From positions 484,001 through 548,000 of the forward strand of contig NZ_CP090003.1 in the NCBI RefSeq assembly GCF_021390195.1: a DNA stretch of 64,000 bases, written 5' to 3'. This stretch comes from Flagellimonas sp. CMM7. GTDB taxonomy: Bacteria > Bacteroidota > Bacteroidia > Flavobacteriales > Flavobacteriaceae. The translations under genes were made by a program, and so were the position numbers. The notes beneath the pieces were generated by a model, which saw nothing but the letters and a program-made list of their open reading frames with translations, ran no database searches and had not been told where the DNA came from. This document shows, piece after piece, positions 1-64,000 of this stretch (positions within the stretch are counted from its first letter, which is position 1; each line of letters opens with the position of its first letter).

Positions 1-16
1 GTTTTACATAAAAGTA

Positions 17-44
17 AAAAACAGGGATGAAAATCCCTGTTTTT
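17..44 (-). terminator. Intrinsic terminator of the mannan operon
   Basis: A perfect 12-bp stem (17-28 with 33-44) closes a GAAA-type tetraloop. The minus-strand arm ends in a T run. It lies about 30 bp beyond the SusD stop codon, so it fits the 3' end of the minus-strand operon, and it can act in both directions. Confidence 0.85.
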
Positions 45-76
45 ATCAACTCAAACTAGAACTAAACTTAAAAAAA

Positions 77-1798
77 CTAATATGTGTTTTGCGTTAAAGC
101 ACCAAATGACAAATCTATCGCTTCTTGCGGTAACGGGTAGATTCCTCTAGTTGCTGGAAAAGTAACGCCGTTTAGGTATGATCTAAACTGTGGACGTGAT
201 GTGTAACCATCTAAAACTTCTTTGGCAATACCTCTTCGCACTAAATCAAAAAATCGACGTCCTTCCATGGCAGTTTCCAAGCGATATTCCATTATTACAG
301 CATTCATGGCGAACGTTGCATCTGGGAAGCCTCCGTTGTCTGCATATAGACCTATGGCATAATTAGCAGCATTGGTAACTCCATCATTTTCCTTTACCCA
401 GGTATCAGGATCCATGTTTCTTTGCCTTACTTGGTCAACCAATGTAACGGCTGTGTTTAAATCACTTTCTGAAACGGCTATTTCAGCTCTCCATAACAAT
501 ATTTCGGAATAACGGATAAGGTTTGTCTGAATAACACTGATATTCTGTCCCCACGCACCGGCTACTCTTGCCAAACCATCTTCTGATTCTGCCCATAACA
601 ATTTTTTACTGTAGTATGGGCCCCCAGCAGCTGGGTCGCGTGACCAAGCCAGCATGAAATCTCCACGATCAAACAATGGAATACCTGGTCTGGCTACCGT
701 CCAATCCAATCTAGGATCGAGATTTCTGGTTTCTTCAGCAAAAACGGATGTACCGGCATCCCCATCTTCAACAGGTGTTTCGCTATTTGGATTGCTAGGA
801 TCAACATTGGCCACATAATTCGCTGGGTCCGATGGGGGTATAGTCAATGGCAAGCCATTGGCATCCGTTAAATATGCATTGACGAGATCATGCGTTGGCT
901 GATAGAAGCCACAACACCCGAAAGGGCTCTGGTCATGGGGGTAGTTCAATTCGTCACCTTGGTTTCCATTATCTTGACTGGCACCTGAACCATCATTCAC
1001 TGCATATTGTACTGCAAAAACAGTCTCACTATTGTTATTGAATGCAAAGTTAAAATTTTGATGGAAACTGGGCATTAAACTATAAGGTCCGTTGTCAATG
1101 ATATCTTGTAAAAGTGGTTTTGCGGCGGCATAATCCAATTGGTACATATGCACTTTTGCTAAATATGCTTTGGCATTCCATTGATTCGCGCCACCAAAAC
1201 GTGTACTTTCCACATCAAGGTTGTCTATGGCAAATTGAAAGTCAGCCTCAATATTTGGATAGATGTCCGTATTATTAGTAGGAGTTTCGGTTATGGTTTC
1301 GTCAATGTAAGGTACATTGCCAAAAGTCATTCTTAATTGAAAATGATAGAACCCCCTTAAAAACCGTAACTCTGCCAAAAATGCATTGGCAGCCATTGGA
1401 GTAAGAGCTTCAGATTCCAATCCTTCAGCTACTACCCCTATAGCAGCATTGGAACGCGCTATTCCTTCATAAAGACCTCTCCATCTTAGTCTTACATATT
1501 CATTATTAGCAGCGACATCATAAATTTCCATTTGGGTAATTTCTGACTGGTCTCCTGGGGTACTTCCTTTAAAAGCGTCATCCGAGCCACAACCTCCAAA
1601 TGTCCAGTTAGAAGCTGCCGATTCTCTTCTCATTTCAAGTCCTGCATAAGCGCCCACTGTCAATTGTTCCGCCAATGCTGCAGTAGCAACAATTTCGTCT
1701 GCAGAAGTTGCCGAAAGGGGAACGTCAAGTTCATCTTTACATGATCCTATGCTTAATACTAAAGCAAAGAACAATAATTGTTTCAATAGATTTTTCAT
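77..1798 (-). CDS. SusD/RagB-like glycan-binding outer-membrane lipoprotein
   Basis: SusD-family surface lipoprotein, 573 aa from the chosen start. It binds oligosaccharide and caps the SusC barrel encoded just upstream. The N-terminus is a hydrophobic signal ending in a lipobox (LSIGSC, then KDELD). The body has the usual alpha-helical TPR-like features: a FLAELRFLRGFYHFQL helix, an AKAYLAKVHM helix, and a late RLETAMEGRRFFDLVRRG motif close to the C-terminus. A longer frame starts at 1831 but would overlap the end of SusC; the ATG at 1796-1798 follows an A-rich leader and gives a clean signal peptide, so it is preferred. In a mannan operon the ligand is probably a manno-oligosaccharide (inference). 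Confidence 0.93.
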   Translation of the reverse strand: MKNLLKQLLFFALVLSIGSCKDELDVPLSATSADEIVATAALAEQLTVGAYAGLEMRRESAASNWTFGGCGSDDAFKGSTPGDQSEITQMEIYDVAANNEYVRLRWRGLYEGIARSNAAIGVVAEGLESEALTPMAANAFLAELRFLRGFYHFQLRMTFGNVPYIDETITETPTNNTDIYPNIEADFQFAIDNLDVESTRFGGANQWNAKAYLAKVHMYQLDYAAAKPLLQDIIDNGPYSLMPSFHQNFNFAFNNNSETVFAVQYAVNDGSGASQDNGNQGDELNYPHDQSPFGCCGFYQPTHDLVNAYLTDANGLPLTIPPSDPANYVANVDPSNPNSETPVEDGDAGTSVFAEETRNLDPRLDWTVARPGIPLFDRGDFMLAWSRDPAAGGPYYSKKLLWAESEDGLARVAGAWGQNISVIQTNLIRYSEILLWRAEIAVSESDLNTAVTLVDQVRQRNMDPDTWVKENDGVTNAANYAIGLYADNGGFPDATFAMNAVIMEYRLETAMEGRRFFDLVRRGIAKEVLDGYTSRPQFRSYLNGVTFPATRGIYPLPQEAIDLSFGALTQNTY

Positions 1799-1808
1799 AA
1801 TTTTTTTT

Positions 1809-4800
1809 TTAAAATGAAGCGTTAATTCCAAAAATAATTGACCTGTTTATTGGGTAGACACCAGTATCTACACCTAAGGTTAAGTTGGTCCCTGGATTTG
1901 TTCTGTCTGGAGCGCTAAGCTCTGGAGCACCAACTGATCCTTCAAAATTCCTTAAACTTATCTCTGGATCTAAACCTGTGTAGTCGGTCAATGTAATTAG
2001 GTTCTTACCTTGTAAGTATAACCTGAACTTACTAAGCCCTAGTTTTTCAGCCACAGCTTCTGGCAATGAATAACCCACAACAATATTCTTCATTCTCAAA
2101 TAAGAACCATCTTCTACATAATAAGTTGAGGCCTGGGCCTCACGGTTAATTATTGCAGCATCAGAAGTGACAGCAGGCAACCCTATTTCGTTTACATAGT
2201 TTACACTACGTCCTCCAGCAAATTTGTTGAAATCCGTAAAGAACTTATTAAAGTTATAGATATCATTACCCTGCGACCCTTGTAACAGCATTGAAAAATC
2301 AAAATCCTTGAACGTGCCGTTGAAGGTAAGTCCATAAGTGAAATCTGGATGAGGGTTACCTATAACTCCTCTAGCAGGGTCTCCATTTTCATCTTCAAGA
2401 AAAGTGACCCTTCCGTTTTCAATACCAGTCCAAGTAACCCCAAAAAAGGATGATAAGGGATGCCCTGCTAATGTTCTTGTAGGGTTTTGATCTCTTATAC
2501 GGTCTCCATCAATGAAACTGTCTGGGTTTTCAGGATCCAAAAATGACACTTCATTTTTATAGGCCGAAACATTAAGCCCAATATTAAACTGGAACGGATT
2601 ATCTGATCGGTAGTTATCATAAGCTACAGAAGCATCAAACCCATTATTGGTCATTTCACCTAAATTTGCAGGCACTGAATTTATTTCACCAAGCACAGTC
2701 GGATCTCCAGGCACATTTAATAGCATATCTTTTGTCGTAGCACTGTAATAATCAAAATTGAAATTAACAGCATTCGCCAATCGTGATGTTATACCAATAT
2801 TCAAACTTTCGGTAGTTTCCCAAGTAATATCTGGATTTCCCCTTAGAGAGATTCCTAAACCGGTAGCTGATGATGTGGTTCCTGTGGCATAATTATAATT
2901 GCCAACATCAGGGCCTAATGTAGTTGATCTGGCATCCGTTCTAATGTTACCATTATTAGCTACCTCACCATAACCCACTTTCAACAACAAATCTGTAAAA
3001 ACACCTGAGTCTTGCAGAAAATCTTCATTGCTGATTCTCCACCCAACACTTCCTGAGGGAAAAACACCACTGTTAACACCATCATTAAACAAAGAAGTTT
3101 CATCTCGTCTTACGGTAGCTGTCAATAAATACTTGTCCTTTATCTTGACATCTGCTTTTCCGAACACAGAAAAATAAGTTGCCGTACCACCAATACCAAA
3201 TCCACCAAAATTTCCACTTGCATTATCTAAAAATCTTAATTCTGGAGCAAATGCTGCAAAATCGGTTCTATTGACAGTGGCACTTCTGAAAATATTCTTG
3301 TTAAATTCCGTTCCGGCCAATACATTCAATTCAATGTCATCACTGATAGATTTAGAATAGTTCAGTGTATTGAACCATGTATAGGTGTTGGAAGAATCAT
3401 TGCGTTCTGATAAGAAAGTGGAAGTATCAAATATTTCTCCTTCAAGCTGTGGTGGTTGAAAATAAATTTGATTAAAGGATAATATGTCAAAACCTAGGTT
3501 GCTCTTAAAAGTCAGTCCCTCAATTATGTCAAATTCCCCATACACGTTACCAAGTGCTCTAAAACTTTGATTGTTATTATCTTTATTTCTATCTGCAATA
3601 GCTATTGGATTATTACCATTCCCCAATCCACCGACTCCAGACCCAGCAAAATTGCCTCCAACGTCCCTTACCGGAATTAATGGATTCATTCTAAATAAAC
3701 TGACAATAGTACCATTGTTCACATCTGATCCTGGAGGTGTAATCTGATCTGAAAAAGAAACGGTAATATTTTCGCCCATTCTAAACCTATCAGTAACATC
3801 AAAAGTTGAATTTGCACGTAATGTATATCTGGTGAAACGCGATTCAATCCCAACACCATCTTGATCTAATACACTCATTGATGCAAAAAAGTTGGAATTT
3901 TCCGTTCCTGCAGAAGCACTTATATTATAGCTCTGCGTAATGGCGGCATCAAAATATTCATCAAACCAATCGGTACCCTGTGGGTTAGCTCTGGTAAAAG
4001 AGGTTGATCTTGAGCTAGCATCATACAAGCTTTCATCAACTGAAGCTGCTGCTTGAGGAATTAAAAAGTTTGGCAAAACAGGAGAAGTCCCCGCACCAAA
4101 CTGAGGGTTACTGGGCGCCCCACCCGAATTTGTAAATTCTCTAAAAACACTTTCTGCCACCTGTTGCGGACTTGCCAATTCAGGAAATGCAGAGCTGGGA
4201 ATAAAATCCACCCCTACATATGCATTAGAGCTAAATGTCAATTTTGAATTCTTCCTTCCGCCTTTGGTAGTAACAATGATAACCCCGTTTGCCGCTCTGT
4301 TTCCGTAAATCGCAGCTGAGGAGGCATCCTTTAGAATCTGAATGGATTTAATGTCATTAGGGTTAATGTCGTTAAGTCCAGCACCAGTAGGTGTACCATC
4401 TATAATATATAAAGGATCATTACCGTTTATGGTACCAAACCCTCTAATTCTTACGGCAGCAGATCCACCAGGACCACCCTGACTTCCAACTACAACACCT
4501 GACGCTTGACCTTGCAAGGCTTGTTCTAAACCAGTAGGTGCCGTTGCTTCCAAGTTTTCAGATTGGATTGTGGAAACCGAACCAGTAATATCCCGAGTAC
4601 TTTGTGCGGAATAACCGGTAATTACGACTTCATCCAATTGATTGGCATCCTCTTGAAGGACAACATTAATTATGCTACTGTTGCCAACTGCTATTTCTTG
4701 AGAGAGAAAACCCACATAGCTTATTACAAGTGTAGCATTAGAGCTTACATTTATAGAATAATTTCCATCAAAGTCCGATTGAGTCCCATTTGAAGTTCCT

Positions 4801-5027
4801 TTTTCAACAATACTTGCACCAGGAAGGACTGCTCCCGAGGCATCTGAAACAGTTCCACTAACCGTCGCTTGAAACACTGTTTTCAAAATTGACATTTTTG
4901 CTGTTTTGTGATTACCCCAAGATGTCTGAGCAAACAAGACCATAGCAATCGTTAAAAAAACCACATTTAGGGATATCCTAAGAATTTGAGGTTTTTTCAA
5001 CGATTTACTCGTGAATTTTCGATTCAT
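1809..5027 (-). CDS. SusC-like TonB-dependent oligosaccharide transporter
   Basis: TonB-dependent outer-membrane receptor of the SusC/RagA family, 1072 aa, a normal length. After an N-terminal signal come a CarboxypepD_reg-like beta-sandwich (about residues 54-126, TVSGTVSDASGAVLPGASI), the conserved LDEVVITGY segment (131-139), the plug domain with the ILKDASSAAIYGNRAANG motif (231-248), and a long barrel ending in aromatic F. It is followed 10 bp later by its SusD partner. A 291-bp gap separates it from the upstream epimerase gene, so it may have its own promoter as well as operon read-through. The mannan substrate is inferred from neighbours. Confidence 0.95.
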   Translation of the reverse strand: MNRKFTSKSLKKPQILRISLNVVFLTIAMVLFAQTSWGNHKTAKMSILKTVFQATVSGTVSDASGAVLPGASIVEKGTSNGTQSDFDGNYSINVSSNATLVISYVGFLSQEIAVGNSSIINVVLQEDANQLDEVVITGYSAQSTRDITGSVSTIQSENLEATAPTGLEQALQGQASGVVVGSQGGPGGSAAVRIRGFGTINGNDPLYIIDGTPTGAGLNDINPNDIKSIQILKDASSAAIYGNRAANGVIIVTTKGGRKNSKLTFSSNAYVGVDFIPSSAFPELASPQQVAESVFREFTNSGGAPSNPQFGAGTSPVLPNFLIPQAAASVDESLYDASSRSTSFTRANPQGTDWFDEYFDAAITQSYNISASAGTENSNFFASMSVLDQDGVGIESRFTRYTLRANSTFDVTDRFRMGENITVSFSDQITPPGSDVNNGTIVSLFRMNPLIPVRDVGGNFAGSGVGGLGNGNNPIAIADRNKDNNNQSFRALGNVYGEFDIIEGLTFKSNLGFDILSFNQIYFQPPQLEGEIFDTSTFLSERNDSSNTYTWFNTLNYSKSISDDIELNVLAGTEFNKNIFRSATVNRTDFAAFAPELRFLDNASGNFGGFGIGGTATYFSVFGKADVKIKDKYLLTATVRRDETSLFNDGVNSGVFPSGSVGWRISNEDFLQDSGVFTDLLLKVGYGEVANNGNIRTDARSTTLGPDVGNYNYATGTTSSATGLGISLRGNPDITWETTESLNIGITSRLANAVNFNFDYYSATTKDMLLNVPGDPTVLGEINSVPANLGEMTNNGFDASVAYDNYRSDNPFQFNIGLNVSAYKNEVSFLDPENPDSFIDGDRIRDQNPTRTLAGHPLSSFFGVTWTGIENGRVTFLEDENGDPARGVIGNPHPDFTYGLTFNGTFKDFDFSMLLQGSQGNDIYNFNKFFTDFNKFAGGRSVNYVNEIGLPAVTSDAAIINREAQASTYYVEDGSYLRMKNIVVGYSLPEAVAEKLGLSKFRLYLQGKNLITLTDYTGLDPEISLRNFEGSVGAPELSAPDRTNPGTNLTLGVDTGVYPINRSIIFGINASF

Positions 5028-5110
5028 AATTTAAATATTAGTTAGTTAATAGTTTTCAATGCAGATTACACAATTGGAATTTTGATAAGTTGTAATCTTT
5101 AATTGTTAAA

Positions 5111-5118
5111 CAAATATA
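5111..5118 (-). promoter_or_regulatory. Possible Bacteroidota -7 element upstream of susC
   Basis: On the minus strand this reads TATATTTG, matching the TAnnTTTG consensus of Bacteroidota housekeeping promoters, about 85 bp before the SusC start. No convincing -33 TTG was seen at the expected spacing, so this is tentative. Confidence 0.3.
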
Positions 5119-5318
5119 TTGGAATGTCATCCATAAGGATTATCTTATTTTATCATATAGTGATCAAATTTATAATTTAATGTTAAAAAATAATTGATCT
5201 CTTAAAATTGCATATCAATAAATATTGATTTCTAACTTTTGGCCGTATTGAGTGCTGAGATAAATCCAATATTATAAGAAGTGACCCGGTCAAGATAATT
5301 AATTCACAAAGCAATGAT

Positions 5319-6530
5319 TTAATTTTGTCGCAGTATTTGTAGTATTTCTATAAGCGCCCTGCTATTATGGTATGGACATTTCCATGGGCCAATTTTATTT
5401 TCCTCTAGGTAAGGTTTCCCATTTCGATCTATTCTAAAAAACCATTCACCATGTTCTTGGTCAATGATATGCTGCGATATGAATGTCCAAATTTGTTTGC
5501 ATATATTTAAACAACTTGGGTCATTGGTAATTCTCCAATTATATAGTAACCCCACCATTGCTTCTGCTTGTGGCCACCAATGCCTATCCGTATCTATTTC
5601 TAGCGTTTCAGGATCTTTTGAGTTAATGACACCAAATTCAGCATCAAGAGCTTCGTTAATAAAAGTTTTGGTGACTTTTACCATCAACTCCTTAGTTTGT
5701 TCTACAAGTTCCGTATTCTCCAGTATTTTTGACCCATGCAGCATTAGCCAAACAGCCTCAATATCATGACCAAAGGATATTTCCATTGACAGTTTTTTCC
5801 ACTCTCTTGTAAAAAATAATTTCATGTGGTTGTTGTGCTCAAAAATTCTTCCATGAAAAAGTTTTAGCAAATTGATGAGAGCGTTTTCCACTTCTAAATT
5901 CCCTGTCATTTCAAACAGAACAGTATATGCTTCAAGGATGTGTAAATGTGTATTTGTTGTTTTGGGTGCATTTAAATCCTTTTCACTTAACCTCATATCT
6001 GCGACAGAGCCCCATTGACGGTCAAAAGCTTCGATATATCCGCCGTTAACCTTGTCATATGCCTTGTCTTCTATAAGTCTAAACAATTCCAGAGCCCAAA
6101 GTAGGGCTTTAGGGTTTTTAGAGTATCTATAATATTCGGAAAGAGCGTAAATACAGAATGCCTGTGCATAAACCTGCTTCCTAGTTTCTATTGGGCTCCC
6201 TAAATGATCTAACTCCCAAAATACCCCCCCAAATTCATAATCTTTAAAATTATTAAGTAAATAATCAAATGCACGTTCACATTCACCATCATAGCGTGAA
6301 TCTTTGTAAAAGTTGCAAGCTCTTGAAAAGGTCCAAAGTATTCTTGTGTTTAGAATGACACTTTTGGGAGCTTTGCTTACCCTATTGTTGAAACTATCGA
6401 CTTTCCCTATAAAACCACCGTAAAGGTCATCTTTAGAATGTTTTTGCCAATAGTTCAAAATAGATCGAAGCTCTTCACTTATTTCGTTTTGAAACAAAAG
6501 CAATTCTTTGTTTTGAACTATTTCATCCAT
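5319..6530 (-). CDS. AGE-family mannobiose/cellobiose 2-epimerase
   Basis: N-acylglucosamine 2-epimerase superfamily protein of 403 aa, cytoplasmic, without a signal peptide. Members beside GH130 enzymes convert beta-1,4-mannobiose to 4-O-beta-mannosyl-glucose by epimerising C2 of the reducing sugar. Conserved family motifs are visible: NTHLHILEAY (193-202), FGHDIEAVWL (253-262), HWWPQAEA (317-324) and PYHNSR (386-391). His197, His255 and His388 are likely catalytic or substrate-binding histidines, by analogy with cellobiose 2-epimerases. Its start codon directly abuts the GH130 stop, so the two are probably translationally coupled. A GlcNAc epimerase role is possible but unlikely in this context. 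Confidence 0.9.
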   Translation of the reverse strand: MDEIVQNKELLLFQNEISEELRSILNYWQKHSKDDLYGGFIGKVDSFNNRVSKAPKSVILNTRILWTFSRACNFYKDSRYDGECERAFDYLLNNFKDYEFGGVFWELDHLGSPIETRKQVYAQAFCIYALSEYYRYSKNPKALLWALELFRLIEDKAYDKVNGGYIEAFDRQWGSVADMRLSEKDLNAPKTTNTHLHILEAYTVLFEMTGNLEVENALINLLKLFHGRIFEHNNHMKLFFTREWKKLSMEISFGHDIEAVWLMLHGSKILENTELVEQTKELMVKVTKTFINEALDAEFGVINSKDPETLEIDTDRHWWPQAEAMVGLLYNWRITNDPSCLNICKQIWTFISQHIIDQEHGEWFFRIDRNGKPYLEENKIGPWKCPYHNSRALIEILQILRQN

Positions 6531-7727
6531 TTATGATCGTTGATAATACCCTTGGTTCCTGTCAATTAGATTCAGAATGTTTTGGACAGAACCAGCAGAG
6601 GTCTCACCATCAGGAGGTGTGTTTTTGCAATAATCCAAAAGGGTGTCCAAACTTGTTTTAGCGACATGGGTTCGCGTATCTGAAGACGCATAGTATATAA
6701 AAATATCTTCATTCTCATCCATTACCCATCCATTGGCGAAAAGTACATTTCCTACATCACCAATTATTTCATCATCGCTTGGCGCCATGAGATAGCCTCC
6801 AGGTTGAAATGTAATTTTCGAAATATCGTTTAAATCTGTGACGAACATATACAATACATACCGTAGTCCAGCTGCTGTGTTACGGACACCATGTGCCAAA
6901 TGCAGCCATCCTTCAGAAGTTTTTAAAGGAGATGGGCCTTGACCGTTTTTTAATTCATATACGGTATGATACTTTTTAGGGTTTAAAATCAACTCGTCTT
7001 TGACAACAGGATTTGTAATATCATCAATATACCCAAGGCCTATTCCACCACCAGATCCAGTGTCAATAAAACCGTCTTGAGGTCTGGTATAAACAACATA
7101 TCTTCCGTTTACCAATTCAGGGTGAATGGTTACGTTGCGTTGTTGACTGGAACTGGAAATTAAGTCTGGAAGTCTTTCCCAGGTAATTAAGTCTTTACTC
7201 CTAATGATTCCGGCATTGGCAACTGCAGCCGAAGTATCTCCATCGGGTGCATTTAGGTCTTTTCTTTCGGTGCAGAAAAACCCATAAACATAACCATCTT
7301 CATGCAGGGTTAGACGCATGTCGTAGACATTTGTATCCGGCTTTCTGTTTTGTGGAAGTACCATAGGCCTATCCCAAAATTTGAAGTTATCAATTCCTGT
7401 ATCGCTTTCAGCGAATGCGAAAAAAGATTTTCTATCTTTTCCCTCCACTCTTACGCACAAAACATATTTGTTGTTCCATTTTATGGCACCAGCATTAAAA
7501 GCGGCATTTATTCCAATACGTTCCATTACTTTTGGGTTGGTATGGGAGGATAAATCATAACGCCAATGCAGAGGGGTATGATCCGCGGTAATTATAGGAT
7601 GTTTAAATTTTGTATATATTCCATTAGAATCGGTATCTGGAAGATTCTTTCTGGATATCAATCTATCGTATTTTTCAAATAGTTTTGAAAATAGGTCTGA
7701 TTTTTTGGAAATGGTGTTGGTTTTCAT
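6531..7727 (-). CDS. GH130 4-O-beta-mannosyl-glucose phosphorylase
   Basis: Glycoside hydrolase family 130 five-bladed beta-propeller, 398 aa, close to the usual length of about 390. It probably uses phosphate to split mannosyl-glucose into mannose-1-phosphate and glucose, saving ATP. No signal peptide is present, so it acts in the cytoplasm on the product of the adjacent epimerase. Family signatures include FNAGAIKWNNKYVLCVRVEG (77-96) and YDMRLT, where Asp136 matches the single catalytic acid of GH130. The enzyme could instead prefer mannobiose or longer mannosides (GH130_2), but the neighbouring epimerase and GH130_1-like motifs favour mannosyl-glucose. Confidence 0.92.
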   Translation of the reverse strand: MKTNTISKKSDLFSKLFEKYDRLISRKNLPDTDSNGIYTKFKHPIITADHTPLHWRYDLSSHTNPKVMERIGINAAFNAGAIKWNNKYVLCVRVEGKDRKSFFAFAESDTGIDNFKFWDRPMVLPQNRKPDTNVYDMRLTLHEDGYVYGFFCTERKDLNAPDGDTSAAVANAGIIRSKDLITWERLPDLISSSSQQRNVTIHPELVNGRYVVYTRPQDGFIDTGSGGGIGLGYIDDITNPVVKDELILNPKKYHTVYELKNGQGPSPLKTSEGWLHLAHGVRNTAAGLRYVLYMFVTDLNDISKITFQPGGYLMAPSDDEIIGDVGNVLFANGWVMDENEDIFIYYASSDTRTHVAKTSLDTLLDYCKNTPPDGETSAGSVQNILNLIDRNQGYYQRS

Positions 7728-7730
7728 TTT

Positions 7731-9131
7731 CTATGATATACTGTTACTGTTATTTTTCCTTGTTGTCAAATCTCTATTGATATCCAGCATGAGTTTGTCA
7801 TCTAGTCGATAAAAAATTAAAAAAAATGCGGATAGCAACGCTCCTGCTGCGGGCAAGAAGCTCATCATTAATCGAATCCCTGTTTTTGTGGCCTCAGTTT
7901 GGATCGTATTTGCCTCAAAGCCATAAAATGCAAGTATCCAACCGGTAAGAGCTCCCCCGAGCGTCCAACCCATTTTTTGGGACATAGACGACGATGAGAA
8001 AATCAATCCGGTTGCCCTTCTACCAGTTTCCCATTCAGAAAAGTCAGCGATATCAGCATACATGGACCAAAGCAACGGGAAGATAATCCCCGCGCAGATA
8101 CTTATCAAAATTTGAAAAGCAAAGATTAAAATCGTATCCGATTCCCCCAAAAAGAAAAAAATACAGCTAAGAAAAGACGCAAGTAGCATCGCACCAATAA
8201 AAGTATTTTTCTTTCCGATTTTATCTGAAACGGGTTTTGCCAAAATAACCCCTAAAATATTAGCCGCCTGTCCCAACACAAGATATAAAGTGCTAAATGT
8301 TATTGCTATTTCTAAAACCGGGAGCAGGAACGCATCCTGATTTTCAAAATAATATTTGAAATAATAAATAGCCGACCCGTCTCGGATAGAATTAAAAATC
8401 AAAGAACAGACACCAGCTGCTAATAAGACAAACCAAGGTTTGTTTTTTGCGAGGTTTTTCAAATCTTTTTTTATCGCCGTTTTTTGATCTCTTGGAGGTC
8501 GAATTCTCTCTTTTGTAAGATAAAAAGTACCTAAAAAGAACCCCGTTGCGATAAGAGCATAAACAATCATGGTGTATTGCCATGCTTGCTGTTTATCATT
8601 GGAATCACTTATAGTGGTAAAATAATCTATCAATGGTTCTGCAGTGGCCAAAACTAAGATGCTACCAGCAAAAGCAAAGATGAACCGGTATGATGCCAAA
8701 GAGGTTCTGTCCTTTAAATTAGAGGTCATAACACCCATTAACGAAGCGTAAGGGACGTTGATTGCGGTATAAACAATCATCATTAAACAATAGGTGACGT
8801 ATGCATAAATGATCTTGCCAGAGGTTGAAAATTGAGGAGTAGTGAATGTAAGTACCCCAAAAATTCCAAAAGGTATAGCAACCCATAGTAAGTATGGTCT
8901 AAATTTTCCCCAAACTGTATTTGTTTTATCCGCTATGATTCCCATTATGGGGTCATTGATTCCGTCAAAAATTCTAGTGACCAAAAACATAGTCCCCACT
9001 GCAGCTGCGGATATGCCAAAAATATCGGTATAAAAGAAAAGAAGGTATACTCCGAACATCTTCCAAAACATGGAAGATGCAAAATCGCCAAATCCATATC
9101 CAATTTTTTCCTTAAGCTTCAGTTTTTCCAT
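7731..9131 (-). CDS. GPH-family sugar:cation symporter (MFS)
   Basis: Inner-membrane major facilitator protein of 466 aa with about 12 hydrophobic segments. The N-terminus (KEKIGYGFGDFASSMFWKM) and the NDPIMGIIADKT loop are typical of the glycoside-pentoside-hexuronide:cation symporters. It lies 3 bp upstream of GH130 and 16 bp downstream of the GH26 gene. Its likely job is import of mannobiose or short manno-oligosaccharides from periplasm to cytoplasm, where the epimerase and phosphorylase act. The exact sugar and coupling ion cannot be read from the sequence. Confidence 0.9.
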   Translation of the reverse strand: MEKLKLKEKIGYGFGDFASSMFWKMFGVYLLFFYTDIFGISAAAVGTMFLVTRIFDGINDPIMGIIADKTNTVWGKFRPYLLWVAIPFGIFGVLTFTTPQFSTSGKIIYAYVTYCLMMIVYTAINVPYASLMGVMTSNLKDRTSLASYRFIFAFAGSILVLATAEPLIDYFTTISDSNDKQQAWQYTMIVYALIATGFFLGTFYLTKERIRPPRDQKTAIKKDLKNLAKNKPWFVLLAAGVCSLIFNSIRDGSAIYYFKYYFENQDAFLLPVLEIAITFSTLYLVLGQAANILGVILAKPVSDKIGKKNTFIGAMLLASFLSCIFFFLGESDTILIFAFQILISICAGIIFPLLWSMYADIADFSEWETGRRATGLIFSSSSMSQKMGWTLGGALTGWILAFYGFEANTIQTEATKTGIRLMMSFLPAAGALLSAFFLIFYRLDDKLMLDINRDLTTRKNNSNSIS

Positions 9132-9147
9132 TCTCTCTAAATATCGG

Positions 9148-10302
9148 TTATCTTATTTTATTCATTTCCTGTAAAAAAAAGACGTGGGGCAACCTTTTAA
9201 ATTTTACAAAATCCTCACTGCTTAATTGCCCGATAAAAGGAGCAAAATAATGATCCACTGAAGCATTCCTCCATACCAAAACCCATGACAGACCCTTATT
9301 TGAAACATTTTTATCCAAAACCTCTGTCCACCAATCTGCAATGTTTACGCCCTCCAAGCCACTTTCTGTAAGCGCAAAAGGCATTTTTTTTTCTTTCGCA
9401 ATCACCCCAAGCATCCCTAGATTATCATTTAGAAGTTCAATATAATCCTCAGTTGCTTTCTTGTGGTATAAGTCTATCCCAAGCATATCAACATAGTCAT
9501 CTCCAGGATAGTACTTCAAGTATTCGGATTTGTTCTCCACGGCATCGGTAGAATAACAATAAATAAGATTATGCACACCATAATTTTTAGTAAGAATATC
9601 AAATGTTTCTCTCCACAGTTGTCTAAACTCATTGGGAGTGCAACTCTTGCTGCCCCACCAAAACCAGGTGCCGTTCATTTCATGATACGGCCTAAACACA
9701 AGGGGTATGGGCTTTCCTGATTTTGTTTTTAAGGAGTTTAAGAAACTAGCAAGTTTATTTAGCCAACCTTTGTATTTTGGGCTTAATATCCCTTCTTCTA
9801 AGATATTGTGAACTGTGGTTGTGGGATCCCAAGCACTGTCCAGAGTTGTTGGATTATTAGGGTGCCAACTGATTGTTACTATTCCGCCTTTTTCATATGA
9901 AACCCTTATTAAATTAGCCATTAACTCGAAATTGACCGTGTCAAGATTTTGAGTGTGCCCTAACTCAAGATGCCCTAGTTCAAAACCATAAACACCAGGA
10001 AAATCTCCTGCAACTTCATTAACATCGCTTTTTTCTTGAGCACCATCATTTTTCCATCCAATTCCGTAAGCTGTTGCATCTTGATGACCAAAAGCATATC
10101 CGGTTTTGGAAACTTCCTTAATTCGCGCCATAAGATATCCCACCTCCTTATCCGCATTTTTATCAGAAAGTTCAATATGTTCGGAAGATGACCTAAGCGC
10201 ACTTTTACATGACATAAAAGTATACAGTAGTAATACTATATAAACATATGATTGAAAAATAGATGCTTTAAGCTGATAGTTCTTAAGGCCAATTTTATTC
10301 AT
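9148..10302 (-). CDS. GH26 beta-mannanase lipoprotein
   Basis: Glycoside hydrolase family 26, 384 aa, probably endo-beta-1,4-mannanase or mannobiohydrolase. The signal peptide ends at a lipobox (TFMSC, Cys32), so the protein should be membrane-anchored. GH26 hallmarks are GYAFGHQDATAYG (68-80), the acid/base in RPYHEMNGTWFWWG (Glu208) and the nucleophile in ALTESGLEG (Glu313). It is the first gene of the minus-strand operon and faces an AraC-type regulator. Its place with an epimerase, phosphorylase and importer resembles systems where GH26 releases mannobiose. Endo- versus exo-action cannot be decided here. Confidence 0.94.
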   Translation of the reverse strand: MNKIGLKNYQLKASIFQSYVYIVLLLYTFMSCKSALRSSSEHIELSDKNADKEVGYLMARIKEVSKTGYAFGHQDATAYGIGWKNDGAQEKSDVNEVAGDFPGVYGFELGHLELGHTQNLDTVNFELMANLIRVSYEKGGIVTISWHPNNPTTLDSAWDPTTTVHNILEEGILSPKYKGWLNKLASFLNSLKTKSGKPIPLVFRPYHEMNGTWFWWGSKSCTPNEFRQLWRETFDILTKNYGVHNLIYCYSTDAVENKSEYLKYYPGDDYVDMLGIDLYHKKATEDYIELLNDNLGMLGVIAKEKKMPFALTESGLEGVNIADWWTEVLDKNVSNKGLSWVLVWRNASVDHYFAPFIGQLSSEDFVKFKRLPHVFFLQEMNKIR

Positions 10303-10386
10303 AAATGTATATAATTGATAAAATAATTGATTAAATATTACTTTTTATTAAAAAATTTGCTTCTCTTATTAAAAATAAAGAATGTT

Positions 10387-10394
10387 CAAAAATA
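10387..10394 (-). promoter_or_regulatory. Possible -7 element for the GH26 operon
   Basis: Minus-strand TATTTTTG matches TAnnTTTG and lies about 85 bp before the GH26 start codon in the divergent intergenic region. No clear -33 partner was found, so confidence is low. Confidence 0.28.
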
Positions 10395-10440
10395 GATTAC
10401 ATTTACATTTATTCTCAATACTATTTTATCATTTAATCAT

Positions 10441-11334
10441 ATGATTGCTACTATGTCACATGTCTTTCAAAAACCGCATCGAGAAATAATTCAAATGTCC
10501 CCCAAAGACAGTTTTCTAGTTTTTGATCGTACCAAGGAACTCTTTGACTATCCCATGCACTATCACCCAGAATATGAGTTAAACTTTATTAGTGATGCAC
10601 CTGGTGTAAGAAGAGCGGTTGGGGACAGCCTAGAAGAGATAACCGATAAAGATCTAGTATTGATAGGGCCTAATCTTTACCATGTATGGGAGCAACACAA
10701 ATGCAAGAGCAAAAAAATACGTGAAATTACCATTCAATTTCACAATCACCTATTTCAAACAGAATTTTTGAATAGAGGAATTATGAAACCCCTAAAGGAA
10801 ATGTTTGAAAGAGCCAACCACGGCATCATATTTTCTAGAAATACTTCTTTGGCCTTGGAGTCCAGAATAAAAAAAGTATCAAAACTGGATAGTATGGATT
10901 ATTTTTTGGAAATTTTTTCCATTTTATATGATCTTTCTATTTCTAGGAACCAACGTATGCTATCTACTACGTCGGTAGAGCCAGAAAATTATGAACATAG
11001 TGAAAAACTAAAACGATTGCACCAATTTATAGAAAATAATTATGCATCTAAAATTTCACTTTCTGGTATATCTGACTTATTGAATATGAGCACAGTTTCA
11101 TTTAATAGATTTATTAAAAAGAGAACTGGAAAAACTTTTGTGGAATATCTAAATGATATAAGAATTGGTCACGCCTCGCGACAACTCATAGAAAAAGATA
11201 AAAGTATATCTGAGATAGCCTATAGCTGCGGGTTTAACAGTATTGCTAATTTCAATCGAATTTTTAAAAAAAATAAGGGATGTACGCCAACCAAGTATCG
11301 TGAGGATTTTCTTGGAATTCAACGGGTCTTATAA
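10441..11334 (+). CDS. AraC-family regulator with cupin sensor domain
   Basis: Transcriptional regulator of 297 aa. The N-terminal half looks like a sugar-sensing cupin (YPMHYHPEYELNFI; LVLIGPNLYHVWEQH). The C-terminal 100 residues form an AraC double helix-turn-helix: SLSGISDLLNMSTVSFNRFIKK, then ISEIAYSCGFNSIANFNRIFKK and the closing GCTPTKYR. It is divergent from the GH26 operon with a 138-bp shared intergenic region, so it is probably the local regulator of that operon (inference). An ATG four codons in (10453) is an alternative start. Confidence 0.9.
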   Translation: MIATMSHVFQKPHREIIQMSPKDSFLVFDRTKELFDYPMHYHPEYELNFISDAPGVRRAVGDSLEEITDKDLVLIGPNLYHVWEQHKCKSKKIREITIQFHNHLFQTEFLNRGIMKPLKEMFERANHGIIFSRNTSLALESRIKKVSKLDSMDYFLEIFSILYDLSISRNQRMLSTTSVEPENYEHSEKLKRLHQFIENNYASKISLSGISDLLNMSTVSFNRFIKKRTGKTFVEYLNDIRIGHASRQLIEKDKSISEIAYSCGFNSIANFNRIFKKNKGCTPTKYREDFLGIQRVL

Positions 11335-11454
11335 AACTTTAGTATTATCATTTAATTTCAATTTCAGGTCGCTTTTTGTCAAAATCTTAGCGTTTCCCCA
11401 AGGGGGTTTCCAAATTTTATATTTTTATGGAAGTATTTCAAAACTATAATCAAA

Positions 11455-12309
11455 ATGATTTTTTTTCAAACGAATACTAAATATAGGTTTTCAATCTTAT
11501 TATTGTTGCTTTCAACAATGGGTACCACCCAAAGTAGAGCTCAAGAAATTGGAGTTCAGCTCTATAGCCTAAGAAATCAGTTCGCAGAAAGTGTTCCTCA
11601 AACGCTGAAATTAATTAAAAAGTGGGGAATAACCACTATTGAAGGTGGTGAAAACACGTATGGGCTAGAACAGCAGTATTTCATTGAATTGCTTAAAAAA
11701 AACAATTTAAAGACCATTAGCGTGGGCACCAATCAAGAAGAGCTAGATGATAACCCTCATGCTGTAGTCCTTAGAGCCAAAGCTTTTGGTGCAAAATATG
11801 CGATGTGCCCTTGGATTAAGCACAAAAGAAATGACTTTACCATTAAGGATGTAAAAAAAGCTGTAGCTATTTTTAACATTGCTGGAAAATTGTTAAAAGA
11901 GAATGGCATCAACTTGGTTTACCATATTCACGGTTACGAGTTTCAACCATATAATAATGGAACCTTATTTGATTATATGGTAGAAAACTCCAAAAATTTC
12001 GATTTCGAAATGGATGTTTTTTGGGTACAACATGGAGGTGAAAATCCATTGAAATTATTGCGGAAATATCCTACAAAATTTAAATTAATACATTTAAAGG
12101 ATATGAAAAAAGGCACCGTTGGCGACAATACGGGTGGTGCACCTGATCACACCAACGTCGCTCTGGGGACTGGTTTAATTGACATAAAGGCCATAGTCTT
12201 GAAAGCACAGGAATTGGGTATTAAGCACATGTTCATTGAAGATGAATCTAAAAATGTAAAAAAACAGATTCCAGAAAGTCTGGAATACGTAAAAGCAATT
12301 CTAAAATAA
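11455..12309 (+). CDS. Exported sugar isomerase/epimerase-like TIM-barrel protein
   Basis: Xylose-isomerase-like (AP endonuclease 2 superfamily) TIM barrel of 284 aa with a signal peptide likely cut after SRA (about residue 29). The mature protein begins QEIGVQLYSLRNQF, common in periplasmic members. Candidate metal ligands appear in NLVYHIHGYEF, FEMDVFWV, KLIHLKDM and HMFIEDE. It is 120 bp downstream of the AraC gene on the same strand. Some exported members of this superfamily act as lyases or hydratases on 3-keto-glycosides rather than as phosphate-sugar isomerases; this one could do either. The substrate is unknown. Confidence 0.8.
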   Translation: MIFFQTNTKYRFSILLLLLSTMGTTQSRAQEIGVQLYSLRNQFAESVPQTLKLIKKWGITTIEGGENTYGLEQQYFIELLKKNNLKTISVGTNQEELDDNPHAVVLRAKAFGAKYAMCPWIKHKRNDFTIKDVKKAVAIFNIAGKLLKENGINLVYHIHGYEFQPYNNGTLFDYMVENSKNFDFEMDVFWVQHGGENPLKLLRKYPTKFKLIHLKDMKKGTVGDNTGGAPDHTNVALGTGLIDIKAIVLKAQELGIKHMFIEDESKNVKKQIPESLEYVKAILK

Positions 12310-12539
12310 TTTTTAGATAGCTGGCTCAAATACTTTAAACTACCCGTATTAACCGGCAATACTGCAGAGATTGTCAATTTCATGGTCACTATCGGCAATG
12401 TGAGTAACCGCGGTTTAAGAACAAAAACATCATCAAAGGTTTTGGAGAAGGTCCAGTGGCGGAAAATACTTCCATAACTTTTTCGTTAATGGTATACATA
12501 TCTGGTGAAAACCTGGAAAGAAAATGAATATCAAGACTC

Positions 12540-12729
12540 CTGGAAATTTGGTCGTAAGGTGGTTGAATTCCGTTACGCCATTTATACCATAGGCGGCTGT
12601 TGAATACCCCACACTTTTGAATACCTCGGCTATTGTGGCAATCTCCAGATTAATTTTCTCGCCACCTGCTGAAATAGGAAAGACCCCTAATCTAGGATGA
12701 TATTGTCGTGGTGGCTTAAATTGGTTCAC
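12540..12729 (-). pseudogene. Sulfatase remnant, frameshifted and lacking the active site
   Basis: The minus-strand frame reads YHPRLGVFPISAGGEKINLE and then TIAEVFKSVGYSTAAYG, the segment just after the CxPSR site in family S1 sulfatases. Near 12590 the frame shifts, and the continuation KWRNGIQPPY is in the next frame, corresponding to the usual GKWHNG.QPPYHP stretch. The CxPSR cysteine and everything C-terminal are missing. The rest of the 12310-12539 stretch shows no recognisable gene. This is a clear relic of a third sulfatase gene. Confidence 0.75.
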
Positions 12730-12738
12730 AATATTAAA

Positions 12739-14256
12739 TTACCTCAGCTTATTTTTTAAAACCATTAGGTCAACATTTGTTTCTGACCAGTGTTTTAACA
12801 AATCTTCTGGTGTTGGTGAAAAAGTATACGTTAGTGAACTTAAGACAATATCCTCATCTCCATCATCATCGATATCCTCAGCATCCATCAAAAACCATCG
12901 TCCCGCATCCGGATTTTTTAAGATCTTGGTTTTAAAATCAAATTTTTTAGAGTTTATGTTTTCAAGGTATACAAAGGATGCTTGTGGAGCTCTTTCATAA
13001 TCTGGAAAGGAGCCGATCAATCCAAAATCCATATCCCCATCTTGATCAAAGTCGGCCGCTGCCAGACGCGTTGCTCCGTTCAGGGCATAGAAATAAGATT
13101 CCTCGTAATTACCCTTTCCATCATTAAGATGAATTCGCATACCATGATACGGTTTTTGCACATATGATTTGTCTGCATTGTCCCCATTTACCGTTACAAT
13201 ATCTATAAAACCATCATTGTTGTAATCAATAAGTTCAAACCAGCTACTCCCATATACAGGGCTAAATTTCAATATATTTTTTGCCTCAAACTCAAATCCT
13301 CTCTTTTGGTATAAAATCGTAATTCCTTCTCTACCTTGTGAGGTTAGAACAACCAAATCAAGCATACCATCATGATTCATATCCTTAGCGACAGTTCTAA
13401 TACAGCCCGATTGATTTAAAAGTACAGTTTTTTCAAAATTGGACTTATCATTCTCCACTAACATAGATAATCTCCCTGTTTCATTTCCAAATTCACTGAT
13501 CACCAACTCATTTTTTCCATCATTGTTTAAGTCTTGAACAAGGGTATGTACAGGGCGATGGAATTTTTCGAATATTTTTTGAGTATTCTTTTTTCTTATT
13601 TTACTAATGACTCCCTGTTCTAATTCTGAAGGGGCAAACAACCCAATTTCCGTTACGTAGCTGATGGTGTCCCCTTGGTTAAACCATGTAATTGGTGTTT
13701 CTCCCTGAAATTCAATGTTTACTTCCTTACTCTCGAAATCATAAGTACCCAACTCTCCTGAAACAGTTCCAAAATATAGTTTCGAAATATCACGGCTATA
13801 ATCCAAATATGTAATGGCAGAACCATTTTTGTAATCGAGCGCTATGGGAATCTGCTCAAAACTCTCCAATTGCTCCATTTTTGGAATTTGGTTTACTTCC
13901 AGCTTATCTGGTGCCGTAGAAAGAATAAATTGTTCAAGTAATAAAACGTCGTTTACACTGATCTTAGGTTTAAAATCAGTTGTTTCGGATTTAAATGGCC
14001 CCTGATACTTATCCTTATTTATATTCTCAATTTCCATACGAGAAAACATATCTGGAAGAATTGAATTTTTCCAAATAGTCTTCGGTAATTCATTAATTTT
14101 TGGGGCAACATGACAAGTTGCACAATGTTTGTTATACACTGCTATTTCTTTTTCATGTTTTTCTGTCTTACAAGAACTTAAAACCAATAAGAACAACCAA
14201 GCAAGAATAACATACAAGAATGAACTCGGGATGGTTTCATATTTTAATATTGTCAT
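12739..14256 (-). CDS. FG-GAP/VCBS-repeat lipoprotein with a cytochrome c haem motif
   Basis: About 505 aa from the preferred ATG (a longer frame starts at 14283). The signal segment ends at a lipobox (LVLSSC, Cys29). Directly after it comes one CxxCH haem-binding motif (CATCH, residues 45-49), suggesting a small mono-haem c-type domain. The rest is beta-propeller-like with FG-GAP/VCBS calcium-type repeats: DLNNDGKNELV, DMNHDGMLDLV, DYNNDGFIDIV, DFDQDGDMDFG and DIDDDGDEDIV. It is probably extracytoplasmic. The function is unknown; it parallels the CRTAC1 protein and multihaem cytochrome near 53.5-59 kb. Confidence 0.82.
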   Translation of the reverse strand: MTILKYETIPSSFLYVILAWLFLLVLSSCKTEKHEKEIAVYNKHCATCHVAPKINELPKTIWKNSILPDMFSRMEIENINKDKYQGPFKSETTDFKPKISVNDVLLLEQFILSTAPDKLEVNQIPKMEQLESFEQIPIALDYKNGSAITYLDYSRDISKLYFGTVSGELGTYDFESKEVNIEFQGETPITWFNQGDTISYVTEIGLFAPSELEQGVISKIRKKNTQKIFEKFHRPVHTLVQDLNNDGKNELVISEFGNETGRLSMLVENDKSNFEKTVLLNQSGCIRTVAKDMNHDGMLDLVVLTSQGREGITILYQKRGFEFEAKNILKFSPVYGSSWFELIDYNNDGFIDIVTVNGDNADKSYVQKPYHGMRIHLNDGKGNYEESYFYALNGATRLAAADFDQDGDMDFGLIGSFPDYERAPQASFVYLENINSKKFDFKTKILKNPDAGRWFLMDAEDIDDDGDEDIVLSSLTYTFSPTPEDLLKHWSETNVDLMVLKNKLR

Positions 14257-14770
14257 GTTGAGAAGTAAAATGTATAATTCCAAATATAGTTATTTGGCCT
14301 TATACAGTTTAACCGTAGAAGTTATTTACAGTTAATCTGAAAATTTACAAGTAGATAATGATAAAATAGGAGAAGAATAAAGTAGAAGATTTAGTATCCG
14401 GCATAGAAGCCTGGAAGTACTAAACCAATATTCTCCACTCTTCATATTAACACACACTCTAAATTGTAACAAAATGCCAAATTTACTTTTGTGCTTTTTA
14501 ATAAATGATTTTTGCATTTATGTAATCAATTGAGCCAAATCCAATACATTAAATACAAATAATCAGCCTGAGCAGACAAATCCTCAACGTTATCACCATG
14601 CTGCTTAAATACATGCATACTCCGAGACTCAACCAGCACTTTATTCTTACCTTTCAAAACCCGAAAGCGATATTTTGAATTCAAAACTGTATGATAGATA
14701 GGCTATATACATAATTCTTAGGCTTTCCGTGTTTTTGGGATACGCCAAAATTATAAAACGTTGTCAAGCT

Positions 14771-14962
14771 ATGGAGGGCAGACATTCATCTGAGGTGGAA
14801 GTTTTACAGTATCGCAATACACTGTCAGCACAAAATAGTTATGTAAGTGGGGGGCTCCTAAATGGAAAGCACCGATAGCTATTTGATAAGATCTACAACA
14901 AAAATAAAAAATTACTCAGTGATTCTGAAGTTTGGTTTTAGTACCGAATTCAAGCAACATAA
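14771..14962 (+). pseudogene. ORF remnant with two in-frame TAG codons
   Basis: From ATG 14771 the frame reads MEGRHSSEVEVLQYRNTL and continues to LLNGKHR. It is then interrupted by TAG at 14876 and resumes LFDKIYNKNKKLLSDSEVWF. A second TAG lies at 14939, followed by YRIQAT and a TAA at 14960. The composition reads like real protein throughout, so a decayed gene fits better than chance. I do not recognise the family. Confidence 0.45.
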
Positions 14963-15003
14963 AGACCTCTAACCTTACATTTTTACTTCTTAAAAATTTC
15001 ATA

Positions 15004-15040
15004 ATTGTTATCCCTGAATTGTTATCCCTGAATTGTTATC
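15004..15040 (+). repeat. 14-bp tandem repeat, about 2.6 copies
   Basis: The unit ATTGTTATCCCTGA occurs twice in perfect tandem, followed by ATTGTTATC. It lies 63 bp upstream of the 15103 lipoprotein gene. It may be a replication-slippage product or a regulator site; nothing decides between them. Confidence 0.7.
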
Positions 15041-15102
15041 ACTTTGTGAATATTTCATGATAGCTAAAAGCTTGCTTTGTCAAATAATCTAAAAATAAAA
15101 AA

Positions 15103-16440
15103 ATGAGGAAATTAAATTTATTATTTATGGCTGTCTTGTCGCTAACTGTGTTTCTCACAAGTTGTGAAGACGGTGAAGACGGAATTGATGGCATTAATGG
15201 TGCCGATGGTGCCGATGGTGTTAGTCCAATGATGGTAGATGCAGCAGCGTTATTATTGGGTAGTATAGAGACTGATGGAGGAATCCCTTATGATGCAAAT
15301 AATCCTGTGCTTACTTTTACAACTGAGCAGAATGTATTTATCCCAAGCGTTTTGGGTATCGATTATCGTACGGATAGATCGGTAGTTCCAGCCGGTCCTA
15401 CAGCAAGATTTCCAATGTTTCAAGGTTGGGAAATAGTGAATGGAGCACCAAGAGAACTTTACTATGTAATTACTGAAGCTTCAGACAGAGGCTTGGCAAG
15501 ACTGTTAGGAGTTATTTATGCACCTAGAATGGCAGACGCAATAGGATCTGGAGGTGAGTCAAACTCGCAATGGTCAGACGATGGCAGACTTGTTTTTGAA
15601 GGTACTATTGATTTTTCTCCTACAAGGGATTTGACTGCAGGTGGAGCTGATGGTCAATTATTGGGATTCCCTCCTGCAGCAGTTACTCCTGGTGCCAAGG
15701 CAGATGAAAATTGGTCATCTTATGTTGTATTGCCAGGTACAGATGTTGTAATTAATGCACAACCTGTGGCAAACAGTACAGGTATCCATGATAGAATTCC
15801 TAATCCAAATGGGAATACACAGGCTGATGAAGATGATTTAAATAATCCAAATTTAGCTATTGATCAAGCTTCTGTTGTAATGCAGCTTTTAGACGGGTGG
15901 CAAGATGGTAAACCATACTATTTTCATATTGTAACTGATACTTCTGATCCAGGACCAGCTACAATTGAGTTAGGAGTATATGCACCAAAATTAGCAAAAC
16001 TACCAACATTTGGTCTATTCCCAGGAGGTTCAATGTTGCCTTTTAGCCCTACGGCTAATGGTAGAACTTTTGATAATGGCGATGGTTTTGGAGTACAAGG
16101 CTTAAATTCAGCATCTTTAAGTGAAAGACAAGTGCAAGATCCAACAAACACCTTCCCAATAGATCCTAGAGATCCTGATTATGCACCAATGTGGGATGCA
16201 CATATTACAGAATTTACTGTACCTGAGGCAGACCGACCTATCCTAACAAGTTTTGATCAAATAAATGAGCTTTTGGCGGATGGAACCTTGATTCCTTTTA
16301 GAGGAAATGCAAATACAAGCCCTTTAGCTAACTCATTATCTGATTTGTTAACTGCCACCGGAGCAATCATTAACTGTCCTGTCATTACACAACCAGAAGC
16401 CAGTGTAATAGGAACACAAATTGGAATACCGCGTAATTAA
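15103..16440 (+). CDS. Unknown exported lipoprotein with short collagen-like Gly repeat
   Basis: A 445-aa protein with a clear lipobox (FLTSC, Cys21) followed by an acidic collagen-like Gly-X-Y tract (GEDGIDGINGADGADGV, about residues 25-41) that probably spaces the domain from the membrane. The rest is rich in D, N, P and G, with no family I recognise. Visible motifs include FEGTIDFSPTRDLTAGG and YYFHIVTDTSDPGPATIELG, and two cysteine-poor halves. A terminator follows at 16487. It stands alone between decayed genes. It could be a surface-exposed binding or adhesion protein, but no function is claimed. Confidence 0.75.
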   Translation: MRKLNLLFMAVLSLTVFLTSCEDGEDGIDGINGADGADGVSPMMVDAAALLLGSIETDGGIPYDANNPVLTFTTEQNVFIPSVLGIDYRTDRSVVPAGPTARFPMFQGWEIVNGAPRELYYVITEASDRGLARLLGVIYAPRMADAIGSGGESNSQWSDDGRLVFEGTIDFSPTRDLTAGGADGQLLGFPPAAVTPGAKADENWSSYVVLPGTDVVINAQPVANSTGIHDRIPNPNGNTQADEDDLNNPNLAIDQASVVMQLLDGWQDGKPYYFHIVTDTSDPGPATIELGVYAPKLAKLPTFGLFPGGSMLPFSPTANGRTFDNGDGFGVQGLNSASLSERQVQDPTNTFPIDPRDPDYAPMWDAHITEFTVPEADRPILTSFDQINELLADGTLIPFRGNANTSPLANSLSDLLTATGAIINCPVITQPEASVIGTQIGIPRN

Positions 16441-16486
16441 TACCGCTACCGGTAGTGTATAAAGTTTAAGTCGTTTGTTTTTTTGT

Positions 16487-16526
16487 AAAGGGTCAGTTTA
16501 GATAAATCGTTGACTGGCCCTTTTTT
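16487..16526 (+). terminator. Intrinsic terminator after the 15103 lipoprotein
   Basis: A 12-bp stem (16487-16498 with 16512-16523, two G-U pairs) is followed by a T run to 16526. It sits 46 bp after the stop codon. Confidence 0.85.
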
Positions 16527-16680
16527 AAAATACAACTTTTAATTTTTCAATGCGAATGAGACATAAAATTGCATACTCATTGAATATTTTAATTTGTTAT
16601 GAACTGATCTTGAGTTTATATTTTCGCCTACCAATTTCTAGTTTTACATCCTTATTTTTGTTTTATGGGCAAAGACAATT

Positions 16681-16965
16681 TCTCAACCTTGCCCTACCAA
16701 GTCCCTTTAGCTCCATGCAGTGATACCAAAACCCATTCGCCCGTTAAAATATTATAGCGTATCTGAGTTTTCGTTTAGCAATCTCTTCATTATCTTAGTC
16801 GCTGGTAATGTAGAGTCTGTTGCTGGACAATATTTCAAAGGAATCTAGTTCGATGTTAAGTTTTTTATGTTTTTTTTGAAACCAGTTCAACATAATTCGA
16901 CATTCCATCCTTTATACATAAAGTTTATGCACAACCAACGAATCCACCACCCATCATTCTGGATT
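16681..16965 (-). pseudogene. Decayed second copy of the galK 3' end and galT 5' end
   Basis: Minus-strand reading from the right: RMMGGGFVGC near 16945-16960 matches the C-terminal galactokinase motif RMMGGGFGGC of the intact gene at 28959-30107. After frameshifts, an ATG at 16788-16790 opens MKRLLNENSD, a +/-1 shift follows, then YNILTGEWVLVSLHG, and then GTW, a stop, and GKVEK. This parallels NLNEHPHKRYNILTGEWVLV and the following PWQGKQEK of the intact GalT (27913-28959). The gene order galK then galT is kept. Several frameshifts and a nonsense codon make it non-functional. It is divergent enough to be an old paralogue or xenologue, not a recent duplicate. Confidence 0.85.
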
Positions 16966-17017
16966 GGATGACCGTTTCTTTATCTCTTGAATAGTCCACA
17001 GAAAATTAAGCTCTTCT

Positions 17018-17067
17018 CAACTCACCTGTTAATCAGAGGGTCCTTGGTTCGAGCTCAAGAGGGGGAG
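17018..17067 (+). tRNA. 3' half of a tRNA (possibly tRNA-Asn), truncated
   Basis: CTGTTAA resembles a GTT anticodon loop. A good T arm follows: stem CTTGG (17043-17047), loop TTCGAGC, stem TCAAG (17055-17059), then a seven-base 3' acceptor strand AGGGGGA and discriminator G at 17067. No D arm and no complementary 5' acceptor TCCCCCT is found upstream, so only the 3' half remains. tRNA 3' ends are frequent integrase attachment targets, so this may be an att relic. The Asn identity rests only on the anticodon loop. Confidence 0.55.
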
Positions 17068-17075
17068 CAAAATGG

Positions 17076-17109
17076 AAGGCCTTTCGAAAAATCGAGAGGC
17101 TTTTCTTTT
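17076..17109 (+). terminator. Terminator behind the tRNA fragment
   Basis: A stem of about 12 bp (GCCTTTCGA at 17079-17087 with TCGAGAGGC at 17092-17100, extended outward by A-T and G-U pairs) precedes a T-rich tail. It is in the usual place just after a tRNA. Confidence 0.75.
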
Positions 17110-17654
17110 TTGGCAGGAGTGAAATAAGGATGAAACAAAAATTCTTTGCATATATCTTCTTATCTTCATAATCGGCTCTCATGCGGTCATGAAATCGTTC
17201 TTTAAAAATACGATTATTTTGCTTTTCCAACGAATCGATAAAGTGGTTTTCGATTTACATCGAACAGGCAGGTCATAGAAAATCAGAAAAGTGCCATATT
17301 GGCTTGTTTTAGTCTTGGAACTTGGAAATGCCCATATCACAATGGAAGGGATTTAATGGAGGTTCTAGGCATAATGAGTTTCAATAATGTCATGGCTGCT
17401 AATTAGAAGATTGCAGTAGCTAATAAATAACAAAAGAAAGAAAGTCAAAGAGTTCAAAATACCATTGGTTTAGTTCATGAATGCTGAGGGTAAACAAATT
17501 GTTGATGCCGCTTCCGCAAGGATTTGACAGCAAAGTGATACAAACATTAAAGTATTGATGGTTTAGATGAAGAATTGTCCATTTCTTACGAAAATGTATT
17601 GTTTTAATCCAAGCCAATGTTGAACATCAATTGTGAATAAGGCAACAAAAAAGC

Positions 17655-18372
17655 ATGAAACTATATCCGTTCAAATTTCCACCTCTATTCCTGTATAGAA
17701 TTTGGGGAGGTGAAAAACTAAAAACAGTCCTTAACAAAGATTATGTTGAAAATAGCATTGGTGAGTCCTGGGAGTTATCTACAATACCAAATAATGAAAC
17801 TCAAGTTGTACATGGAAATTTAAAGGGGAAGACAATAAATGAATTAATCGGAAAATACAAACGTGAAGGTACTATAGCAGATGTAAGTTGTGGTAGTTGG
17901 TGGACAGGGCCGTATGATGATGAAGGTATTCCTGTGGCAACCAGCATGGACGGTGCGCCAAAAGGGTGTTTTGTTTTTGAATTTTCGGGAGCAGATTACA
18001 AATACGTGTTTATACCAGAAAAGCATCCTGAAGATTATCAGATTAGAATTAATTTGACTTCAAAAAGAAGAGGTACAGTATATTATAGCAAACTGATTTA
18101 TTGGAAAACCTCACGAAAATGTAATGATGTTCATTGATAATGAACCATCTATTCTTATGGAAAATTATGCAGGGTTTGACCCCTTTATGGCACGTTCCTT
18201 AAAAGATAGCAAGAATAAAGACGATTGGACTCCAAGACTATCTGAAACCAATCATTTATGGAGAATTCAGTTGCCTAAAGATATGGCCAAAGGCATGCAT
18301 AAAATTGAAATTACCGCTGAAACAGATTCAGGGAAACAATATAAAGGCTATAAAATATTTGAAATTGAATAA
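17655..18372 (+). pseudogene. Chimera: manA 5' end fused to a calcineurin-like phosphoesterase C-terminus, frameshifted
   Basis: The first 68 or so codons (MKLYPFKFPPLFLYRIWGGE; later SIGESWELS and LKGKTINELIGKYK) match the N-terminus of class I mannose-6-phosphate isomerase. Near 17860 the sequence switches to GSWWTGPYDDEGIPVATSMD, and to DGAPKGCFVFEF with ADYKYVFIPEKHPEDYQIRI, the C-terminal domain of exported calcineurin-like phosphoesterases of Bacteroidota. A frameshift near 18090 separates this from the last 80 codons (GKPHENVMMFIDNEPS, then TNHLWRIQLPKDMAKGMHKI). The manA catalytic cupin and the phosphoesterase catalytic domain are both absent. A deletion joining two genes, then a frameshift, explains it. 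Confidence 0.82.
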
Positions 18373-18406
18373 ATACAACAACATACCACTAAAAAATACT
18401 ATTACA

Positions 18407-20242
18407 ATGAAACGAACAAAGATGGTTTTTACGCTAACGTTATTATTCATCGCAAACTTGATGAATGCGCAAGGTTTTGAAAACTTTGTGAGTGTTGATG
18501 GCAATAAACTAATGGACGGTAAAAATGAATACCGTTTCATCTCTTTTAACGTGCCCACACTTAATTTTCAAGAAGATGAAATGAACTATAAGGAAACCAA
18601 TCCTTATGGGTTGCCCACAGAATTTGAAATGCGAGATGTGTTTGCTACCGTAAAGGAAATGGGCGGACAGGTGATTCGTATTTACACCATTCCGGTAAGA
18701 AATACGGGGTTTCCTAAAAATGCACCAACCTATGTGGAAGGTCCAGGGCAGTTTAATGAAGAGGCTTTTAAGGTTACAGATAAAATGTTGCAATTGGCAA
18801 ACGAGTATAATGTACGCATCATTTTTTCATTGTTGAACAACAGACAGTGGATGGGTGGTCGCCCAAACTATGCAGCCTTTAGAGGAAAGACTGCTGATGA
18901 TTTTTGGACAGACCCACAACTTATTGAAGATTTTAAGGCGACTTTGGATTTTGTCATCAACAGAAAAAACACCTACACAGGTGTAAAGTACAAAGATGAT
19001 AAATCTATTTTATGTTGGGAAACAGGTAACGAATTAACAAGCCCGATAGACTGGACAGTCAATATCACCAGATACATAAAAAGTTTGGATAAAAACCATT
19101 TGGTTATGGACGGTTGGTATAGTGACGATTTAGACTTTCCGTTTGTGCGAGAAGCTTCGTTAAACGAGTGGTCAATAGATATGGTGTCTTCGCATCATTA
19201 TGAACGCAATGCGATAGACGTTCCAAAAAACATCAAGAAGAATATAGAACTGATCAATAAAAGAAAGCCTTATTTGGTAGGCGAATTTGGATTTATAAGC
19301 ACCTCAGGAACCCAATCGGTTTTGGACTATGTGATCAATAATAAAAATGTTTCTGGTGCCTTGATTTGGAGTTTACGTCATCATAGAAAAGATGGTGGTT
19401 TCTATTGGCACTCCGAGCCATTGGGAGCAGGGGTGTTTAAAGCCTACCATTGGCCCGGTTTTGCTTCAGGAGAAAAATATGATGAAAGTAATTTGATGAC
19501 CATGTACAGAAACAAGGCTTTTGAAATTCAAGGTAAAGAAACACCTGCTGTTTCTGCTCCATTGGCTCCAGAGTTGTTACCTATTAAAAATGTACATTCC
19601 ATAAGTTGGCAAGGGGCTATGGGAGCAACGGGTTATAATGTATATCGTTCAACATCCAAAGATGGACCTTGGAAAATTGTAGGTTATAATATTTCTGATG
19701 CCGATGTGCCTTATTTTGCATTATTTCATGATAAAACCGCTGAATTGGGTAAATCTTACTATTACAGTGTTGCCGCTATGAATGGCTCTGGAACGTCTGA
19801 AAAATCGAATGTAGTAGGTCCTGTTGAAGTAAACGAACTGGCCAAAATCGATACCATGAAAAACCTTGGCTTTGTGGAAGATAGCAAAGCTGTAGTGCCT
19901 GTTGTTGGTGATGATAGGAATTTTAAGGAAATACGCAACCGACTATATGGTGATTATGGTTCAGAATTGACCTATAGCGTTCCTGGAAAGTTAGAGGAAT
20001 TTAAATTATTTGCATTTGAGAAAAAACGTTTTAGATATTTAGCCATTCATGGCTCAAATGATGGTGAAACCTGGGTGGATCTAGATATTTTTCCAGACAG
20101 CTTCACGAATAGGGATTCAAGCTATGGCTATTGGAAACCAAAGATTTATAGCTATTCAGGCGATAAAGATTACAAGTACATCAAGATAGTGTTTAAAGGT
20201 GGTATAGCACAATTGGCAAGAGTGGAAATTACTTATAAATAG
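18407..20242 (+). CDS. Secreted clan GH-A glycosidase (GH5-like) with FN3 and C-terminal sandwich domain
   Basis: 611 aa from the ATG at 18407, which gives a clean signal peptide (NLMNAQ end); an upstream in-frame ATG at 18305 overlaps the preceding pseudogene and is rejected. The (beta/alpha)8 catalytic domain (about 25-370) has acid/base Glu209 in CWETGNEL and nucleophile Glu293 in YLVGEFGF. A fibronectin type III-like module follows (about 385-475, GATGYNVYRSTSKDGPW). The C-terminal module of about 120 residues (RYLAIHGSNDGETWVDLD) resembles a discoidin/F5-8-type carbohydrate-binding domain. Next to a GH5_7-type mannanase it is probably a mannan-active enzyme; the exact family and linkage are not certain. 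Confidence 0.82.
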   Translation: MKRTKMVFTLTLLFIANLMNAQGFENFVSVDGNKLMDGKNEYRFISFNVPTLNFQEDEMNYKETNPYGLPTEFEMRDVFATVKEMGGQVIRIYTIPVRNTGFPKNAPTYVEGPGQFNEEAFKVTDKMLQLANEYNVRIIFSLLNNRQWMGGRPNYAAFRGKTADDFWTDPQLIEDFKATLDFVINRKNTYTGVKYKDDKSILCWETGNELTSPIDWTVNITRYIKSLDKNHLVMDGWYSDDLDFPFVREASLNEWSIDMVSSHHYERNAIDVPKNIKKNIELINKRKPYLVGEFGFISTSGTQSVLDYVINNKNVSGALIWSLRHHRKDGGFYWHSEPLGAGVFKAYHWPGFASGEKYDESNLMTMYRNKAFEIQGKETPAVSAPLAPELLPIKNVHSISWQGAMGATGYNVYRSTSKDGPWKIVGYNISDADVPYFALFHDKTAELGKSYYYSVAAMNGSGTSEKSNVVGPVEVNELAKIDTMKNLGFVEDSKAVVPVVGDDRNFKEIRNRLYGDYGSELTYSVPGKLEEFKLFAFEKKRFRYLAIHGSNDGETWVDLDIFPDSFTNRDSSYGYWKPKIYSYSGDKDYKYIKIVFKGGIAQLARVEITYK

Positions 20243-20305
20243 AGTTTCAACGAGTTACTTAATACACTGATCTAAAAAGTTAAAAGAAACCAAAAAAGTT
20301 AACCA

Positions 20306-21604
20306 ATGAACATTAACATTCTTACATATAGCCTAATCATTCTAATACTGATTTCTGTATTAACATCGTGTTCAACCTATAAAAAACAATTTGTTACAGT
20401 TGAAGAAGGGGCATTTTCCTTAAAAAAGAAAGAGTATGTATTTGTAGGCTCAAATTATTGGCAAGGTATGAATTTAGGTGCGCCAAAATCTGGAGACCGC
20501 CAACGCTTGGTGCGGGAGCTAGATGAATTAAAGGCAATGGGAGTAACAAATTTACGAATCTTAGCTGCAAGTGAAGCCGATGAAAACATGAAATACTGTG
20601 TGCATCCGGCCCTCCAAACGGCACCAGGTGTATATAATGAAGATCTTTGGCTTGGCCTGGATTTTTTGCTTTCAGAAATGCAAAAGAGGGATATGAAAGC
20701 AGTTTTGGTTTTAGGAAATTTTTGGACCTGGAGCGGTGGTTTCCCCCAGTATTTAAAATGGGCTGGAGCAGGAGATATTCCCTATCCTCAAGAAGACGCC
20801 CATTCTTGGGATGATTTCACAAGCTATTCCAAACAGTTTTATTTAAATGAGGATGCCAAAAAAGCTATGCTCGACCATGTAAAAAAAGTAATCCAAAGAA
20901 AAAACACTATTACACGAAAAGCTTATAAAAAAGACCCAACAATAATGGCCTGGCAGTTGGCAAATGAACCAAGGGGTTATGATTTACCCGATCAGTTCAT
21001 GAGTTGGATAAAAGAAACTTCTTCTTTGATTAAAAAAAAGGACAAACATCATTTAGTGTGTTTGGGGACCGAAGGAAATACTTATAAAGAAGGGAACGGA
21101 ACCCGTGTTTTGGACAATAATGATTACAAAAACATCGACTACATAACAATGCACATCTGGGCACAAAATTGGAGTTGGTTTGACCCCACCCAAGATGAAC
21201 AGGCATATCAAGAGGCTATTAAAAAAGTGGATGATTATTGGTCAACCCATGTAGAAGCAGCCAACTTGTTGAATAAACCCATAGTTTTGGAAGAATTCGG
21301 TATTGCCCGGGATAACTCGTCGTACCTACCAACGGAAACAACTTCTTGGAGGGATCGGTTTTATTCGTATTTATTTTCAAAAGTTACGAATTCAATTAAA
21401 AATGGAGATAAAGTCAAAGGATTAAACTTTTGGACATACTCCGGTGAAGGCAGACCAGTTAGACCCGGAGAATTTTGGAGAAAAGGTGATTCTTTTTTAA
21501 GTGATCCCGCCCATGAATTGCAGGGATGGTATGGCGTTTATAATACTGATACATCCACAATTGAAGTGGTAAAGAGTTTTAGCGAAAAAATCAAGGAAAA
21601 TTAG
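20306..21604 (+). CDS. GH5 (GH5_7-like) endo-beta-1,4-mannanase lipoprotein
   Basis: 432-aa lipoprotein (lipobox VLTSC, Cys22). The GH5 TIM barrel shows YVFVGSNYWQGMNLG near the N-terminus, acid/base Glu221 in MAWQLANEPRG, the HIWAQNWSW motif and nucleophile Glu330 in IVLEEFGIARD. NEPR plus the EFG context and overall layout match mannanases of GH5 subfamily 7. It likely cuts the mannan backbone at the cell surface or in the periplasm, complementing the two GH26 enzymes. It is 63 bp downstream of the larger GH5-like gene and probably co-transcribed. Confidence 0.9.
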   Translation: MNINILTYSLIILILISVLTSCSTYKKQFVTVEEGAFSLKKKEYVFVGSNYWQGMNLGAPKSGDRQRLVRELDELKAMGVTNLRILAASEADENMKYCVHPALQTAPGVYNEDLWLGLDFLLSEMQKRDMKAVLVLGNFWTWSGGFPQYLKWAGAGDIPYPQEDAHSWDDFTSYSKQFYLNEDAKKAMLDHVKKVIQRKNTITRKAYKKDPTIMAWQLANEPRGYDLPDQFMSWIKETSSLIKKKDKHHLVCLGTEGNTYKEGNGTRVLDNNDYKNIDYITMHIWAQNWSWFDPTQDEQAYQEAIKKVDDYWSTHVEAANLLNKPIVLEEFGIARDNSSYLPTETTSWRDRFYSYLFSKVTNSIKNGDKVKGLNFWTYSGEGRPVRPGEFWRKGDSFLSDPAHELQGWYGVYNTDTSTIEVVKSFSEKIKEN

Positions 21605-21752
21605 ATCGTTCCAATCGAATGAAAACGCTTTGCTCCTATAGATGAATTATTTTTTGAAATTCGTTAAGAGCAAATAATATTCAATATTGCCTCTAAATAC
21701 TGTAGATTTTTAATTACATTTTATAACAAGTAACCTAATATCATATTAAATA

Positions 21753-23066
21753 ATGACCATACTATCAGTTGTTTTTTGTGTACTCGTTCTTATCCTTTTA
21801 ATTACCTGGGGTAAGATTAATCCTTTTTTAGCATTTCTTATTGTATCCATTTTGGCAGGAATTCTTTTAGGTATTCCGTTAGGAAATATTTCCAAATCGC
21901 TTGAAGTAGGCATCGGTGGCATGTTAGGTTCGTTAGCCGTTATTATCTGTTTAGGAGCCATGTTCGGCAAATTAATATCAGATAGTGGTGCCGCTAAAAA
22001 AATCACCGAAGTTTTAATGAATGCCTTTGGCGAAAAATACATTCAATGGGCGTTGCTTATTACTGGTTTTATTGTAGGAATCCCACTATTTTATAATGTT
22101 GGCTTTGTGCTTTTGGTACCGCTGATTTTTTCAGTAGTGTATCAAAATAAATTACCAGCGGTTTATATCGGTATTCCAATGTTAGCGGCCTTATCTGTAA
22201 CCCATGGGTTTTTACCACCTCATCCCTCGCCCACAGCTTTGGTTAATCTTTTTGATGCCAATTTAAGTACAACTCTTATCTACGGATTTATAGTTTCTAT
22301 TCCCTGTATGGTAATTGCGGGACCGCTTTTTGCAAAAACGTTGAAAAAAATTGAAGCAAAGCCTTTAGATATTTTCATTCCTAAGGATGACCCAAATAGA
22401 GAATTACCGAGTGGTATCAATTGTTTCTTAACAGCCTTATTGCCTGTTTTTTTATTGGCAGGTTCGTCACTAGCACCTTATTTATCGTTTGGAAACCCTT
22501 TCCTTGAAGGCCTTTTTGCATTTTTGGCAGACCCTGTTGTTGTAATGATTATTTCATTATTGATTGCTACATACACCCTTGGTCTCAGACAAAAAATGAA
22601 AATAAAAACCATTATGGATGGTTACGGTGATGCTGTAAAAGACATCGCCATGATTCTTTTAATTGTAGCAGGAGCCGGTGCTCTTAAACAAGTATTTATT
22701 GATAGTGGCGTGAGTAACGATATCGCCAATTTATTGGGTGGCTGGGACGTAAACCCGTTACTGTTAGGGTTTATAATGGCAACTATTATTAGGGTGTGCT
22801 TAGGCTCTGCAACCGTTGCAGGCTTAACCACAGCAGGTATTATTGCCCCATTAATTGCCGTTACAGGTGCTAACTCAAACTTGATGGTGCTTGCCATTGG
22901 AGCAGGAAGTTTAATGTTTTCGCACGTAAACGATTCTGGTTTTTGGATGTACAAAGAGTATTTTAACTTAAGTTTAAAAGACACTTTTAAATCGTGGACC
23001 GTTATGGAAACCATCGTTGGTGTGGTAGGTATCATGATGGTTTTATTATTAGACGTATTTATCTAA
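21753..23066 (+). CDS. GntP-family gluconate/sugar-acid permease
   Basis: Inner-membrane H+ symporter of 437 aa with about 12 hydrophobic segments. GntP family motifs are clear: TWGKINPFLAFLIVSILAG near the start, the VTHGFLPPHPSPTAL loop and the VAGLTTAGIIAPL helix. It probably imports an aldonate or uronate-type acid. It lies 12 bp upstream of mannonate dehydratase, so mannonate or a related sugar acid is the likely cargo (inference). Confidence 0.9.
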   Translation: MTILSVVFCVLVLILLITWGKINPFLAFLIVSILAGILLGIPLGNISKSLEVGIGGMLGSLAVIICLGAMFGKLISDSGAAKKITEVLMNAFGEKYIQWALLITGFIVGIPLFYNVGFVLLVPLIFSVVYQNKLPAVYIGIPMLAALSVTHGFLPPHPSPTALVNLFDANLSTTLIYGFIVSIPCMVIAGPLFAKTLKKIEAKPLDIFIPKDDPNRELPSGINCFLTALLPVFLLAGSSLAPYLSFGNPFLEGLFAFLADPVVVMIISLLIATYTLGLRQKMKIKTIMDGYGDAVKDIAMILLIVAGAGALKQVFIDSGVSNDIANLLGGWDVNPLLLGFIMATIIRVCLGSATVAGLTTAGIIAPLIAVTGANSNLMVLAIGAGSLMFSHVNDSGFWMYKEYFNLSLKDTFKSWTVMETIVGVVGIMMVLLLDVFI

Positions 23067-23078
23067 AAACAGTTTACA

Positions 23079-24257
23079 ATGCATCATAAACCTTATTTAA
23101 TGGAACAAACCATGAGATGGTATGGATCAAACGACCCTGTAAGTTTAAAAGACATCAAACAAGCAGGTTGTACGGGTATTGTAACCGCTTTGCACCACAT
23201 ACCTAATGGTGACATTTGGACAAAAGAAGCCATTTTAGAAAGAAAACAGGTTATAGAAGCAGTTGGTATAACTTGGTCTGTAGTAGAAAGTGTTCCTGTG
23301 CATGAAAATATAAAAACGCAAACGGGTAATTATAAAACCTATATAGAAAACTATAAACAATCGTTACAGAATTTAGCAGATTCTGGCGTTTTTAATGTTA
23401 CTTATAATTTTATGCCTGTTTTAGATTGGACGCGAACAGATTTAAAATTTGAATTTCGTGATGGGTCTTTAGCATTGCGCTTCGACCTCATAGCTTTAAT
23501 CACTTTTGATGTTTATATTTTGAAACGCCCAAATGCTGAAAAAGACTATTCTGAAAAACAACTAAGTATTGCCAAAACATATTTTGATGGTTTATCAGAT
23601 GATGAAAAGCTTACGTTACAAAAAAACATCATTGCAGGATTGCCAGGTAGTGAAGAAAGTTTTACACTTCAGCAATTCCAAAAACATTTAGACACATACC
23701 AAGATATTGATGCCAATACCTTACGAAAAAATCTTATTTTCTTTTTAAATGAAATATGCCCTGTAGCAGATAAAGCAGGATTAATACTATCAATTCATCC
23801 AGATGACCCACCATTTGGTATTTTAGGATTACCACGTGTGGTAAGCACCCAAAGTGATTTTGATGCTATATTTACAGCAGTTCCGAATACATCCAATGGA
23901 CTGTGTTTTTGTACAGGTTCGTTGGGGGCCAGAGCAGATAATGAACTACTTTCCATTTTAAGTGCTTTTTCCGAGAGAGTGAATTTTTTACACCTAAGAA
24001 ATGTAAAACGGGATACTGAAACCAGTTTTTACGAATCTGACCATTTAGATGGCGATATACCTATGGTTGAAGTCGTTCGTAAAATCGCTGAAATTTCAAA
24101 AGAAAGACAAGTAAGCATTCCTGTACGTCCAGACCACGGACATCAAATGCTAGACGATTTAAGCAAAACCACCAACCCAGGCTATTCAGCTATTGGAAGG
24201 CTAAGAGGAATTGCTGAACTGCGAGGTTTGGAATTGGGTATTGCAAGCACACTTTAA
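23079..24257 (+). CDS. uxuA: Mannonate dehydratase
   Basis: UxuA-type D-mannonate dehydratase, 392 aa, full length. It converts D-mannonate to 2-keto-3-deoxygluconate. Family features are the N-terminal [16 protein letters not shown] and [18 protein letters not shown], and the metal-site segments [33 protein letters not shown] and [11 protein letters not shown]. An alternative ATG at 23100 gives the shorter MEQTMRWYG start common in the family. Neighbouring GntP suggests uptake of mannonate. No uxaC, uxuB or kdgK is in the window, so the rest of the route must be elsewhere. Confidence 0.94.
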
Positions 24258-24272
24258 AAATCTACAAACGAT

Positions 24273-26159
24273 ATGTGTAAAACAAATTGTATAAAACTGG
24301 CGATTTTAGCATTACTTATCTATTTTATTAGCTGTAAAAATGCTTCCGAAGAAAAGTCACTACAACCCAACGTGCTCATCATTCAAGTAGATGACATGGG
24401 ATACGATGATTTATCCTTACATGGAAATCCTCATTTAGAAACACCAAACCTTGATATGCTAGGAAATGAATCCGTTCAATTTGAACAATTCCACTTGCAA
24501 AATGTTTGTGCACCTTCAAGAGCAGCTTTATTAACAGGGCGAAACTATTTAAGAACAGGTGTAACATCGGTACATGCAGGTCGTGATTTTATGAATTTAG
24601 ACGAAACCACCATAGCTGAAATATTTCAAAATAATGGCTATAATACAGGTATGTGGGGCAAATGGCGTTCTGGAAAAACAGATGGCTATTTTCCTTGGGA
24701 CAGAGGTTTTGATGAAGCTTATTACGCCTGTCTTTACAATTACTGGAACAACACAGGTTTATTAAACGGAAAGCACACACGAACTGAAGGGTTTACAACT
24801 GATGCGCTTACAGATATGGCTATCGATTTTGTAACAAGAGAAAGAAACAAGCCTTTCTTTGCTTATATGTCTCATTTGGCGCCACATAATCCATGGCGTG
24901 CTCCAGAATCTTACATTAAAAAATATGAAGACAAAGGATTATCAAAACCCATGGCAACACTTTATGGCATGATTGATAACCTAGACCATAATATTGGTAG
25001 ATTATTAAATACTTTGGATAAAAAAGGGTTAACAGATAACACCATTATAGTCTTTATGAGCGATAATGGCCCTTGGATAAGAAGTTACCGATTTGGATTG
25101 ACCGATAAGGAATGGCAACTACGAAACCCATCAGGATTTCGAGGAAATAAAGGCGAAAATTGGCAAAATGGGATAAAATCGACGCTTTTTATAAAGTGGA
25201 AAAACCAATTGAATCCACAAAAAATGAATCACCTCACAAAGATTGAAGATATCTTGCCTTCATTGGCAGGTATGTGCTAATTAGAATTACCCGAATCATT
25301 GGCACTAGATGGTACTAATATTTCACCCATATTTGATGGTGAAGACGTTACTGAAAATCTGATATTTTTTGCAAATCATAGCCCCAAAGGCACTTCAACA
25401 GAAAACATCTCAGATGCTATGGTAACCGCAAGTACGCCATTGACAAAAGATTTTAAAGCGACCTTCCATTTTAAAGACCAAGGTTTGGCTATCCGCAAAG
25501 GCGATTTCAAATACATTCAAAACCAAGGACGTGTTAGACAAGGGCTTTACAATGTTATTAACGACCCAAAAGAACTACATAATTTAATCGACAGTTTACC
25601 TGAAAAAACAACAAATTTACAAAATGAATTAAAGGCATGGTATCAAGGTATTCTTCAAGCTAATTCGTTTAACATGCCAGAACTTCAAATAGGGTTTAAG
25701 GGTAGAACATTTACTCAAATTTATGGGGCATCACCCAGTTCTATTTCAAACAGTTTAGTCAACAAAAACCATAACTTACAAGGGTGGAATAAAGCATCAG
25801 ATAGTGCTGTTTATAAAATTAAAGTACACACTCCAGGAAAATACAAGGTGTTTTTAGTCAATAAAATACCCGACCATAACGAAGTACAATTTTCGGTTTC
25901 AACAGAAAAAAACAGTATTTCTAATGCATTAACAGATAGTGGCAATAGAAACTTTGAAACGCTTTTAGAAGGCGAAAGTGCATATTGGCAAGACTTTGAC
26001 AAGCCTGAAACTTTTAAAAAGGACATCATTAAATCTGAAATTGGCGTGCTACAATTGACTGAATCTGATAGTCTTTTATATGTAAGTCCGAAACAAATTC
26101 AACAGAATACACATCAAGAACGACAGCTTATTGCGATACAGCTTTATAGGATGGAATAA
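24273..26159 (+). pseudogene. Family S1 sulfatase interrupted by one in-frame stop
   Basis: Two consecutive frames form one sulfatase. The first 335 codons carry a lipobox (YFISC), the metal-binding VLIIQVDDMGYDD, the formylglycine site CAPSR (Cys79), MWGKWRSGK and FMSDNGPW. A single TAA at 25278-25280 follows AGMC. The same frame then continues without shift (LELPESLALDGTNISPIF) for another 290 codons to 26159, including the LYNVINDPKELHNL motif that closes most S1 sulfatases and a C-terminal beta-sandwich. One base change (for example GAA to TAA) explains it. It could be a true pseudogene, a sequencing error or a read-through product. The gene sits 15 bp behind uxuA. Confidence 0.85.
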
Positions 26160-26530
26160 GTTTACTTGAACAAAAAACTTTATAGAGGTCAGTAGCTAGT
26201 TACTTATAATTTGGTTCTGATATATTTTGTCTTCATTGACCATTTTTGTGATAAGGTTGTTGCCAAGACCGTACGGACACGACAGGCTCATTTTACCGCG
26301 TCGATGATAGCCTTTGCCAAACTCGTGCTGTTGAAAATAAGGAACAACAAAAACCATTACGCCAGGAAAAGTCAAATTTGGCTGGCCACCACTAAAAACA
26401 GCATGGGAAGAATTAGATAGGTTATCAACACCTAAAATCAATTTCAACATAATTGCTGCGCAACATCAGTTAGGTATTTATATACTGACCTCTAAAAAGT
26501 TTTATAAATTGATATATTTCGTCAAGTAAA
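26160..26530. other. Intergenic stretch filled by a 330-bp inverted-repeat element
   Basis: Almost the whole interval is the element described at 26174-26503. Outside it only short spacer sequence is seen. Confidence 0.6.
26174..26503. mobile_element. 330-bp element with 21-bp terminal inverted repeats (MITE or IS relic)
   Basis: The left end (26174-26194) and right end (26483-26503) are inverted copies matching at 20 of 21 bases; the shared core is GAGGTCAGTA. The interior encodes no recognisable transposase. A minus-strand frame (26196-26450) exists but shows no family motif. It lies between the end of the broken sulfatase and the convergent galM. The size and ends fit a non-autonomous miniature element or an internally deleted insertion sequence. 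A rho-independent terminator is unlikely given the 288-base loop. Confidence 0.6.
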
Positions 26531-27661
26531 TTATTCAATTAAAAATTTATAGATGCATACCGAATAATATTCCTCACCGGGATCTAGCCGTGTGGAAGGA
26601 AAGTCAGGTTTGTTTGGACTATCAGGGAAGTGCTGGGTTTCTAAGCAGAAAGCCGAACGATAATTGTAAGTTTTGTTTTTTTTACCTATGATAGAGCCAT
26701 CCAAAAAGTTGCCTCCGTAAAACTGCAAGCCGGGTTCGTTGGTAAACACCTCCATTGTGCGACCAGAAACCGGTTCCTTAACTCTTGCGGCCAATGTAAG
26801 TTCTTCATTACTTTGATCTAGTACAAAATTGTGGTCATAACCATAACCGTATGTCATTTGTTCATTTTCCTCATTGACCAGTGCTCCAATGGCAATGGCT
26901 TTTCTAAAATCAAAAGGTGTGCCTTCAACACTCGCAAGCTCTCCTGTAGGTATTAAGCCATCATCAATTGGAGTATAGCGGGAAGCATTGATTTGAAGTA
27001 GGTGGTCATTAATTGTGCCATTTCCTGCTCCATGAAAGTTAAAAAAAGAATGATGTGTTAGGTTAACGACTGTAGGTGCATCGGTAGTGGCCCAGTATTC
27101 TATTTTAAGCTCATTTTTATTAGTAAGTTGATACTGTACTTTTATCTGCAAATTTCCTGGATAACCTTCTTCCATATCTTTAGATAGGTAATATAATTCA
27201 AGGTTTTGATCATCAATTTGATTGGCATCCCAAATTATGGCATCATAGCCGATATTACCGCCATGTAAATGATTAATTCCGTTATTGGTTGCAAGTTTAT
27301 ATTCTAAGCTATCGAGCGTAAATTTTCCTGCCCCAATTCTATTACCATAACGACCTATTAAGGCTCCGAAATACTTTTCTTTAGCAGTTAAAAAACCATC
27401 AATATCAGGATAGCCCAAAACTATGTCATCATAATTTCCTACCTTATCAGCTACCCAAAGAGACACTACCTTACCACCAAAATTAGTTATTTCTGTTATG
27501 GTTCCTTTACTGTTTTTCAAAGTGAAAAGGTTAATTTCTTTACCCTTAAGCGTTTTGGAGAAGTTTGTTTTATCCAACAAGGTAGGTTGCCTAAGATCTG
27601 TTTTTTGTTTACAACACATAATCCCGGTTAAGATTACGATACTTATTAAAATTCTTAACAT
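26531..27661 (-). CDS. galM: Aldose 1-epimerase (mutarotase), exported lipoprotein
   Basis: 376-aa GalM-type mutarotase that interconverts alpha and beta anomers of galactose or other hexoses. Family motifs are GALIGRYGNRI, NHLHGG (131-135), the catalytic-histidine segment NLTHHSFFN (His204) and the catalytic-glutamate segment FCLETQHFPDSPN. A hydrophobic N-terminus with TGIMCC suggests a lipoprotein, so it probably acts in the periplasm. It is followed upstream by galT and galK on the same strand, separated by 250 bp; together they handle galactose released from galactomannan. Confidence 0.92.
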   Translation of the reverse strand: MLRILISIVILTGIMCCKQKTDLRQPTLLDKTNFSKTLKGKEINLFTLKNSKGTITEITNFGGKVVSLWVADKVGNYDDIVLGYPDIDGFLTAKEKYFGALIGRYGNRIGAGKFTLDSLEYKLATNNGINHLHGGNIGYDAIIWDANQIDDQNLELYYLSKDMEEGYPGNLQIKVQYQLTNKNELKIEYWATTDAPTVVNLTHHSFFNFHGAGNGTINDHLLQINASRYTPIDDGLIPTGELASVEGTPFDFRKAIAIGALVNEENEQMTYGYGYDHNFVLDQSNEELTLAARVKEPVSGRTMEVFTNEPGLQFYGGNFLDGSIIGKKNKTYNYRSAFCLETQHFPDSPNKPDFPSTRLDPGEEYYSVCIYKFLIE

Positions 27662-27912
27662 AATTTTTATTATTAGAATCGGTTAAAGAAAAATTTATCG
27701 GATTATTTTGCTTTATACAAGCTAAAAACTCTTTAAGCATAATAAATACTTTAAGAATGATTGATTCCATAAATTACTATTGCACTTTTGTTTGTTTTCA
27801 AAACCATTTTTCGAATCAATAGTTATTTAAAAGGCAACCGTTAAGGGGTTCTAGTGTTATACTAAGCACGTTTCCCTGCTCCTTGCTAGTTTTATTTGCT
27901 CCGTTCATTGCT

Positions 27913-28959
27913 TTAATGATAAACTTTATTTTTTCTAAAGTTCCTTTCTGGTAGTGCCCTTAATCTTTCGGCGGCTTGTTCTGCGGTAATATCCCTTTGA
28001 GGGTTTGCGAACATTTCATAACCAACCATAAATTTCTTTATTGTGGCAGATCTTAATAAAGGAGGATAAAAAGACATATGAAAATGCCACTCATGATGTG
28101 CGGAGCCATTTGTCGGCTGCTGATGAATACCCATTGAATATGGAAATGAGGTCTCAAAAAGATTATCGAGTTTTGTAGTCACAAATTTTATCATCTTGGC
28201 AAAACTGGTTTTTTCATGAGCGTTGATCTTACCAATGTGCTGTAAATGTCTTTTTGGAGCTATCATTACTTCATAGGGCCATATGGCCCAATATGGGACC
28301 AAAGCAACAAAATATTCATCTTCAAATATGATACGCTCTCCATTTTTTATTTCTTGTTTCAAATAATCCCCAATAAGGCTTTGTTTGTTCTTGTTCCAAT
28401 AGTTCAATTGTTGTGATGATTTTTTTTGAACTTCCTTAGGAACTGAGTGCTGTGCCCAAATTTGACCATGCGGATGTGGGTTGCTGCAACCCATTATAGC
28501 TCCTTTATTTTCGAATATTTGTACATGATTAATTTCTTTTCTGTCACCTAATTCTTGATATTCGTTCTGCCAAATAGAAATTAATTGCGCTATCTTATCT
28601 ATCTGCATTAATGGTAGGGTTAACGAATGGTTAGGAGAAAAACAAACCACTCTACAAATACCGCTTTCGCCTTTGGCTTTTAAAAGACCATCAACAACCT
28701 CAGTATTGGGTGTATCTTCAAGTAGCGCGGAATAGTCGTTGACAAAAGTGTATACCGAATCGTATTTTGGATTTGTAACACCACTGGCCCTTGTATTGCC
28801 AGGGCACAAATAACATTTAGCATCATAAGTAGGTTGGTTTTCTAAAGCAATCTTCTCTTGCTTTCCTTGCCATGGTCTTTTGGTTCGATGTGGAGATACC
28901 AATACCCACTCCCCTGTCAAAATATTATATCTTTTATGCGGATGCTCGTTTAGATTCAT
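27913..28959 (-). CDS. galT: Galactose-1-phosphate uridylyltransferase
   Basis: Leloir-pathway enzyme, 348 aa, exchanging UMP between UDP-glucose and galactose-1-phosphate. It shows the zinc motif CYLCPGN (Cys49, Cys52), the active-site HPH of NPHPHGQIWA (His162-Pro-His164) and the C-terminal HHEWHFHMSFYPP. The start ATG overlaps the galK stop (TAATG), indicating translational coupling. A decayed relative of this gene lies at 16681-16790. Confidence 0.96.
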   Translation of the reverse strand: MNLNEHPHKRYNILTGEWVLVSPHRTKRPWQGKQEKIALENQPTYDAKCYLCPGNTRASGVTNPKYDSVYTFVNDYSALLEDTPNTEVVDGLLKAKGESGICRVVCFSPNHSLTLPLMQIDKIAQLISIWQNEYQELGDRKEINHVQIFENKGAIMGCSNPHPHGQIWAQHSVPKEVQKKSSQQLNYWNKNKQSLIGDYLKQEIKNGERIIFEDEYFVALVPYWAIWPYEVMIAPKRHLQHIGKINAHEKTSFAKMIKFVTTKLDNLFETSFPYSMGIHQQPTNGSAHHEWHFHMSFYPPLLRSATIKKFMVGYEMFANPQRDITAEQAAERLRALPERNFRKNKVYH

Positions 28960-30107
28960 TATTCCATTTTCATAATTGATGTTCCTTTACTTGGTACTGT
29001 TTGAAAGTAGGATAGTTTAATGTTGAACTCCTCCTCATAAGCAACGGACAGTTGCCTTACAAAGGCATCTATTTTATCATTATGAATAATGTTTATTGTG
29101 CATCCTCCAAATCCTCCGCCCATCATACGTGCTCCCAAAACATCATTTTCATCTTTCGAAAAATTCACTAAAAAGTCTAGTTCCGGACAACTTACATCGT
29201 ACTTTGTACTAAGTCCTTCATGAGTTTGGTACATTAATCTTCCTAACTGGGTCAAATCATTTTTGTTCAATGCTTCAACCGCCTGTAGAACCCTTGCGTT
29301 CTCCTCGACCACATATGAACACCTATTGTATAAAGTTTTTCCAAGAAGTTTTTTAGAAGCATCAAGCATGTCCATGGTCACATTTCTAAATGATTTTTCG
29401 ATGCCCAACTTCTTATGAACAATGGCTAGTCCATCTTCACATTGTTTTCTTCTTACATTGTATTCTCCCGTAGCTAGGTTATGCGATACATTAGTGTTGA
29501 TTAAGAGTAATCTATACGGTTCAATTTGGACAGGAATATATTTAAAACCCAATGACGTACAATCTAAAAACATCAAATGACGCTCTTTTCCCATAACTGA
29601 TGCAAATTGATCCATAATACCGCATTTGGTACCTACAAAATTGTGCTCGGCGCGTTGGCTTAGTTTAATCAATTGCCACTTATCCAATCCTAAATTGAAT
29701 AGTTCATTAAGTCCAAAAGCCAATCCACACTCCAAAGCGGCAGAAGAGCTCACCCCAGAACCAACAGGAACTTTACTTTCAATCTCACAGTCAAACCCCT
29801 TTAAATTATCACTTATCTGACTAATTTCACTAAGAACGCCCAGTACATAATTATGCCAACCTTCAGTACCTTGACCCAAGGCATTAAGATTAGCTACTAA
29901 AATACTATCGAAACCACGACTTTTAATTGTGCAACGATTATTTGAGCCATTTGCCTTTAAAGAGAGGTAAATACATTTATCTATTGCAGCGGGCAAAACA
30001 AAACCGTCATTATAATCAACATGTTCTCCCAGCAAATTTATCCTACCTGGTGAAGCAACTTTTATTTCTTTTTCCATTTTCATTTTATAAATCTTCATGC
30101 TGCTCAA
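28959..30107 (-). CDS. galK: Galactokinase
   Basis: GHMP kinase of 382 aa that phosphorylates galactose at C1. It has the galactokinase signature GRINLLGEHVDYNDGFVLP (21-39), the ATP loop VPVGSGVSSSAALE and the C-terminal GARMMGGGFGGCTI. Possible start codons are at 30107 (MSSMKIYK), at the second Met three codons later, and at MEKEIKVAS; the first is retained without strong evidence. It is the first gene of galK-galT, with galM further downstream. Confidence 0.95.
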   Translation of the reverse strand: MSSMKIYKMKMEKEIKVASPGRINLLGEHVDYNDGFVLPAAIDKCIYLSLKANGSNNRCTIKSRGFDSILVANLNALGQGTEGWHNYVLGVLSEISQISDNLKGFDCEIESKVPVGSGVSSSAALECGLAFGLNELFNLGLDKWQLIKLSQRAEHNFVGTKCGIMDQFASVMGKERHLMFLDCTSLGFKYIPVQIEPYRLLLINTNVSHNLATGEYNVRRKQCEDGLAIVHKKLGIEKSFRNVTMDMLDASKKLLGKTLYNRCSYVVEENARVLQAVEALNKNDLTQLGRLMYQTHEGLSTKYDVSCPELDFLVNFSKDENDVLGARMMGGGFGGCTINIIHNDKIDAFVRQLSVAYEEEFNIKLSYFQTVPSKGTSIMKME

Positions 30108-30330
30108 TCACAACAAAATCATAATAACAAATCATCTTCTTGAAAATCAGTAACTAAAAACAGTTTTATTCTTAGCTAATTTTTGAAGCCTGCTATTGCC
30201 TTATGCGCATTGATTACTTATGATTAGCCTTATTACTGTAATGTTATATTCTACGGTAGAGGATGGAACCTACCACTTTTGGGCTGTTTCCCATGAATGG
30301 ATAACTTTATCATACAATTTATCCATTCAT

Positions 30331-32067
30331 TTATTGAGGCTTAGGAAACACTTGAATACGATTAAATTCAACAAGCATTTTCGCTTTTAATTCTTCTACT
30401 TTTTCTGGATAATTTTCACTTAAGTCTTTGGTTTCCGAGCGGTCTGTCACCACATTGTACAGTTCAAATTTTGCCTCTTCATTGAAGCCATTTTCATCTA
30501 TGGAATCGTCTTGTTTAGACACCAATTTCCAATCACCCACGCGTATGGCAGGGTGACGTTCATGTTCAAAAGTCAACAAGCGCTCTGGGTCTGTTTCTTT
30601 TGCCAGAGTTTTAAGCAGACTCACCCCTTCCATAAGAGTGATGTCATTACCATTATAAACTTTTGGATATTCTGCTTCGGCTACATCTACACAGGTCGCC
30701 ATGATATCTACAAAATGGGTGTACCTGTCTGTAAACAATTGCTTTTCTTTTATCCTTTCCGGCCAGTGCATGATGAGCGGAGAGCTTATACCTGCTTCAT
30801 GGGTAAACATTTTGTACATGGAAAAGGGAGTGTTGCCCACATTGGCCCAACCCGACCCGTAACTGAATAGGGGACCATCGGGTCCTCCCAATAATTCCAA
30901 ACTATCTCCGGTGTGCAATACATTGGGGAATCCTGGGGTATAGCCCCCTACCCTGGCATCATAGTCTGGATATTCAAACCCAAAAGAGTCCCATTCACCA
31001 CAAGAACCATTGTCGCTCATAAAAAGAATCAGGGTATTATCCAATTCACCATCTTTTCGAAGCTGTTCTATAACCCTACCGATGTTTTGGTCCATATTAT
31101 CTATCATGCCAGCATAAACGGCCATTCTTCTGGCCAGGTCTTCCTGTCGGTCTTCGTCCAACTCGATCCAAGCAGGGTTGTGAAGGCCATCTCCCGGAAC
31201 ACCATGTTTTTGTCCTTCTTCAGGGATTATCATTGGGCTTCTAGGTGATAGCTCAGTATCTGCACTTATCACTCCCAGTTTCTTCATACGTTCCAATCGC
31301 TGCGTCCGAATGGAATCCCAACCTATTTTGTAGACTTCCTTATATTTTTCAATGTCCGCCGTAGGGGCCTGTAAGGGGAAGTGTGGTGCCTGATAAGCCA
31401 GATACATAAACCAGGGCTTTTCAGGAGTTTCTTTTCCAAGGTTCAAAAAATCCAGTGCATGGTCAGTAATGGCATTTGTAGCGAAAAACTCACCTTCCTT
31501 GTATTCACGTTTTTCCCTGCCTTCGGGCAAGCGCTCCATCCATTTTTCTTCCCAACTGTCCACGCCGTAGCTTTCCGTAAAACCATAAAATTCTTCAAAT
31601 CCACGTTCGGTAGGTCCGGGCTTGCCAACATGCCATTTACCTGCGCTAAAGGTTCGGTAACCTGCTGGTTTCAATACTTCTGCCAAGGTCACGGTATTCG
31701 ATTTTAATCTCCCCGCATAACCCGGCAATCCCTTATCCGCCCCCACAAAATCACCAATTCCTGATTGATGTGGAAAAAGACCCGTAAGCAAAGAAGCCCT
31801 ACTAGGGCAACACCTTGCCGAATTATAGAGCTGCGTAAATTGAACTCCGTTATTGGCTAAACCATCTAAGTTGGGGGTCTGGATTTCTCCGCCATAGCTC
31901 CCTAAATCAGAGTAGCCTAAGTCGTCAGCGAGTATTATTAGAATGTTGGGTCTTTCCTTAACTACTGGTTTATGTTTTTTTTCAACGCACGAAAAACAAG
32001 ATGTAAATAGCAAACAACTGATTACAAGATTTTTTTTATGGTTATACGATTGGGTTATTGATCTCAT
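30331..32067 (-). CDS. Family S1 sulfatase lipoprotein (arylsulfatase type)
   Basis: Intact 578-aa sulfatase. The N-terminus has a lipobox-like CFSC. The metal site is NILIILADDLGYSDLGSYGG; formylglycine forms at Cys86 in CCPSR (86-90), and SAGKWHVGK and LFMSDNGSCGEWDSFG complete the site. The 578-aa length and TDRSETKDLSENYPEKVEEL tail match long arylsulfatase-A-like subfamilies. It likely removes sulfate esters from a glycan in the periplasm. Three sulfatase loci in a mannan region (one intact, one with a stop, one relic) hint at a sulfated substrate. An activating maturase (anSME) is not in the window. Confidence 0.9.
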   Translation of the reverse strand: MRSITQSYNHKKNLVISCLLFTSCFSCVEKKHKPVVKERPNILIILADDLGYSDLGSYGGEIQTPNLDGLANNGVQFTQLYNSARCCPSRASLLTGLFPHQSGIGDFVGADKGLPGYAGRLKSNTVTLAEVLKPAGYRTFSAGKWHVGKPGPTERGFEEFYGFTESYGVDSWEEKWMERLPEGREKREYKEGEFFATNAITDHALDFLNLGKETPEKPWFMYLAYQAPHFPLQAPTADIEKYKEVYKIGWDSIRTQRLERMKKLGVISADTELSPRSPMIIPEEGQKHGVPGDGLHNPAWIELDEDRQEDLARRMAVYAGMIDNMDQNIGRVIEQLRKDGELDNTLILFMSDNGSCGEWDSFGFEYPDYDARVGGYTPGFPNVLHTGDSLELLGGPDGPLFSYGSGWANVGNTPFSMYKMFTHEAGISSPLIMHWPERIKEKQLFTDRYTHFVDIMATCVDVAEAEYPKVYNGNDITLMEGVSLLKTLAKETDPERLLTFEHERHPAIRVGDWKLVSKQDDSIDENGFNEEAKFELYNVVTDRSETKDLSENYPEKVEELKAKMLVEFNRIQVFPKPQ

Positions 32068-32193
32068 TGAGTAGTACTGTTGAATTGATTGGTGCTGTTT
32101 TTTAAGCTATAACCTTAAGGCAGCTTTTTTTTAGAATAGGCGCAAGTATTTAATTAAATGCGCCTATTTCCAAACTAAAAACTAAACTAATTA

Positions 32194-33351
32194 TCATCTA
32201 TAACCCGTCAAAGATCTAATCAAATCTATCTCTTTTGGGTCATAAGGGGTCCCATCTTTTCTCAAGATATCATGGTGCCATACTTTAGGCTCTTCGGTGA
32301 ACTTTTCTTGCCATGATTTCCAAGGGTATATCGTATTGGTCTTACCCGCGACAAAGCCCCAGTTTATCGCTCCGATATTTTCTTCTTTAAGAATGGTCAT
32401 CACCGTCTCGAAAGTATTGTTTTCTCCCCTGGCCATATATTCGGTACAAATAATAGGCCTTCCATATTTTTTTAGCTCTGTAATTTTCTTTCGAACCACA
32501 TCCATATCCTTGTCATAGGTGTGAAAAGTAATGATGTCAGAGTTTTCGACCATAACCCTGTCAACGACAGGCAGTTTTTCTGGCGTGCCCCAATTGTTGA
32601 TATCTCCCCACCATATTCCTATGGTTAGGGGCTGAGACGGATTCACTTCCCTGGCCCATTTAAAAGCATTTTTCACCAGCCTTAAACTGTACATTGGCTT
32701 AACATCTACTGGTAATTCCGTTTTGTTAACGGATCCACTACCATACCAATTGGTATTCTCTTGGGTTGGTTCATTATATAGATCCCATGCCACAATTCTA
32801 TTATCGTTTTTGAAAGCTTTTAGCAAACCTTTTACATAGCCTTCCAACAAGGAATCCTTTGATGGGTCTTGAAGGTATTCTTTTCCCGGTGCCTGCAACC
32901 ATCCAGAATTGTGCCTATGGGGCACTGGCTCCGGCTGTTTGCCAAGTTTTGGCTCAGGGTTCCATACATCGTCGAAGAGTACGAACATAATTTTAATATC
33001 ATATTTGTCAGCAACTTCAAGAAATTGGTCTATCCTATCTATGAAATCACATGAATTTTGTTGCCATAAAAGATTATGAAGGTATACCCTATGAAGATTG
33101 AAACCCAAGTCTGCAGACCATTCCATTTCTCTATCAATAGTCTCTAAATCGAAGGTATCGGCCTGCCACATTTCTAACTGGTTAATTGCCGTACTAGGGT
33201 TAAAGTTAGCACCGGCAAACCAATCATGGCCATTATACCATTTGTTGGCCTTTTCCGCACTCCATTTGCCTTCATATATCTCTTGAGCAAAAGTGGTTTG
33301 AACTGCGAAAAAGACTATGATCAGTAAGTTAATTTTTATTTTAATATTCAT
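32194..33351 (-). CDS. Secreted clan GH-A glycosidase (GH5-like)
   Basis: 385-aa secreted protein with a clean signal peptide (TTFAQ, cut near residue 22). The TIM barrel shows acid/base Glu194 in AWDLYNEPTQ and nucleophile Glu304 in IICTEYMARG, plus GFNLHRVYLHN and a VLFDDVWNP strand. Such proteins are often labelled 1,4-beta-xylanase or cellulase, but no subfamily can be assigned by eye. Its place between sulfatase and a SusCD operon suggests side-chain or oligosaccharide trimming of the mannan substrate. Confidence 0.78.
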   Translation of the reverse strand: MNIKIKINLLIIVFFAVQTTFAQEIYEGKWSAEKANKWYNGHDWFAGANFNPSTAINQLEMWQADTFDLETIDREMEWSADLGFNLHRVYLHNLLWQQNSCDFIDRIDQFLEVADKYDIKIMFVLFDDVWNPEPKLGKQPEPVPHRHNSGWLQAPGKEYLQDPSKDSLLEGYVKGLLKAFKNDNRIVAWDLYNEPTQENTNWYGSGSVNKTELPVDVKPMYSLRLVKNAFKWAREVNPSQPLTIGIWWGDINNWGTPEKLPVVDRVMVENSDIITFHTYDKDMDVVRKKITELKKYGRPIICTEYMARGENNTFETVMTILKEENIGAINWGFVAGKTNTIYPWKSWQEKFTEEPKVWHHDILRKDGTPYDPKEIDLIRSLTGYR

Positions 33352-33757
33352 GCTCCGGTAAAATTTATTTATTATTTGATTGCTAAAAATGACACCTAAC
33401 GATAATCGTTCCTAGTATTCAAAATAGCTTAGCTTAAAAAAGAGGTGTCTCAAGATTCTATGGATATATTTGAAAGCCAAAAACTCCTACTCATAGTCTT
33501 ATATGCAATCAATGGTTTCTTAATCAAATTTTATTATTTGACTCTATTTTTCATTCAAATCAAAACAGTCATCGCTTTTTTCCATAATGCATGTGATAGC
33601 CTCATAAACAAAAATGGCATTTTATAGAAAGGAGACATAACCAGTTTCAATTAAGTACCCGTACGGTGATTAATTGCAGCATTACTTTCTTAGAAAAGAG
33701 CAGCTCGCCGAAGGACTGCTCTTTTCTTTAAAATTGAAAGTTTGTGCTATTTTAGGT
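33352..33757. other. 406-bp intergenic stretch with terminator
   Basis: Apart from the terminator at 33692-33727 and presumably the promoter of the leftward glycosidase gene, nothing recognisable is seen. A 60-codon plus-strand frame (33445) is low-complexity and not protein-like. Confidence 0.5.
33692..33727 (-). terminator. Intrinsic terminator after the SusC-SusD-SGBP operon
   Basis: A perfect 12-bp stem (33692-33703 with 33716-33727) encloses a 12-base loop. It lies about 30 bp past the stop of the minus-strand lipoprotein gene, closing that operon. Confidence 0.88.
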
Positions 33758-34711
33758 CTACTGCATTGGTGGTTGAGGAGCAGGACCGTCTGTGAGTGAA
33801 ATTAAATCAACACGTAATGCATAGTCTTGTGCGGGCAACCTTGTTATAAAATCATCTGGACCTAAAGCAGAATCAACCGTGGCACCAATATCTTTTGGAA
33901 TCACAAAGAATTTAATCTGGTTATGCGTTGCATCTAAATTGGGCACTCCAGTTGGCTGATCTGGTATGAAAGGACAACAAACTAGCTGTGAGTCATCTGC
34001 AATCATTTCAGCAATGCTAAGCGAGTAAAGTTTCCATTCATTATCGGTTGAAGGAAAATCAATTATGTGCTCATATATCCACTGATCATTTCTATCGTCG
34101 TTTATCGTTTGGAACATAATACCCAATCCTGCCTGTGCAGTCCCAGTATTTACCCAAAAGTTTAGGTGTGGATCTGTTAAATCAGTAAAATCAATAGTTG
34201 CATCAGTATTATTATCAGGATCATCATCCCATGATGATGGCCAATACTTAAAATCATGGAAATTTCGTGCATCAGTTGTCTCATTTCCATCAGCATCTAA
34301 TACAGACTCAGAAGCAGGACTGATCAATCTCAAATAGTTATTCCCCTCAAAAGCCGGTATATCTGTGGCATCGTTACGTCCCATTCTTCCAGAAGGGCTG
34401 AAAAAGTCCTCTGTAAAAACTTTAGCTATTTCACCATCTACATCTTCAAAATCTATGATTACCCCTAAACCATTGAGGTCCATCGGATCAAAAGGTTCTG
34501 GTTCTGGTTCTGGTTCTGGCGTTTGACAATTAGCGTCATTAGGATTTTCTGCACAAAAACAATCGGCATTTGCTACAGTAAAAACTGGGCATGTGCTTGC
34601 AACTGGATCCGGGTCGGCAGGGGAATCATCATCCCCGCTGCAAGAATTTAGCGTTAACATAGCTCCTATAGCTAGCACGCAAATTGATAAAAACAAATTT
34701 TTAATGTTCAT
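33758..34711 (-). CDS. Probable surface glycan-binding lipoprotein (SGBP-like)
   Basis: About 317 aa from MNIKNLF (an upstream ATG at 34723 is possible). A lipobox (LTLNSC) is followed by an acidic linker and a PEPEPEPEP tract that probably holds the domain off the membrane. The single domain (FEGNNYLRL, the HFKYWPSSWDD turn, LTDPHLNFWVNTG, WKLYSLSIAEM) resembles a carbohydrate-binding beta-sandwich. It sits directly after SusD, the usual place for surface glycan-binding proteins. No sequence family is recognised with certainty; binding to mannan is inferred. Confidence 0.72.
   Translation of the reverse strand: MNIKNLFLSICVLAIGAMLTLNSCSGDDDSPADPDPVASTCPVFTVANADCFCAENPNDANCQTPEPEPEPEPFDPMDLNGLGVIIDFEDVDGEIAKVFTEDFFSPSGRMGRNDATDIPAFEGNNYLRLISPASESVLDADGNETTDARNFHDFKYWPSSWDDDPDNNTDATIDFTDLTDPHLNFWVNTGTAQAGLGIMFQTINDDRNDQWIYEHIIDFPSTDNEWKLYSLSIAEMIADDSQLVCCPFIPDQPTGVPNLDATHNQIKFFVIPKDIGATVDSALGPDDFITRLPAQDYALRVDLISLTDGPAPQPPMQ
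34494..34519 (-). repeat. GGTTCT hexanucleotide repeat coding for Pro-Glu
   Basis: Four tandem GGTTCT units on the plus strand encode the PEPEPEPEP linker of the SGBP-like lipoprotein. Slippage here would change linker length without breaking the frame. Confidence 0.8.
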
Positions 34712-34791
34712 AATTTTAATCATTTAAAAAAGTTAATAAAAGGTTTAGTTATTATATTCAAATCACATTTAATTAATGTTCCTTTTGAGGG

Positions 34792-36453
34792 CTAGTATCC
34801 TCTATTTTGTTCAATTCCCCATCCGATGGCATCTTGTGAAGGAATCGGAAATACAGGTACCGGGTTGACATATACTTCGTCATCCGCAAGGGTATGGGCC
34901 TCTATATTAGCCCCTGTTTGATATAAGTTGTCCATTACACTGATGTACCTACCTGTTCTAACCAAATCCCAAAACCTAAGTTGTTCCATGGCCAATTCCC
35001 TTCTTCTTTCATCATAAATAAAATTAAGTAGTGGTTGCCCTGACGCGGGAATATCACTTTCTAAAAGAGGAGCAAATCCTGTAGCAGAAGTTTGGTCGGG
35101 TGTAGATGGATCGAAACCAATAGGAAATGTGCTTGCACTCGCACGTGCTCTAATCTCAATCAGCCTTTCTCTAGCTTGTGCAAATTGTGATTCATGATAA
35201 GCAGCCTCGGCATTCATAAGCAATATATCTGCATATCTAAACTTCATAATGTTACCTGGGGAAGCTTTATCATCTCCTCCACTCCAAATGGCCGGATCCA
35301 TTATTTCTTTTCTAGGATAGTACCCTGTGTTATTCCTTACACTTTCTTCCATCTGTACACCATACGCATATTCTCCAATAGCTAATGCCACAGAAGGTCT
35401 TCTAGGGTCGTTAGAAGTATAGGCATCTACCAGATTTTGATTTGGTATATTGAAACCCCAACCTCCCATAAATTGTGGGCTCTGAGTTAATGTCCATTGA
35501 CTTCCTGTATACGGACCTCTCTGTCTCCAATCACTTCCAGCGATTGCTTGAACTTCAAAAATTGATTCTATACCATTTTCATGGTCTACTTCATGAATAA
35601 GTGCATAATTAGGTTCTAAGCCATAAGAACCATACTCCTGAGCAATAAAGCTATCAGTAACATCCAATAGGTCTTGCCAAGTATACGATTGTGCATTAAC
35701 AGTGCCCAATTGATACAAAATAGACCTTGCTAAATATGCTGCTGCGGATCCTTTATTGGCTCTCCCCAATTCTCTTACGCCTTTTAAAGGAAGGTTTTCT
35801 ATTGCAAATCTTAAATCAGAATCAATTAGGGTATAAACATCACCTAGTTTTGCCTTTGTAAAATTACGTTCCGTTATTAAGTCTTGATTTAATGGCTCTT
35901 GAAACAAAGGAACGGGTCCAAAGATTTTAACAAGTGTAGAATAGCTGTAAGCTCTAAGAAAATGAGCCTCTCCCTGTAATTCTAAATTTAGCTCTTCAGA
36001 AATAGTAGCTTCTGGGCCTGTAAGCAGTTCAAGTGCTTCATTTGCTCGTGAGATAACAACCCAATGCTTAGCCCACAAGGCTCCTATATTGGCATTACCA
36101 CCATTTGAAGTAAAATCTTTTAAAAAGGTAACGCCTGGCTGATCTCCACTTGTTGATCCTTTTTCTGCATCATCCGTCGCCGTGTCCCCAAACCAAAACT
36201 CATAAGCATGACTGGTAACCCTAAAGGAAGATTCTCCCCAGCCAATAGGATCATAAACACCATTTACCACTTCTCTTGCCGTAGTCTCATCTTTAACCAA
36301 AACAACACCTGAGACCTCAGTTTCCGGAAGTTCCTCCAAGACGTCTTCACACCCACATAGAGGTCCAATGACCAGAAGCAAAACAAATCCTTTAGTCAAA
36401 TTAAACATTTTTGATACGGTTATCAATACCTTCATTTTATGTAATATTTTCAT
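34792..36453 (-). CDS. SusD/RagB-like lipoprotein (second pair)
   Basis: SusD-family lipoprotein of about 553 aa. The lipobox is GPLCGC. The typical QGEAHFLRAYSYSTLVKIFG helix, RANKGSAAAYLARSILY, and the late YDERRRELAMEQLRFWDLVRTG motif are present. The longest frame (from 36477) overlaps the end of SusC; ATGs at 36453, 36435 and 36408 all keep a signal peptide, and 36453 is chosen because it just clears the SusC stop. It pairs with the SusC immediately upstream. Confidence 0.92.
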   Translation of the reverse strand: MKILHKMKVLITVSKMFNLTKGFVLLLVIGPLCGCEDVLEELPETEVSGVVLVKDETTAREVVNGVYDPIGWGESSFRVTSHAYEFWFGDTATDDAEKGSTSGDQPGVTFLKDFTSNGGNANIGALWAKHWVVISRANEALELLTGPEATISEELNLELQGEAHFLRAYSYSTLVKIFGPVPLFQEPLNQDLITERNFTKAKLGDVYTLIDSDLRFAIENLPLKGVRELGRANKGSAAAYLARSILYQLGTVNAQSYTWQDLLDVTDSFIAQEYGSYGLEPNYALIHEVDHENGIESIFEVQAIAGSDWRQRGPYTGSQWTLTQSPQFMGGWGFNIPNQNLVDAYTSNDPRRPSVALAIGEYAYGVQMEESVRNNTGYYPRKEIMDPAIWSGGDDKASPGNIMKFRYADILLMNAEAAYHESQFAQARERLIEIRARASASTFPIGFDPSTPDQTSATGFAPLLESDIPASGQPLLNFIYDERRRELAMEQLRFWDLVRTGRYISVMDNLYQTGANIEAHTLADDEVYVNPVPVFPIPSQDAIGWGIEQNRGY

Positions 36454-36466
36454 TGCAATTAAGATT

Positions 36467-39400
36467 TTAAAACCCAATATTCAACCCAACACTGAATGTC
36501 CTTGCCTGAGGGTAGTTTCCAAAATCAACTCCAACAGAGAAGGGATCGGGACCTTGGCCAATTTCCGGATCAAGTCCATTATAACCTGTTATTGTCAATA
36601 GATTATCTACTGAAACATAAAACCTCACATCTAATTCTCTATCTTTATTAATCTTCCATTCCGGGCTGTAGCCCAACTGTACATTTCTAACCCTTAAATA
36701 AGAACCATCTTTGATGTACAAATCACTGTACCAATCATTTTGTGTGACCTGAGAGGTAAGACGAGGTTGTGAATTGGATGGATTATCAGGTGTCCATCTT
36801 CTTAGCCTATCTGTTGTTAAATTGTTAAATTGCGCAGACGAACCATTGATGTAATAATCAAAAACATTTGCTATTTCATTCCCGTGAACTCCCGCTAAAG
36901 AAAATGAAAAGTCAAAAGCTTTATAATAAGCGGAAAAACTTAGTCCGTACGTAAAATCTGGAATGGCACTGCCAAGGTTAACAGCATCGTCTGTAGTTAT
37001 AGAACCATTACTATCCGCATCAAGGTATTTTACATCACCTGGACGGGCTCTTTTTTGAATTTTAGCTTGTTCTGAAGATTGTCCGTTCAATGCTGGATCA
37101 TCAGAGACTATTGTACCCACATAGTCACCTCCCACGTTGCCAAGAACATTTCCGTCTTCATCAATTGGCATATTTGCACTATTAACAGCACGATAGGAAT
37201 CAATTTCTTCTTGTGTTTGAAAAATACCTAAACTCTGTAATCCGAAGAATGAAGCAAACTCTTCGCCCACAACGGTCCTTGTTGCTGGAATTTGTGTTTT
37301 ACCATCGCCTATTGCTCCATCAATGCGCTCACCACCTCCTATATCTGTTACTTCATTATTTATAAAAGATATATTGCCATTAATGCTGAAACTAAAATCT
37401 CCAAAAGTATGACGATACCCTACAGAAAATTCTGTTCCCCAGTTTCTCATGGACGCTGCATTTGTAGTAGCTCCTTGAACACCTGAAAATATTGGAACAG
37501 GTGCAAACTGTGTATCTACCAAAAGATCGTCCGTAACCTTGTTAAAATACTCCGCTGTTAGTGTTAATCTGTTACTGAACATTGTGGCATCGATACCAAA
37601 ATTGGTGCTTTTAGATGATTCCCACGATATATCCCTAGCGGGTAGAAAAACCGCAGAAAAACCGTTTGATGCGGTTTGATTGTCCAAGGCATAAAAGGCC
37701 TCATTGGTCAGTATGGAAAGAAAAGTGTAAGGTTGTATAGGAGCTTGATTACCAATAATACCATAGCCCCCTCTTAGCTTAAGGCGTGTAATGACATCTG
37801 TTTCAGGAAAAAACGATTCTTTATCTACATTCCAGCCAAGTGAGACGGCACCAAAATCACCCCCTCTAGATCCTTTTGGGAATTTACTGGAATAATCCCT
37901 CCTGTATGATCCCGTAATAAGGTATTTATTATCGTAAGAATATACCACTCTCCCTAAAAAGGAAAGCAAGTTGTAATCTCTAACCTGTGGAGCCCGGGCA
38001 TCAAAAGGTGCGTCTGGATCAGTTAAATCCGTCCATGTTGCCGTAGTATTCGATTGAAAAGTTTCAAACCCCAATACCGTATTGAAAGAATGCTTCCCAA
38101 AACCTTTATTGTATGATATTGTATTCGTGTTTTGAATATTATTAATATCCAACACTCCAGATATCAAACGAGACTCCGTAGATGACTCATTGGGCGAAAT
38201 CTGCGGCAATCCTGTCATAGGATCAATAATCTTGCTGGTAACTACAGTTACAGGTTCTGTTTTATCAAGATTTGTAGATTTGTTATCATCGAAAACTACC
38301 GAAGATTTAACCGTTAAGCCCTTGATCAATTCATAAGACAACTCTATTATTGGCTGTACACGTATAGATGAAATTGTATTATTATCCTGTAATTGCACTG
38401 CTAAAGCTGGATTACCTAAATCAGTTAATCCTGTTCTATCAAAGTTTCCAGTAATAGGATCTCTAACAGGATTAATAGGGTCTTTTCTTAGCCCAGCACC
38501 TATGGGACTGGTGTAAGGGTCTGCTTGAAAATTCACAAAATCATTCTTTGTATATTTTACACCCGCTTTTATTTTCAACCCTTCCACGGGAGACACTTGA
38601 AGCTCGGCGTTTGCCTGCTTACGCTGTTGATTTGTATTTTTAATAATCCCTTCTTGATTAAAGAACGTGCCTCCTAGTTTGTAGTTAAATGCCCCTGAAT
38701 TACCTCGAATCGAGGTATTTACACTATAAACACTGGCCCATCTGAATATTTCATCTTGCCAATCCGTACCTCTTGCCACACCGCTCTCGGCCTCACTGAG
38801 CCAAGCTTCCAAATCACTTGTGGGCTGAACTACGATGGATTCCCTGTACAACTCTGCATACTGCGACGCATTTAACATGTCCAGTCTATTCCATGCTTGC
38901 TGAACACCTCCATAAGCATTTACCTCAACCTCAAACGCATCTTTTACGGTAACCCCTTTAGTGGTAACGAGGATAACACCGTTAGAACCTCTAGATCCAT
39001 ATATAGCAGTGGCCGAAGCATCTTTGAGTACTTCAATTGACAGGATATCATTAGGGGAAATATTGTCTATATTGTCAGTAAGAACCCCATCAACCACATA
39101 TAACGGGTCCGAGTTGTTAAAAGAACCAACCCCCCTAATCCTAACTGAGGAATTTTGTCCCGGGGCACCACTTGCGGAAGTAACCTGAACACCAGCCGCC
39201 GCTCCTTGCAAGCTTTGTTTAACATCTACAGACGCATACTTTTGTATCTGTTTCGTATCTACCGATATCACAGAACCAGTAAGGTCACTCTTATTGACCG
39301 TTCCATAACCGATTATCACAACTTCATCCAGTGCCTGAGTATCTTCTTGCATGGTAACGTTCAAAACCGTGCTTCCATTGATCGGCAGTTCTTGGGGCCT

Positions 39401-39661
39401 ATAACCCAAATAACTAAAGACCAATACACCTTGAGGGGGAACATTGTTCAAGGTATAATTGCCATCAAAATCAGTTAGGGTTCCTATGGAAGTTCCTTTA
39501 ACGATAATCGCAACTCCCGGAAAAGACATTCCATCAGCTTCTATGGTAACAGTTCCACCAACAGTTATTTCCTGGGCATTTGTGGAAACCATTATCAACA
39601 AAAAAAACATAAGGCCTACAAGCCCATATCCTTTCAAATACTTCCTTTTATCGTTTTTCAT
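36467..39661 (-). CDS. SusC-like TonB-dependent transporter (second pair)
   Basis: 1064-aa SusC-family receptor. Signal peptide (STNAQ), CarboxypepD_reg-like domain (about 32-106), LDEVVIIGYG (111-120), plug with VLKDASATAIYGSRGSNGVI, and barrel to the C-terminus. It is the first gene of an operon SusC-SusD-SGBP ending in a terminator at 33692. The divergent HTCS gene at 39953 and phased repeats between them suggest it is induced by that sensor when it binds a specific oligosaccharide. Confidence 0.95.
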   Translation of the reverse strand: MKNDKRKYLKGYGLVGLMFFLLIMVSTNAQEITVGGTVTIEADGMSFPGVAIIVKGTSIGTLTDFDGNYTLNNVPPQGVLVFSYLGYRPQELPINGSTVLNVTMQEDTQALDEVVIIGYGTVNKSDLTGSVISVDTKQIQKYASVDVKQSLQGAAAGVQVTSASGAPGQNSSVRIRGVGSFNNSDPLYVVDGVLTDNIDNISPNDILSIEVLKDASATAIYGSRGSNGVILVTTKGVTVKDAFEVEVNAYGGVQQAWNRLDMLNASQYAELYRESIVVQPTSDLEAWLSEAESGVARGTDWQDEIFRWASVYSVNTSIRGNSGAFNYKLGGTFFNQEGIIKNTNQQRKQANAELQVSPVEGLKIKAGVKYTKNDFVNFQADPYTSPIGAGLRKDPINPVRDPITGNFDRTGLTDLGNPALAVQLQDNNTISSIRVQPIIELSYELIKGLTVKSSVVFDDNKSTNLDKTEPVTVVTSKIIDPMTGLPQISPNESSTESRLISGVLDINNIQNTNTISYNKGFGKHSFNTVLGFETFQSNTTATWTDLTDPDAPFDARAPQVRDYNLLSFLGRVVYSYDNKYLITGSYRRDYSSKFPKGSRGGDFGAVSLGWNVDKESFFPETDVITRLKLRGGYGIIGNQAPIQPYTFLSILTNEAFYALDNQTASNGFSAVFLPARDISWESSKSTNFGIDATMFSNRLTLTAEYFNKVTDDLLVDTQFAPVPIFSGVQGATTNAASMRNWGTEFSVGYRHTFGDFSFSINGNISFINNEVTDIGGGERIDGAIGDGKTQIPATRTVVGEEFASFFGLQSLGIFQTQEEIDSYRAVNSANMPIDEDGNVLGNVGGDYVGTIVSDDPALNGQSSEQAKIQKRARPGDVKYLDADSNGSITTDDAVNLGSAIPDFTYGLSFSAYYKAFDFSFSLAGVHGNEIANVFDYYINGSSAQFNNLTTDRLRRWTPDNPSNSQPRLTSQVTQNDWYSDLYIKDGSYLRVRNVQLGYSPEWKINKDRELDVRFYVSVDNLLTITGYNGLDPEIGQGPDPFSVGVDFGNYPQARTFSVGLNIGF

Positions 39662-39804
39662 ATAGCCTATTAATACCTGTACATTCTATTTATATGGACT
39701 CTTAATCCGTAACTGAGGGAATCCCTATAAAAACATGAAAGAGCATACCACACAGGTGCTGGTATTTTTCAGATTTTGAGCAGTGAATATGCAAATTTGA
39801 TTCC

Positions 39805-39851
39805 TCAATGAACATCTAGAATGTGTCAATTATGCATCAATACATATCAAT
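39805..39851. promoter_or_regulatory. Phased TCAAT direct repeats, candidate HTCS binding site
   Basis: TCAAT occurs at 39805, 39826, 39837 and 39847, spaced 21, 11 and 10 bp, so all lie on one helix face. A 10-bp inverted copy of AATGTGTCAA (39820-39829) reads TTGACACATT at 39881-39890. Tandem direct repeats at helical period are typical for AraC-type DNA-binding domains, such as the one ending the adjacent HTCS. Confidence 0.5.
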
Positions 39852-39952
39852 GCTCGTTTTCTATTCTCAACAGGGTTTTTTTGACACATTTTGATGTGAA
39901 ATGAGACAAAAACGCTATTGCGTTAATTATCTTTAGAAGTAACTTTATAAAA

Positions 39953-42900
39953 GTGGAAAAAAACTATGTAGGTGTTCTATTGTTGGTCTGTATGTGCAAA
40001 TTGGGTTTTGCGCAGAACTATTATTTTAAGAATTATGGTGTAGAACAAGGACTATCGCACAACACCGTTTATTGTTCGCTTCAAGACCAACAAGGGTTTC
40101 TATGGTTTGGTACAAAAAATGGGTTGAGCCGTTTTGATGGAAAGACCTTTAAGGTGTTTGGGAACAACCTTGATAGTGGGCATGGTTTAAAAGGCAATTA
40201 CATTACTTCAATACATGAATTTGACAATTTAATATGGACAGGTACGGACAAGGGTCTGTTCTCTTATAACTTTAAAAATGAAAGGTTCAATCAGGTCGAG
40301 GGAACCGAAAAATTGCTCATTCAAAAAATTGTAAGTGATGCCAACGGAGACCTTTGGTTCATTGCCAACGAAGCCGTGTACAGCTATGACGCCTCAGAAC
40401 GTAATCTCGAAAAAATTTCACAAGATTTTTTTAGAAATCCAAATGACATTGTTTTTGATAGCACAGGTGATTTATGGGTTTCTTCAAACGGGGCACTTTT
40501 TAAAAAAAATCAAAATGAAGCATCTTTTATAAAGTACCCCATTACCTTTTCACCAATAACCACAGGTTCCATAAAAATACAGGATATGATCCTGTTGGAT
40601 GACCATACCATAGCCATAGGTACGGTTCGAAATGGCGTACTGCTGTTCGACATCAATAGCAAGATCATTACCCGAGCCTTAAAAGACACTAATAAACTTT
40701 TTGTAATCCACGATCTTATGCTAAAGGATGGTGAGCTATGGATTGCTTCAGAAACCGGGGTTTTGATGTATAATTTAGAAAATGACCTCAGCACTCATTT
40801 GACCAAAGACATTAACAACCCATATTCAATTGCCGACAACGCCATTTATTCATTGACCCTCGACAGAGAGGGAGGGGTTTGGGTAGGATCCTATTTTGGC
40901 GGTGTTGATTATTACTCAAAAGCACATAACTATTTTGAAAAACACTTTCCAAATGCCTCTAAAAACTCCATAAGCGGTTTGGCGGTCAGAGAGATCCGTT
41001 CCGATAAATACAACCATCTTTGGATTGGCACAGAGGACAATGGCCTGAATAGATATGACAAAAATACGGGAATATTCATCCCGTATGCATCTGATGTACT
41101 GTCCCATTATAATATTCATGCACTGCTCATTAGGGGGCGAGAACTTTGGATAGGAAGCTATGAAAATGGAATTGATATTATGGATATTCCGTCCGGAAAA
41201 ATCAAAAAACATTATGACCTGGTCCAAGAAAGCGAACTTGACGGAAATTTCACCCAAACACTATATGAAACAAAATCAAAACAATTATTTGCCGCAAGCA
41301 CATACGGGGTGCAACGCTTTAACAATAAGATGGACATCTTTGAAAAGTCGGATTATTTTCCAGAAAAGTACAATTACAGCTCTTTGATTGAAGATACTAA
41401 AGGCAATTTATGGGCAGGGTCCAGGAATGGGCTGTACTATTATAATCAGATTACCGATGAAAAAGGATACTTCAAAAATGATGAAAACGATTCCTCAAGT
41501 TTGAGTTGTAATATGGTCAACGGCCTTTTTCGCGATAGTAAAGACAATATTTGGATCACTACAGAAAATGGCCTAAACGTATTTGACTACAAAACACATA
41601 CTTTTAAGGTTCTTAATACGTCTGATGGCTTTCCTAGCAATGTTTTTTATGCCATCGTTGAAGATGATGAACAATCGCTGTGGATAACCACCGCCAACGG
41701 CTTGGTGAAATTTAACCCCATTGACAAAGGCATCATTACATATACCAAAGCAAATGGTCTTTTGAGCAATCAATTCAACTATAACTCTGTATACAAAGAT
41801 CCGGACGGAAGCATTTACATCGGTAGTATCAACGGAATGATAAGCTTTGAACCGAAAGCCTTCGTCAAAAATAATTTTAGCCCTCCGGCAATTATTACAT
41901 CTCTAAAAATTGAAAACAAAGAGGCTGAAATCGGGGCGAAAAACTCCCCTTTAACCGAATCTATCACCAGCATCGACGAGCTTGAACTCGATTATACGCA
42001 ATCTACCTTTAGTTTAGACTTTGCCACACTTGGGTATGCCTCACCAGAGACGACCGAATACTGGTACAAAATGGACGGTTTAAGTAACAATTGGATTCCT
42101 TTAAAAAATGAAAACCGTGCTTTTTTTACCGAGTTGCCCATTGGCAACTATACTTTCAATGTAAAATCAAAAAACGGTAGTGGTGTGTGGAGCTCAAGTA
42201 TCACAAGCCTGAAGATAGAAGTGTTGCCCCCTATATGGCTGTCAACCACAGCTTATGTCCTGTATGCCATAATTGGTTTTTCCTCACTGTTCTTTGTCCT
42301 TCGCTATTACCATAACCATAACGAACTAAAGAACCAGAGTAGACTACACCAAGTGGAAAACGAAAAAGAAAAAGAGTTGTACGAGGCTAAAATTGATTTT
42401 TTTACCAATGTTTCGCATGAAATACGCACACCTTTATCACTGATCAAAAGTCCTTTGGAAAAGATTTTAAAAAAAAATTATCCGGACCCAGAGCTCACGG
42501 ACAACCTTTCCATTATCAAAAAAAATACCTCAAGGCTCCTAAACCTTGTCAACGAGCTCTTGGATTTTAGAAAAACCGAGATGGAGGTCATGAGCCTTTC
42601 TTTTATTCTGGTCAATGTTTCTGGATTAATCAGACGTATTCATGAAAGGTTCAAAAAAGAAATCGAGAACAAGAACATTGATTTTGTTTTTGAAATGGGT
42701 ACTGAGGACATCTACGCTTATTTGGACGAAGAGGCGGTAAGAAAAATATTGAGCAACCTTATAGGTAATGCCATAAAATATTCTGACAAAAAAATTATTG
42801 TGAGTCTTAAAGCAGCAGAGAAGCATTTAGAATTTCGCATACAGAACGATGGTCCCTTGGTGCCAGAAGATTTAAAAGATAAAATTTTCGACCCCTTTTA

Positions 42901-43906
42901 TAGATTGGAAGCGGCCAAGAAGACAAAAGGTACGGGTATAGGTCTATCGCTAGCACTGTCTCTATCAGAAATGCATAATGGAAGTTTGAGCCTGGACACT
43001 ACTTCAAAGACCATGAATGTTTTTGTGCTAAAATTACCTTTGCACCAAGAAAAGCAAATTCATCTTTATGAAGAAGTGGCAGATCGACAAATCAACATGC
43101 CCCTTCAACATAGTTCTGAATCAGACGAAGTGAATGAATCAAAACCTGTGTTACTTCTTGTAGAAGACAATCTTGACCTTTTGGACTTTATGGCAAAAGA
43201 ACTGGAAACCGTCTACCATATCATAAAATGTGACAACGCTGAAGACGCACTTGCGCAGTTGGATGACCGCAATGTTCATTTAATCGTAAGTGATATAAAC
43301 ATGCCCGGTATGGACGGGTTTTTATTTTGCAACCTCATTAAGACCTCAATAGCCTACAGCCATATTCCCATTATATTGTTAACAGCCAAAACAAATATAG
43401 CATCTAAGGTCGAAGGTCTGGAATCAGGAGCCGATGCCTATATTGAAAAACCCTTTTCGATGGATTTTTTAAGGGTGCGTATCCAAAATCTTTTAGAGAA
43501 CAGAAGGCACATCGTAGAGCATTATACTAGTTCTCCCTTGGCCCACATTCGCAGTATTGCAAGTACAAAAACAGATAAAACATTCATTGAAAAACTTGAC
43601 AGGATAATTGAAGAGAATATAGAAAATCCTGATTTGAACGTTGAAACTTTGTCTGAAATTATGCACATGAGTCGTTCTACCCTCTATAGAAAAATTGACA
43701 GTATATCAAGTTTAAGCCCCAATGAGCTCATTAATATCTCTAGGCTCAAAAAAGCCGCAATATTGTTGACAGAAGATGATTATAGAATTTATGAAGTTGC
43801 AGAAATGGTGGGGTATAACTCCGCCACAAGATTTGGGAGAAACTTTCACAAACAGTTCAACATGACACCGAGTGAATATAAATCTAACCAAAACTCCAAC
43901 CTATAA
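39953..43906 (+). CDS. Hybrid two-component system sensor-regulator (HTCS)
   Basis: Single-chain sensor and regulator of 1317 aa. It starts at GTG (39953), giving a signal peptide ending GFAQ; no better ATG exists. The order is a periplasmic double beta-propeller of reg_prop repeats (LWFGTKNGLSRFDG, WIGTEDNGLNRYDK), Y_Y_Y domain (about 675-755), one membrane segment (about 762-783), HisKA with phospho-accepting His822 in VSHEIRTPLSL, HATPase (GTGIGLSLALSL), receiver with Asp1114 in VSDINMPGMDGF, and a C-terminal AraC HTH. It senses an oligosaccharide in the periplasm and activates the local SusCD operon. Given the neighbours, a manno-oligosaccharide is likely. Confidence 0.95.
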   Translation: MEKNYVGVLLLVCMCKLGFAQNYYFKNYGVEQGLSHNTVYCSLQDQQGFLWFGTKNGLSRFDGKTFKVFGNNLDSGHGLKGNYITSIHEFDNLIWTGTDKGLFSYNFKNERFNQVEGTEKLLIQKIVSDANGDLWFIANEAVYSYDASERNLEKISQDFFRNPNDIVFDSTGDLWVSSNGALFKKNQNEASFIKYPITFSPITTGSIKIQDMILLDDHTIAIGTVRNGVLLFDINSKIITRALKDTNKLFVIHDLMLKDGELWIASETGVLMYNLENDLSTHLTKDINNPYSIADNAIYSLTLDREGGVWVGSYFGGVDYYSKAHNYFEKHFPNASKNSISGLAVREIRSDKYNHLWIGTEDNGLNRYDKNTGIFIPYASDVLSHYNIHALLIRGRELWIGSYENGIDIMDIPSGKIKKHYDLVQESELDGNFTQTLYETKSKQLFAASTYGVQRFNNKMDIFEKSDYFPEKYNYSSLIEDTKGNLWAGSRNGLYYYNQITDEKGYFKNDENDSSSLSCNMVNGLFRDSKDNIWITTENGLNVFDYKTHTFKVLNTSDGFPSNVFYAIVEDDEQSLWITTANGLVKFNPIDKGIITYTKANGLLSNQFNYNSVYKDPDGSIYIGSINGMISFEPKAFVKNNFSPPAIITSLKIENKEAEIGAKNSPLTESITSIDELELDYTQSTFSLDFATLGYASPETTEYWYKMDGLSNNWIPLKNENRAFFTELPIGNYTFNVKSKNGSGVWSSSITSLKIEVLPPIWLSTTAYVLYAIIGFSSLFFVLRYYHNHNELKNQSRLHQVENEKEKELYEAKIDFFTNVSHEIRTPLSLIKSPLEKILKKNYPDPELTDNLSIIKKNTSRLLNLVNELLDFRKTEMEVMSLSFILVNVSGLIRRIHERFKKEIENKNIDFVFEMGTEDIYAYLDEEAVRKILSNLIGNAIKYSDKKIIVSLKAAEKHLEFRIQNDGPLVPEDLKDKIFDPFYRLEAAKKTKGTGIGLSLALSLSEMHNGSLSLDTTSKTMNVFVLKLPLHQEKQIHLYEEVADRQINMPLQHSSESDEVNESKPVLLLVEDNLDLLDFMAKELETVYHIIKCDNAEDALAQLDDRNVHLIVSDINMPGMDGFLFCNLIKTSIAYSHIPIILLTAKTNIASKVEGLESGADAYIEKPFSMDFLRVRIQNLLENRRHIVEHYTSSPLAHIRSIASTKTDKTFIEKLDRIIEENIENPDLNVETLSEIMHMSRSTLYRKIDSISSLSPNELINISRLKKAAILLTEDDYRIYEVAEMVGYNSATRFGRNFHKQFNMTPSEYKSNQNSNL

Positions 43907-44393
43907 TTTGATTTAGGATTGCTTAAGTTTAATGTACTTTTCAATTAAGAAGCCACACCACTCTAATAAAAGTTACTTTTTTTAGGTTCTTATAGTCCTC
44001 AATTATTGATATGCTATTTATCAGAAAGCTGCTAAGCATATGTCATAGTATTAAAAGTAAGACCAATATCATAAAGCTTCAAGTCACTTCCACCCTTGTC
44101 TGTCAACACAGTTGCTCGACCATTCAGCTGTTCCGGGTTTATTTGCTAGGCGTTTTCTAGCGATTATCATATCTCCCATTCTTTTAAGGTTATTTCATTT
44201 CAGCTCGGGATTTCAATTCGTATTTTGGATTATAATCCCATTTGGCCCCGATGAATTCCTCAAGTTGAGATACATTGATCTTTTTGATACTTCGTCCAAG
44301 CTATCTGAGTACTTTTTTGGTAATGTAAAGCTTATCTTCCAAGGCTGTCGTCTGGAGGCCAGGTATTATATTCCATAATGACACAATAATAAC
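43907..44393. other. 487-bp gap containing an integrase relic
   Basis: The right two-thirds (44040-44375) is a decayed integrase fragment, listed separately. The rest holds nothing recognisable. Confidence 0.5.
44040..44375 (-). pseudogene. Tyrosine-integrase fragment, heavily decayed
   Basis: Minus-strand reading gives LEDKLYITKKVLR, then IKKINVSQLEEFIGAKWDYN, PKYELKSRAE, ITLKEW, IIARKRLANKPGTAE and SSNCVD, across stops and frameshifts. It aligns step by step with the second integrase pseudogene: LEDKLYIAKKVLRE, IDKINVSQLTEIIEDKWNYN, IIARKRLANKPETAE. It covers the end of the arm-binding domain and the core-binding domain only; the catalytic domain is absent. Confidence 0.82.
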
Positions 44394-45452
44394 TCACTTA
44401 ACAAAGTCTTCGTAATAGGCTATATTAGATTTCATAACAATATCAATTGGTAAGTAGGTTGATGTATTTATAGGAGTCTTTTTGATTAAAAGGTCATAGA
44501 ACATCTGAATACCATAATAGGCTTGGGTATAGGGTCTTTGGGAGATTAAAAAATCGATAAGATCTTCTTTTAAATGGATGACATTTTGATCTATTAAATC
44601 GTAACCAATCAAAATAGGTTTATCCATTTCACTAAAAACAGGAGCAATTTTATGGATGGCATTGGTGACAAAAACCCCTTGTATATCATGGTTATTTTGC
44701 ATTATTCTTTTTAATTCGGATGTCATCAAATCTTTGTTCTTGTCAATTGCGTCATATTTGTAAAGGGTTATTCCTTTATCTACAAAAAATTCCCTAAAAC
44801 CCTCTTCACGTAAATCAAAATGTATGTGGTTGTCATGCGCGCTTACAATTGATACAATAAGAATTGAAGCGTCAAAAGAAATACACTTGCTCACCAATTC
44901 AGCTGCCATATAACCACTATCCTTTGAATTTTGTCCAATAAAAGGGAGTTCACGGAGCTCAGGAATTTGAGTGTCGAACAAAACGACAGGCACTTCCCGC
45001 CCTTCCATGTGAGATACAAATTCTATGGCCTCATCTTTGAAAACAGGAACCATGAGCACACCATCATGATCTTTTTCTAGAACGCTATTGGATTGATCAA
45101 TAAACGATTGCTGGCTATTCTGTTGAAAATGATAAAGATCAACGTTAAAACCATAGGGTGTCATATCTTCCATCACATCTTTAAAACCCTTTTCATGCTC
45201 CAACCAAAAGGGTATTTCTTCAGAACCTTTCGGAAATAAAACTGCTATATTGAACTCCTTCTTCGATTTCAACCTACTTGCAAGAATATTTGGCTTATAC
45301 CCCAGTTCCTTGATTGCTTGGAGTATACGTTCACGGGTAGCCTCCGAAACACCGCCTCTATTATTGAGCACCTTGTCTACAGGGCCTGTTGAAACTCCTG
45401 CATATTTTGCTATATCCTTAATTCCAATATGATTTTTCTTCTTTTTTAACAT
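44394..45452 (-). CDS. LacI-family transcriptional regulator
   Basis: 352 aa. The N-terminal LacI helix-turn-helix and hinge is clear: IGIKDIAKYAGVSTGPVDKV, then LNNRGGVSEATRERILQAIK and ELGYKPN. The rest is a periplasmic-binding-protein-like sugar sensor (NIAVLFPKGSEEIPFW, GVLMVPVF, VPVVLFDTQIPEL). It is divergent from a sugar-metabolic operon, and two perfect palindromes of LacI type lie between them, so it is very likely the operon's repressor, released by a small sugar. The effector is unknown. Confidence 0.94.
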   Translation of the reverse strand: MLKKKKNHIGIKDIAKYAGVSTGPVDKVLNNRGGVSEATRERILQAIKELGYKPNILASRLKSKKEFNIAVLFPKGSEEIPFWLEHEKGFKDVMEDMTPYGFNVDLYHFQQNSQQSFIDQSNSVLEKDHDGVLMVPVFKDEAIEFVSHMEGREVPVVLFDTQIPELRELPFIGQNSKDSGYMAAELVSKCISFDASILIVSIVSAHDNHIHFDLREEGFREFFVDKGITLYKYDAIDKNKDLMTSELKRIMQNNHDIQGVFVTNAIHKIAPVFSEMDKPILIGYDLIDQNVIHLKEDLIDFLISQRPYTQAYYGIQMFYDLLIKKTPINTSTYLPIDIVMKSNIAYYEDFVK

Positions 45453-45479
45453 TAAATCAATCTGTTTTTTGCAAAAAAA

Positions 45480-45510
45480 TTGTTTTTGAATTCAAATATA
45501 CATATGTTTG
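45480..45510 (+). promoter_or_regulatory. Bacteroidota promoter of the LacI-controlled operon
   Basis: A TTG at 45480-45482 and TATGTTTG at 45503-45510 match the -33 TTG / -7 TAnnTTTG pattern with 20 bases between. Transcription would start within the first operator at 45514-45539, so repressor binding should block it. On the opposite strand TATATTTG (45493-45500) may serve lacI. Confidence 0.6.
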
Positions 45511-45513
45511 TTT

Positions 45514-45539
45514 TAAAATAGTGAACGTTCACTATTTTA
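45514..45539. promoter_or_regulatory. LacI-type operator O1, perfect 26-bp palindrome
   Basis: The half-site TAAAATAGTGAAC is followed directly by its exact reverse complement. The central AACGTT fits LacI-family operators, which are usually even palindromes with a central CG step. It starts three bases after the -7 element. Confidence 0.85.
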
Positions 45540-45548
45540 TTTTTACAC

Positions 45549-45570
45549 AAATAGTGAACGTTCACTATTT
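45549..45570. promoter_or_regulatory. LacI-type operator O2, perfect 22-bp palindrome
   Basis: Same core as O1 (half-site AAATAGTGAAC). Its centre is 33 bp from that of O1, about three helical turns, so two dimers could bind one face. It ends 12 bp before the first start codon of the operon and so overlaps its leader. Confidence 0.85.
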
Positions 45571-45582
45571 TAATAGCTGATT

Positions 45583-46446
45583 ATGAAAGTAGGAATAGAT
45601 AGTTATTGTTACCATCGTTTTTTTGGTGAAGTCTATCCAGGACAAGATGCTCCGGAAAAAACAATTTCACTTGAGGAATTCCTTGATAAGGCCATCGCTC
45701 TTAATATTGACGGCTTGTCACTGGAATCTTGCTTTATACCACAATTTGATGATGGTTATTTGGCAAATATTAAAAGAATATTGGACAATGCTGGTTTGGA
45801 TCGCGTATATGCTTGGGGGCATCCTGATGGATTGGAAGGAGGTACCAATTTAGAGGCTTATGACGAAATGATAGCACATATCGATTATGCAACCAAAATA
45901 GGTGCCGATGTTATGCGAGTGGTAGGCAGCAGCCATCTTTTTAGGTTTGAAGCTCATGATCAACGGCTAGACAAGCTAACGGAAATGTTCCGAAGTGCCG
46001 TTCAGATAGCAAAAAGAAAAGGAGTTCGCCTTGCTATAGAAAACCATATTGATTTTGATTCTGACGAAGTTTTAAAATTGATAAAAGCTGTTGATTCAGA
46101 ATATTTTGGCGTCAACTTTGATACAGGGAATTTTCTTCGTGTTTTGGATGATCCCATTCAAGGAATGAAAAAATTGGCGCCATATGTTTTTGCAACACAT
46201 ATAAAAGATTTATTGCCCGTAAAAGAAATTGCCGTAAATGAATGGAACTTTTTCTCTTGCGTACCAACCGGATTAGGAATAATAGACAACTCAAAACTCA
46301 TTCGACTCCTTAAAGATGCCGATTACAAAGGTTTTCTAGCAGTTGAGATTGATAACTTACATCCTGACTACTCCAACAAAGAAGAAAAAGTTATTGCCGC
46401 AAGCATAAAAGAGCTTAAAAAACTAGCCACATTGGTTTCTAAATAA
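45583..46446 (+). CDS. Sugar isomerase/epimerase-like TIM-barrel protein
   Basis: 287-aa xylose-isomerase-like TIM barrel, cytoplasmic (no signal). Likely metal-binding segments are LAIENHIDF, GVNFDTGNF, FATHIKDL and FLAVEIDNLHPD. The family includes ketose 3-epimerases, inosose dehydratases and lyases, so the reaction is uncertain. It is the first gene of the LacI-controlled operon. Its stop overlaps the start of the oxidoreductase gene (TAATG), arguing that the two proteins work in consecutive steps. Confidence 0.85.
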   Translation: MKVGIDSYCYHRFFGEVYPGQDAPEKTISLEEFLDKAIALNIDGLSLESCFIPQFDDGYLANIKRILDNAGLDRVYAWGHPDGLEGGTNLEAYDEMIAHIDYATKIGADVMRVVGSSHLFRFEAHDQRLDKLTEMFRSAVQIAKRKGVRLAIENHIDFDSDEVLKLIKAVDSEYFGVNFDTGNFLRVLDDPIQGMKKLAPYVFATHIKDLLPVKEIAVNEWNFFSCVPTGLGIIDNSKLIRLLKDADYKGFLAVEIDNLHPDYSNKEEKVIAASIKELKKLATLVSK

Positions 46447-47609
46447 TGAATAAAAAAAAGCTAAATATTGGCATCATAGGTTATAACTTTATGGGGAAGG
46501 CCCATAGCAACGCATGGAAAAAAGTTTCCAAATTCTTTGACACTTCAGCTGAGCCCGTTTTAAAAGTGGCCTGTGGGCAAAACTTAGAAAATTTAACCAA
46601 TTTTGCTGATAAATGGGGATGGGAAGAGGTAGAGACAGATTGGAAAAAGCTTATCAAGAGGCCAGATATAGAGATTATAGATATTGCACTACCACCACAC
46701 CTACATTATGAAATTGCTGTAGCCGCAGCAAAAGCTGGAAAACATATCTTTTGCGAAAAGCCTATTGCCATGAATTTGGAACAGGCCATGGATATGTACG
46801 AAAAAAGTGAAGCATGTAATGTAGTGCATTATCTGAACCATAACTATAGAAGGGTGCCTGCAATAGCCCTTGCCAAGCAGATGATAAATAATGGCACGAT
46901 AGGCAACATATATCATTGGCGATGTGCTTATCAACAAGATTGGATTACCAGCCCTGATTTTCCGCTAACTTGGCAGTTGCAAGCTCAATATGCCAAGGCC
47001 GGGCCTCACTGGGATCTTAACTCACACTGTGTGGACCTAGCACATTTTCTAGTGGGTGATATTACGGATGTTACATGCATTACCAAAAACTTTATAGCAG
47101 AAAGACCCCTTGCTAAAAAAGGAGGCACACGCAATCTCAAAGCTGAGGTCGGTAGTACTGAAATGGGCAAGGTCACTGTAGAAGATGCCGTATTGATGAT
47201 GGTCAATTTTAAGAACGGTGCCATCGGCTCATTTGAGGCCACACGATTCGCCAATGGTCGCAAGAACAAATTGTCTTTTGAGATTTACGGCAGTAAGGGG
47301 AGCCTAACATTTAATCTAGAGCGGTTAAATGAGTTGCATTACTATTCCCAAGAAGACAAGGATGGCCTAAAGGGGTTCAGAACAATTTCCGTAACCGAAG
47401 ATAGCCACCCTTATGTAAGCCATTGGTGGCCAGCTGGCCATATAATTGGATACGAACACACTTTTGTACATGCGGCTTCCGATTTCATAGAAGCAGTGGC
47501 AAACAATGCCAACATAGAGCCCAATTTCAAAGATGGTGTGGCAATCATTAAGGTGTTAGAAGCAGGATTACGATCATCAATTGAAAAAAGAACGATAGCA
47601 ATAGACTAG
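46446..47609 (+). CDS. Gfo/Idh/MocA-family NAD(P)-dependent sugar oxidoreductase
   Basis: 387 aa. N-terminal Rossmann fold with GIIGYNFMGKAHSNAWKK (about 9-26), the catalytic-lysine motif HIFCEKPIAMNL, and a C-terminal alpha/beta domain with NHNYRRVPA and HWDLNSHCVDLAHFL. No export signal is visible, so cytoplasmic. Such enzymes oxidise or reduce sugars or inositols at a ring carbon, commonly C3 of a glycoside. It is coupled to the TIM-barrel gene. The real substrate cannot be read from sequence. Confidence 0.93.
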   Translation: MNKKKLNIGIIGYNFMGKAHSNAWKKVSKFFDTSAEPVLKVACGQNLENLTNFADKWGWEEVETDWKKLIKRPDIEIIDIALPPHLHYEIAVAAAKAGKHIFCEKPIAMNLEQAMDMYEKSEACNVVHYLNHNYRRVPAIALAKQMINNGTIGNIYHWRCAYQQDWITSPDFPLTWQLQAQYAKAGPHWDLNSHCVDLAHFLVGDITDVTCITKNFIAERPLAKKGGTRNLKAEVGSTEMGKVTVEDAVLMMVNFKNGAIGSFEATRFANGRKNKLSFEIYGSKGSLTFNLERLNELHYYSQEDKDGLKGFRTISVTEDSHPYVSHWWPAGHIIGYEHTFVHAASDFIEAVANNANIEPNFKDGVAIIKVLEAGLRSSIEKRTIAID

Positions 47610-47645
47610 ATATTTTTAAGCAAAGGAATCTAAAGCATAGAAAAA

Positions 47646-48524
47646 ATGGAGAATGATTTAAAAGAACAATTTCTAAAAAACGGGTATGTGATTATCGATG
47701 CACTCTCAGAAGAAGAGATCAATGATTTCAGAATGGTTATAGACAAGTTGTTGAGTACAAAAGCAGTGAGTGATGATGATACCCCCAAAAGTTCGTCTTT
47801 CCAGCATTTAGGGGATGCTTTGGCCGATTTTGGAAAAGAGGCGAGACAATACTATTTTCACCTACTTACCAAACCTGGAACGGAACCAATACACCATGCC
47901 TTTTATAACCCTAAAATCTTAAAAGTCGTTGAGCAAATAATAGGCCCTGACCTAATCGTTAACAATGCCTCCATATTGGCAGCCAATGTGGGAACCTCAT
48001 ACACATTGGGTTGGCACAGGGATATCATTCAAATACCGCAAGATGAAATTGATGATTGGTTATTTTCTGCTGAAAGATTTCACAATAGCGTTCAAATCAA
48101 CTTACCACTTGTGGATGAAAATTCACTCTGGATAGTACCAAAAAGTCATAACAGACCTAATACAGAAGAAGAAAATACAGCTTTTCAAGGGTCTAAACAC
48201 TATGCGCCAGTTGGTGTGGAAATGCCGGGAGGCGTACCTGTTAAGTTAAAAGCCGGACAGGCCGTGCTTTACAACAACAATTTAATACATAGGGGGTACA
48301 CGGAAACCATGAAAATCCCTAGAAGGACATTACATATGGGTTACCACAGTAACGCTTTTCCACCTACATGGCATTTTTATTTGCTGAACAGGGATTTGCT
48401 CACAGAAGATTATCTAAAAACACTGGATCCGATTATGAAAGCTATGATGGAAAAGTATATCGAATGTCGTGATAGATATCCAAAAATGGAAGATACTTGG
48501 AGGGCAAAATATGTTTCGAGCTAA
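47646..48524 (+). CDS. Phytanoyl-CoA dioxygenase (PhyH)-family Fe(II)/2-oxoglutarate oxygenase
   Basis: 292 aa, cytoplasmic. The iron triad is visible: His124-x-Asp126 in LGWHRDIIQ and His215 in NNNLIHRGYTE. Arginines in IPRRTLHMGYH could bind 2-oxoglutarate. It is located between the Gfo/Idh/MocA oxidoreductase and a SusCD pair, an unusual partner for glycan import, suggesting oxidative removal or modification of a substituent such as a methyl ether (inference). The family is broad; the substrate is unknown. Confidence 0.88.
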   Translation: MENDLKEQFLKNGYVIIDALSEEEINDFRMVIDKLLSTKAVSDDDTPKSSSFQHLGDALADFGKEARQYYFHLLTKPGTEPIHHAFYNPKILKVVEQIIGPDLIVNNASILAANVGTSYTLGWHRDIIQIPQDEIDDWLFSAERFHNSVQINLPLVDENSLWIVPKSHNRPNTEEENTAFQGSKHYAPVGVEMPGGVPVKLKAGQAVLYNNNLIHRGYTETMKIPRRTLHMGYHSNAFPPTWHFYLLNRDLLTEDYLKTLDPIMKAMMEKYIECRDRYPKMEDTWRAKYVSS

Positions 48525-48575
48525 ATATTCAATACGATTACAAATTTAATTTAACCGATAACTAACAAAACAATT

Positions 48576-51500
48576 ATGAATCAAAAACGAGAACACAATT
48601 GGTTAAAGTCCAAAAAAAATAAATACGTACTGCGTTTTGGACTTCTCACGATACTGATTTGCCTTGGAACACAATCTGTTCAGGCAAATGCAAATTTTTA
48701 TAATGACAATTTCGAAACAGTACCCCAGTTAACAATCACTGGTACTATTGTTGATAGTAATGGAACTCCACTTCCAGGAGCAGTGGTACTGATTAAAGGT
48801 ACGACCAACGGTGCTCAAGCTGATTTTGATGGTAATTATACCATTGATGCCAATACCGGGGATACCCTAGTTTTTTCCTATATAGGATATTTAAAAAACG
48901 AAGTTGTTGTCGGCAGTGATTCAGTTATTAATATCGCTATGACGGAAGATGCACAGGCACTAGATGAGGTAGTAGTGGTTGCCTATGGCACATCGACCAA
49001 AAAGGATTTGACTGGTGCTGTAGCAGTGGTAGGTGCGGAAGAGTTAAATAGTTTTCCTGCAACAAATGTTGATCAGGCCCTACAGGGTAAAACGGCAGGG
49101 GTTCAAATTGTTTCAAATTCAGGTGCCCCAGGGTCTTCGGTAACGGTAAACATTCGAGGGGTTGGATCTTTTGCCAATACAACACCTTTGTATATTGTAG
49201 ATGGTTACCCTACGCAAGATATCTCTTTTTTAAACCCTAACAGTATAGCATCCATATCGGTTTTAAAAGATGCTTCCGCTGGAGCTATTTACGGTGTTCG
49301 AGCTAGCAACGGAGTTGTAATCATTGAAACAAAAAAAGGCACAAAGGGTAAAGTCAGTGTAGAATTGAACACATTTGTAGGATACCGCTTTCAGCCGAAA
49401 ACCCTTGATGTTTTGGATATTGAAACGTTTGCACCTTTCGCTTCAGAAATTGGTAATTCTACTGACTTCACAAGTGTAGATGCAGTACCATTTCCAGGTT
49501 GGGCAAGTCCAGGACAACTGACCAATATTGATTGGCAAGATTTTGCCTATAATTCTGCCGCAAGGTTTTCTACGAATTTGAGTGTTCGGGGAGGTGGAGA
49601 AAATTCAAGAATTGCATTTACTGCTGGTATTTATGACGAAGACGGTGTTGTGCTGACCTCTGAATATAAAAGATATAATATGGGCTTGAATGTGCAATTT
49701 GATGTTACTGAAAAGTTACGGATAAACATAAATACTAATTATGCGTACTCTTCAAGTTTGGCGCAGTTAAATCAGGGGTATTTCAACATTGCAAGAATGA
49801 TTGATAACATCCCACATTTAGCCGGTGAAGAGGAACTAAATGCCAGAGGGTTTAGCAACGGTACCAACTTACCATTTGATGGAAACGGTAATTTTGGAGG
49901 TTTTCCTGATATTCCTGAAAACACATTTAGAACTAGCGCGAACGTTTTAGCAAGTGCCTTACAACGTGATGGCAATAATGGCAACAACAATTTTTATGGA
50001 AATTTAGATATTTCTTATGATTTTTTTGACGGTTTGACAGCAAGTGCAAAAATGGGAGTGAATACAAATAGTTCATTTTTTACAACTTTTAACCCAACAT
50101 TTTATAGAAGTAATTCTAATAATGATGTAAACGATGTGTCAACCTATGATTTTGGACAAAGAACCAATACAGAGTGGTTGTTTGAAGGTTTACTTAAATA
50201 CAAGAAAACATTTGCTGATAAACATAACATTGATGTCTTGCTAGGGGTCTCTGCACAAAGGGACAATAGAAAATTTCTTAGAACAACAGGTAGTGGGTTT
50301 TTGAACAATGAAATCAGAGATCTTTCACAGGCAAATGAGATTTCCATATCTGAGGGAAATGAGCAGAGAACCACTTTAGCTAGTACGTTTGCCAGATTTA
50401 ATTATAATTTCAATAGCAAGTACTATATAACGGGTACTATAAGACGTGATGGGGTTGGAGATCGATTTGGTCAAAATCAACAGTTTGGTATATTTCCTTC
50501 TTTTGCAGGAGGTTGGAATATAGATGAGGAACCCTTTATGGATGATAGTATATTTGATATATTAAAAATTCGTGGTAGTTGGGGTGAAACCGGCAGTTTT
50601 ATAGGTATAAACCCTTTTAGTTTTGCTGCTATATTTGGGAATGGTTCACCAAGGGATGACGCCGGAACAAATGGTCTTGGTCAGGGATTGTTTGCAAACA
50701 ACTTAGCCAATCCGGATTTAAGGTGGGAAACGCAAAGACAAACTGATATAGGTTTAGAAGCAGAATTGTTGAACAGAAATGTATACTTGACCCTAGATTA
50801 TTATAATAAAGAATCATCGGACTTTTTATTCAATGAGACCATTCCAATTCAAAATGGTTTTACAAGTAGAGCTGTGAACGCAGGTAATGTGGTAAACAAA
50901 GGTTTTGAAATTTTGGTGGGCCATAGAAAGACCAGCGGAGATTTTACTTGGGATATTTCGGCCAATATTACTACAGTGGACAATGAAATTACGGCCTTGA
51001 CATCAACGCAAGATTTTACTGTTTTACCTACGCAATTTGTTCCACAATTCAATACGAGATCCTTCTGGGCAGATTTAACAAGATCTGAAGTAGGTGGAGA
51101 GGTAGGTTCTTATTTTGCTTTCAGATCTGATGGTATTTTTAATGACCAGGCAGAACTGGATGCCCTGAATGCAACGGCCGTAGCAAATGGAAATCCTGCA
51201 TATCAAGACGTGAACACTTCTTTAGGTGATAGAAAGTTTAAAGATATATCTGGTCCTGATGGTACTCCGGACGGGGTTATTAATGAGTTTGACCGCGAAA
51301 TTATTGGAAGTCCTATTCCAGATTTTTATGGTGGTCTAAACATGAACTTTAAATATAAAGGTTTTGATTTAGGAGTGGAGTTCTATGGTTCATATGGTGG
51401 TGATATTCTAAACTTTGTAAGATTGGAATTGGAATCTCTAGGAGGTTTTGGACTTAATGATGGGTTTAGCAATGTAAGTAGAGAATATTACAATAATAGA

Positions 51501-51857
51501 TGGACACCTGAGAACCAGTCAAACACATATGCCAGAGCAATAGTAAATGATGCTCAAATTCAGAATGGTAGGGCTTCAGATTACTTCTTGGAAGATGGTT
51601 CATTTTTAAGGTTGAGAAATGTGCGTTTTGGTTATTCCCTTCCAACCGATTTCTCCAATAGTATTGGTATGGAGAACATAAATATATATGTAAGTGGGCA
51701 AAATCTAATCACATGGACCAATTACTCGGGTTATGATCCAGAAATTGGACAAAACTCTGATATAGATGGCGTATCATCGGTAGGAACCAGAGGAATTGAC
51801 GCAGGTGCTTATCCTATTACCAAATCAATGACGGTAGGTGTTAATATGAAATTTTAA
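48576..51857 (+). CDS. SusC-like TonB-dependent transporter (third pair)
   Basis: 1093-aa SusC-family receptor with N-terminal signal (QSVQANA), CarboxypepD_reg-like domain (about 51-123), LDEVVVVAYG (129-138), plug with VLKDASAGAIYGVRASNGVV, and barrel to the C-terminal KF. It is 51 bp after the PhyH gene, so likely in the LacI-controlled operon. Unlike the other two SusC genes it is on the plus strand and not controlled by HTCS, so it may import a different glycan. Confidence 0.95.
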   Translation: MNQKREHNWLKSKKNKYVLRFGLLTILICLGTQSVQANANFYNDNFETVPQLTITGTIVDSNGTPLPGAVVLIKGTTNGAQADFDGNYTIDANTGDTLVFSYIGYLKNEVVVGSDSVINIAMTEDAQALDEVVVVAYGTSTKKDLTGAVAVVGAEELNSFPATNVDQALQGKTAGVQIVSNSGAPGSSVTVNIRGVGSFANTTPLYIVDGYPTQDISFLNPNSIASISVLKDASAGAIYGVRASNGVVIIETKKGTKGKVSVELNTFVGYRFQPKTLDVLDIETFAPFASEIGNSTDFTSVDAVPFPGWASPGQLTNIDWQDFAYNSAARFSTNLSVRGGGENSRIAFTAGIYDEDGVVLTSEYKRYNMGLNVQFDVTEKLRININTNYAYSSSLAQLNQGYFNIARMIDNIPHLAGEEELNARGFSNGTNLPFDGNGNFGGFPDIPENTFRTSANVLASALQRDGNNGNNNFYGNLDISYDFFDGLTASAKMGVNTNSSFFTTFNPTFYRSNSNNDVNDVSTYDFGQRTNTEWLFEGLLKYKKTFADKHNIDVLLGVSAQRDNRKFLRTTGSGFLNNEIRDLSQANEISISEGNEQRTTLASTFARFNYNFNSKYYITGTIRRDGVGDRFGQNQQFGIFPSFAGGWNIDEEPFMDDSIFDILKIRGSWGETGSFIGINPFSFAAIFGNGSPRDDAGTNGLGQGLFANNLANPDLRWETQRQTDIGLEAELLNRNVYLTLDYYNKESSDFLFNETIPIQNGFTSRAVNAGNVVNKGFEILVGHRKTSGDFTWDISANITTVDNEITALTSTQDFTVLPTQFVPQFNTRSFWADLTRSEVGGEVGSYFAFRSDGIFNDQAELDALNATAVANGNPAYQDVNTSLGDRKFKDISGPDGTPDGVINEFDREIIGSPIPDFYGGLNMNFKYKGFDLGVEFYGSYGGDILNFVRLELESLGGFGLNDGFSNVSREYYNNRWTPENQSNTYARAIVNDAQIQNGRASDYFLEDGSFLRLRNVRFGYSLPTDFSNSIGMENINIYVSGQNLITWTNYSGYDPEIGQNSDIDGVSSVGTRGIDAGAYPITKSMTVGVNMKF

Positions 51858-51867
51858 AAAAAAGATT

Positions 51868-53415
51868 ATGAAAAAAATTAAATTTTATGCAGTTGCATTG
51901 CTTGCAATGTCTTATGGCTGCTCAGACGAATTTGTTGCAGACACCAAAACGGATGGTCTAAGTGATGAAACCGTATTTAGTTCAGAAAGTACGGCTGTCG
52001 CATCGGTAACAGGAATTTATGATGCATTTCAAGGAGAATTTGGAGGGCAAGCGGGCCTACCCAACGAATACAACACAAAGTCAATTTTTACATTGAATAA
52101 GTTTACCCAAGATTTTATAGGTAATGGAAATCAAGATGAACTGACCAGCTTTATCATTAATGCCAATGATGAGGTTATGGGCAAAATGTGGCCCATACAT
52201 TATAATGGTATCGGTAGGGCAAACAGCGTATTGGCCAATCTTCAGCCAGCAATAGATGAAGGAAATATAGGAGAAGAACTGGGCAGTAGATTGATAGGTG
52301 AAAGTTTAGTGTTACGGGCCTTCTTTTATTATTACCTGTCATCAACAATGGGAGCTGTTCCTTTGATAACGAAACCAACTGGACCTTCAGATGATTTCTT
52401 CGCGCCAAGAAATACACAAGACAACATATTCAGACAAATTGTTATTGATATGACGGATGCCGTAAATCGTCTTCCATGGAGTTATGATGAGGAAAGAGGT
52501 AGGGTCAGCAAAGGAACGGCATATGCCATGTTGGGAAATGCGCATATGTGGCTAAGAGAATATGAGGAGGCCGTGGCTGCTTTTGAAGCCTTAGAGGGTA
52601 ATTTCTCTTTAGAAGAGAACTTTTTTGATATCCATGCACTATTCAACAAAAATGGTAAGGAATCCCTTTTCGAATTACAATTTGATACGGAAAGTGATTT
52701 AAGTTGGAACAGAAATGATGAAACCACCTTCTTAACATCCTTTACCATGCCAAATGAAATTGGAGGTGGAGGTTTTGGAGGTTTGCCAACAGAGGCTTTT
52801 TTCAATTCATTTGAAGATGGAGATCTTAGAAGAATAGCTTCCGTAATAGGACCTGGAGAAGAACACCCAGATGAGAATATTGATATAAGCTCGTATGAGC
52901 GAGGCAGTAATTCTCAGCTAGAAACACCCCTTAATACTGCAGGGACAGAAATAGAACCATGGACCAATGGTGGTAGAACAGGTTATTTTGGCATCAAGCA
53001 ATGGCGTGATCCAGCACCAACTGGCTGGGGCGGCCCTAGAATTTTTGGTGGATCTAACCATATTTGGCTACGTTATGGTGAAGTGCTGTTAAGTCTTGCT
53101 GAAGCGGCTCACAAAAGTGGTGATGACACTAAGGCAATGAATGCCATAATGAGAGTAAGAAATAGAGCTTGGGGAGGTAGTGCTCCAGCACCGACAGGAA
53201 GTATGATGGATATCATTTTCGATGAATACAGACACGAGTTGGGTGGTGAGTTTTCTTTATGGCCGGTATTGAGAAGAACAGGTGATGTATCTGGCTATTT
53301 ATCTAGAAAGTTTGGAATAACCACAACAGAAGAGGGTGCTATATTGCCCATACCAAGAAATCAGGTAGATATCAATCCAAGATTATTGGAACCAGCTGTA
53401 GATCTAGGAATTTAA
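51868..53415 (+). CDS. SusD/RagB-like lipoprotein (third pair)
   Basis: 515 aa, lipobox AMSYGC (Cys18). SusD-type helices GESLVLRAFFYYYLSSTMGAV and KGTAYAMLGNAHMWLREYEE, and late MDIIFDEYRHELGGEFSLWP and ILPIPRNQVDINP motifs. It follows SusC by 10 bp and is the last gene before the terminator at 53441, so it ends the LacI-controlled operon. Confidence 0.94.
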   Translation: MKKIKFYAVALLAMSYGCSDEFVADTKTDGLSDETVFSSESTAVASVTGIYDAFQGEFGGQAGLPNEYNTKSIFTLNKFTQDFIGNGNQDELTSFIINANDEVMGKMWPIHYNGIGRANSVLANLQPAIDEGNIGEELGSRLIGESLVLRAFFYYYLSSTMGAVPLITKPTGPSDDFFAPRNTQDNIFRQIVIDMTDAVNRLPWSYDEERGRVSKGTAYAMLGNAHMWLREYEEAVAAFEALEGNFSLEENFFDIHALFNKNGKESLFELQFDTESDLSWNRNDETTFLTSFTMPNEIGGGGFGGLPTEAFFNSFEDGDLRRIASVIGPGEEHPDENIDISSYERGSNSQLETPLNTAGTEIEPWTNGGRTGYFGIKQWRDPAPTGWGGPRIFGGSNHIWLRYGEVLLSLAEAAHKSGDDTKAMNAIMRVRNRAWGGSAPAPTGSMMDIIFDEYRHELGGEFSLWPVLRRTGDVSGYLSRKFGITTTEEGAILPIPRNQVDINPRLLEPAVDLGI

Positions 53416-53440
53416 TTATATTGAGTTAGTTTAGTTGTTT

Positions 53441-53473
53441 AAAGAGTCTTAGTTATTTCTAAGGCTCTTTTTT
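53441..53473 (+). terminator. Intrinsic terminator of the LacI-controlled operon
   Basis: A 12-bp stem (53441-53452 with 53459-53470, one G-U pair) with a six-base loop and T run to 53473 lies 26 bp after the SusD stop. Confidence 0.87.
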
Positions 53474-53526
53474 CCTTAAATTTTAAACAATCCCTGATAT
53501 GTCATACAGTTGTTAAGCTTGGTCAT

Positions 53527-56500
53527 ATGAAGCATATTAATTTAGTATATATAGCTATAAAATTCGCGGGGCTTGCTTTGTGCATACTGATATGTTCGTG
53601 CAAAAAAAAAGAGGTTCCGCAAAAACAATTTACTTTACTTGATACGGAAAGTACTGGAATTTTATTTTCCAATGATATTAAAGAAACGGATAGTTTAAAC
53701 TATTTCAATTATCCCTACCTATATATGGGAGGTGGTGTTTCGGCTGGTGATTTTGACAACGATGGATTGACAGACCTCTTCTTTACCTCTAACATGAAAT
53801 CCAATAAACTATATCACAACCAAGGTGATTTTAAGTTTATTGATATTACCAAAAAAGCAAAAGTAAGCGCTGATAAGCGGTGGTTTACAGGTACGACCGC
53901 GGTTGATATCAATAATGATGGCTTTCTTGATATTTATGCCAGCGTATCTGGAAAAGAAGACAATAGGGAAAACTTGCTGTACATAAACAACGGTGATCTA
54001 ACCTTTAGGGAGCGGGCAAAAGAATTTGGCATCAATGACAACGGGCATACCACTCAAGCTACTTTTTTTGATTACAACAATGACGGTTATTTAGATTTAT
54101 ATCTGGCAAATTATACCCCTACTCCATTCAAAAGTCCATCAGATCTGTATGCGTACAGAAAGAACAATCCAAGACTGGAGGCATCGGATAAATTATATAA
54201 AAACAATGGGGACGACACGTTCTTGGATGTTACAGAGGCATCGGGAATCCTAAATTTTGGATTGTCCTTAAGTGCTACTTCGGGCGATTTTAACAATGAT
54301 GGCTGGCAAGATATCTATATCTCCAACGATTTTGATTCTCCCGATTTTTTTTACATCAACAACGGCGATGGTACCTTTAAAGAAGTTTCACAAGAGGTAT
54401 TGGGCCATACAGCGCAGTATGGTATGGGAGTAGATGTCGCTGACTATAATAATGACCTTCTTTTAGATTTTGGACAGGTGGATATGACACCTGAGGATAA
54501 TAGAAGATCAAAAGAGAATATGGCTAGTATGAATCCCCTATCGTTCAAAAGAATGGTAGATCAAGGGCTGTTCTACCAGTACATGCAAAATAATTTACAG
54601 CTCAACAGAGGGGTCGATGCCAATGGCAACCTTAAATTTAGCGAAGTCTCAAGACTTGCAGGAATTGCCACAACAGACTGGAGCTGGGCCATCCTTTTTT
54701 CAGACTTGGACAATGACGGTTGGAAAGATATCATCATATCGAACGGAACCAGAAGGGACATTAACAATAGGGATTACTTTAAAAAACTAAGCTCAAAATT
54801 AAAATTCAATAAAACCGCCGTACTGACATCCGAAGAAATACAAAATATACCTTCTGAAAAAATCAGTAATTACGTATTTAAGAACAAAAAAGATCTCTCT
54901 TTTGAGAATGTGACCAAAGACTGGGGTTGGGAAGAAAAAACATTTTCCAATGGCATGACCTATGCCGACTTGGACAATGACGGAGATTTAGATGTTGTCA
55001 TCAATAATATAGACCAGCCAGCATCAGTGTACAGAAACAATAATAGTGCGGACAACAATACGATTACCGTAAAACTGAACGGACCAAAGAACAATAGACA
55101 AGGCATAGGGGCCAAAGTATATGTAACTGCAAAAGATTTGAGCCAACTGCAACAACTGACCCTTACCAGAGGGTTTCAGTCCTCAATAGCCCCAAAGATC
55201 CATTTTGGTCTAGGCAAACACACTCTCGTTGATGAATTAAAAGTCGTCTGGCCAGATGGCACTATAACTTGCAGAACCAACCTAGACCCAAACCAACAGA
55301 TCATACTTGATCATAAAGACGCAGTTTCGGTCAAATCGGATTCAATAACAAAAAATTCACGTTTCAAGACGGTGGACAACGCTTTATTTGCAATAGACTA
55401 TACACATACTGAAAATGAATACGATGATTATTTAACAGAGCCTTTATTGCCCTATAAAACCTCTGCCCTAGGGCCTAGCGTAACCGTTGGGGATATTAAC
55501 AATGATGGATTGGATGATTTCTTTATCGGTGGTGCCGCATATCAAATTGGAAAACTGTTTGTTCAAGAAAAAATCGGAAAATTTATCGAAACTAATACCG
55601 ATGTTTTAAGCTACGATAGGCATTATGAAGATATGGATGCCTTATTCTTTGATTTCGATAATGATGGCGACAATGATCTTTATGTGGTAAGTGGGGGAAA
55701 TGAATATGAGACCGATTCGGAGCATTTTCAAGATAGAATCTATATCAATGATGGCGCTGGCAATTTCAAAAAAGGAGTGGGTATACTTCCACAATTAACT
55801 TCTAGTGGCTCTAGACTAGCTGCTGCTGACTATGATAAGGATGGAGATATTGACCTATTTGTAGCAGGTAGGCTAGTTTCTGGTAAATACCCTTGGCCCG
55901 CTTCCAGCTATGTTTTGAACAACGAAAATGGAGTTTTTAAAGACGTTACAAGTACCGTAGCTCCCGATTTTAATAACCTGGGGATGGTTACCGATGCCAT
56001 TTGGACGGATTTTAACAACGACACCCAACCGGATCTGGTAATTGTTGGCGAATGGATGTCCATTGGTTTTTATGCAAATGAAAATGGCAGGTTTAAAAAT
56101 GTAACTGGCAACAGTAGCATAGAAAACACCGCAGGGTGGTGGTCCAGTATAGCGCAAGCAGATTTTGATAATGATGGTGACATGGATTTTGTTGCAGGTA
56201 ATTTAGGTCTAAATTATAAGTACCAAGCAACCCCAGAAGAGCCTTTTGAAGTTTTTGCGGATGATTTTGACCATAATGGGAGAAAAGATATTGTCTTGAG
56301 CTATTATAATTTTGGAAAGCTATTCCCTTTGAGGGGGCGTTCGTGTTCATCCCAACAAATTCCTGCCCTTTCTGAAAAATTTAAAGACTATGGATCCTTT
56401 GCAGGTGCTGATGTAAGTGAAGTTTACGGGAAGGAAGCCCTAGAGGACGCCGAAATACATTACAAAGTCCAAACATTTGCTAGCAGTTACATTGAAAATT

Positions 56501-56853
56501 TAGGAGACGGCCGTTTTCGTATAAAAAATCTGCCTAACAAAGCTCAATTTTCCTCAGTAAATCAAATGCTTATCAAGGATATTGACTATGATGGTTTTAA
56601 GGATATACTTTTAGCAGGAAACCTATACGCTTCAGAAGTGGAGACACCAAGAAACGATTCTGGTCTTGGCCTGTACCTAAAGGGCAATGGAAAAGGCCAG
56701 TTCACCCCTGTCCCAAATACTTCAAGTGGCCTATATATCAACGGCGACGTCAAAGATTTTTCACAAATAACGATTGCCGAAGAGAACTTCCTCATCATAG
56801 CAAAAAACAACGATGAGATTCAACTGGTAAAAATCACTTCGGACATCAACTAA
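53527..56853 (+). CDS. CRTAC1-type lipoprotein with FG-GAP/VCBS repeats and ASPIC/UnbV domain
   Basis: 1108 aa. Lipobox LICSC. Two large sets of FG-GAP/VCBS repeats (GDFDNDGLTDLFF, DYNNDGYLDLYLAN, DLDNDGDLDVVINN, later DFDNDGDNDLYVVSGG, DFDHNGRKDIVLSYY) form beta-propellers with calcium-like DxDxDG loops. Between them, about residues 505-590, lies an ASPIC/UnbV domain (LTLTRGFQSSIAPKIHFGLG, then VVWPDG). Such proteins are common in glycan loci of Bacteroidota and planctomycetes, but their function is not established. It starts a plus-strand group that also holds a Tat TIM-barrel protein, a multihaem cytochrome and GH26. Confidence 0.88.
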   Translation: MKHINLVYIAIKFAGLALCILICSCKKKEVPQKQFTLLDTESTGILFSNDIKETDSLNYFNYPYLYMGGGVSAGDFDNDGLTDLFFTSNMKSNKLYHNQGDFKFIDITKKAKVSADKRWFTGTTAVDINNDGFLDIYASVSGKEDNRENLLYINNGDLTFRERAKEFGINDNGHTTQATFFDYNNDGYLDLYLANYTPTPFKSPSDLYAYRKNNPRLEASDKLYKNNGDDTFLDVTEASGILNFGLSLSATSGDFNNDGWQDIYISNDFDSPDFFYINNGDGTFKEVSQEVLGHTAQYGMGVDVADYNNDLLLDFGQVDMTPEDNRRSKENMASMNPLSFKRMVDQGLFYQYMQNNLQLNRGVDANGNLKFSEVSRLAGIATTDWSWAILFSDLDNDGWKDIIISNGTRRDINNRDYFKKLSSKLKFNKTAVLTSEEIQNIPSEKISNYVFKNKKDLSFENVTKDWGWEEKTFSNGMTYADLDNDGDLDVVINNIDQPASVYRNNNSADNNTITVKLNGPKNNRQGIGAKVYVTAKDLSQLQQLTLTRGFQSSIAPKIHFGLGKHTLVDELKVVWPDGTITCRTNLDPNQQIILDHKDAVSVKSDSITKNSRFKTVDNALFAIDYTHTENEYDDYLTEPLLPYKTSALGPSVTVGDINNDGLDDFFIGGAAYQIGKLFVQEKIGKFIETNTDVLSYDRHYEDMDALFFDFDNDGDNDLYVVSGGNEYETDSEHFQDRIYINDGAGNFKKGVGILPQLTSSGSRLAAADYDKDGDIDLFVAGRLVSGKYPWPASSYVLNNENGVFKDVTSTVAPDFNNLGMVTDAIWTDFNNDTQPDLVIVGEWMSIGFYANENGRFKNVTGNSSIENTAGWWSSIAQADFDNDGDMDFVAGNLGLNYKYQATPEEPFEVFADDFDHNGRKDIVLSYYNFGKLFPLRGRSCSSQQIPALSEKFKDYGSFAGADVSEVYGKEALEDAEIHYKVQTFASSYIENLGDGRFRIKNLPNKAQFSSVNQMLIKDIDYDGFKDILLAGNLYASEVETPRNDSGLGLYLKGNGKGQFTPVPNTSSGLYINGDVKDFSQITIAEENFLIIAKNNDEIQLVKITSDIN

Positions 56854-56887
56854 AAAAGAGCATATGAAAACGGATGGAATTCCTAAC

Positions 56888-57853
56888 ATGGACAGAAGAA
56901 AATTTATGCAAACCACCGCTATTTTATCGGTTCCATTACTATTTGGGTGTAATCTTCCAACGTCTAAAAAACAAAGACTTGCCCTTTCGCAGTGGGCTTT
57001 GCACAGGGCTATTTTTGGCAACAGTAAAGAAGATTATGCCCAATGGGAAAAATGGCTCACAACAGATCCAGACCAAGTTTTAAAAGGCACTTTAGACCCA
57101 TTGGATTTTCCTTCAATTGCAAAAAACACCTATGGTTTTGATGCCGTAGAATATGTAAACACCTTCTTCTATCGTAAAGACGAGGCTTATTTTAAAGAAT
57201 TGAAAAATAGAAGTGATGATGTAGGGGTTACCAACCTTCTGATCATGGTAGATCAAGAGGGTATGTTGGGAGATCCAGACCCTAAAAAAAGAAAAGAATC
57301 GGTTCAAAGACACAAAAGATGGCTTTCTAACGCTGCTATCCTTGGGTGCCATTCCATTCGTGTAAACGCACATAGTTCTGGAACAAAAGAAGAACAACAA
57401 AGTTATGTGATAGAAAGCTTGACCAAATTGTGCAATTTGGCCAAACCCTTGAATTTGGATATCCTCATAGAGAACCATGGCGGAATGTCGAGTGAACCAA
57501 ATTGGCTTTTAGACACCATAAAGAAAACCAATAAGCCAAATCTTGGTACCATGGTAGATTTTGATAATTTTAAATATTCAGAAACCAAAATCTGGAATGG
57601 CGAATTAACCTATGACAGGTATGAAGGTGTAGCTCTATTGCTCCCTTATGCAAAATCCGTAAGTGCAAAATCGTATGCTTTTGATGATTCCGGTCTAGAA
57701 AAGACCATTGATTTTAAAAGAATGGTACAATTGATCAAAGACTCAGGGTTCAAAAATTATATTAGTGTGGAATATGAGGGAGAAGGTGAAGATAGTCTGA
57801 GTGAAAAAGATGGCATACTAGCTACAAAAAAGTTATTGGAACAGTATATTTAA
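56888..57853 (+). CDS. Tat-exported sugar isomerase/epimerase-like TIM-barrel protein
   Basis: About 321 aa from the ATG at 56888, which places a twin-arginine motif at the start (MDRRKFMQTTAILSVPLLFG) with a following Cys (LLFGC), so it is a Tat-exported, possibly lipidated protein; an upstream ATG at 56864 is the alternative. The mature domain is an AP endonuclease 2-type TIM barrel with IRVNAHSSG, DILIENHGGMSS, GTMVDFDNF and ISVEYEGEG as probable metal-site strands. Tat export implies folding with a cofactor before export. It may be a periplasmic lyase or hydratase acting on an oxidised glycoside (inference). Confidence 0.85.
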   Translation: MDRRKFMQTTAILSVPLLFGCNLPTSKKQRLALSQWALHRAIFGNSKEDYAQWEKWLTTDPDQVLKGTLDPLDFPSIAKNTYGFDAVEYVNTFFYRKDEAYFKELKNRSDDVGVTNLLIMVDQEGMLGDPDPKKRKESVQRHKRWLSNAAILGCHSIRVNAHSSGTKEEQQSYVIESLTKLCNLAKPLNLDILIENHGGMSSEPNWLLDTIKKTNKPNLGTMVDFDNFKYSETKIWNGELTYDRYEGVALLLPYAKSVSAKSYAFDDSGLEKTIDFKRMVQLIKDSGFKNYISVEYEGEGEDSLSEKDGILATKKLLEQYI

Positions 57854-57872
57854 TACCATAGGCTTCTAAAAT

Positions 57873-59114
57873 GTGAAACCAAAAAAAAACATAGTTTATG
57901 CACTAACAATGCTATTGACCGCTGTAGTTGTTTTTTGGCTGGTCACTTTTTTCAATGCTCCCATTGAAAGTGATTATCAACCGATAATACCGATAGCAGA
58001 ACATTCAAATGGGCAAAGTTTTGCAGGATCGACAGCTTGTGCCCAATGCCATAGTGATATCTATTCGTCCCACATCAAAACGGCACACTTTAACTCATCC
58101 GCAGTAGCGAACGAACTCAACATTAAAGGTAGTTTTAAGGAAAATGGAAATGTACTTCATTTCAATGAAAACACCGGATTTATGATGACCGTAAAAGAAG
58201 GTGGTTTTTATCAAGAGGCTCTCCATGTTACGGACAGCACATACCAACTTTCAAATAAAATTGATATGGCCATAGGGTCAGGCACTAGGGGGCAAACCTA
58301 TCTAAGCTGGAAAAATAATGACCTGTTCCAATTACAAGTATCCTACTTTGCCCCCACCGATAGTTGGGTCAACAGTCCCGGATATCCTAAAGTTCAGCTT
58401 GCGGACAACAGACCGATCGGCAGTAGATGCCTGGAATGCCATGTTACCTATGCCGAACGTATTCCAGCATTTAATAAAAAAAATGTCTACAATAAATCGA
58501 ACATGGTTTTTGGTATTGACTGTGAACGTTGCCATGGACCTGGGGCAGAACACGTGAACATGCAGCTAGAAAACCCAAAAGAAACAAAACCTTTGGGCTT
58601 AACCTCCTACAAAGATTTAACACAACAACAACGATTGGATGCGTGTGCCTTATGCCATTCGGGGGTACGAAAACAAATGGTCAAAAATCCATTTTCATTT
58701 GTCGTGGGAGATACCTTAATAAATTACTCGCTTCCCGATTATGATATTGCGGATTCAAAAGAACTGGATGTTCACGGCAATCAATATGGCCTGCTACTGG
58801 CAAGTACGTGTTTTAAGGGAAGCGAAAATATGGATTGTGCCACATGCCATGATCCACATAAAAAAGAACGGGGCAACCACGCCCTGTTCAATTCAAAATG
58901 TATGAACTGCCACAATGCGAAAAATAACGTGGATTGTGCCATGAATTTTAATGCCAGCGAAATTTCTGCAAGCAATTGTATCGCCTGCCATATGCCATTG
59001 ACCCCCTCAAAATCTATGTCAGTTGGTATTGGTGTGGATACAGCAAACACGCTAGTAGAAGTAAGGACCCATTTAATTGCTGTGTATGCAGATAGATTGC
59101 TTTTTGAGAATTGA
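57873..59114 (+). CDS. Seven-haem c-type cytochrome, membrane-anchored
   Basis: 413 aa, GTG start (57873); the ATG two bases earlier is out of frame and hits a stop at once. One N-terminal membrane segment (NIVYALTMLLTAVVVFWLV) then seven CxxCH haem motifs at residues 56-60, 186-190, 217-221, 258-262, 322-326, 343-347 and 369-373, spread like cytochrome c554/nitrite-reductase-type proteins (GIDCERCHGPGAEHV). It probably moves electrons in the periplasm. Being 19 bp after the Tat TIM-barrel gene, it may accept electrons from a glycoside-oxidising partner. No obvious quinol oxidoreductase partner is in the window. Confidence 0.88.
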   Translation: MKPKKNIVYALTMLLTAVVVFWLVTFFNAPIESDYQPIIPIAEHSNGQSFAGSTACAQCHSDIYSSHIKTAHFNSSAVANELNIKGSFKENGNVLHFNENTGFMMTVKEGGFYQEALHVTDSTYQLSNKIDMAIGSGTRGQTYLSWKNNDLFQLQVSYFAPTDSWVNSPGYPKVQLADNRPIGSRCLECHVTYAERIPAFNKKNVYNKSNMVFGIDCERCHGPGAEHVNMQLENPKETKPLGLTSYKDLTQQQRLDACALCHSGVRKQMVKNPFSFVVGDTLINYSLPDYDIADSKELDVHGNQYGLLLASTCFKGSENMDCATCHDPHKKERGNHALFNSKCMNCHNAKNNVDCAMNFNASEISASNCIACHMPLTPSKSMSVGIGVDTANTLVEVRTHLIAVYADRLLFEN

Positions 59115-59153
59115 AGACAAAATTATGTTCAGCGCCATAGCTGTATATAGATT

Positions 59154-60575
59154 ATGAGAAAATTAAAACTTTTGGTAATGGCCATATTGTTATTTTCCTG
59201 TTCTAAGGATTCCATAAATGAAGAGGAGTTTTTTAACAGTAATAAATCGCTTTTATCCTTTTCCGTCCAAGAGATGCCCGATCATGTGTTTTCAAGTGTG
59301 GGGCAGAACCAATTGGAAACCTTTTTGGAACATCCCACGGATTTGATAGCACTGACCGCCGTTTTTTCAGTATCACAAGGAGCTACAGTCTATGTAGATA
59401 GTTTGGCGCAACAATCAGGTGTTACTAAAAATGATTTTACAGATAAAGTAACCTATACCATTAAGGCAGAAGACGGGAGCAAGTCTCATTTTACGGTGCA
59501 AATTAATTTGAAGATCAATAGCGCTCAAATACCTGTAGATCCAGATGCATCCGCAGAAATACAAAATTTATTGAAAAATCTTAACACTTTAACAGCGAGC
59601 AACCAATTTGCTTTTGGGCAAGAGTTTCCATTGTCATTTCAATTGAACAGCTTGAACTTTGATTTGAACACCTCAGATTGTAAAGATGTTTCTGGAGACC
59701 ATCCAGGAGTTTTTGGCATAGATCCACATTATATGTTGTACAAAAGTGCGGCTGAGCGCCAATTACATATTGATGAGGCAAGGTCGGCTTATGAAAATGG
59801 TTCAATTGTTACTTTTGATTTTCATCAAAGAAGTAGAGTGGATGGTCAGATTTATTACAATCAAATTACCACAGACACAGACAAGAGCTTAATATATGAT
59901 ATTGTCAATGACCAAAACGCAGCGAGATTATGGTATTTTAGCGAAATTGATGAGATTTTAGGTATTATCAACAATGATTTAGGCTTTCCCATTATCTTTA
60001 GGTTGTTCCATGAAATGAACGGCAATTGGTTTTGGTGGGGTACACAAACTGCTAACCACACTCCAACCCTATATATTGATTTTTATCGGTTGACTGTTGA
60101 TTATATCAAAGATAGGACCAATAACGTACTTTTCGCTTGGTCCCCTAATTGGGAAGCGGACGAATCATACTATCCGGGTGATAATTATGTTGATGTCGTA
60201 GGTATAGATTATTATGAAGCGACAAAAACGAATCTTTCCCAAAGTTTAAAAGACCTCACGATTTTTTCAACACAACACAATAAAGTAACCGCACTTACGG
60301 AGACAGGTGATCAAGGTTATATTCGTTCAAACGCAGATTTTTGGACGGAAAATATATTATCGGTTATAGAATATAGTGGAAATGAGATTAAAATTGCATG
60401 GGTCCTAGGTTGGTTCAATGCTCCGTGGGACAGCAGTCAAGACAACTTGTTCATTCCTAATACAAGTAGCCCTCAAAATGCCAAGGACGATTTTATGAAT
60501 TTTAAAAATAATGAAAAGGTGCTCTTTCAACAAGATGTAAAGGCTTTGAAAATTTATCAATCGGGTGGAGATTAG
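59154..60575 (+). CDS. GH26 glycosidase lipoprotein with N-terminal Ig-like module
   Basis: 473 aa. Lipobox LLFSC (Cys16). An N-terminal Ig/cadherin-like module (about 30-120, KVTYTIKAEDGSKSHFTVQI) precedes the GH26 barrel, which shows FAFGQEFPLSF in place of the usual FGHQ, acid/base Glu287 in FRLFHEMNGNWFWWG, and nucleophile Glu383 in ALTETGDQG. It likely cleaves beta-mannan, although GH26 also includes beta-1,3-xylanases and lichenases. It is the last gene of the cassette before the integrase relic. Confidence 0.9.
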   Translation: MRKLKLLVMAILLFSCSKDSINEEEFFNSNKSLLSFSVQEMPDHVFSSVGQNQLETFLEHPTDLIALTAVFSVSQGATVYVDSLAQQSGVTKNDFTDKVTYTIKAEDGSKSHFTVQINLKINSAQIPVDPDASAEIQNLLKNLNTLTASNQFAFGQEFPLSFQLNSLNFDLNTSDCKDVSGDHPGVFGIDPHYMLYKSAAERQLHIDEARSAYENGSIVTFDFHQRSRVDGQIYYNQITTDTDKSLIYDIVNDQNAARLWYFSEIDEILGIINNDLGFPIIFRLFHEMNGNWFWWGTQTANHTPTLYIDFYRLTVDYIKDRTNNVLFAWSPNWEADESYYPGDNYVDVVGIDYYEATKTNLSQSLKDLTIFSTQHNKVTALTETGDQGYIRSNADFWTENILSVIEYSGNEIKIAWVLGWFNAPWDSSQDNLFIPNTSSPQNAKDDFMNFKNNEKVLFQQDVKALKIYQSGGD

Positions 60576-60641
60576 TTTTTTAAGGTAAAATTTAGATTGC
60601 CAACTGATTCAACCGCTTTCTTTGAATAAGAATATAAGTTA

Positions 60642-61893
60642 TCATCCAGTTACCAAAAGATTTACATTATCCAATACCTCATTATCAAAATCCCTTAAAT
60701 ATTTTTCGGTGACTTTAACAGAGGAATGGCCGAAAGCCTCACTTATCAATTCTGTAGATATCCCCATATATTTAGCAATCGTAGCCCACGAATGCCGAAT
60801 GGAATATGTTGTGAATGTTCCCTCTATTCCGGCATCTTTAGCAATTATTCTAAGTCTTTCATTCATTCTACGTCGCTGGCTTTTATACTTTTGAAAATGC
60901 TTTGTTGATCCATCGTAATTGGTAGGGAAGAGGTAATCATTGCTCCTTTTGCTTAATAAGTAATAGTTTAATATTTTTTGAAGCCCATCAACGATTTTAA
61001 TGCTGAATTTATTTCCGGTTTTACTACGACCGTAATTCAACCTCCCATTTTCAATATCACTAACTCTGATTTTCATTAGGTCGATAAAATTCATTCCTCT
61101 ACTATAGAACATTACTAATGCATAGTTTTTGGCATGCCATAATGGTGACTCAAAAGGATATTCCAAGATTTTTATGTTTCCAATTTTTTCTTTACTGATT
61201 GCTCTTTTTTTGGTTCTTATGGTGGGAGGCATCCTATATTTACTAAAGGAGTTCGTTATTGGGGCAAATCTGTCTTCGGCGATAGCGGCATTGTACAATG
61301 ACCTAATTGTGTTTAATTAAATACACGGTATTCGGTGAATTGCCCTTTCCAATCTGATAGGCCTCAAAGCTTCTTAAAAAAGTCAAATCAATATCGTAAA
61401 GCTTCAAGTCCTTACCGTTGTTGTAATCCATAATTCTGTTCACACAATTACTTAGCGATTCGGCCGTTTCAGGTTTGTTTGCCAGTCTTTTGCGAGCGAT
61501 TATAACCGCTGCCCATTCTTTTAATGTAATCTGACTTTCTGCTCTACATTTTAATTCAGATTTTGGATTGTAGTTCCATTTATCTTCAATAATTTCGGTC
61601 AGCTGGCTTACATTGATTTTGTCTATATTGTTACCTCACTCTCTCAGCACTTTTTTTGCGATATAGAGTTTATCCTCTAAATCTGAATTGACATCCTCAA
61701 AGTCCATTCTTTTATTATTGGATTGGGATTTTTTAAGGCAATAATTCTTACTATCCCAACCAATTGTCGAAGTATAATGGCCTACTTTTAATAAGCGTGT
61801 CTTTCGATTATAAACTCGCAAAGAAATTGGAAAGGTTCCGTCGATTCTTTTAGAACTTTCCCTAGTATCCAATACAAGTTTTATGCGGGCCAT
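60642..61893 (-). pseudogene. Tyrosine recombinase/integrase, broken by a stop and a frameshift
   Basis: Read as one gene of about 415 codons, the normal length of Bacteroidota integrases. The arm-binding domain (61636-61893, MARIKLVLDTRESSKRIDGT) ends at an in-frame TGA (61636-61638) after KKVLRE. The same frame continues with GNNIDKINVSQLTEIIEDKW and, further on, IIARKRLANKPETAE. A frameshift near 61305 separates NSPNTVYL from LNTIRSLYNAAIAEDRFAPI. The catalytic part (60642-61298) retains RGMNFIDLMKIRVSD, YSIRHSWAT, FGHSSVKV and the nucleophile Tyr in TEKYLRDF. Two lesions make it inactive. Its 5' end points to the truncated kinase at 62048. Confidence 0.9.
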
Positions 61894-62047
61894 TTCTCAT
61901 CTAATTTGAACTAAAAGTTACGAGAAAAACTGCACACTTTCTGCACACTATTTTAACATATCATATGATTTTAAAAAAAGGTAAAAATGTTAAATAACTG
62001 ATATATAGTTATTTATATAATATTTTCTTAACATTTGAACATGAAAT

Positions 62048-62308
62048 TTGGGCCTAATAGAAGGGGGCGAAATAAAAATCCAAATTACCCGCCAAATAAA
62101 TGATTTAAACATTTCAATTTGTGATTCTGGTAAGGGTATTGACGGAAAAAGAAAAAAGGAGATTCTTACCAAAGGTGTTGGCCTTTCCAATACCAATGAA
62201 AGACTTATAAAAATGCACGGAACGGGAATAAAGCTAATAGAGAATGAGCTAAAAGGTCTTTGTGTACACTTTTCCATTCCATTGGATAAAACTGAAATAC
62301 AAAAATGA
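62048..62308 (+). pseudogene. 3' stub of a LytS-like histidine kinase
   Basis: 86 codons of the C-terminal HATPase: GLIEGGEIKIQITRQINDLN, then ISICDSGKGIDGKRKKEIL, then TKGVGLSNTNERLIKMHG. The family continues upstream with the N-box ENAIKHG, which would join directly to GLIEGG; instead the frame hits stops at once. Membrane, HisKA-like and N-box parts are missing. The 3' end overlaps the LytTR regulator (ATGA), the normal kinase-regulator coupling. It appears cut by the integration event whose integrase relic ends 155 bp away. Confidence 0.85.
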
Positions 62309-63036
62309 AGAAGGTAATTATTGTAGATGATGAAGAACCAGCTAGAAAGCTGATTAAAGAATTCTTACAACCATATAAAGATTTGGTCATTATCGAAGAA
62401 TGTAACAATGGTGTGGATGCCGTTAAAGCTATCAATACCTTTAAACCGGATTTAGTCTTTCTAGACATTCAAACGCCAGGGTTTACGGGCTTTGAGGTTC
62501 TACAAAGACTGCAAGAAATGCCACAAATCATATTCTCTACGGCCTATGACCAATATGCCTTTAAGGCTTTTGAGGTTCACGCAGTAGATTACTTGCTCAA
62601 ACCCTTTAAACAGGAACGTTTTGATGAAGCTATTGAAAAGATAATGACCAATGACAAAGGCTATCTCAATCAAATTCAGACTTTGGTTAATGGACTTAAC
62701 GAACAGGAAACGCATCTTACGAATATTTTGGTTTCTGTTCGTAATAAGCTTATCAACATTCCTATTGCCAATATCATTTACATTCAGGCAGACGGCAACT
62801 ATGCCAAACTCATTTTGGAAAAGAGCTCACATTTGACCAGTTATGGATTGTCAAAGCTGGAAGAAAAGCTCAATCCGCAACAGTTTATCAGGGTACATCG
62901 CTCCACAGTGATTAATATCAATGCGGTAAAGGAAGCCTACAGTTATCCTTCGAGTTACGAACTTATAATGACCAATGGCGATATTGTAAAGGTAAGCCGG
63001 AGTTATTTAGATAATATCAGGAAGTTAATCGTATAA
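62305..63036 (+). CDS. LytTR-family response regulator
   Basis: 243 aa. N-terminal receiver with acidic pair Asp8-Asp9 and phospho-acceptor Asp54 in LVFLDIQTPGFTGFEVL. C-terminal LytTR DNA-binding domain (about 140-243) with IYIQADGNYAKLILE, KLNPQQFIRVHRSTVINI and VSRSYLDNIRKLI. It would normally be phosphorylated by the kinase encoded just upstream, but only that gene's stub remains. It may be constitutively expressed, use another kinase, or be silent. Target genes unknown. Confidence 0.94.
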   Translation: MKKVIIVDDEEPARKLIKEFLQPYKDLVIIEECNNGVDAVKAINTFKPDLVFLDIQTPGFTGFEVLQRLQEMPQIIFSTAYDQYAFKAFEVHAVDYLLKPFKQERFDEAIEKIMTNDKGYLNQIQTLVNGLNEQETHLTNILVSVRNKLINIPIANIIYIQADGNYAKLILEKSSHLTSYGLSKLEEKLNPQQFIRVHRSTVININAVKEAYSYPSSYELIMTNGDIVKVSRSYLDNIRKLIV

Positions 63037-63362
63037 AACTTCTACCAAATTCATCAAATCATCAATTTGTGTCGAGCATAGCCGAAGCATCAAAAAACCA
63101 ACGATTCAAGAGACTTTCTTCATTTTTCAAAACATTCCAATTTTCTGTTCTTTTAATCGGCCTATTAATCATACTGAAAAAATTCTCAAAATAGCCTTTC
63201 ACGAACAAATCTCGTTTAATCCTTTTATAGTTATTGAGGACAATGACTCCATAATTCATATGTGGAATGACTGTAGGAACAATTCAAAATAAGTTTTGTA
63301 AAAATGTAATTCTTGATCCATTTCTGTAACTTATTAGTCATACATCATAATCAACCTAGAAA
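63037..63362. other. 326-bp intergenic stretch
   Basis: No gene, terminator or repeat is convincingly seen. A minus-strand 65-codon frame (63062-63259) is not protein-like. A short GTCGAGCATAGCCGAAGCA stretch at 63070-63088 may be a degenerate palindromic spacer repeat. Confidence 0.4.
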
Positions 63363-64000
63363 ATGATTCAGTTCTTTCGAAAGATTAGGCAAGAATATTT
63401 TACCCAAAATAGGTTTGGCAAATACTTCGTTTACGCCATTGGAGAAATCCTTCTGGTGGTCATCGGAATACTTATTGCCGTCGCCATAAACAATAGAAAC
63501 GAGCAGAAAAAACTCGATGCGCAATTAGAAACCTATCGAACAAGCCTCACCGAAGAATTAGGACAGGATATCGTTAATCTCAACAAATCCAAAGATGACC
63601 TTTTGCGAAAGCGGGAATCCATATTCAACTATGTGGATTATTACAATACGAAAAACCCAGAAGCCAACGTATTGCTTCAAAAAATGGAAGTCATCAATTG
63701 GTCCAAAAGCGCTTTCTATACCAATACCTACACCATTGAAGATTTAATAACTACGGGGAATCTTTCCCTTTTTCCCAAGCAGGAAAAACAAGCTATTTTG
63801 AAATTAAAGAACATTCAAGAACGGTACTTCACCTATGAAACACAAACCATAGAAAATAGTGCCCTCTACGATTTGGAACTGAAAAAAAATATCGACCTCT
63901 TGTTTTTTAAAGGGTACTCAGCAAAACAACACCCAACTGTTCTTAAGTGGAAAGACGACCTTGATTCCAAACAATTTAGGACATTGAACAACACCTTTGC
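63363..64000 (+). CDS. DUF6090-type membrane protein, partial
   Basis: 212 codons and still open at the window end. It starts at ATG 63363 (MIQFFRKIRQEYFTQNRFGK). After an amphipathic start, one membrane segment (YAIGEILLVVIGILIAVAIN) leads into a long coiled region (NEQKKLDAQLETYRTSLTEE). The MIxFFRxIRxxxxxxNxxxKY and GEILLVVIGILIA pattern is common in flavobacterial DUF6090 proteins, often in tandem copies. Function unknown. Confidence 0.85.
   Translation, partial: MIQFFRKIRQEYFTQNRFGKYFVYAIGEILLVVIGILIAVAINNRNEQKKLDAQLETYRTSLTEELGQDIVNLNKSKDDLLRKRESIFNYVDYYNTKNPEANVLLQKMEVINWSKSAFYTNTYTIEDLITTGNLSLFPKQEKQAILKLKNIQERYFTYETQTIENSALYDLELKKNIDLLFFKGYSAKQHPTVLKWKDDLDSKQFRTLNNTF

Follow-up and report, generated by a model that had tools for sequence, protein, structure and literature searches.

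A conserved LacI–TIM barrel–dehydrogenase–dioxygenase cassette lies upstream of a SusCD–CRTAC1–heptahaem cytochrome unit in Flagellimonas sp. CMM7

The window, the whole 64,000-nucleotide stretch of Flagellimonas sp. CMM7 DNA that was analysed, carries ten genes of interest between positions 44394 and 60575. Every reading frame of this region is present, and a profile search placed all named domains above their Pfam cut-offs, confirming the gene assignments of an earlier note. A LacI-family repressor gene with LacI and Peripla_BP_4 domains (44394–45452) lies on the reverse strand. On the forward strand follow a cytosolic, xylose-isomerase-like TIM barrel of family PF01261 (TIM1; 45583–46446), a Gfo/Idh/MocA dehydrogenase that resembles levoglucosan dehydrogenase (Gfo; 46446–47609), a PhyH-family Fe(II)/2-oxoglutarate dioxygenase (47646–48524), a SusC-type TonB-dependent receptor identified by Pfam and NCBIfam (48576–51857), and a SusD-type lipoprotein (51868–53415). 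Farther downstream are a CRTAC1 protein with FG-GAP and ASPIC/UnbV domains and a lipoprotein-like N-terminus (53527–56853), a second PF01261 TIM barrel that is predicted to be exported (TatTIM; 56864–57853), a c-type cytochrome with exactly seven CxxCH motifs, cytochrome c3/c554 domains, and an N-terminal hydrophobic segment (57873–59114), and a GH26 lipoprotein whose nearest solved relatives are Man26C-type β-mannanases (59154–60575).

TIM1 and Gfo overlap by 1 base, and gaps of 36, 51, and 10 bases separate Gfo from PhyH, PhyH from SusC, and SusC from SusD; downstream, the gaps are 10 (CRTAC1–TatTIM), 19 (TatTIM–cytochrome), and 39 bases (cytochrome–GH26). The longer, 111-base gap between SusD and CRTAC1 contains a forward-strand hairpin with a 12-bp stem and a U-tract (53441–53470; −15 kcal/mol, z −3.63), a putative terminator or attenuator. 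Given this hairpin, the layout fits a predicted transcription unit running from TIM1 to SusD, with CRTAC1, TatTIM, the cytochrome, and GH26 forming a second unit or being reached by attenuated read-through.

As judged from sequence comparison across genomes, the locus consists of two evolutionary modules of different history: module A (LacI, TIM1, Gfo, and PhyH) and, downstream of it, module B (SusC, SusD, the hairpin, CRTAC1, and the heptahaem cytochrome), with TatTIM inside module B and GH26 after it. The four genes of module A occur together in all three Flavobacteriaceae genomes that have PhyH, out of 299 searched, namely the present genome and those designated G260 and G212, and the set is found again in Spirosoma oryzicola, giving four module A loci. 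Module B recurs without module A in other Flavobacteriaceae. Relative to two such loci, L067 and L068, identities are 54–55% for SusC, 51–53% for SusD, and 64–66% for CRTAC1, and hairpins stand at the matching position in both, their sequences having been judged by eye. Among 24 loci with the cytochrome, 15 have CRTAC1 and 15 have SusC, as compared with 0 and 1, respectively, of 20 control loci. Of the nine cytochrome loci in whose available flanks CRTAC1 was not seen, two adjoin the gene for DNA polymerase III alpha. At L003, a cytochrome locus without CRTAC1, there is a relative of TatTIM with 34% identity. The heptahaem cytochrome is not a general partner of module A, as neither G260 nor G212, the other cassette-bearing genomes of the family, yielded one. 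The co-occurrence of six families that the earlier note proposed to compare thus stands for TIM1, Gfo, and PhyH, which recur jointly as a conserved cassette, and fails for CRTAC1 and the cytochrome, which recur apart from it in a separate SusCD–CRTAC1–cytochrome unit. A single fixed cassette of all nine genes was dropped for the same reasons.

Regulation of module A by its repressor is well supported. Upstream of TIM1 lie two putative operators, a perfect 20-bp palindrome, AATAGTGAACGTTCACTATT (45517–45536), and an identical copy (45550–45569). A scan of the 4.42-Mb genome found no sites beyond these two, and 100 shuffles of the window yielded 0 matches to the palindrome at ≤3 mismatches. Close copies are present at all four module A loci, where LacI relatives adjoin the cassette (62% identity in G260, 52% in G212, and 44% in Spirosoma), so that the site is found at the target promoter and is conserved along with the regulator. 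These predicted operators bear out the proposal that the LacI protein controls the TIM1 promoter.

In module A, TIM1 and PhyH carry invariant metal-site residues. The 3-keto-glycoside β-eliminases CGE and OGE, as described (PMC10628242), carry an acidic residue and a His two positions later on strand 5, an Asp on strand 6, a His on strand 7, and a Glu on strand 8. With strands assigned from an AlphaFold2 model (pLDDT 93), TIM1 displays this set of metal ligands and catalytic-type His as E153-x-H155, D180, H206, and E255, each conserved in 43 of 43 aligned proteins, and so has the eliminase residue set. Such a set extends beyond eliminases and is found in isomerases and dehydratases as well. 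In PhyH, which scores 49 bits against a Pfam cut-off of 22, the HxD...H metal triad and the 2-oxoglutarate-binding Arg (H124-x-D126, H215, and R226) are present in all 30 aligned proteins.

Gfo is nearest to levoglucosan dehydrogenase, a known 3-dehydrogenase. It scores 380.0 bits with the LgdA model NF052479, below the cut-off of 650, and its counterparts in Spirosoma (377.7) and G212 (377.6) behave alike, whereas an Arthrobacter agilis protein used as positive control reaches 746.8 bits. The four module A Gfo proteins form one clade in a tree (support 1.0). Among the other Gfo loci, 20 of the 27 listed were examined. Levoglucosan was dropped as a substrate because the score is so far below the LgdA cut-off. 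TIM1 shares 22% identity over 156 residues and 23% over 209 residues with the two TIM barrels adjoining levoglucosan dehydrogenase (LGDH) in A. agilis, which were taken from gene order as LgdB1 and LgdB2/B3. The levoglucosan pathway, lgdA–lgdB1–lgdB2–lgdC (PMC7676230, PMC10066097), resembles the present locus in that a Gfo of the same subfamily adjoins a PF01261 TIM barrel within one sugar-use locus, but differs in these scores and identities, in an LgdC-like second Gfo that is absent here, and in the PhyH dioxygenase and SusCD added here.

TatTIM begins with RRKFM followed by LFGC, which we take to be Tat lipoprotein signals, and is therefore probably a Tat lipoprotein. Its E203, H205, and D232 are conserved in 49 of 49 aligned proteins, but the metal-binding His on strand β-7 is replaced by S267, a Ser in 48 of the 49 with a gap in one. 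TatTIM thus lacks the strand-7 ligand of CGE and OGE, and its reading as a canonical Mn eliminase is not supported. It has matches in 37 of 299 genomes, exceeding 50% identity only in its own genome and in G260 (74%); G212 and Spirosoma have a different TIM barrel, 25% identical to TatTIM over about 150 residues.

The genomic surroundings hint at mannan. The window also contains a mannan locus with GH26, GH130, and an epimerase (5319–11334), and in G260 module A adjoins a mannan locus, with the TatTIM relative and a GH26 relative (75% identical) beside it, so the closeness to mannan genes holds in two genomes. Mannan utilisation loci are hydrolytic, phosphorolytic, and epimerising in their enzymes, whereas the cassette here is a redox one. 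The set in this genome probably serves a mannan-related glycan. By module A locus, GH26 occurs in two and GH5 and GH140 in Spirosoma; no glycosidase was seen on the G212 contig carrying module A.

The reading we favor, with about even confidence, is that two modules have been joined, module A as a LacI-repressed cytosolic redox cassette and module B as a SusCD–CRTAC1–cytochrome importer, for use of a mannan-related glycan. The repressor would bind the paired palindromes and be released by a polysaccharide-derived sugar. SusC and SusD would import the substrate, together with the CRTAC1 protein and the periplasmic heptahaem cytochrome, through which electrons may flow. Gfo would most likely oxidize a ring hydroxyl, probably at C3, of the sugar or glycoside taken up, using NAD+. 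TIM1 could then act on the keto product by β-elimination, hydration, or isomerisation, and PhyH might hydroxylate in a 2-oxoglutarate-dependent step that perhaps strips off a substituent. Counting against this reading, a fold search with TIM1 did not separate eliminases from isomerases and dehydratases, the unit shows no evident inner-membrane transporter or glycal hydratase, no single glycosidase family occurs at all four loci with module A, and CRTAC1 was not seen in the available flanks, some of them short, of 9 of the 24 cytochrome loci.

Non-hydrolytic glycoside cleavage, close to what the earlier note had envisaged, is a serious but rather unlikely alternative. Gfo would form a 3-keto-glycoside, TIM1 would eliminate the aglycone, and the glycal would be hydrated and reduced, with TatTIM acting likewise outside the cell and the cytochrome as electron acceptor. 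The kinship of Gfo to levoglucosan dehydrogenase and the residue pattern of TIM1 speak for it, as do the C-glycoside deglycosidase (CGD) entries that make up 8 of the 10 solved relatives, other than 4ovx, of the TatTIM profile, the ThuA genes and the PQQ/cytochrome c enzyme that adjoin module A in G212, and ThuA in Spirosoma. Yet Gfo does not belong to the levoglucosan pathway and TIM1 probably does not either, the latter matching the barrels beside true LGDH only at 22–23% and over partial length; the likeness of TIM1 to CGE and OGE is one of residue pattern, with no orthology; and TatTIM lacks the β-7 His whose replacement abolished activity in AtOGE (PMC10628242). Moreover, a second Gfo is absent among the ten genes, and PhyH is left unexplained; a dioxygenase has no place in the described 3-keto-glycoside routes examined. 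In Bacteroides, BT2157–BT2160 form a non-hydrolytic glycan pathway that likewise pairs Gfo proteins with a TIM barrel at a glycan locus of this phylum, but Gfo scores 30.7 bits with the BT_2158 model (cut-off 750) and 31.2 bits with the BT_2159 model (cut-off 650).

That the modules are unrelated neighbors, SusCD–CRTAC1–cytochrome–GH26 being a separate uptake system downstream of an independent module A by chance, is likewise rather unlikely. It would suit the hairpin between SusD and CRTAC1, the lack of a further operator in the genome, the missing cytochrome in G260 and G212, and the relationship of SusC and SusD to module B loci elsewhere. However, PhyH is tied to SusC and SusD through gaps of 36, 51, and 10 bases, and TatTIM and GH26, whose G260 relatives stand beside module A, here lie within or right after module B.

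Catabolism of an O-methylated or otherwise substituted sugar, which we consider improbable, would have PhyH strip the substituent and Gfo and TIM1 process the freed sugar or inositol. The invariant Fe/2-oxoglutarate residues and the strict adjacency of PhyH to Gfo and TIM1 agree with this, and rhizopine catabolism (mocA/mocC/mocDEF) offers an analogy, set beside the locus by description, in that it too combines Gfo, a TIM barrel, and an oxygenase; its oxygenase, however, is of another type and its phylum another, a formaldehyde-handling gene is absent among the ten genes, and the nearest solved PhyH relative, EvdO1, is a weak match. An apiose-type branched-sugar route is very improbable: the oxidative apiose pathway uses a sugar dehydrogenase and 3-oxoisoapionate decarboxylase, roles Gfo and TIM1 could play given GH140, an apiosidase-like family, in the Spirosoma operon and a decarboxylase label, albeit automatic, on 7 of 25 JGI-named TIM1 homologues among 120 matches listed, but two loci carry mannan enzymes instead of apiosidases, and the route was dropped as main reading because the present genome has no GH140 (PF13204) match.

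A literature search found no description of the catabolic step performed by the LacI–operator–TIM1–Gfo–PhyH set. It is conceivable, and decidedly doubtful, that the locus represents a new Bacteroidota route in which an NAD-dependent ring dehydrogenase, a metal-dependent TIM lyase, and an Fe/2-oxoglutarate dioxygenase under one repressor jointly break down a substituted hexose or glycoside of plant or algal polysaccharide origin, while an exported redox chain, the heptahaem cytochrome here and the PQQ/cytochrome c enzyme in G212, oxidizes the glycan before uptake. The retention of repressor, operator, and three enzymes from Flavobacteriaceae to Spirosoma points to a specific catabolic step, and the SusCD–CRTAC1–heptahaem unit, a second uncharacterised system, suggests that redox reactions take place where glycans are taken up. 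Identifying the substrate of the cassette would reveal how such bacteria degrade an unusual sugar.

All ten genes at 44394-60575, part of a complete genome of 4.42 Mb, carry the families that the earlier note had assigned to them, as judged from reading frames and domain matches. From the cytosolic TIM barrel, TIM1, to GH26 (59154..60575), nine genes follow one another on the + strand with successive gaps of -1, 36, 51, 10, 111, 10, 19 and 39 bases. The 111-base gap, which separates SusD from CRTAC1, contains a 12-bp hairpin with a U-tract; 1 in 200 shuffles folded equally well, and hairpins read by eye from the sequence occupy the corresponding position in two loci elsewhere (L067 and L068). 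We therefore read the nine genes as two probable transcription units, or one that would be strongly attenuated. Directly 3' of GH26, at 60642-61298, lies a 218-residue frame that resembles the C-terminal region of a tyrosine recombinase, with RHxxA and HxxxxxTxxY-like motifs recognized by eye; it is perhaps a trace of island transfer.

The proposed cassette is real and conserved, in part as the earlier note supposed, but its genes comprise two modules of separate recurrence rather than one fixed set. The first consists of LacI, TIM1, the Gfo oxidoreductase and the dioxygenase PhyH, which, when co-occurrence in other genomes was checked as the note had proposed, proved to be conserved together. 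PhyH occurs in three of 299 family genomes, namely this one, G260 (80%) and G212 (72%), all with the order LacI, TIM1, Gfo, PhyH, and in one of 72,556 plasmid records, a Spirosoma plasmid whose locus also has TIM1 (67%), Gfo (63%) and LacI (44%). A protein collection yielded 310 PhyH homologues at E 1e-10, with identity of at least 70% in all 120 among the matches listed. When the best 120 of each list were compared, own contig excluded, 22 of the 55 TIM1 contigs longer than 10 kb equaled a PhyH contig in length by eye, among the matches listed; on one soil contig the two homologues bear locus numbers 41230 and 41250, with one gene between them.

The 130-base LacI/TIM1 intergenic region contains two identical perfect palindromes, AATAGTGAACGTTCACTATT, which are the only such sites in the whole genome at ≤3 mismatches; 100 shuffles of the window gave no match. 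Upstream of TIM1, G260 has two imperfect copies and G212 one perfect copy. G212 has a further copy with 2 mismatches on the same contig, some 40 bases upstream of a SusC-SusD-sulfatase-TIM run, and another elsewhere with 3 mismatches, while in Spirosoma oryzicola, the fourth locus, two close copies precede a GH5-SusC-SusD-TIM1-Gfo-PhyH run. The palindromes are the putative binding sites of the LacI protein.

Comparison systems for this module include Bacteroides BT2157-2160 and the rhizopine and apiose pathways. The levoglucosan pathway, as outlined in PMC7676230 and PMC10066097, is another. Levoglucosan dehydrogenase is the model closest to Gfo, at 380 bits against a cut-off of 650, and 4h3v and 6a3f are the closest solved structures. 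In a tree, the Gfos of the four loci of this module form one clade (support 1.0) apart from the levoglucosan dehydrogenase of Arthrobacter agilis, which scores 746.8 bits on that model. A Priestia filamentosa plasmid carries a LacI-Gfo-ThuA-Gfo-MFS run (L114:5959-12158), whose first Gfo is 47% identical to that of the window and scores 437 bits on the same model. Many Flavobacteriaceae carry a distinct Gfo from the levoglucosan-dehydrogenase-like subfamily (42-44%; L089-L103), as part of a repeated gene run that also encodes proteins of about 349, 370, 339, 323 and 1056 residues.

PhyH should be an active Fe/2OG dioxygenase, judging from H124, D126, H215 and R226, kept in 30 of 30 aligned proteins. 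The note had proposed comparing both TIM barrels with known 3-keto-glycoside lyases. In TIM1, E153-x-H155, D180, H206 and E255 are invariant across the 43 aligned proteins, an arrangement like that described for the eliminase CGE in PMC10628242; in OGE, His replaces the first Glu, and replacement of the beta-7 His abolishes activity, according to the same paper. In a fold search, Art22, epimerases, IolE and AtHYD rank near one another. Isomerases and dehydratases of the superfamily share the arrangement, so the TIM1 residues would allow elimination without proving it. For the exported barrel, TatTIM (56864..57853, + strand), the beta-7 His position is Ser in 48 of 49 aligned proteins and a gap in the other, which makes a canonical Mn eliminase unlikely; C-glycoside deglycosidases account for eight of the ten solved relatives matched by its profile besides 4ovx.

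The second module comprises SusC, SusD, CRTAC1 and the heptahaem cytochrome (57873-59114), whose nearest solved relative is 6i5b (E 3e-10), which we take to be the surface cytochrome OcwA. The cytochrome has a match at E 1e-20 in 21 of 299 genomes, although in one of them the match is weak (29%) and to a longer protein; neither G260 nor G212 is among the 21. We compared 24 cytochrome loci, 20 from 19 genomes plus four named contigs, a set that excludes the window's copy and two matches at 28-29%. Fifteen of them have CRTAC1, nine with it directly adjacent on the same strand, and 15 have SusC, the misses being upper bounds because some flanks are short; in 20 control Gfo neighbourhoods the counts were zero and one. 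Two genomes, G019 and G248, have SusC (54-55%), SusD (51-53%), CRTAC1 (64-66%) and cytochrome (50-51%) ordered as in the window, and in G019 two GH3 genes come next. In contrast, the SusCD pair adjoining the first module in G260 shares just 33 and 26% identity with that of the window, and the Spirosoma SusC 31%; by these identities the window's pair belongs by descent to the cytochrome module. At L069 and L077, loci from two genomes of which one belongs to the same genus as the window, the cytochrome adjoins a DNA polymerase III alpha gene, with neither CRTAC1 nor SusC nearby.

TatTIM lies within the cytochrome module in the window, and this position is the best hint of cooperation between the two modules in this genome. 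The G260 locus has 74-75% relatives of TatTIM and GH26, as well as a divergent CRTAC1 (44%). There, the genes after LacI are AraC, GH26, a sodium symporter, GH130 and an epimerase, a run corresponding to the mannan locus at 5319-11334. That mannan-type locus (5319-12309 overall) comprises an epimerase, GH130, a GPH symporter, GH26, an AraC regulator and a further PF01261 TIM barrel; its AraC, GH26, GH130 and epimerase have the relatives beside the G260 LacI (45-67%), its symporter and TIM barrel do not. Mannanases are also the nearest relatives of the GH26 at 59154..60575. The region is a multi-glycan island, since 20306-36477 additionally contains genes for a GntP permease, a mannonate dehydratase and two sulfatases, along with Leloir genes for galactose, a GH5 and a SusCD pair.

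In G212, three further genes begin about 2 bases after PhyH (L064:909-5679); they encode a PQQ/cytochrome c enzyme, a ThuA protein and a TIM barrel sharing 55% identity with one from the Spirosoma operon. Upstream of the cassette there are genes for a second ThuA protein and for a cytochrome c-domain protein. Haem- or PQQ-domain redox proteins thus stand at two of the four loci, which keeps the idea of an oxidative route alive, but their families differ and the partners are not fixed. The openly licensed literature searched yielded no description of either arrangement; what is new here is a cassette that includes a dioxygenase and has a repressor of its own, together with a SusCD-CRTAC1-heptahaem unit.
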